DNA of 33,347 bases, taken from contig JASAOO010003262.1 of the NCBI GenBank assembly GCA_030849075.1, forward strand, positions 1 to 33,347, read 5' to 3'. The notes below the pieces were generated by a model. The model made no database searches. It saw nothing but the letters and a program-made list of their open reading frames with translations, and was not told the DNA's origin. The DNA is from Zelonia costaricensis. Taxonomy: Eukaryota; Euglenozoa; Kinetoplastea; Trypanosomatida; Trypanosomatidae. Made by a program: the position numbers and the translations under genes. Shown in pieces: positions 1 to 33,347 of this stretch (position 1 is its first letter; the number at the start of each line of letters is the position of its first letter).

Positions 1-129
1 CGGCTCATCACCGAGCCGCTCCTGAACCGCGTGATCCCCAAGCATCACGTGCCGCGCGTGGGTTTCCCGCCGGGTGGGCGTCGTCGAGCGACTCACACGC
101 CTGCGTCTGCGTGCACGGTGCACCTTTGA
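1..129 (+). CDS. Probable C-terminal end of an unidentified plus-strand gene (5' end outside window)
   Basis: Frame 1 is open from the first base to a TGA at 127-129. Nineteen of the first twenty codons end in G or C, while only about a third of second positions are G or C; this periodicity is typical of trypanosomatid coding DNA and is weaker in the other frames. The visible peptide starts RLITEPLLNRVIPKHH and ends in a basic, Thr/Ala-rich tail. I do not recognise the family. If real, it is transcribed towards the minus-strand genes, so the two transcription units converge in the next kilobase. The fragment is short (42 residues), so an accidental open frame cannot be excluded. Confidence 0.5.
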   Translation, partial: RLITEPLLNRVIPKHHVPRVGFPPGGRRRATHTPASACTVHL

Positions 130-1294
130 CCGTCGTTACTGGTTTTTTTCGTTCATGGCGAGACTGCCTCGAACTGTTACTACTAATTGCACCGTCGTGC
201 GTTCTAGCCCCGGTGGGGGTATGCTTGCCGCAGCCGTGGGGAGGGGAGAGGGTCCCTGCACATCGTAGCTCATGACATCGCTCAGCCCCTGTTACCTCAA
301 AACCCCTTGAGTGCGTGTCGGCCGGGTTTAGGATCCCGGTGAGGTTGAAGGGAAAGGCAAGGGGAAATGAGGGGGAGAGATTCTAGGGCTTACTGACTCA
401 GTGATCCCAAGGCATTGTGCAAGACGGGAGTGATAAAGTGGTTGACCTAGTGGAGCTGAGGAGTAAGCCAAACCCGTTTGGGCTCCCGACGCACCACACC
501 AGGACAGCGGTGCAGGGCAAGAGTCTTCGCGTGAGGCACGTGACGGTCCTTGCAAGGCGCCGTGTTCCGTGTTCAGGTCGCCACAGCTATCGGGCTCAGC
601 TGGGCGCCACACATTTCCCTTTACTGACTCCCGCGGTTTCGTTGACACTTCGCCCATAGCCGGCGGGGTCCTTGAACACAGAAGAAAGCCACCCGACTGT
701 GTCTGACAACAACTCGTCACGGGAGGATGGCCACCACCACCACCCCCCCCCTTCGACTAGCTCGTCACGTGAGGTACGTGTCTTCTCTTCTCTTTTTGTT
801 TCCTTGAGTTGTTGAGGTTTCTCGACGGGGGAGACCGTAGAACAGGGGTAGAGGGCCCAAGCCAGCGGCCGCGGCTGCGGAGGAGGCAGGGTCGGAGAGA
901 AGAGGGCGCAGGTAGGGAGGGGGGAAAGGGAACGGAACAAGGGTGGCGGATGCAGAGAAGCGAACAACAACCCCCAAAACGCAGGGGGGAACAATAGTAG
1001 GGGAGGCGGTGCGGGTTGAAGGCGCTGAGGAGAAAAGACGGGGACGCGGCGTGTGTGTGTGTTTCTCGCGTGTGTGCGCACACCTCTCACGCCGCGTCGC
1101 GGGACGTCACCGCACGAGCGCTTCCCTCCCGGGCGAGGGAGGGAGGGCCAGCAAAGAACACACAGCGTGCGCCCAACACACACCGATGGCGAGCGAGATG
1201 GACGTGTGTTGCGAGAGAGACCCTCTCCGCCCTTCAGACGGTACGAGACACAACAGAAGCAAGGGTGCAGTGACGCACGCGTGGCGAGCGCCGT
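130..1294. other. Gene-free interval, candidate convergent strand-switch region
   Basis: No open frame here has convincing codon bias. Bases 300-720 are of mixed composition. Bases 724-760 hold a CCA/C-rich run flanked by two similar 13-15 base segments (CTCGTCACGGGAGG near 713 and CTCGTCACGTGAGG near 762). Bases 850-1020 are purine-rich on the plus strand, so pyrimidine-rich on the minus strand just downstream of the 2283-aa gene, and could help place its poly(A) site. No tRNA or 5S rRNA gene was seen, although such genes are common at trypanosomatid strand switches. Confidence 0.45.
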
Positions 1295-4200
1295 TCACTC
1301 GCACAGGAAGGCGTGCGGCTTGCAGGCGTCGGGGTCACGCAGCACCCGCTCAGCCTCGGCCTTCACCTGCTGCCAGTCCCACGGCATCCCGGACAAGTCC
1401 GTCGACGCGTCTGGGGACGGCGCGGGGTGCTGACGCAGCCGCGCCTCCGCCCGCTGCAGCACCTCCCGGGCACTGGAGCGGGCGGGCGGCCGGCATGGCA
1501 CCTGCATGAGCCGCATGCCAAAGCGCAGCAGCACCGCAGCCTCCTCGGCCCGCGTGTCAGCGGTGAGGCCGACGACGCCGTACGTGAAGCTGTCACCGCC
1601 CAACGCTTGCGCTAGCAGGCAGCGGCGCCACGAGCCGGCCGCAGCTCTGTGCAATGGGGAGGTCGCGGGTGCAGCCGCCGGCCGCGAGTCCGCGCCACCG
1701 CTGCCGCCGAGCGATGCCGCACGCCTGTCGAGCATGGCGTCGAAGACGGAGCACGCATGCGGGCCCTGCGCGTTCTCCGCGCCGTTCAGCACGGCGAAAA
1801 CAGAGCTCATGACCACATCGTCCACCGTCACACCGTCCGCGGCGAGGAGGACCTGCTTCAGCACAATCACGACATTCAGGGTGGCTTTGATGAAGGCGCA
1901 GGCGCGTTGGGCGTCCTTCAGGGTGAGGTAGACGTCGCCGAGGCGGCTCAGCGAAGAAAAGCGTGCGCCATCCACGCAAGACCCGAAGAAGGGCGACCGC
2001 GCGGCCCGCAGCGGGTAGAACTCGCCGTCGGCGTCGAAGAGGTCCTTCACCTGCGCCTCGGCATCCGCGCCGGGCGACGTCCGCAGGGGGTAGCGCGCCG
2101 CCGTCACGGACATGAACAGCGTCTTGCGGACCCGGCCCACGTCGTTGTTGTGGATGAGGAGGCTCACGAGCTTCGACAGCAGCGCCGAGCCCGCGCAGGA
2201 GTCGGGGCCGTCGACGGCGACGAGAGTCGAGTTGCGCCCCTGCTGCACGTGCTCGGCGATGGAGTGCAGCAGCCCGGGGCGGAGCAGGGAGGAGCTGTCG
2301 GCACGCAGCACCACCTCGGTGAAGGGGTACGTCGTGTGCCCGCTGCGCACCGTGTGGCCTTCGATGCGGGCCTCGAGCGCGGAGGCGCGCCCGCGCGGCG
2401 CCGCCGTGATGACGGCGGTGCACCGGCACTGCCCGCCACCGCCTGTGACGCCGCAGTTGACGACGCCGTTGAAGACGGCGGAGCCGCTCGTCGCCACGCT
2501 GCCGGACGGCGAGGCCGTGAGCGTGAGCTGCTGCGCCGGTCCAAACGTCGCCGACGTCTCGGGCAGCAAGCACGGCACGCCGTCGTCGCGCAAGGGGAAG
2601 ATGACGATCGAGCAGGTCGGGTCGCGCTGCATCCGCGTCAGCTCCTGCACAACATTCGCCGTCACGACACGTGCCTGCTCCGTGGCAGGACCGCTGCTAG
2701 CCCTGCGCTGCTGCAGCAACGCCTCCTGCTCGCGGATGCACGTCGAGAGACACCCGCTGGGCACCGGGGCTGATGCGCCGTAGCGCACCGATTGCCCGAG
2801 CCGCAGCGCCTCGACACACTGCGCATCGCTGGCAGACCGCAGCGTCGTGAGGCACAGCAGGTGGCACGGGCCGCGCAGGGCGTAGTGGTACAGCGCCGGC
2901 GGGGCGCCACCGCGCGGGTCCATGGCAAGGATGTCGCGCACCGCCGGCATGTCCTTGCCGATGCGCGCGGCGAACGCCGTGAGGGACGAGATGATAGTGT
3001 CGTCGCGCGTCACGTTCTTGAGCACGGCGCTCGCAATCACGATCGTACCGCTGTCGTACGCGTTGTGCAGCTCGTTCAGCGCGTGCAGGCCGCCGCGCAG
3101 GATGAACTGGCACTCTTGCAAGTTCGTCGCCCGCATCACGGTGGTGTTGCGCACCACCGGGCCGAAGAGGGGGCTGGCCGCCAGCGAGACGCGCGCGGCG
3201 AGCGGGGCCGACGAGGCCGACGCCGTCGTCTCCTGCAGGAAGTCGTACCGCAGCGTCCGGTCCTGCACAGCGCACAGGCGCAGGTGCAGCTCGCTGCCAG
3301 GCAGCCACGCGGCGTCGCCCTCAGTGTGGAAGCACGAGTTCAGTAGCACAGCCGTGTAGCTGCGCCACAGCGGCTGGGCGCGGACGTGCACGCTGGCGCT
3401 CGCCGCCTCGTCTTGGTCGTCCATGAGTCCCAGCATCGCGCAGCTCTGCCCGGCGCGCGACTTCTCCAGCAGCGACTGTACCTCCGCGCAGTCCTCGGTG
3501 AAGAGCAGCTTCATCTGTGGCTCGCCAGCCGCGTAGACGACGACGTCGTCTGTCTCGAAGTGCTCGAGGGTCGACCTCCACGTCACCTCACGGCCGAAGC
3601 GCGCCACGTGCATGGCTTTCGCCGCCTTGCCGTGCTGCTCGACGCCCACCACCCACTGCGGGTGCTGCTCCGGGGGACGGCCCACGGTGCCAGCGGACGA
3701 CCCACCAACGCCCACGTCACGCGCACTCGCGTCCACGCTCGCTGGCGCTCTTGCCGCGGGGGCGGGGGGGCGAGCTCGCGGCACCGGCGCGGGCGGTGGA
3801 GGTGGCAGCACCGGAAACACCTGCGGCCCGGGTGCGCCCGGCGCGGGTGGGGTGCGCCTGTAGCGGTCCGCCGGCAGCGCAATCGACACGGTGCGAGCCG
3901 ACGAGGGAGGCGTCGATGAAGCGGGGGCCCCGGTGGCAGGCGTGGCGGGGCTGCCGTCCGAGGCGGCGGCAGGGGCGGCGACGATGTCGCGCGGGTAGGG
4001 CGGCACGACCACGTCGTTGACGTACGACTTGGGCAGCGGCAACGTCGCGCCCGGCTCGAGCAGCGCCGTGTAGTCGTCCAGCATCTCCGTGATGCGGGAC
4101 TCCATGCGGGACAAGTGGCGCCACTCCTCGTCCGAGGCGCTGCGGGCCTTCTGCCGCCGCCGCTCGAGCCCCTTGCGGGTGCGTCGCACGAACTCCCGCA

Positions 4201-7200
4201 CGCTGCCAGAGCGCACCGGCGCCTTCTTGATCAACGGCACCGCCACGCTCGCCATCTCCATCGCGACGTCGGCATCCTCCTCGTTGTTCAGCGAGGTCAG
4301 GAAGACCGTCGCGGCCGAGCCGGTCAAGGCACCGTGGTGCAGCCGGACCACCTCCGGGTGGAGCGGCAGCCTGTCCGCTTCAACGCCGCCTGCTGACGCT
4401 GCCCCGGCCGCGGCATTAGACGCCCCTGTCGCCAGGATGCGCCGGCACGCCGAGCCGTGCGAGCCCGTCACGGTGATGCCGAACGACGACACGCACACGT
4501 CGCCGTCCACCGCGAAGAAGTTGATGAGGGAGACGTACAGGAGGGTGTCACTGGTCCACTGCGGGGTCGCGGCCTGGGCAACCTCGTGCAGCATCGGCCG
4601 CAGCGCATCCGGCGAGGTCAGCGTGCGCATGCACGCGTTGTGCACCGTGGTGCCAAACACCGGCGACGTCGCGACCTGCAGCGGCTGCATCTTTGCGCCG
4701 GGCTCAAGCAGGTCCAGCGCCTCCCCGTTGGTTCGGATGAGCGAGAAGGCGATGCGCAGGTGGCCGACGGCGCCGTCGGTGCGGCCGAGCACCTTGTCGA
4801 TTGCCTCCGCCAGCACGTACCAGACGGGGCTTGAGAAGACGTTGTCGCTGCGGCCGTCGAAGGAGAGCACGGCGGTGTTGTGGCCCGTGGCGAAAAGCGA
4901 GCACAGCGCGGTGGTGTTGGAGGCGATAGGCTGCGTGTGCAGCGGCGGCAGCACGCGGCGCGGCTTCACCTCATCGACGAAGTACGTCTTGCGGTCCGCG
5001 GCATGCACGAGGCCGTTCGAGGTGCCCTCCATCAGCTCGTACCCGCAGTTCCTCTTGGAGTCGCGAATCGCCACGGTGTGGATGCGGCAGTCGTCGAACA
5101 TCGCCAGCGCCTCCTCTGCCGTCGGAACGCGGAAGGTGTACTGGCTTGACGGGAAGCTCTGCGCCGACGAGCTGAGACTACGCATGCCGTCGTCCTGCGC
5201 CGCCCTCGCCGCTGCCGCCGCCTGCGCGCGAGCTCGTGCCGCCTTCTCGGCGGCCTCCTCGTGCGAGGCGACCCGGTCCGGGTAGAAGGGAATCGTCTCC
5301 GACCACGGGTCCTGCATGAGCGCCTCCATGCGATGCAGCAGGTCGACGCGTAGGCACTGCCGCTGTTGGGCACGGGCCCCATCGTCGACCCCCGCCTCCT
5401 CGCGCGCCAGTGCGGTGCGCAGGGCTTCAATGTAGCGACCCACGTTGCCACTCACGAGGCCACTGTTGGGCAGCGCCTTCGCCTCCGCGCACAGCGAGGC
5501 GTACGCGTCGCTGCTGCCGCTGCGATCGCTGACGCACGACGCGGCGACGGTGAAGCAGCCGTCGCCGACGCGGCGCAGGAGACTGCGCTGCAGCGGCGAG
5601 CCCGACTCCCGGTCCTGCACGAGGCCGATGGCGGCGTCTGGGCTGCGGCCCACGTAGATGAGCAGCGACGACAGCGTCAGAGTGCGCTCGCCGGCGGGGC
5701 GGGTCAGGTGGTTTGCCTGCCGCAGCGCCACGTAGATGCCGAGCGTCTCGCCGGCTTGGTCCGCCGACTCCGGCGTCTTCTCAAGCCACGCCATGACCGG
5801 CTGCAGTAGGCTCTTGATCTGGCTGCCGCTGCGCACGCTCTGGAACATGACGTTGTCGCACCACGAGCCGACGAGCGGGTTCGCCACCGGCCGCGTCGGC
5901 GCCATCGCGCCCAGCTCCTCCTCGCGGTTCACGACGAGGTCCTTCGTGCTGCGCCCGCGCTGGACGAGCGCGACAGAGACCTCCATCTTGAAGTAGTAGT
6001 CCTCCTCCTCCTCTGCGCCACCACCACTGCCGTCCCCAGCGGCCCGCGCCGGCGGGTGCTGCTGTTCCTGCTGCTGCCGCTGCTGCTGCAGCGCCTCCGC
6101 CTGGCGCTGCGACACCGCGGCGAGGACCATGTTCAGCGTCGTCTCGATCGTCCGCTCACCGAGGCCGCCGCAGCCGCCCGCGACGGACAGCAGCAACGCC
6201 GCGCAGTGCCCATCCCGCATCTCCTCCGCAATCTCGCGCAGCAGCAGCGCATCCACGTACGGCTCCGTCGACGCCTTCGCCACCGCCTCGTCCACCACGA
6301 CGCGGCAGAGGCCCTTTGCGGTGCTCCCGCCCGCGCGCACGATCGGCAGCGACACCTGCGCGCCGTTGCCGCCCGTTGGCCGCACGACCACCTTCGAGGC
6401 AGACGGCGCGAGCACGAGCAGCGTCAGCAGCCGCTCCGCCGCGAGCGCGGCCGCACTGCGCCCGCTGCTGTGGAAGCGGTTCTGGTTGGGCGAGAAGACG
6501 AACGACACGCTTGGGGCCCCGCGGGCGGGGCGGGAGGCGTAGCTGCCGAAGAGCGGCGGCGGCGGGGGCGGGCTGGGCTGGCGGGCCGCACTCGGTGGGG
6601 GCAGTGACGGCACGCAGTGCTCGGCCGTTGCCTCGAGCTGCGTCACCTTGAGGAGGTCCTGGCGCGGCTCTTCAGGCGACACAACATCGGCCCGCACGCT
6701 AGAAAGGAGGGCTGGGGTGCCGTTGCAGTCGGCGGTGGCGCTGGGGTCCACCGCGGCCTCCGAGGCTGCCACCCCCGTCGTTCCCGCAATCTCGGACGGC
6801 GTGCTGAGTGAGACCCGGCTCATGTCGCGGCCCGAGTCGACGCCGGCGAGCCACGCGCCGTCCATGTCGCCGAGACCCGCGTCGTCATCTGCGCTTTCAG
6901 GCAGCGCGGCCACAGAGAGGAAGCGGCGGCTGTAGTTCCCCTCACGGTCGTCCTCGTCGTCGCTGCGCGCGAAGCCGTCCACCATCGACGGAAGCCTGCG
7001 TGCGGCCGCGGCGCTGTAGGCGCCCTGGTAGCCGCTTGACGCGAAGTCGACGTCGCTTGGCTGGGGGTGGAGCAGGTAGGGCTCCTGCAGCGTGAGCGCG
7101 TCGATCGGCGAGGTGCCGGGAGAGGTGGTCGGTGGGCGGGCCAGCACGCCGTCGACGCAGTACTCGCGCTGGAGCCGCTCCGTCGCACAGGTGTTGGGGA

Positions 7201-8146
7201 GCGGCGGGGAATCCAGCAGCCGGCACTCGACCGGCGAGACCGCCGGGGACGGGGTGCGGCGGAGGCGCGAGACGGGACGAACTTGTGCGCTGGCGCACAC
7301 CCCGCGGAGTCGGGGTGGCGCTTGTGGCTCCACCGCCGGCGGAGCCGGCCCGCTCACGAGGAAGCTGTTGAGGTGCAGGTAGCCAGCCCCATCCATCCAC
7401 GCGTCGCCCTCGCTGAGGTCGTCCACGTCGAACAGCGACGCCCCCTCCGACGCGGACACGTTCGAGCGGATCACGTCCACGTCGTACGACGTCACCGAGG
7501 TCGTGCCGGCCGAGTTGCTGGTGGACAGCGTCAGCTGCCCAAAGCCGTTGCGCGACCCGCTCTGCCGCGACGGCCGCAGCCGCTGCACGCCGCCGCCGCC
7601 GCTCTTGTAAGCCGGGCGCAGCATCGAGTAGATGGGGGCGAGCGTGCCGTACCGGTGCGCGTCCATCCAGCGCTGGAAGAGGCCCTCGCTGCGCTGCGTG
7701 GCGGCGCTGGTACTCGGCGCGGCGCCCCAGCACTCCTCCGCACGGAGCGGCAGCGGCACATCGTGCGGCTTCAGTCCCCGCGGGATGGTGACGGTCTTGA
7801 AGCGCGGCTCGTTAGGCGCCTCGACGGCATGGAGAGGGACGACGGCATTGCCGCGGCTGCGAGGGCCGGCGGCGGCGGCGGTGGGGGAGGGCGCACTGTT
7901 TAGGCTCGGCGGGGTGGAAGACGAGGTCAGCGAGTGCTTGAAGCTCCCGCCGTAGCGAATGGAGGTGAGGGGCGGCGCAGGATCGAGTGGGTTGCTCTGC
8001 GACGCGGCAGTCGGCGAGTGCGACGCGCTGAAGGCACTGCGGCTGCCGCGGCTCCCTTCCTGGCTGCGGCTGTGTCGCTCCTCCTGCGCTGCCGCGCCGC
8101 TGCGGTTGTGGCGCGACTTGCGGCGAAAGCTAAGTCGGCCAGTCAT
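1295..8146 (-). CDS. Giant 2283-aa protein with four degenerate kinesin-head-like modules
   Basis: The ATG at 8146 (MTGRLSFRRKSRHN) is chosen because the frame further upstream runs through a C15 tract and CA repeats typical of a leader, and strong codon bias starts here. Residues 1-540 are Ser/Pro/Arg-rich and look disordered, with acidic patches near 390-400 and a polyproline run near 530. Four modules follow: about 570-958, 1018-1387, 1497-1850 and 1900-2283. A Gln-rich/acidic insert (about 685-715) lies in the first, and a Pro/Ala-rich linker (about 1388-1490) precedes the third. The modules keep kinesin-head motif order, for example GHNTAVLSFDG near 1087, SPVFG near 1160 and ALGGDSFTYG near 2180, but lack GKT/S, SSRSH and DLAGSE. 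ATP hydrolysis is therefore unlikely and a scaffold role more plausible (inference). No signal peptide or transmembrane segment is evident. It is a diverged relative of the 2056-aa protein at 25741-31911. The reading frame is intact, with no frameshift. I know of no name for it. Confidence 0.93.
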   Translation of the reverse strand: MTGRLSFRRKSRHNRSGAAAQEERHSRSQEGSRGSRSAFSASHSPTAASQSNPLDPAPPLTSIRYGGSFKHSLTSSSTPPSLNSAPSPTAAAAGPRSRGNAVVPLHAVEAPNEPRFKTVTIPRGLKPHDVPLPLRAEECWGAAPSTSAATQRSEGLFQRWMDAHRYGTLAPIYSMLRPAYKSGGGGVQRLRPSRQSGSRNGFGQLTLSTSNSAGTTSVTSYDVDVIRSNVSASEGASLFDVDDLSEGDAWMDGAGYLHLNSFLVSGPAPPAVEPQAPPRLRGVCASAQVRPVSRLRRTPSPAVSPVECRLLDSPPLPNTCATERLQREYCVDGVLARPPTTSPGTSPIDALTLQEPYLLHPQPSDVDFASSGYQGAYSAAAARRLPSMVDGFARSDDEDDREGNYSRRFLSVAALPESADDDAGLGDMDGAWLAGVDSGRDMSRVSLSTPSEIAGTTGVAASEAAVDPSATADCNGTPALLSSVRADVVSPEEPRQDLLKVTQLEATAEHCVPSLPPPSAARQPSPPPPPPLFGSYASRPARGAPSVSFVFSPNQNRFHSSGRSAAALAAERLLTLLVLAPSASKVVVRPTGGNGAQVSLPIVRAGGSTAKGLCRVVVDEAVAKASTEPYVDALLLREIAEEMRDGHCAALLLSVAGGCGGLGERTIETTLNMVLAAVSQRQAEALQQQRQQQEQQHPPARAAGDGSGGGAEEEEDYYFKMEVSVALVQRGRSTKDLVVNREEELGAMAPTRPVANPLVGSWCDNVMFQSVRSGSQIKSLLQPVMAWLEKTPESADQAGETLGIYVALRQANHLTRPAGERTLTLSSLLIYVGRSPDAAIGLVQDRESGSPLQRSLLRRVGDGCFTVAASCVSDRSGSSDAYASLCAEAKALPNSGLVSGNVGRYIEALRTALAREEAGVDDGARAQQRQCLRVDLLHRMEALMQDPWSETIPFYPDRVASHEEAAEKAARARAQAAAAARAAQDDGMRSLSSSAQSFPSSQYTFRVPTAEEALAMFDDCRIHTVAIRDSKRNCGYELMEGTSNGLVHAADRKTYFVDEVKPRRVLPPLHTQPIASNTTALCSLFATGHNTAVLSFDGRSDNVFSSPVWYVLAEAIDKVLGRTDGAVGHLRIAFSLIRTNGEALDLLEPGAKMQPLQVATSPVFGTTVHNACMRTLTSPDALRPMLHEVAQAATPQWTSDTLLYVSLINFFAVDGDVCVSSFGITVTGSHGSACRRILATGASNAAAGAASAGGVEADRLPLHPEVVRLHHGALTGSAATVFLTSLNNEEDADVAMEMASVAVPLIKKAPVRSGSVREFVRRTRKGLERRRQKARSASDEEWRHLSRMESRITEMLDDYTALLEPGATLPLPKSYVNDVVVPPYPRDIVAAPAAASDGSPATPATGAPASSTPPSSARTVSIALPADRYRRTPPAPGAPGPQVFPVLPPPPPAPVPRARPPAPAARAPASVDASARDVGVGGSSAGTVGRPPEQHPQWVVGVEQHGKAAKAMHVARFGREVTWRSTLEHFETDDVVVYAAGEPQMKLLFTEDCAEVQSLLEKSRAGQSCAMLGLMDDQDEAASASVHVRAQPLWRSYTAVLLNSCFHTEGDAAWLPGSELHLRLCAVQDRTLRYDFLQETTASASSAPLAARVSLAASPLFGPVVRNTTVMRATNLQECQFILRGGLHALNELHNAYDSGTIVIASAVLKNVTRDDTIISSLTAFAARIGKDMPAVRDILAMDPRGGAPPALYHYALRGPCHLLCLTTLRSASDAQCVEALRLGQSVRYGASAPVPSGCLSTCIREQEALLQQRRASSGPATEQARVVTANVVQELTRMQRDPTCSIVIFPLRDDGVPCLLPETSATFGPAQQLTLTASPSGSVATSGSAVFNGVVNCGVTGGGGQCRCTAVITAAPRGRASALEARIEGHTVRSGHTTYPFTEVVLRADSSSLLRPGLLHSIAEHVQQGRNSTLVAVDGPDSCAGSALLSKLVSLLIHNNDVGRVRKTLFMSVTAARYPLRTSPGADAEAQVKDLFDADGEFYPLRAARSPFFGSCVDGARFSSLSRLGDVYLTLKDAQRACAFIKATLNVVIVLKQVLLAADGVTVDDVVMSSVFAVLNGAENAQGPHACSVFDAMLDRRAASLGGSGGADSRPAAAPATSPLHRAAAGSWRRCLLAQALGGDSFTYGVVGLTADTRAEEAAVLLRFGMRLMQVPCRPPARSSAREVLQRAEARLRQHPAPSPDASTDLSGMPWDWQQVKAEAERVLRDPDACKPHAFLCE
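1298..2449 (-). other. Protein module D of the 2283-aa gene (about residues 1900-2283)
   Basis: This C-terminal module has the most kinesin-like sequence of the eight. YPFTEVVL precedes GRNSTLVAVDGPDSCAGS (1970-1987), which lines up with the kinesin GYNGTIFAYGQTGSGKT region but has no Lys-Thr/Ser. SPFFG lies near 2051, a VVMSSVFAVLNG strand follows, and LAQALGGDSFTYGVVGLT (about 2177-2194) lines up with the kinesin SLGGNxxT segment. The helical tail here is shortened and ends at the protein C-terminus. Confidence 0.5.
2597..3658 (-). other. Protein module C of the 2283-aa gene (about residues 1497-1850)
   Basis: The first strand is WVVGVEQHG. HFETDDVVVY follows, then AGQSCAMLGLMDD at the P-loop position, SPLFGPVVRNTTVM (near 1657), IISSLTAFAA and YHYALRGPC (near 1752). 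No nucleotide-binding consensus residues remain. The tail ends in a QELTRMQRDP helix, matching the DP-ending tails of the other modules. Confidence 0.45.
3986..5095 (-). other. Protein module B of the 2283-aa gene (about residues 1018-1387)
   Basis: Motifs in order: TYFVDEV (near 1054), GHNTAVLSFDG (1087), a LDLLEPGAKMQPL stretch, SPVFGTTVHNACM (near 1160), CVSSFGITVTG, HHGALTGSAATVFLTSL (near 1270), and the tail RSGSVREFVRRT ... MLDDYTALL ... PPYP. The GAK-x-MQPL-x-V-x-x-SP-x-FG-x-x-VHNA stretch also occurs in the second module of the 2056-aa protein. This is the clearest link between the two genes. Confidence 0.55.
5267..6439 (-). other. Protein module A of the 2283-aa gene (about residues 570-960)
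   Basis: This is the most diverged module. CRVVVDEAV (near 615) is followed by GHCAALLLSVAGGCGGLG (from 646), glycine-rich but without Lys-Thr/Ser. A Gln-rich then acidic insert precedes VSVALVQRGRSTKDLVV. NPLVGSWCDN replaces the SPxFG signature. LTLSSLLIYVG and LLRRVGDGCFTVAA follow, then the tail SGNVGRYIEAL ... MEALMQDP ... IPFYP. Confidence 0.4.
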
Positions 8147-8159
8147 GGCAATGGGAAGG

Positions 8160-8161
8160 CT
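8160..8161 (-). promoter_or_regulatory. Candidate spliced-leader acceptor AG for the 2283-aa gene
   Basis: On the minus strand a C15 run and an earlier CT-rich stretch (about 8183-8228) are followed by a T/G-rich spacer and then the first AG, in the context GCGGCAG. It lies 13 bases before the ATG. This fits the trypanosomatid rule of a polypyrimidine tract followed by the first AG, but a 13-base leader is short and the tract is unusually poor in T. Confidence 0.35.
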
Positions 8162-8182
8162 GCCGCGTGCACACACACAACA

Positions 8183-8197
8183 GGGGGGGGGGGGGGG
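8183..8197. repeat. G15 homopolymer (C15 on the coding strand) upstream of the 2283-aa gene
   Basis: Fifteen consecutive G on the plus strand, 37-51 bases upstream of the start codon and next to further G-rich sequence up to about 8227. It probably forms part of the splice-acceptor tract and is likely to vary in length. Confidence 0.9.
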
Positions 8198-8405
8198 CGA
8201 AGCACCCCGGGGGAGGGGGAGGGGGGCCGAGTTTCGAAAAAAGGAGCGACGCGACGAGATGAAGCGCCAGTCAGTCGAGCACGGGAGAGTCGAGCTCAAG
8301 AAGAGGAGAGACGGGAGAAAAGCAAAACAAAGGGAACACAAAGAACGCAAACAGAACACGTAGTCGCGAGCACGGGGAGCAGCGTGCGCGAACCTACAAA
8401 GTCGT

Positions 8406-8429
8406 CCACGTGTGTCGGCACACACGTGG
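8406..8429. repeat. Perfect 10-bp inverted repeat with a CGGC loop
   Basis: CCACGTGTGT and ACACACGTGG flank a four-base loop, about 260 bases upstream of the 2283-aa start codon. It could form a hairpin in the upstream transcript. Each arm contains CACGTG. No T-run follows it, so a terminator is not indicated. Confidence 0.8.
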
Positions 8430-8771
8430 CAGCGGCGCTCTCTATACACCCTTGACGACGAATAACAAAAAAAAGGCACACAACAGAACACTGACAGTGG
8501 CGCTGCGTGGGCCGACTCGCAAACGATGAGGAAACAAAAACGAGCTACGGTGTGCACAGAGAGGGAGTTTGTGGCTGAAGACAGCAGAAGACAAGCGCGC
8601 CTCTCGTCTGTTGATCAGCTGGAGCGAAACGAGGACGGGGCGTGCACGACCACGGACCCAAACAAAGACACCTACACACACACACAGAAACGACAACTAC
8701 GTGAAGACGGGGAGGGAAACAAAAAAAAAAGGAGGAAGAAGGGGGCGCGATGTGGAAAAGCAGCGGATGTG

Positions 8772-8791
8772 CACACACACACACACACACA
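8772..8791. repeat. (CA)10 microsatellite
   Basis: Ten uninterrupted CA units in the intergenic region upstream of the 2283-aa gene. Confidence 0.95.
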
Positions 8792-10530
8792 AGACTACGG
8801 GCGAAGCACGTCAGCACGCGTCGTCGCACTGAGTGTGAGGGGAGGGGTGGGGGAACAGAAAGAGGAGGAGCACCAAACGTACGGCGTCACGCAAGATCTC
8901 TACACAGCGAACGGCCAAAAGGCTGAGAGGAACAGCTCTGAGTAAAAAGGGGGACCGAGAGAACAAAGCACGAGCCGTGGTCAGTTCCCCTTGTTCCGTC
9001 ACTTTTCCCTCTTTTTTTTCTTCGTTTCAAGAATAACTGGGCCCAGCACACAGGACGTGGCCAAGACCGTCCGCTTTCTTCTTTTTTTTTCGGAAGTGCA
9101 GCGTACACACACGCACGCGGGCGTTTCCGCACTTCTTTTTTTTTCTTTTGCACCAGTCCTGCTGGACAAACAGACGAACAAAACCGAAAAACGGCGACGC
9201 GTCCGCTGAGGTAGGAGGAGAACGTCCAGTATGAAACGAAAAAAAAAAAGCGGTGCGCGGTATAAGCGACAGGGCAATAGGCGCCGAGGCGATAATACAG
9301 ATTTGGGAAAGCACGGGGGAGGTAGAGGGAGAAAGAGAGAGAGGGGGGGACACGGAGGCGGAATTGAGCGGGTATAAGCACAAGCCAAGACACGAAACAC
9401 AAAAGGCGACGGCGGAGAGAGCGAGCACGACAAAACGGGATGTGGGGAGAAGTGAGAATGCGGAGACGGAAGAGAACTCAGAACGCGCGCCGCTCGCAAG
9501 CCGGAGGAACTCGAGAAAGGGGGGGTAGTGGGTACGAGGCGGCGGCGGTGGAATGAAAGGGGAGAACAAGGAGGGGGGGGACACCGGGGGGCGTGACGCG
9601 AGGTACGGAAGAAGAAGAGCACAAGCACCGGCACGAGAGAGAGAAAGTGGCAGACGTGCAGGCGCACAATGAGCAGCGCACACACACAGACACACGCACA
9701 CAGCGCACGCACGCACAAAGTAAATAAGACACACAAAAAAAAAAAAGAACACGAAGCAACGTCACACCGTCCACTAGGCGAGAAAAAAAGGGGGTAGGGG
9801 GGAAGAATCGGAATGAGAAAATACAGGAAGTGCAGTCGCAGCAAATCCACCACTACAACCGCAAACGCAACCTGACGAGGCGGCGAGTTGCACGAAGAGT
9901 CACCGTCGGGGTACCAATCCGTTGGTGAGCACCCCGTACCACACACGCACACACAAACACACCAGAAATGAAAAGAAAGGTGAACACAACACACAAAAGC
10001 GGCACGAGCGCAGACACGAGCAGAACACAGGAAGCGAAGCGGCGCGCCGCGCTTGCAGTAGGCTCCAGTGCGGCGCGCGGGTGCGGAGAGAGCGACGCAG
10101 CAACACGAAGGTGCGTGGAGGGGGGCACGAGAGGGGGGGAACGGCGAGGGCAGGCGATGGCGTTTCCCGAGAGGAGGAGGGGGGTGTCACAAATAAAACA
10201 GAGAATGGAGAGGAGAGAGGAAGCAGCGAGAAGGCAGGCAGATGCGGAAGCGGCGTCACTGGGGAGACCTCACCTCACGCAGATGTACACACAGACACAC
10301 AAGAAGGACTGGCGGGGGATGAAGAGGACTGACAGAGGGACTCGCCGAGAACAGGGAGGGGAGGCAGCTATGAGCAGCGCAACGGAATGCCGTCGCGTAC
10401 ACACCAGTGTCAACAAGCTCCAGCGTCGACGTCCACGAGAGAGGGCAAGAAGGGGCAGTGCTGGGAGTCAGCACCGAAAGCAAAAAGGTACACCGAAGCA
10501 ATACGGCCACCCCGTCTTCGAGTGGGTGTC

Positions 10531-10552
10531 TGTGTGTGTGTGTGTGTGTGTG
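10531..10552. repeat. (TG)11 microsatellite
   Basis: Eleven uninterrupted TG units in the 10-kb interval. The orientation is opposite to most CA runs on the plus strand here. Confidence 0.95.
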
Positions 10553-11173
10553 CGGTCTGGTTTTCTTGTTCTTTCGTTGACGTCGGGGAAAATGCAAAAC
10601 ACAAGAGAACCCTCGCACACGCACACAGACACACACGAAGACACGTGCACGCGAGAAGCGCAGAAATCAAAGAAGCGAAACAGGCTGGGTGCGCTTTGCC
10701 AGGCACAATGACGCCCACCTAAGACCACAGGAAGTGATGACGAGAGAGAGGGAGGCGGACGGACAGGGGGGCCACTCGCGCCGACGCAGACGCGGGTGGT
10801 GAGCAGGTGGCGCGCGGGGGGGAGGAGGGGAGGAGAGCAGACCCAGCCCGATGAGGAAACTTGAGAAAAGGAATAACAAGAGAAAAAAAGAGGCGCGTAG
10901 GGGAGTGCGATGAAAGCAGGTACAAGGGAGTTTTACAAGGCAGGTCCGCAATGGAGGGGGGAGGGGGGGACACAGTCGGGTGAAGTGGACGAGCACCTCG
11001 GACCTGCGGGCACGCCCACACAACCAAGCACCGACACACCGAGCTCTCGCACAGGTCAAAGGAAAAACCTGGAGAGCAATCGTAGATGGTGTGAAGCGTC
11101 ACAGCCGTCACCACTCGGGAAGCGGCAAGGACAATCGTTGTGTCAAGTTAGGCAGACAGCAGGAAGTGGAGCA

Positions 11174-11287
11174 ACACACACACACACACACAAATGTCGC
11201 CTTTTGTGGCCAAGCCCCTCCGAGAGACCCAAGAAAGAAAACTCAAAACAGAACGACACAAGAGCATAACACACACACACACACACA
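11174..11287. repeat. Pair of CA microsatellites about 75 bases apart
   Basis: Two CA runs of about nine units each, at 11174-11191 and 11269-11287. The second runs into an A8 stretch. Confidence 0.9.
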
Positions 11288-11744
11288 AAAAAAAGTCGAA
11301 GTCGGAGAGAAAGCGAAACAAGGGGGGTTGACAAAGAGCGGGATTGGAGGCGTGTTGGGTCAACTACCTCAGCGCAGCGGGAGGAAAGGGGGAGGGGGAG
11401 GCCAAGCGTGTGTAGGTTTGTGTGAGAGTGAGTGTGAGCGTACGTGTGCGCTGCAGAAAAAAAAAGAGCTCTGCTGGCGCCTCGAAACAGAAAGGGGGAG
11501 GAGGTTCAGTGCAAGGTTGACCTGCCGCGACTACGGTGCGTGATGGTAAGCGTCGAGAATGTATCAGTAGATAGATGAAGCTATGCGAATGTGTGCAAAG
11601 GGGGGAGCAGAAGGAGGGGACGGGGGGTCAACTGTGCGGCGTGACTTCCCCTCAGTGGGAACAGACTTTAGCAAGCGAGTGACACGCAAAAAGGCAGAGC
11701 AGCAAGGTCCGAATGGATGACGAAAACTTGGCGTCTGCGCCTCA

Positions 11745-12300
11745 AACTCTTTTGTTTTCTTTCTGTCTCCTGTGAGATTGACCTCGACGGCGGTGCTGAA
11801 TATCAAGTGCTGTGGAAACCTCACAGATGTTTGTGTGGGTGGGTGGGTGGGTATGGGGGGGGGGGGGGTGGAGGACATAAACAGAAAGGAGGGAACATTT
11901 TGGAGTGGGCGAGTGGGAAGAAGGTAGAGCGAGCCTCCGTGGAAAAAGGCAAGAATGCCCGTGCGACACCTCTCAGATCGCTTGGTCTCGTGTGCGTGGG
12001 GGGAAGGGTGGCACTCCGGTAACAGCGCACCGACGTCTACAACTCGCTGAGATCGGGGCCAAGAAAGACAACATGGGTGAGCGGCCCACACGTCTGCCAG
12101 TGCAAGATCCCCGCTCCCCACCCACGTGGTCTGAGGGCGGCCAGATCCGCAACAAGTGCTCTCCGGTGCTGGACGACGCCCCACCGCATCCGCCGATGCC
12201 GCTGCTGTCGCCTCGCCGGCACGTCGAGCGATGTCACTGCACGCGTCACACCGTGCCATAGTTTTCCCTTCTCTCTTCCGCTCGAGGGTGCAGCTCCAGC
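11745..12300 (-). mobile_element. Possible degenerate SIDER-like retroposon (low confidence)
   Basis: Bases 11980-12260 break the purine-rich monotony with balanced, complex sequence. Read on the minus strand this block is followed, about 550 bases from its upstream edge, by an A-rich stretch (about 11745-11770). Size, location in a probable 3' UTR and A-rich end fit the short degenerate retroposons (SIDERs) known from Leishmania 3' UTRs. Parts of the block feel familiar as repeated Leishmania sequence, but that is memory and not a comparison. No second copy is seen in this window, and a C-rich/CCCA tract interrupts it. Confidence 0.25.
11836..11868. repeat. GGGT tandem repeat followed by G14
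   Basis: About four GGGT units and a short TAT interruption lead into fourteen consecutive G on the plus strand. It could form a G-quadruplex on the plus strand and is likely to be length-variable. Confidence 0.9.
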
Positions 12301-13160
12301 GCTGACGCACCGATGTCAGTCCCGATTTCGTTGTTATTTTCCTTTTTTGTTCTCATCCCAGACTCGACAGAGAACTCTGGCGAGAAAGAAAGCGGCATAC
12401 ACCGAGGCATCCAGACACAGACACAGAAACACACACACACACGAGCAGGCAACCACAAGGGGACAGGCTTGAACCTTGTGACCAGCGCTCTCCCTCGTAC
12501 CCCCGTTTACGTGCTTCTTTTCTTCTCTGTTCCTGTCTCGGGCCTTCCATGGTGCGTGCCCCTCTTCTACGCCGGCACCGCGGCAGCGGCAGCGAGGTAC
12601 ACGCGGGGAGAAGCGCCCGCCGACGTGTCTGCCGGCGTAGCTCGTGCACAACACACGCGTCCCACGAGAGCAGCCGGACAAAGGAAAAAAAATGAAGAGG
12701 CATGTGGGCCGCAGGTGCACAACAACGGAAAAAAAGGGGCGCAGAGACGACGGGCGCGGGGCGTCGAGTCGAGCCCGCAGGGAGGACATCGAATACGCGG
12801 CGCCTGCACGAACACGGGACACCAACGCGTGGAGAGGGGGCAGGGCCACGAGGACGGAAGTGGAGTCGAGCAGGACGTGAACGCAAACGGCGGTGGCAAG
12901 GCCTCGGCCGAGTGTGCGGCAATGGCGGAGCAGGTCTGTCCTTCTCGTGCGTGCTAACCCCGGCAGCGGAGCACACCCGCTACGCAGCGCCGTGAACCGT
13001 CGCCTCGCCACCGTGCCCACACGTGGCCAACACAGTCCGTACCCACTTTTCCCTTGGCTTGTGGCCCGCCCGCCCGCCAGCCCCCCCCCCTCTCTCTGAC
13101 AGCCTCCTTTTCCCCTCCCCACCATCACGCCCCTAACCTTCCCCTCGCAGACGTGTGGGG
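12260..13160 (+). other. Segment with reversed strand composition
   Basis: Unlike its surroundings, this segment has several pyrimidine-rich stretches on the plus strand (about 12265-12290, 12330-12360, 12505-12540 and 13075-13160), mixed with purine-rich ones. The last has a C/T tract followed by two AG dinucleotides (GACAG near 13102 and CGCAG near 13150), resembling a splice-acceptor layout in plus orientation. No convincing plus-strand gene follows. It may be an old insertion, an antisense transcript or chance. Confidence 0.3.
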
Positions 13161-15277
13161 CCTCGGAGGGGGGGAGGGGTGCGTCGTTTGGGGTTCACGA
13201 GGATTACACGAGCGGCACGCGGCGTCACTGCACAACCCTCCACCAAAAACAAAAGGAAAGAGAACAGCCTTGACATCAAGCAGCGAAAGGGTGCAGCACG
13301 GGGAACGCAGAGAAAAACAAAAAGGTGAAGTCGAGATGGTGAAAGAGGGAGCGCTGTGCGGCAACAGCATTCCAGGTTGCCGCGCGCTTACACAGAGGCA
13401 CAAACGCACAAACACACAGACGCACACACGTGGGCTCTGCCGATGCCGAATTCCGACGGGGGAGGGGGGGGGCTAGACGGAAGGTTGGGGCAAGTAGACG
13501 ACAGCAATAGGAAGCGCAGAAGAAAAAAAAAAAGAAGGCGCAGTGGAAGGAAAAGAGCGAAGCTGGAGGAAACAAAGGGACAAGAGCACGAGTGACGGCA
13601 AAGAGGCACATGAGACATGCAGATACACGCACACAAAGAGAAAGACAGACGCACAGACACACACACCAGCTCCGCGTAGCAGACACGCAGCCGGCGAGAT
13701 GGAAACAAACAAATAAGAATACACATCAGACGGACCAGGACGCAGATAGCAGTCGAGGGAGGACGAGCCAGGCAGCAAAGCACGCGTTCTGACCACGGCA
13801 CGTTAACAAACAAGATGGTCTGCACCAGCGAGCTAAGCATGTCGATAATGCATTGTGCAGTGTGGAGGAGGTGGGGGGCGTGTGAGAGCACATGCAAACT
13901 TGCCCACACGCGGGGAGCGCCAGGTAAAACTGTGGGGGACAAACACAAGCGAGCGCAACGGCGGCAACAGCGGGGCCGGGATCACACGAGGCCGCACTCC
14001 AGCGCATGCGGTCGATGATGCCTCCCCCCGTCGCCTTGGTCAATAACCTCATCACCACCGCCTCCATCCACACACACACACATTCGTACACGCGTTGATA
14101 GCCGCAGACAGACGTGTTACATAGCCTTTCCCCTCTCCGTGCCACACCGTCCCTTCCTTCTTGGCTTCTTCCCTTTCCCGTAATGTGTGGAAGGGGAGGC
14201 AAAGCACCAAGCCTTGCCGGAAGCGAGCCAAAGGACAGGAGAGGGTGGGAATAGAAAGAAACATGAAGTGCGGGCAAGAGACACTACGAAGCGCAGCAGG
14301 AGCGACACGCACGCCGGCACACACACACACACGTGCACAAGGCACACTCGACGTAAACACATACTCTCACAGACAAAGGCGAGGAGAGGAGGAGGGGGGG
14401 CAGGAGAGGCGGTGGTGGTGTGGAAAAGTCCGAGGCCACTCCCCACTGCCACTTTCACCACGCCGACACGGGAGAGCTAGACAGTCAACAAGAAAAGGAG
14501 TCAACAGGAAGACCACACGCGGTGAGGCTGGCTCGGGGAAAGGGCGGGGGGCAGGAGACGACCTGGTGAGGAGGGGAATGGGCGTGCCGTCCTATTACCC
14601 GTACTTTTCGTCCGCGCTCGTCAACTCGCACTTCACTGATTTGCTGAGGAGCAGGAGACAGCGGGCAACACCTGTGTTGCGTACTTCTCCTCCTGACGCT
14701 CTTCATGCTCTCATTGCCGGCTGGCACAGTGACCTGCCCCTCCCCCCTTGCGTGCTGTTCCGCGCAGTCGTTTGCTACAGGCCGAAGGCGTGCAGTTCCA
14801 CTGTGTGCTGCGCCTGTGCGCCCCGTTACGCCGATTCCGTGTAAACACCAACAGCACAACACGTGCACGAACACGCAGGCGCGCCTGCAGCCGAGACGGA
14901 GGTGGTGACGCTGAAGCAGATAAAGTGACAGGTGCCCGGCAAAGGCGGGAAAAAGCGCGAGATCGGAACACAGACACCCACACACGCACACATCAACACG
15001 TGTGCAACACTCACAAGTTAGCACCGGCGAACACAGAAGACGCAAAAAGCACAAGAAAAAGATGCAGCACGCTCAAGATACACAACATACACGCGAGCAC
15101 ACGAAAACGGTGAAGTGGGGTGAAAGGGGGGGGGGGCGAAGGCGAAGCGAAGAGCGCCATCGATTGTGGGATCGGAAGAGAAGAAACGAGCCTCACAGAG
15201 AACAGAGGGGGGGCGTGAGGCGGGAAAGGGGGGGAGAGAAGGAAATGTACATATTCAGGTGTTGCCCCTCTGTCGCT

Positions 15278-15293
15278 CCCCCCCCCCCCCCCC
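15278..15293. repeat. C16 homopolymer
   Basis: Sixteen consecutive C on the plus strand within the 10-kb interval. It gives a G16 run in the direction of transcription, opposite to the usual pyrimidine bias here. Confidence 0.9.
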
Positions 15294-15459
15294 GCCGGCC
15301 CCGCGCCCAGTCACTCGCGGGACGTACAGCGCTCATCTTCTCCCGTCCCCGGTGACGTCGTCATACCCACGAGAGAGAAGAAACAAAACGCCAAGCGAGC
15401 TCTGGCTTGTGGGGCACTGAGCGGGTTGACGCGTTTCCCGTTTCCTTCTTTTTTCCATT

Positions 15460-15501
15460 CCACACACACATACACACAAACACACACACACACACACACA
15501 C
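15460..15501. repeat. Interrupted CA microsatellite, about 42 bases
   Basis: CA units with one TA and one AA interruption, ending in about eleven perfect units. This is the longest CA tract in the window. Confidence 0.95.
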
Positions 15502-16556
15502 TCGACGCGCTCGTCCGCACCTCCGCGGGCAAGTAAGGGTTCAAGTCAAGGATCATGGAAGACAGAGAGACACCGCGGGAAAAACGGTCCTTCCGAGATG
15601 GACTCTACGAAGTGGGCAGATGCTGGCGAAGTCGACGCAGCGTTCAACCAAAAAAGGAAAGGTCGTGGGTTCCTACTGAACACGCAAAGGCAGAAGCACA
15701 ACCGCAATAAAGGACAAGGCGGAGGAGGGGCGAGGGAGGGGAGTGACACAGCGACAACTAAAACGCGCGAGACATGGTTGGGAATAGGAGGAGATGATCG
15801 GGAGGTAGACGCAGCGGCACGCAGCAACGATGCAGAAGACAGGAGACAGTGACATACACACCGACACACACAAAACTGAAAAAGAGCGCGGAAGAGAAAC
15901 CTCAAAAAGCAAACAATGAGAGAGGCCTGCGAGCGCGCTTCCTGGTCGTGCGGGCATACGTGTGGCAGAGTAAAAAACGGAAGGGGGAGGTGAGAGGGCG
16001 GATGACAGAGACAGAGAGGAACAGGGCTGCCTGCAGGCACCACGCCCCTTGCATACCACCACGACGGGTCTCGCCAAGGGACCTGGGGGGAGGAAGACAC
16101 ACACGCACACACGCACACACATACATGCCCGCGGGTGTGGGACACGGCTGCCTCTTCCTTTTGTCCATTCGTTCTCTCCCGTCCCTGCAGTACGCCGTGC
16201 TTCGTGGTTGTCCGCTCGGCAGAGAGGCAACACAGACGAAGACCCAAGAAAAAGCGTGCGGATGAGGGGACACGCGGCACTCGTGGTGTCGGTGTGGATG
16301 GGTGTCGACCTCACATCAGCTCCCTCCGCTTTGCGGCGCGCAGACGCACGCCCGGGCTCAGGCCGTTGTCGTGCGCCGTGGTGAAGGAAAGCTGAGAAGA
16401 GCGCAGCGATGCAGGGGACTCAAGACGAGGAAAGAGAGGAGAGCGGGGACAGTTCCATGCCTGCCTCGCGCTTGCTCCTCTCTGAACGCGGGAGGGGCAC
16501 CAGATGGTGCCTGGCGAACACGGCCACAGTGAAGAAACACGGGAGAGGTGGGGCGG

Positions 16557-16571
16557 AAAAAAAAAAAAAAA
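16557..16571. repeat. A15 homopolymer
   Basis: Fifteen A on the plus strand, so T15 in the direction of transcription, in the probable 3' flank of the 334-aa gene. It could serve as a polypyrimidine signal. Confidence 0.85.
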
Positions 16572-16711
16572 GAGCGCCATGACGGCGTCCATGCACGGTG
16601 GGGAGGGGGTGAGGTGGGTGGAGAAGTAAGGCGGGAGGGAGGAGGCGCCGCGCTCTAGACGGCATGAGAAGTCACTACCCGGGTTGGTTGCGTGGCCCAG
16701 GTGCCCTGTGG

Positions 16712-16732
16712 CTGCTGCTGCTGCTGCTGCTG
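16712..16732. repeat. (CTG)7 trinucleotide repeat
   Basis: Seven perfect CTG units on the plus strand (CAG on the minus strand), outside any supported coding frame, in the 3' flank of the 334-aa gene. Confidence 0.9.
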
Positions 16733-18156
16733 CGTATCCGACATCTGCGTGACTCCACCGCGCATGGCCGCATGAGAGAGGGGGGGCGACTAAACAACAC
16801 AACAAGGAAAATTGACGACGACGTGGTGGAGCACCAGACAGACAGTGAGAGCGAGATAGAGCAAGCACGGTGCGAGCGAGGATCAGGAGCGGAGCGCACC
16901 ACTGCACACACGCACGCATTCAAACCAAAACTGGAATCATAGGGATAAAAACAAAAAAGGCAGGCGGGGAGAGGGGGGAGATAATAATTGAAGAAGCGCG
17001 ACGGAGCACTCGAAAACGAGCGCCGTGGTATAACGACCCCTCTTACAAGTGGGAGAAGGAAAGAGACAGAGGCGAAGGAGGTAGGGGGGGGCAGCTACAA
17101 AAACAGAAGACGCCACGAGCAGAAAACACAGTAGTGCACGGAGACACAGAGTCACCGTCACCGCCAATATACAACGTACCCATAGAAACATGAGCATGAA
17201 GACGGGAGAGGAGAGACGCGTAACAACTTGTAAACAAGAGGGAAAAAAAGGGACAAGTCAGACACGTGGGCGCAGAGAACTAACTGCGCGCACGTGCGAG
17301 TGGGTGTGTTGTGCGATATACTCGGTCAATGAAAACGAAAAATGCGGTGCACAGCACATCTGATAGTTCAAAAAAGAAGCTGGGTAAACAACACAGTCCG
17401 GTTGACAGTACGAGGAGGTGAAAGAGCTGAAGGTCTCCCTACCACACAAAACAAACACACCACAACACGTCAAGACGACAAGGAGGGCGGTCGCACGCAG
17501 AGCGGGGGGGAACAGTGAGGAGGGGGGTGACAAGACAAGCAGAGGAGGGAGGGCATTGGTCGAGGGGACAATGCTACAATGAGAAGTGCAGCGCGCAACA
17601 TCAACGCCGCGGCGGTGATGATGACGGCGAGAGAGGGGGAGGTGAGGGAGTAGCTGCCTACTCGCAATAGAAGAGACAGAAACGAAATATCTCCGCGGCG
17701 GTGCGGCACAACGGGGGCGAGGCAGTCACGAGTGAGCGAGCGACGGGAGGGAAAACGAGTCGCGATTGCGGAGCTGAAAACGGTGGAAGCGAAGAGGGGG
17801 GGGTCCAAACACTGGAACCTACTAGACTTCCCTCCTCCCTTCCCCGTCACGCACACACGTATCCTCGCCCGCGCGGGAGATGCGCCTTTACAGCGCACGA
17901 GGGGAGGAGGGAAAGGGGTAGCAGGAAAGAAAGCGCACAGCGCGGTGTGGGACGGACAAAGAAGACGGAAGTGGCGGCGCGAGCGAGCGAGCGGAGAGCA
18001 TCAAGACGCACCGGGTGTTGTCCCCCCACCCGCTCTCCATCAACCTGCGACTCTCTTTTTTTTATCTTTCCGCTGCCCGCGGAATCCGTCACAAGGATGC
18101 ACCAAGCGCCATCCGCCCTGCGCCCTTCGCGAACGCCGTCCTCTGGCCTCATCGCT

Positions 18157-18179
18157 GCCCCGCCCCACCCCACCCACCC
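18157..18179 (-). promoter_or_regulatory. Predicted G-quadruplex motif in the 3' UTR of the 334-aa gene
   Basis: On the minus (sense) strand, about 29-51 bases after the TAA, five runs of three to four G are separated by single T or C bases. Single-base loops with G3-G4 runs make a textbook parallel quadruplex motif, so the mRNA could carry a stable RNA quadruplex just after the stop codon. A regulatory role is inference. Confidence 0.55.
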
Positions 18180-18207
18180 ACGCGTCTTTCTTCCCCGGCG
18201 ATCAACT

Positions 18208-19212
18208 TTAGAAATCAGCGTCCTCCTGATCGCCGGCAGTGGCCTCCGCAAAGGCGTCGCTCAGGTTGCTATACGAGTGCACGTCCTCCTGGTTGAAGAC
18301 CTGCGGCACGGCCGGCGCCTCCTCGAAGACGACGGGGGCCATGTACATGTTGCCGCCGTACATGTCCATGCCGCCATGCATCGGCGGCTGCTGCGGCATA
18401 GGCGGTGGCTGCCGGTTCGCGTCCTCCATATCAAAGTCACGCGAGCGGCTCCCGTTGCCGGCCTTGCGGCGCACCTCCACATCACCCCACTGCTCGCCGT
18501 TCCGCATCGCCGCCTTGCGCTTGAAGTTGATGCCGCCGTAGCCCGTTGCGGAGCGGCCGTCCACGTTGCGGCGGTTTGTCACACGACGCGGCTTGCCGAC
18601 ATCCTCGCCCTCCTCGATGTCGCCACGGTAACTGCGCACGGCCTTGAGGCCATCCATCTTGCGGTCCTCGTTGCGGGCCGCCATGTCGCCGTAGTACTGC
18701 TTCAGCTCCGTCTCCTCCTCTTCGTCCTGCATGCCCCGCACGCTCATGCCGCCGCGTGTGCTGATCGCCACCTGCGTGTCACGCTCGCGCGCGCCGAAGA
18801 AAACACTGCCGTGGCGGGCCATCCCGGTGCCGGCGTGGTTGCTGCGCGACGCGACGGAGCGGTTGCGCGCCATGGTGCTCTGCTTCCGGTCCACGCCCGG
18901 CGGCGGACCGCTGAAGCTCTTCACAGACTTGAGGGCGCCGCCGCGCTCGTCCTCGCCGCCGTTCTTGTAGCCGTCGGCCTGGTACCCGGCGTTCTCACCC
19001 ATCATCTGCTGCTGCTGCTGCCTGTAGGGGTCCTGCATCGGCTGTTGCTGCTGCTGCTGTTGGCCGTACTGGTCGTAGCCGCCGCTGCCCTGGTACTGCA
19101 TCATCATCATCTGCTGCTGCTGATAGGTGTAGTCCTGCGCCCCGCTGTCGTTTGTGTAGCCGTCGTAGGCCTGGTCGCCGGCGTAGCCCTGGTCGTAGCC
19201 GCCGTAGTACAT
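18208..19212 (-). CDS. 334-aa Tyr/Gln/Gly/Met-rich low-complexity protein, function unknown
   Basis: The ATG at 19212 (MYYGGYDQGYAGDQ) is chosen because the frame upstream is a hydrophobic/His-Thr string translated from pyrimidine and CA-repeat DNA. Residues 1-72 are prion-like: YG/YD-rich with poly-Gln runs (31-34, 51-57, 65-69) and MMMM. Residues 90-265 are charged and basic with many Arg-x-x-Ser-type sites (RKQST, RNRSVAS, ARHGSVF), and an acidic patch at 163-168. A motif occurs twice: GALKSVKSFSG (92-102) and DGLKAVRSYRG (187-197). Residues 266-334 are Pro/Met-rich with GGMDMYGGNMYM (280-291) and end acidic (GDQEDADF). No enzyme domain, signal peptide or membrane span is seen. The MYG motif echoes the N-terminal third of the 2056-aa protein upstream in the same cluster, which suggests a shared assembly or compartment (inference). 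I do not recognise the family. The codon bias is strong, so the gene itself is secure. Confidence 0.92.
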   Translation of the reverse strand: MYYGGYDQGYAGDQAYDGYTNDSGAQDYTYQQQQMMMMQYQGSGGYDQYGQQQQQQQPMQDPYRQQQQQMMGENAGYQADGYKNGGEDERGGALKSVKSFSGPPPGVDRKQSTMARNRSVASRSNHAGTGMARHGSVFFGARERDTQVAISTRGGMSVRGMQDEEEETELKQYYGDMAARNEDRKMDGLKAVRSYRGDIEEGEDVGKPRRVTNRRNVDGRSATGYGGINFKRKAAMRNGEQWGDVEVRRKAGNGSRSRDFDMEDANRQPPPMPQQPPMHGGMDMYGGNMYMAPVVFEEAPAVPQVFNQEDVHSYSNLSDAFAEATAGDQEDADF

Positions 19213-19230
19213 GATAGGCGAATTGGGTAA

Positions 19231-19232
19231 CT
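19231..19232 (-). promoter_or_regulatory. Candidate spliced-leader acceptor AG for the 334-aa gene
   Basis: On the minus strand a CT-rich tract (about 19284-19310) is followed, after a CA repeat free of AG, by the first AG in the context ATCGAG, 18 bases before the ATG. The layout fits trans-splicing rules. Use of this exact site is unproven. Confidence 0.45.
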
Positions 19233-20180
19233 CGATGTGTGCGTGTGTGTGTGTGTGTTGACGGGTTGTTCCCCGTGCAGCACAGAGGGGGACAGGGAAG
19301 GACAGACAAGTCCAGTCGAGTAGGATGGAGGGAAGCGGGAGGCAAGCGGGAACTGACAAACACAAAACGGAGAGAAAAGAAAATGGCGCCCACGAACCGG
19401 GTACGAGAAAGCCAGCCACGGACCAAGTAACGGAAGTGGAGAGCCAAGAAAACCAAAGGTGCGAGGAGGGAGGACGACAACAACACAACACAGGTCGACG
19501 CCGACTGCGACAGAAAGCGCCCCACGCAGGCAGCTACGCACACAAACACGCGACCACACGCGCAGAAGCTGCGGAGTGGTGGTAGCAGCTTTGCTAGAAA
19601 AGAGCAAAGCGGCAGCCTGGCACGACGCCAACCTGTCGAGCGTGAAGGCACAGAGAGAAAGAGCAAGCCAAAGTCGGAGACTGTCGAAGGCAGCCAGACA
19701 GTCGCAATGCCCACAACGGGCGGACAAGCGCGCGGGGGGGGGGGAAGCGAGGGTCTGGAAAGCCGCGGGGGTGGCTGGCTGTAAGTGTCGTAGTAAGCGG
19801 AGCAGAGTCCAATAAAGAGGTCACACACGCGTTGGCGAGAGAGAGGGGAAACAGAGAAGACGATGCGCGTATGGGTGCGTATCGGTCAGTGTCTCTGTGT
19901 GGAGGGAGGGGAGGGGCTGGTAATAGCGTGTGACTACCAGACCGAGCCTTTGAGAAGAGCAGGAAGCAAGGAGGGGTGAGAAGGCAAAAGATACGTGAAA
20001 CGGAAGGAGAGAATGCAAAGAAGATGGAAGATGGCACGGCACGGTAGACGAAAAGGCGGGAGTTCGCTGGTGAACGTCGGTGTACAGATCTGTGGAGCAG
20101 GAGTAGACAGGGAGGGGGAAAGTGGAGACGGTAGTACACGTGTGTGCGTTGGTGGGTGACAGTGGAGAAAAGACGATGAC

Positions 20181-20261
20181 GCGCGTGTGCGTATGTGTGC
20201 GCGTGTGCGTATGTGTGCGCATGTGCGTGCGTGTTTGTGTGTGTGTGTGTGTACGTGTGTG
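20181..20261. repeat. GT-rich minisatellite with two perfect 18-bp units
   Basis: The unit GTGTGCGTATGTGTGCGC occurs twice in perfect tandem (20185-20202 and 20203-20220), followed by a degenerate GT run to 20261. Alternating purine-pyrimidine sequence extends over most of 80 bases, so Z-DNA formation is possible. Confidence 0.9.
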
Positions 20262-21927
20262 ATTGTGGAGTGGAGTGGTGTATTCAACCACGTAAAAATG
20301 CGTTCAACGCGAATAGAGGTGCGATATGAAGGGGACGGGAGGCGAAGGGATTGCAGTGCACCAGATCATCAGGGGGAGCGACAGCGTCACCCTGGCACTT
20401 CGCCGGAAACGCTGAATCCAACGCAACCTTCTTCGTACGCGCGCCACGGCGCTGCAGTGGCGACGGCAGTAGTGAGCGCTTCTGCGCACGTCGCGTGACC
20501 AGACGGACGCGAAGGGGGGGGGTGGGGGAGCAGAAGCGTCGATCAGAAGCGAGAAGGAAAGACGCAACCCCTTCTCCTCGGTCTCAACGACGTGCTCACC
20601 GCTTCTCACTCCTCGGTGAGCCCACAGCTTCGTCTGCAGCACAAGGAGCCGCATCGCTCGCGTGCGCTCGAACGCGCATCTAGCCATTGCGTCGTCTGCG
20701 TACGCGAGCGTGATGGTTCGCGCAGGAAAAGGCGGAGGAAGGCCCTCGCATGAGCAGCAGCCACCACGTCGCGTTTTCGTTATTGCCTTGATTTCCATTC
20801 GTTCCTTTTTTTTTTCTTCGGTCGAACCGCTTCCGCGCGTATCCGAGTGAACACCATCGCCTGCGCGCACATGCCGAAACAAAGCAAAAAAGAAACAGAG
20901 AACTAACACATGGATGAAGGTGAGATGAACCGGGGGGTGGAAGAGCAAAAAGGGGAACAAGACGCAAAGCAAGGCAAGGAGTCCAACACAAGTGAAGCTC
21001 ATCCAAAGCCCGCGAGAGCGCGAAGAGCGAGACGACGGCGTGGACACCCCCGAGCGTGTGTGCGTGTGTTTCAGACCGTCTGCGTCTGTGTGTGGGGGGG
21101 GGGTCTCGAGGAGAAGAAGGCAGGCGAAGAAGCGGGAAAGGGGCTGAGACACTAGAAAACAACAGCGACAGAGGAAACACACCCACACACACAAGAGGAG
21201 CGGCCGATAAACACAAAAGAAGAAGTGGCGCGCAAGCATCCCAATGCACGACAGCACAACACATACAAACCCAAAAACAGACGCCAGCGACGCGTCCACG
21301 ACACAAACACGCACACAAAAAAAAAAAGAAAAGAAACAATGATCGTCCGCGTCATGAGCCGCATCGCCAATAGACGAAGTGCGAGGAGAAGAAACAGAAG
21401 AGAGGGAGACAAGGTGGGAAAGGCAGAAAGCGAGACGACCTTCAACGCGGATGCATGGGAAGGGGGCAAAAACAAACGTGGCATCTCAACACTTGGCAAG
21501 CGCGAGGAGACGAAGCGCACTCAAAACCTCAAGAACATACACACACACACACGCCGAAGACAGAAAAAGAAGAGGCAAACGACGGCCACGTGGCACATGA
21601 CGAGCAACAACAGCATTAGCGCAAGTCAAATCAAAAAAAAAAAAGAAACAGGGAAAAGGCGTGGGCAGGCCTCTGCGACGAATGGAAAGGAGGAAAAGAG
21701 GGGCAGAGTGGTCGGAGGGCGTTGAATACTCATCGAGAAAGACGGGAAAGGAAAGGCGATGGAGGCGGCGGTGGTTTACAGGCACCGCTTGTGAGTCGGT
21801 GTCGCCACAACAACACACCTACCAGCATCAATCATCCAAAGAGCAAAGCAGAGAAAAAAATGAGAAAACAATCTGCCAACCACACGCGCACACAGACGCA
21901 CATATCTGAGACTTTCATACAAGCTCG

Positions 21928-21947
21928 CACACACACACACACACACA
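21928..21947. repeat. (CA)10 microsatellite
   Basis: Ten perfect CA units in the 6.5-kb interval, the same length as the runs at 8772 and 31980. Confidence 0.95.
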
Positions 21948-22996
21948 AACCACACGAAAGCTGTGGACAAGTAGGTAAATGGGGGAGGCGCAAGCCAGCA
22001 CTGGAAGACACCGAAACGTGAAGAGAACAAAAGAAGTGCGCACGCGGAATGGCGACGAGGAGTGGGGCGGTGGCTCAGCAGGTACACGCCGGAGGGAAAC
22101 AAGGGAGGCGGAGGGAGAGAGGTGATCTGTGTAAGGAGATTCGATGGCAGCGGAGCAGCACTGGGGGAGAGAGACGAGAAGGCGGTGAGACGGCGTCGAG
22201 CGAGGGGCTTGACAGGAGATCAAAGTGCCGCACAAGACAACAGAAGAGGAAGGAAAAAGGACGCTGAGACCGGCTGACTGACCACATTGCTGGCACCCAC
22301 CGTTGCCTTCGTATACGGAGGGAGGGAAGGGGGGGGGCCCGGGGGCGTGAAAGACAAAAAAGGGGCACTGAGCCACACACAGAGAGAGCAACATAGAGAG
22401 AGAGAGCGGAGCGAGAGTGGGCACCCACGCGAGCACCTGACAACACGGGAAGGTGGACAACGCCACAAAGAACCGCAAGGAGCAATAGCGTGAAGTCAGT
22501 AGAAGGGAAATGGTTGACGGAGACTCTTCATGGCACAACCAAATCGGCGCGCCAGATACACGCGGGAGTTCTCCGCACAGATCGAGAAGAAAAAAAAAGC
22601 GCGCAAACTCCTGCTTTCGTCTCTCGTCACATGCAGGCTGGCGGCGACGCGGTGGTGGGTCTTCCTCTTGTTGTTTATTTTTTTGTCTGTTCCTCCGGAG
22701 CTTGCTGTGCCGCACAAAAGCCTGAGGCAGCGCATCCTGACAAACACGCGCGCCGGGGGGAGGAGGGGGGGAGAGGGGACGAGCGTGAACGAAGAGGGTG
22801 ACGCCATGAGTGACATTATGAAGCACACACACACAAAAAAAAAGCACTAAAGAAAAGCAGCTGCGGAAACTGCAAGATGACAGTGCCGCCACCATTCTCA
22901 CTGTCTTGCCCTTGCCCGTCTCTGTGTTCAGGAAGCACTGATGTTGCTGCCGATACACACATTTGACTTCTCTTCTTGTTGGGGGAAGAGGGGGAG

Positions 22997-22997
22997 N
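22997..22997. other. Unresolved base (n) in a G-rich run
   Basis: The only ambiguous base in the window. It sits between G-rich runs, so it is probably a sequencing problem in a homopolymer region. It affects no supported gene. Confidence 0.99.
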
Positions 22998-25740
22998 GGA
23001 TGGGGCGAAGGGGGGGAGGGAAGGTGTGCTACGCGGAGAGCGGCGAGGGGAGCTTGATACGGCACGCAGCACGGCATCCACGTGGCGCCCCCCCCTCCCC
23101 TCCCTCCCTCTCACGGCGGGACCCCCTCGCGGAAGGCCGTAACATCGGGTTGCACAACAGCGCACATTGCCATGCACACACACACACACAAACAAACAAA
23201 AAGAAAGGGAAAAGGAAAAAGATGGTCATCAACGCACAAACGCAGAGAAAAAAAAAACAGAAAACAGATGTGACCAAAAAAAAAAGGTACAAAACCCCAA
23301 AACGGCAGCAGTACAGCGGGAGAAAAACAAACGCAAGGCAGGACAGCAGTGCAAGCGCGCGTCGGGTCGGGGGTCGGAGAGGCGGGGGCGGAGAAAGGCG
23401 AGAAAGGGGCCCCCACTTGCCAGAGAGACAGCGAGGAACAGAGACGATGAGAGTACAAAGCAGGTGGAGACATCCACGAAGAACAAGAGGCGAAGAAAAC
23501 GAAAACACAAACGTGCAGACACCGCAGCATCACAGACACCCACGAGCCCAGCGCCAATAGTCGCAAAAAAAAAAAAAGACGACACAGACGCATTCGTAGT
23601 GCCGTGTACGTTGCCCACTATTTTTGTTTTTCTCCAAGAAGAAACAACAACAGTCAAGAAGAGGACGCACGCACGTGCGTGCGCCATAACGATGAGGATT
23701 CCGCTTGACCCGCTCCACCGGAAGCGAAAACAAAAACAAAAAAGAAAGGGCGTTGCGAGGAGCGACTACGCGGTACCAACGCCAGCAACGCGCGTCCTCT
23801 ACCGCTTCTGTTTTGTTCCTGTTTTGGTGTTGTTGTTGTGACTCGGTGTTCCAGCGCGACGTGCTAACATGCGATCAGTCCGCTGCCAACGGGGCTGAGC
23901 GAAGGCACCGAAACGGGCAAGGACCAAAAAGAAAAACGAAGCGGAGGCGTGGAGGGGGGAAAGGGGGTAGTCTAGAGCGATCCACAAAGCAAGGAGACAA
24001 CGACGCAAATACGGAAACGCAGCGAGTATGGGGATGTGGAGGAAGGGGTTGGGGGTGTGGGAGGGGGGGGTTGTGGCTCAGGGAGGACCGCGCAGGCGCT
24101 GCCACGAGATCAGCGGGAGTCGAGGTGGAGAAGAGAGGGGGGAAAGGGCCAATAATAAGAAGACGTGAAGGCAGAGGAGCGGATGGCACAGGGGAGGGAG
24201 CAGTGAGCCGACGAGTGAAGGACGGTGTCGGGCTCGCAAAGATCGATGGCGTCTCCATGGACGAGGAAATACAAAAGAGAAACACAAACGAGGGGAAAGA
24301 GGAAGCACGGCGCGAAAAAAAAAAAAAGAAAAAGAAGAAGGGGCTTGCACTTCTACGCACATCAAGCTGTCGGCGTTGTTCACGCAGCTGCAAGAAGCGC
24401 CAGCGAAGGGAATAGGCATCGTCCGAGAATGGCCAACTTGAGCTTGCGCACACACGCCCACGCACGAACACTCTCAGGAACACGCAGAGCATTCGTCTTT
24501 GTTGTTGTTGTTTTCCACTTTTTTGGTTCTTTTTTTCCCGTCGCGAACGCGGACTTTGAACACATGTGCGTTGTTGTGCCCTATTCCTTCGTGGGGTAAA
24601 GGGGAAACGTGTGCGTGCGTGTTTGTGTGTGTGTGTTTTTTTTCCGTGTTCGTGTGATTGCCGCGAGAGAAAGACAACGGTTGATGTGTCGGTAGGGCAC
24701 CACGGCGAGAACCAACAAAACAAACAAAGAGTGTCGAGAAGCTCGAAAGAGAAGAAAACACCAAAACGCGGGTTGCAGACAGCCGCGAAACGAGCAATAC
24801 GCCAACGCATTCCTCTGCACGCCAAGCGGGAGAGTCAAGGAAAAAGAAAGAAACGGAGTGCCACAATCAGCACACGTGTCAACAAGGCGAAGAGAACAAC
24901 GTGAAACCCAATACAAACGTGAACAATGAGCTGCTACTTTCACGCCAGCACCGTCGTCGGCAGCGCGGCCGCGGGAGCAGGGAAAATCTGACCTGCGCTG
25001 CGGCGCGTGAGCGTTGGGGAGAAAGAGAGAGAGAGAGACGAAGGGGCGAGAATGCGAAGGTGACACACAAACCCGAACGCAAAGAAGAGGGCGCAAGGCG
25101 GGTGCGAGTGAAGGCGGACGAGGACGAGGAGGAGGAGACGAGGAGAGGCACTGCGGCCACGAGAACCTCCTGAGTGGTACTGCTCCCGCCTCGCAAGACA
25201 CATTCAAACCTGGCCTCCCAACCAAGCTCCGCGGGAGAGCAAGCTGCGCGTGCCGGTGAGCACGATTGAAGGTGGAGGTGGAGAAGAGCGGCACGCCAGT
25301 GACGACACCGACGCCTGCACAAGACAAGAAAGGAAAGAGACAGAGACAGAGAAAAGGGGGAGAAGAGAACTATGTACGAGGACGAGAGAGAGAGAGAGAG
25401 CAGGGGCGGGGACGTCACCGTGGATCACACACTTCATTTTCTTCTCTGCTTTGCGGCGCTTGCGCCGCCGCGAAGAGGCACAGGACAGCACGCAGCAGCA
25501 ACACACACACACACAGAAGCGCCACACAAGCGCGCACGCTCCGGCACAACGACGCGAACATCGACGGGATCAGCAGGTAAGACAGGGGAAGGGGAGAGAG
25601 ACACACAGGGAGGGGAGAAGAGCGGTCACGGAACGATAGGGGAGGCGCGGGCGCAGCGAGACGACACCGGAAGAGCAGAACCCTGGAAAGGATGACAGAG
25701 CTCCGCCGTAGAAGCCGATGGTGCGCCGCCACGGCGCAAC

Positions 25741-28700
25741 TCACGCGTACGTGCTGGGAACGCGGCCCTCGGGCGACTCGATCAGCGCACGCGCGTCGGT
25801 CACCATCCGCTCCAGCGACACCGCACGCTGCTCGTACACCTTGCGCTCGTGATCGTCGGCCGCCTGCTTGGCGCGGCCCCGGACATCCGCGACGGCGTTC
25901 ATCGAGTACATCATGAAACGCTTCACGCTGCCGTTGCGCATCGGGCGGTTCTCGATGGTGCGCATCTTCGTGTACACGGTGAGGCACTCCGCCAGGTCCT
26001 CCTCGTTCACCTTGTCGGGCAGGCCGAGCACGCCGACAGTGTAGCAGCTGCCGTGCACGGCGTACTGGTAGAGGCGGCGCTCGTCCTTCGGCGCCACGTC
26101 GACCACTGCCGCGTACACGTCCGGGCGCGTGCTGAGCGACATGAGCAAGCTGCTGACCACCACGTCATTCTTCTCCACGGTCTTGAGCACGAGCGACACC
26201 ACCAGCACGGCGTCCTCCTTCGCGGCGGCGGCGTTGCCGGCGCGGAACGCCTCGTCGAACCGCGCCGCGTCGCGCAGCGGTTCCATCGTGGCGTTGTGCA
26301 CCGACGGTCCGAAGATCGGGGAGTTGCTCACCTTCATGGGCGCGTAGCTGTCCGCACTGCCGCCCTCGACCAGCAGGTCCCTGCACTCGCCCTGTCGGAC
26401 CACCGCCATGGACATGTACAGCTCCGAGTTGGCCGGCCTCATCTCCAGCACGGTGGCCGCCACCTTGCTGCACGCCGACGGCCCGGCACTCGAGCCGGCC
26501 ATGTCGCAGCACAGCAGCGCGGCGTTGAACCCGCTCACGAACTGCTGGGGCACAAGGGCCAGCTTCTCCGACCGCACGGCGGCGCTCTGGTCGAGGCGGC
26601 TGACCACCTCGTCGCACTCCACGCTCCGCTCCGCCCCGGAGATCACCGCCATCACGTGCGTCCCATCCGCGTGGACCACGGGCACCACCGCGGCCGTCGA
26701 CGACGGGGTGCTGCGGCACGGCGTCACGACGACGACAGACTGAATCGGGTTCTTCGCGGGCGCAGGCTTCTGCCCCGCCGGCGTCGCGCCGGGTGTCGGC
26801 GTCGTCGTCGCCTTTGCGTCCATGTGCTGCCGCGGCGTGGGCGTCGTCGTCGTGCCCGCCTCGGCCGGCGTCGCCGTGGCTGCCTGCGGTGTCCGGCGCG
26901 ACACACCGGGCGTCGCGGCGGGGGTGGCGGACGAGGACGCGGCCGTGGCCGCCGCCGCAGCGGCCGGCGTCGAGCCGTTTGCGGCGTGCGGTTGTGCGGC
27001 GCCAGAGACGGCACGGCCTGCTGGTGGGCTGCGGCTGCTGTTCACGCGCGTGACCGGGTAGGCCGGGATCGGCACGGTGAAGTCGCTCAGCAGCTTCCTG
27101 TGGTCGTCCACCACGGGCTGCAGGCGGCTGACCTTCTGCTGGTGCCGCTCCCGCGACTCGTCGGTCGCACTCGCCGCGCGGGTCTGCTCGCGCTTCAGCG
27201 CGCTCTCCGTGTACTTCACGAACGCCTGCACGCTGCCGGAGCGGCTGACGAGGTTGCGCTGCCGCTTGCTGATGGCCACTGCCGTCGTCACCATGTCCTG
27301 CGCCGTCTCGTCCTCGGCGCCGATGTTCAAGAGGGTGACGGTGGCGCTCGGGCCGCCGTAGGCGCTGCTCAGCAGCGTGCGCCGCGTCACCGGCGCCTTC
27401 TCGAGTGCCTCCTTGTACGCCTTCACCGACGCACCGGTCAGCGTGCCCGTCAGGGAGGCAACGAGCACGTCGCCATCGCTCGTGCGGCGCCGCAGCAGCG
27501 CCGTGCCGATCATCATCGCCTCGCCGTTTCGGATCGACGCGAGGTGGGCCGCGACGTTCGCGTGCACCTTGTCCATCCACCGCCCCAGCTCATCGGCGTT
27601 CTGCGCGGCCACGCTGCGAGCGTTCTGAATGCGCGGGCCGTACACGGGCGACGACGCAATCTCCAGCGGCCGCGGGGCCTGGTGGCGCTCGTCGGACAGC
27701 AGGTCGACGAGGAGCTCGTCGGCGGCCACCACGGCGAAGTTGAGGTCGAGGCGCATCTCCTCGCCCGGCTTTCCACCGGCGAGGGCGTTGTTGAGGCACT
27801 GCTGGAAGTACATCCACACCGGCTCCTCCACCGACTGCCCCTCCGCGGACGAGCTGGCCGAGATGAGCGAGCAGTTGTGCACGCCAGCGAAGCGCGACTC
27901 GAGCTCGGCCACGTGCACGCAGGGGCCGGTCGATGTGCTGGTCGACGTCTTGACCCGCTTCACCACCTCGTCCACCGTGTAGTCCTTGTTGCCCAGTGAA
28001 AGCTGCTTCTCCCCCTCCGCCACGTCGCGGGCCACGAAGGCGACCACGCGCGGCTCCGTGAAGGCGGACGAGGCCGAGTCGTCGGGCCTCGCGGCCGGCG
28101 CGGCGTCCGCGGCGGCGGGCTCACCCTTCGGCGACGACGACTTGTTCGCCGCCTCGAGGCTCGGCTTCTCGTGCGCTGCCGACGCCGCCTTCGCGTCGTC
28201 GCCGGCAGCCTCCTTGTTCGCCGTCGTGTCCGCCGCGTACGCGCGCGGGAAGTTGTTCGCGGGGTCAGCCATGACGCGCTCGTGGTCGCCCAGCATCCGC
28301 TCCATCGGAGCCATCACCTTCGCCATGGCCGCCCGGTCTGGCGCGTCGGCCGGCAGCGTCGCCAGGCGCTCGCGGCGCTTCTCCAGCGACGCCTTTGTGT
28401 ACGCAATGAAGTTCTTGATGCTGCCCTGCCGCGGCGAGCGGTTGCGCACGCTGCTGGCCGAGTGCTGCCTCTTCAGCGACGCCGCCGCTTCGGCCACCTG
28501 GTCGGCGCTGCCGAGCGAGACGACGAAGGCCGACGTGGCCGCGCCGCCGAAGGCGTAGCGGAAGAGATCCCGCATTCCGTGGCCCGGCTGCTGCTGCTGC
28601 TCCAGCACCTCGTCGTACACCGTGCACGTCGCGGCGGCGAAGGAGACGAGCAGCGATGAGACAAGCACGTCGTCGCCGTGGGCGAAGCAGTGCACCACCG

Positions 28701-31700
28701 TGACGTGCACGGCGCTGTTCGCGGCGCTCCAGTGCCCCTTCACCTGCTCCCGCGCCCGGTCCACCAGCTTCTGCAAGTCCTCCTGCGCGCGGACGCGGTG
28801 CAGGGTGGCGTTGTGGACGATGGGGCCGAACAGCGGCGACGACGACACCTCGAGCGGCTGCATCTCCGCCTTGGCGCCTGTCGTCGTCAGGTCGCACGCC
28901 TTGCCCGGCTGGTGCACGAGAGCGATCGAGACGCGAACGCCCTTGCAGCCCGGGTTCGCCAGCGCGCTCGCGACGGCCGTGTAGACGAAGCCCATCGCCG
29001 GCGACTCCATCCCGTTCGCCGCCAGCGCCACGCTGTCCGCCGCGATCACCGCGCCGTTGTAGCCCTTCAAAAAGGCACTCAGCACGCGGGCGGTCGTCTT
29101 CGTCTCCAGCGCCGTCGACTTGGCCGCGTCGCGGGCGATCACCTCGTCCACGGCAAAGGGCCGACCACCCGCCGTCACCGTCGTCCCGGCGATCGAGTAG
29201 GCGCGCGTCTCCGTCGCCTCGGCGATCACGAGCGTGGCCACATTCGTGCCCCGCGGCTTCTGGTCCGCGGGGGTCGCCGCCGGCGTGGCGGACAACGCGG
29301 CTGGGGCGGCGGCCCCACCGGTCGGGGACGCCGCGTCGTTCGCTGCGGCCTTGGCCTTCGTGGCCGGCGTGGCGGACACCGCGGGTCCCGCTGCCGCGGC
29401 AGCCTCTGGAACGGCGCGCGACTTCTGCTCGGCCGGGCTCACCTCCGCCACGGCCCTGCTGTCGCTCGCGTCGGCCGTGTAGACGTGCGGGACGACGTTC
29501 TTGGGGTCATCCAGCAGCGTCTTGGCGTCCTCCAGCACGACGGACAGGCGCTTGAGGCGGCTCTCCAGCGGCACCTTCTCGGCCCCACTGCACTCATCGC
29601 AGCGCTTCCGCATTGCCGTCAGCTGCGTCTCGGTGAAGTCGATGAAGCGGCGCATGTTGCCGCTGCGGGCAGCCGTGTTCTGCACGGCGCCGATCTTCTC
29701 GGCGTCCTGGAGGAGCTTGGCGTCGGAGGAGTCCTTGTTGACTGCCACAACATGCGTGCACACTGTCGGGCCCTCGAGGGCGTAGCGGAACACATCGCCA
29801 GGGGCGGCAGGGTTCTTGTCGACAATGTCGTGGAATGCCTTGGCGCCGCTGCCGCTGACAGCGATGAAGACGGACGCGATGAAGACCTCCTCCTTTGCGT
29901 CGCCGGCGGCGCGGCGCACCTGCCGCACCACCAGCATGAACACCCGCATCGCTTCCTTGTCGCCGCGTTGCATGGCTGCCTCGAAGGACTTGGCAAAGTC
30001 GGCACTCGTCGGGATCTCCTGCGAGGTGAGGTCCATCGCGGTGGGGCCGTATAGGGGCGAGTTGCCCATCCGCAGCGCCTTCGGCTTGGCGTCGTCGACA
30101 AGCAGGTCGCACACCGTCGTCGCGGTGGGCAGGCTGTACGCCGTCAGCGAGAGCGCGGCGAACGAGTTGCGGGCCGGCTTGAGCATCTCCTCCAGGAGCC
30201 GCGCCACCGTCGACTCCACCGCCGCCTTGGCGGCCACCGCGGCCTTGCTCTCCGCCGACACGAGGATGGCGGTGTTGTGGCCCACCAGCACGTGCTCGAC
30301 CAGATCGCGCAGGTGCCGCGACTCCACCTTCGCGTCCTTCTTGTCCAGCTTGTACTCGACGACCTCATCCATGGCGTACGACTTGCCGTTGACCACGCAC
30401 GCGTCTCCCTTCTTCGTGATCGCGCCGCCGCTGGCATCGGCCTGCTCGATGATGACCACGTTGTGGACCTTGAAGTCGGTCGACAGCGGCGGAGCCGCGC
30501 CGGCGGCACCGTCGCCGGCCCGCTGCTGCCGCGCCGCCGTCGGCGACTTCGGGGCCTCCGTGATGGACGGGTGCTTCTTCATGATCGACTCGGGCTTGCC
30601 AGTCCCATCGCGCGCCTTCGCGTCGGTCGTGTCCGCCTTCGCCTCCTTGTCCGGCACCGTGGTACCGTCCTTGTCTACGCCGGTGGCACCGCGCGGGTGT
30701 ACCTTCGTGCCGTCGTCCGACTTGCCCGCCGACGCCTCGTGCTCGCTGGCCTTCATCGAGGTCGACGTGCGGAACGTGTTCTCCCACGCGCTGCCGCCGC
30801 GCGGCGGCGCGGCCGACGCGTCGTCGCGGAAGCTTGGGTTGTACGGGACGGAGTCGAGGTTGGAGCCGAAGCAGTAGGAGAAGTTTGGGACGGAGAGCTT
30901 GCGCACGACACCGAGACTGGTGTGCGGGCCGCCGACGTAGTACATCGAGCCGAAGCCGCCGAACATGGAGCCACCGCCGCCACCAGGGCCGTACATGCTG
31001 CCAAAGCCGTTGCGGCTACTCGCCCCTTGGCCGCCGTTCTCGTTGGCGTAGAGGGAGCCGCCGCCGCCGTAGAAGCTGCCGGTCGAGCCGAACATGGAGC
31101 CGCCGTACAGCTTGCTCTCGAAGCCGCCGCCGTAGCCGCTCATGCCGTAGCCACCGCCAGCACCGCCCATCGAGCCCATCGGCATGCCGCCCATGCCGTA
31201 CATGCTGCCCATGCCGTACGTGCTGCCCAGGCCGTACGTGCTGCCCATGCCGTACGTGCTGCCGCCCATTGGACCGCCCATCGGACCGCCCATGACGTAC
31301 ATCGACCCCATTGGAGCCGTCATCATGTACGTGGGGCCCGTTGCACCCCCCATGCCGTACATGCTGCCGTAGCCCGCGCCGTGCATCGTACCGACCGCGT
31401 CCTGCATGGCGTACATCGAGCCGTTGCCGTTGAGGCCACCGGCAGGCCCGCCCGGGCCCTGCATGTAGCTGCCGGCACCGGTGCCATACATGCTGCCCCC
31501 GTTGGGCTGCAAGGAGCCACCACCGTAGCCGTAGCCGTAGCCGTAGCCGTAGCCGGGGACGCCGCCGCGGATGCTGCCCGTTCTTTGGCCGAGCCCATTC
31601 CCAGCCGGTGGCGGCGCCGCCGCCGCCGCGGCCGGCCGGGGCTGTCCCGGTGTCATGGCGGCGCCGTTGGGTGCCCCCGCACCCCAAGCACCCGCCGGGG

Positions 31701-31911
31701 TGGCCTGCGGTGGCTTCGCTGCGGCCGCGTTGCCCGGCGCTCGGGCTCCGCCGGTGGGTCGGCTTCCCGTTCGCATCGTCGCTGGCGTCGCACCCATCGG
31801 CGACGCGCTGCCGTTGCCGGGGCGCCCCGAATTGGGCTTCGTCGCGGGCGAGGCGGCCGGGGCCTTTGACGTGCCCTGCGGCGTCGCCGACTTCACATGC
31901 GCAGGTGGCAT
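25741..31911 (-). CDS. Giant 2056-aa protein: GSMYG-rich N-terminus plus four degenerate kinesin-head-like modules
   Basis: It starts at the first ATG of the frame (MPPAHVKSATPQGT). Residues 1-118 are Pro/Ala/Gly-rich. Residues 119-131 are GYGYGYGYGYGGG. About 132-328 are Gly/Met/Tyr/Ser-rich with many GSMYG/GSTYG units. Residues 338-363 (LSVPNFSYCFGSN...) are complex and may be a small docking segment. About 364-480 are charged linker. Four modules follow: 481-815, 889-1227, 1286-1620 and 1723-2056, joined by Ala/Pro/Thr linkers with a recurring ATPA-x-QKP motif. Each follows kinesin-head motif order (for example AMDEVV, GHNTAILV, SPLYG, FIASVFIAVSG, FRYALEGPT in the first) without the P-loop Lys, switch I or switch II, and ends in a GS[VIM]-x-x-F-x-x-[YF]T helical tail. 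Predicted: non-motor scaffold, possibly cytoskeletal (inference). It is paralogous to the protein at 1295-8146. The frame is intact, and no signal peptide or membrane span is seen. Confidence 0.94.
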   Translation of the reverse strand: MPPAHVKSATPQGTSKAPAASPATKPNSGRPGNGSASPMGATPATMRTGSRPTGGARAPGNAAAAKPPQATPAGAWGAGAPNGAAMTPGQPRPAAAAAAPPPAGNGLGQRTGSIRGGVPGYGYGYGYGYGGGSLQPNGGSMYGTGAGSYMQGPGGPAGGLNGNGSMYAMQDAVGTMHGAGYGSMYGMGGATGPTYMMTAPMGSMYVMGGPMGGPMGGSTYGMGSTYGLGSTYGMGSMYGMGGMPMGSMGGAGGGYGMSGYGGGFESKLYGGSMFGSTGSFYGGGGSLYANENGGQGASSRNGFGSMYGPGGGGGSMFGGFGSMYYVGGPHTSLGVVRKLSVPNFSYCFGSNLDSVPYNPSFRDDASAAPPRGGSAWENTFRTSTSMKASEHEASAGKSDDGTKVHPRGATGVDKDGTTVPDKEAKADTTDAKARDGTGKPESIMKKHPSITEAPKSPTAARQQRAGDGAAGAAPPLSTDFKVHNVVIIEQADASGGAITKKGDACVVNGKSYAMDEVVEYKLDKKDAKVESRHLRDLVEHVLVGHNTAILVSAESKAAVAAKAAVESTVARLLEEMLKPARNSFAALSLTAYSLPTATTVCDLLVDDAKPKALRMGNSPLYGPTAMDLTSQEIPTSADFAKSFEAAMQRGDKEAMRVFMLVVRQVRRAAGDAKEEVFIASVFIAVSGSGAKAFHDIVDKNPAAPGDVFRYALEGPTVCTHVVAVNKDSSDAKLLQDAEKIGAVQNTAARSGNMRRFIDFTETQLTAMRKRCDECSGAEKVPLESRLKRLSVVLEDAKTLLDDPKNVVPHVYTADASDSRAVAEVSPAEQKSRAVPEAAAAAGPAVSATPATKAKAAANDAASPTGGAAAPAALSATPAATPADQKPRGTNVATLVIAEATETRAYSIAGTTVTAGGRPFAVDEVIARDAAKSTALETKTTARVLSAFLKGYNGAVIAADSVALAANGMESPAMGFVYTAVASALANPGCKGVRVSIALVHQPGKACDLTTTGAKAEMQPLEVSSSPLFGPIVHNATLHRVRAQEDLQKLVDRAREQVKGHWSAANSAVHVTVVHCFAHGDDVLVSSLLVSFAAATCTVYDEVLEQQQQPGHGMRDLFRYAFGGAATSAFVVSLGSADQVAEAAASLKRQHSASSVRNRSPRQGSIKNFIAYTKASLEKRRERLATLPADAPDRAAMAKVMAPMERMLGDHERVMADPANNFPRAYAADTTANKEAAGDDAKAASAAHEKPSLEAANKSSSPKGEPAAADAAPAARPDDSASSAFTEPRVVAFVARDVAEGEKQLSLGNKDYTVDEVVKRVKTSTSTSTGPCVHVAELESRFAGVHNCSLISASSSAEGQSVEEPVWMYFQQCLNNALAGGKPGEEMRLDLNFAVVAADELLVDLLSDERHQAPRPLEIASSPVYGPRIQNARSVAAQNADELGRWMDKVHANVAAHLASIRNGEAMMIGTALLRRRTSDGDVLVASLTGTLTGASVKAYKEALEKAPVTRRTLLSSAYGGPSATVTLLNIGAEDETAQDMVTTAVAISKRQRNLVSRSGSVQAFVKYTESALKREQTRAASATDESRERHQQKVSRLQPVVDDHRKLLSDFTVPIPAYPVTRVNSSRSPPAGRAVSGAAQPHAANGSTPAAAAAATAASSSATPAATPGVSRRTPQAATATPAEAGTTTTPTPRQHMDAKATTTPTPGATPAGQKPAPAKNPIQSVVVVTPCRSTPSSTAAVVPVVHADGTHVMAVISGAERSVECDEVVSRLDQSAAVRSEKLALVPQQFVSGFNAALLCCDMAGSSAGPSACSKVAATVLEMRPANSELYMSMAVVRQGECRDLLVEGGSADSYAPMKVSNSPIFGPSVHNATMEPLRDAARFDEAFRAGNAAAAKEDAVLVVSLVLKTVEKNDVVVSSLLMSLSTRPDVYAAVVDVAPKDERRLYQYAVHGSCYTVGVLGLPDKVNEEDLAECLTVYTKMRTIENRPMRNGSVKRFMMYSMNAVADVRGRAKQAADDHERKVYEQRAVSLERMVTDARALIESPEGRVPSTYA
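25744..26745 (-). other. Protein module 4 of the 2056-aa gene (about residues 1723-2056)
   Basis: Strand QSVVVVTPCR, then VECDEVVSRLD, GFNAALLCCDMAGSSAG (from about 1793) at the P-loop position, CRDLLVEGG (compare the kinesin vRDLL), SPIFGPSVHNATM (near 1863), VVVSSLLMSLS, YQYAVHGSCYTVGVLGLP (near 1947), and the tail RNGSVKRFMMYS ... LERMVTDARALIESP ... PSTYA ending the protein. The Lys-Thr/Ser and DLAGSE residues are absent. Confidence 0.55.
27052..28056 (-). other. Protein module 3 of the 2056-aa gene (about residues 1286-1620)
   Basis: EPRVVAFVARD, DYTVDEVVKRV, GVHNCSLISASSS (near 1341), LLVDLLSDE, SPVYGPRIQNA (near 1420), VLVASLTGTLTG, LLSSAYGGPSATVTLLNIG (near 1512), and the tail RSGSVQAFVKYT ... 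LQPVVDDHRKLLSD ... IPAYP. The nucleotide-binding consensus is missing. Confidence 0.55.
28231..29247 (-). other. Protein module 2 of the 2056-aa gene (about residues 889-1227)
   Basis: NVATLVIAE, PFAVDEVIARD, FLKGYNGAVIAADSVAL (Gly at 950; compare the kinesin GYNGTIFAYGQT), CDLTTTGAKAEMQPL, SPLFGPIVHNATL (near 1024), VLVSSLLVSFA, DLFRYAFGGAATSAFVVSLG (near 1113), and the tail RQGSIKNFIAYT ... MERMLGDHERVMADP ... FPRAYA. It best matches module B of the 2283-aa protein. Confidence 0.6.
29467..30471 (-). other. Protein module 1 of the 2056-aa gene (about residues 481-815)
   Basis: KVHNVVIIEQ, SYAMDEVVEYKLD, LVGHNTAILVSAESKAA (Gly at 544), VCDLLVDD, SPLYGPTAMDL (near 618), VFIASVFIAVSG, DVFRYALEGPTVCTHVVAVN (near 705), and the tail RSGNMRRFIDFT ... 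VLEDAKTLLDDP ... PHVYTA. The order and spacing follow a kinesin head, but the catalytic residues are gone. Confidence 0.55.
30930..31520 (-). repeat. Coding low-complexity region with GSMYG/GSTYG units
   Basis: This stretch encodes residues about 132-327 of the 2056-aa protein. The densest tandem part (about 31190-31265) alternates STYG/SMYG with MG or LG spacers. The units are irregular elsewhere. Expansion or contraction between strains is likely because the repeats are in frame. Confidence 0.85.
31525..31557 (-). repeat. In-frame (TAC GGC)-type repeat encoding GYGYGYGYGYG
   Basis: Five Tyr-Gly pairs are encoded by an almost perfect six-base repeat, at residues about 119-129 of the 2056-aa protein. 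Confidence 0.9.
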
Positions 31912-31979
31912 GGTTCCACTCGTCTCTCACGACCTGGGAGTGTCTGTGGGTATGTGAGCCCACGTTCCTGCGTCTGCGT

Positions 31980-31999
31980 CACACACACACACACACACA
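31980..31999. repeat. (CA)10 microsatellite in the probable 5' leader of the 2056-aa gene
   Basis: Ten perfect CA units on the plus strand, so TG in the transcript, about 70-88 bases before the start codon. They lie inside the leader if the acceptor at 32114 is used. Confidence 0.9.
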
Positions 32000-32113
32000 G
32001 GCCGTTCGTGCGGATGCCCGGGGATCTGATCCACGTGTCCTGCCGTGAGCGTCCAGCGTCGTTGAGGCGAGCCTGTGCCTCGTCTCGCGTGGAACTGCGT
32101 CTGAGGGTGTCTA

Positions 32114-32115
32114 CT
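32114..32115 (-). promoter_or_regulatory. Candidate spliced-leader acceptor AG for the 2056-aa gene
   Basis: On the minus strand a C-rich tract (about 32139-32166) is followed by the first AG, in the context TTTGCCCAG. The leader would be about 200 bases and contains no upstream ATG, so scanning would reach the assigned start. Nearer AGs exist (for example near 31972), but no comparable tract precedes them. Confidence 0.35.
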
Positions 32116-32798
32116 GGGCAAACAGGAGCGTGCACGGATGCGAAGGGGGGGGAGCGGGGCGGGGGTGGCTAAGCGGGGTGCACACGTTGGCTGGCGGCAC
32201 GTGAGGGTGCTGCTCGATTTGCGTCTTGGTGAAAGGTGGGGTGGGGGGGAAGTGCGGAAGATGGCGGGGGTGCGTGGCGTGGACGCAGGGGAGAAGCGAA
32301 ACCGACAAAGAAAACGATGAAGGCGCTCAGCCAGTCACGCAGGCGCAGTCGCACTTTTGCGCACACACGCCGCCGCGCTGACGAGCAATGAGAAGGCGGG
32401 AGGGAAGGGGGGGGGGGAAATTGCCTGAGAGACGCAGGACCGCTGAAGCGTGCAATGCTGCTGGGCGGGGGGAGAGAGGGGCGTAGTACCAGAGTTGGGG
32501 GGATGGGCAGGGAGGGGCTGATGCCAGGAGTTCCGAAACGGGAATGGGCTACGAGCCGTGCGCTGAATGCTGTCCGGACAGAGAAGAGAAGCGACGAGGC
32601 ACGCTGCGGACGAGGGAGTGTGTCGTACAGAGGGCGACGTGAGGAAGAGCAAAGGGGAAAAGAGGGGCGGGCGAGAGAGTTAGAGAGAGAGGGTGGAAAC
32701 GAGAAGACGAAAGCGCAGTTGACCTAGCCTGAGTGGACGAGATCAACGCTGCCGCTGTTGCTGTTAAACAAGTGAATTGCGCGTGGGCATGTGTGTTT

Positions 32799-32814
32799 GT
32801 GTGTGTGTGTGTGT
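32799..32814. repeat. GT microsatellite
   Basis: About eight GT units on the plus strand, in the upstream region of the 2056-aa gene. Confidence 0.85.
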
Positions 32815-33347
32815 AGATGTACGCAGTTTGGTGTGGGCGGATAGGCGTGTGTGCGAACAGCAGACAAGCGAATCGCAAGAATAAGGCGCAACAGCACAGT
32901 GTTAAGAGGGTGTGCAAAGGAGGGTGAGCAGTAGGGAGGGGCGGAGGGGGGGGAGCCGCACATTGCAGCCTTGGCTACGCGTGCGCCATGCACGCCCTTT
33001 CTTTGTTTCTTTACGAGACAGAGGCCAGCCGTCGAGGAGAGCTGCCCGTATTCGCGGACGCCGCTCGCGCTGCATCGACCGCGGCGCGCACACACACCAA
33101 CGCGAGGCGGGTTAGGGCGACATCGAGGGAGTGCGAGGTGTCGCACGACGCTGGGAAAGCGCCTCGACGTGTCATGAAGCACGACCCGACTCTCCGGCAC
33201 TGGAGGCGGCTACTGGACGCCTCGCACGATGCTCCCGTTTTCATGGTGGATATGCACATCCGCTTCTCGCCGGCCTCGCACCTTTGGGGGGGAGGGGGGG
33301 AAGGGGGGGAAGGGGGTAGGTGTGCGCTCTGTCTCGGCCTACAGCGA

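What the first reader, a model, noticed from the sequence alone, without database searches (positions are those of the whole stretch)
25744..30471. Four tandem kinesin-head-like modules without catalytic residues in the 2056-aa protein
Each module of about 335 residues repeats the same motif order: first strand, xDEVV, G-x-N-x-[AS]-x-[IL], a DLL/DLT segment, SP-x-[FY]-G, V-x-[SA]S-[LVF], and YA-x-x-G. That order and spacing follow a kinesin motor head (FDxVF, GYNGTIFAYGQTGSGKT, vRDLL, GvyVxgL, LVDLAGSE, LLQDSLGGNxKT). The GKT/S, SSRSH and DLAGSE residues are absent from all four. Four dead motor heads in one chain would be a very unusual architecture. The motif order is seen directly; homology to kinesin is inference.
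Basis: partly seen in the sequence, partly recalled or inferred. Interest (0 to 1): 0.92.

Follow-up and report, generated by a model that had tools for sequence, protein, structure and literature searches.

The report
Four dead kinesin heads, one protein
This gene, from a likely relative of Leishmania, encodes one protein with four copies of a domain related to the kinesin motor head but without its ATP-binding motifs; it very likely belongs to a family published in 2026 whose best-studied member helps parasites stick inside insects, so it is probably a scaffold rather than a motor.

The parts
25741..31911 (-). Four-head ARND-like gene (finding), 2056 aa, one open frame
   Evidence: 11 full-length relatives
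30478..31911 (-). N-terminal 478 aa, Gly/Ser/Met/Tyr-rich, 9 GS[MLIF]Y motifs
   Evidence: 9 motifs, shuffle mean 0.0, max 1 of 200 shuffles; 5-9 in 11 of 11 relatives
29467..30477 (-). Module 1 (aa 479-815)
28222..29256 (-). Module 2 (aa 886-1230)
27046..28062 (-). Module 3 (aa 1284-1622)
   Evidence: homologous to modules 1, 2 and 4 at 99.4, 99.4 and 98.0%; 48.1% vs kinesins; model poor
25744..26751 (-). Module 4 (aa 1721-2056)
1295..8557 (-). Second four-head gene of the same family (ORF 2420 aa; first ATG at 8146)
   Evidence: (2e-23)
5273..6439 (-). Second gene, head 1
   Evidence: 9.1e-75 in an iterated profile that includes it
4013..5092 (-). Second gene, head 2 (sister of module 2 in the tree)
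   Evidence: support 99/96
2594..3670 (-). Second gene, head 3
1298..2437 (-). Second gene, head 4
18208..19212 (-). Gene between the two, 334 aa, Tyr/Gly/Gln-rich start; not shown to be part of the system
   Evidence: no Pfam match

Best explanation
This is a four-headed protein, very likely a member of the kinetoplastid ARND family, whose heads have the kinesin sequence pattern and a predicted kinesin fold but no ATP-binding motifs, and it likely works as a multivalent, non-moving scaffold in the flagellar adhesion plaque. Shown by sequence: four copies of one domain, kinesin homology of that domain, absence of Walker A and SSRSH, and the same four heads in the same order in relatives from Leishmania, Novymonas, Porcisia and Leptomonas. 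Predicted: each head keeps the kinesin fold through the last strand and helix, continues at the place of the neck linker (N-x-x-x-R-x-G-[SN]) and ends in a two-helix hairpin; the stretch that in kinesins holds loop L11 and helix alpha4, a main microtubule contact, is much shorter. Inferred: without ATP cycling and with an altered microtubule face, the heads serve as protein-protein docking beads spaced by flexible linkers, while the GS[MLIF]Y-rich N-terminus adds weak self-association. The link to adhesion is by family: KIAP4 loss impairs adhesion and seven of 11 L. mexicana members sit strongly in the adhered flagellum (PMC13416946); it was not tested for this gene.
Against: I could not match the L. 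mexicana relative P0003 to one of the paper's LmxM numbers, and KIAP4's own sequence was not identified here. Not all ARND members sit in the adhered flagellum; T. brucei POMP22B is mitochondrial; none of the C. fasciculata paralogs rose in adhered cells. Modules 2 and 3 alone score only 12.2 and 48.1% against the 25 kinesins; the single protein finds PDB kinesins only at E 0.84; the whole-genome PF00225 search listed 65 matches and none in this window; a profile of single-head relatives found KIF4 at 6.5e-4 but also Nup54 at 2.2e-3. Module 3's model is poor (mean pLDDT 50.6 for modules 3-4). Scaffold role, hairpin and altered microtubule binding are not measured.
Confidence: 0.68

Rival explanations
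1. The protein is a mitochondrial-surface tether: the heads dock the outer mitochondrial membrane to the cytoskeleton, as the POMP22 name suggests, and adhesion is the task of other family members.
For: Relative P0004 carries the POMP22 name; T. brucei POMP22B is mitochondrial in the passages of PMC13416946.
Against: The name is transferred by homology within a large family; the paper calls POMP22B the exception among the T. brucei paralogs.
Confidence: 0.15
2. The heads still bind microtubules without ATP, as the non-motor partner Vik1 of Kar3 is recalled to do, and the four of them form a static microtubule cross-linker.
For: Kinesin fold predicted for 3 of 4 modules; beta5 and the helix before the LGGN position are kept.
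Against: The switch II to LGGN stretch has a median of 25 residues in 90 modules, 73 of 90 at most 29, while in 25 of 25 kinesin heads switch II to the start of the L12/alpha5 motif alone takes 39-74; helix alpha4 is 9 residues in the module 1 model.
Confidence: 0.12
3. The heads are unusual active NTPases that use another loop in place of Walker A.
For: A single-head relative, P0037, keeps GAGKGCGKA at the P-loop place.
Against: The P-loop place is filled by unrelated sequences in all 22 heads of this genome printed; SSRSH 0 of 91 rows; the paper also finds Walker A not conserved.
Confidence: 0.03

Closest known systems
[quoted passage not shown]
   Same: Kinesin as best structural match, Walker A lost, one or more domains per protein, disorder, a chromosomal array of paralogs in a kinetoplastid
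   Different: This member has four heads; the exact LmxM counterpart was not assigned here; the paper's main text holds no mention of microtubule, tandem, glycine, tyrosine, low complexity or switch
Kinesin-3 motor heads (KIF13B 6a20, KIF14 6wwe)
   Same: Fold and motif order from FDxV to LGGNSKT; top sequence and structure matches
   Different: No Walker A or SSRSH; short L11/alpha4 stretch; four per chain; helical hairpin in place of the neck coil (model)
Vik1/Cik1, non-motor partners of Kar3
   Same: Named nonmotor in PMC3338639 (one passage); kinesin-like fold without nucleotide site is recalled, from no call
   Different: One head per chain, fungal, paired with an active motor (recalled)

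Membership tests
ARND family | NTPase-like domain whose best structural match is a kinesin | tested here: met
   Modules 1, 2, 4; module 3 not tested well
ARND family | Walker A motif not conserved | tested here: met
   0 of 91 domain rows in 27 proteins
ARND family | Retrieved from KIAP4 by iterative BLASTP at 1e-5 | not tested
   KIAP4 sequence not identified here; supplements not readable
ARND family | Array of paralogs | tested here: met
   Two genes in the window, two on C199 and two on C298; contigs are short
ARND family | Predicted coiled coil and disordered regions | tested here: inconclusive
   Low-complexity N-terminus, linker pLDDT under 50 and helical hairpins; no coiled-coil predictor run
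ARND family | Place in the adhered flagellum | not testable with these tools
   Needs tagging; not true of all members in the paper
Kinesin motor | Motor-head homology | tested here: met
Kinesin motor | Walker A GxxxxGK[ST] | tested here: not met
Kinesin motor | Switch I SSRSH | tested here: not met
Kinesin motor | Switch II DLAGxE | tested here: not met
   loose pattern D.AG.[EN] in 2 of 91 rows (module 4 of P0002 and P0010, at the P-loop place), none in the window's eight heads
Kinesin motor | ATP-driven movement on microtubules | not testable with these tools
   Needs biochemistry

The most novel reading that the evidence does not exclude
A motor head has been turned into an adhesive building block: kinesin folds stripped of both the nucleotide site and the normal microtubule contact are strung four to a chain behind a tyrosine-rich, self-associating tail, and several such chains from one gene array assemble the plaque that fixes the parasite to its insect.
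Probability: 0.35. Interest if true: 0.75.

Novelty: new member of a known kind. Interest (0 to 1): 0.5.

Why it matters
If right, kinetoplastids turned a motor fold into scaffold beads, and counting heads, linkers and tails across the array gives a direct handle on how the adhesion plaque is built. It also warns annotators: Pfam names some relatives kinesin although none here shows the motor motifs.

Tried and rejected
A different fold was considered: sequence and structure searches both rank kinesins first, so it was dropped. Chance repetition was dropped on profile scores against shuffles. Weak Pfam matches (FA_synthesis 0.0044, RRM_occluded 0.11) are below their cut-offs. The first kinesin set had 5 of 25 heads read on the wrong strand (L001, L002, L011, L013, L020; the module-pair results of that call do not use them) and was remade. 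Of 65 kinesin matches in the genome 30 became loci; 25 heads were used, and L023, L024, L028, L029 and L030 were left out as partial. The stricter LGGN pattern found only 7 of 25 kinesins (52-85 residues from switch II), and a looser one gave unusable offsets, so measures to the L12/alpha5 motif instead. Rfam and tRNA scans of the window gave nothing. A literature search for two motor domains in a single polypeptide gave 0 papers under three joint terms, one for pseudoenzyme and tandem terms gave one paper on Kif26b (listing only); neither shows absence from print. The four-head member's exact place in the published tree was not found because supplements could not be read.

Full report
Where it is. 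The window is contig C452 of an unnamed 28.7-Mb genome in 755 contigs. The finding's ORF, 25741-31911 on the minus strand, reads 2056 codons without a stop. A search of 5.8 billion proteins gave 11 relatives, all from Leishmania, Novymonas, Porcisia and Leptomonas, 50-60% identical over all of residues 480-2056. The organism is therefore probably a member of that group (inference).

The repeat. Four modules lie at residues 479-815, 886-1230, 1284-1622 and 1721-2056. They are only 22-27% identical to modules 1 or 2, but all 6 of 6 profile pairs score 98.0-99.7%. The pattern was made from these modules and is no independent test; a stricter one fitted module 4 only.

Kinesin homology. Pfam Kinesin matches residues 908-1065 at 7.5e-08, 32.2 bits against a cut-off of 29.3; no other module is listed for it. 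Against 25 kinesin heads taken from the same genome, modules 1-4 score 95.9, 12.2, 48.1 and 88.8%; 20 column shuffles of each reach at most 3.6%. A profile of 90 family modules scores 97.4%, E 1.3e-11, over 229 columns from the FDxV strand to LGGNSKT; 15 shuffles reach at most 0.5%. A profile of the window's own eight modules matched 104 PDB sequences at E up to 10; all 60 shown are kinesins, best KIF14 at 2.1e-11. Results on the other side: the single protein reaches kinesins in PDB only at E 0.84, the whole-genome Kinesin search did not list this window among its 65 matches, and a profile of single-head relatives gave KIF4 6.5e-4 beside unrelated Nup54 2.2e-3.

What is missing. GxxxxGK[ST] and SSRSH occur in 0 of 91 domain rows from 27 proteins; the loose switch II pattern occurs in 2 of 91, at the P-loop place of module 4 in two relatives. 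The P-loop place holds unrelated sequences in the 22 heads of this genome. From the end of the switch II strand to the LGGN place, 90 modules have 23-60 residues, median 25, 73 of 90 at most 29. In 25 of 25 kinesins the way from switch II to the L12/alpha5 motif alone is 39-74, median 43. The equivalence of the end points rests on the profile alignment. In the module 1 model helix alpha4 has 9 residues. That L11 and alpha4 contact the microtubule is recalled kinesin knowledge; that these heads bind microtubules poorly is inference.

Family and surroundings. The window's other long ORF, 1295-8557 (-), also carries four heads, as do its 6 relatives P0014-P0019. A one-module search of the genome gave 17 matches, in the two window genes and eight others; the eight hold at least 14 heads, one or three each, some frames being cut by the fetch. 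In a tree of 42 heads each of the finding's four modules groups with the same module of Novymonas, L. mexicana and Leptomonas (100/99 to 100/100); module 2 pairs with head 2 of the neighbour (99/96); module 1 groups with single-head paralogs (99/98). Only 17 of 39 inner branches are well supported and several branches are long. So the four-head order is older than these genera. Relatives of one single-head paralog reach Strigomonas, Angomonas, Phytomonas and T. brucei (18 proteins).

N-terminus. GS[MLIF]Y occurs 9 times in the first 478 residues and 5-9 times in each of 11 relatives, 5 and 9 times in two single-head paralogs, and 0 times in four proteins of the neighbour's family; 200 shuffles of each reach at most 2. 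Self-association is a guess from composition.

What is known. PMC13416946 (PNAS, 20 July 2026; seen: abstract, passages, Results parts 1-2 of 3, Discussion part 1 of 2, one Methods section) names the ARND family: 11 L. [quoted passage not shown] It suggests a protein-interaction role and a septin-like comparison. It counts T. brucei POMP22B as a member; a relative of the finding bears the POMP22 name. PMC7952579 was seen in one passage that lists POMP22-1 and POMP22B. I found no other paper under ARND or KIAP4 on this subject among the 10 rows listed of 1,150.

Verdict. It is a new member of a family already in print, with four heads and some anatomy that the parts of the paper I saw do not mention.

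Noticed in passing
window 18208-19212 (-): A 334-aa gene with a Tyr/Gly/Gln-rich start (MYYGGYDQGYAGDQ...) lies between the two four-head genes; no Pfam match.
   Followed up: partly
window 8558-18207 and 19213-25740: Two long stretches of lower G+C and strong AT skew without a clear gene; nine ORFs tested there and nearby have no Pfam match; perhaps long untranslated regions.
   Followed up: partly
P0037 (Trypanosoma melophagium), P-loop place: GAGKGCGKA stands where the Walker A loop should be; it may be a remnant of the lost P-loop.
   Followed up: no
L050 (C199), three heads: Its heads group with modules 1, 3 and 4 of the finding (99/98; 94/65 and 83/46 weak), as if it were a paralog without module 2.
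   Followed up: no
modules 1-4, aa 749, 1161, 1557, 1992: R-[SQN]-G-[SN] is kept right after the neck-linker place in all four modules; possible regulatory or docking site.
   Followed up: no
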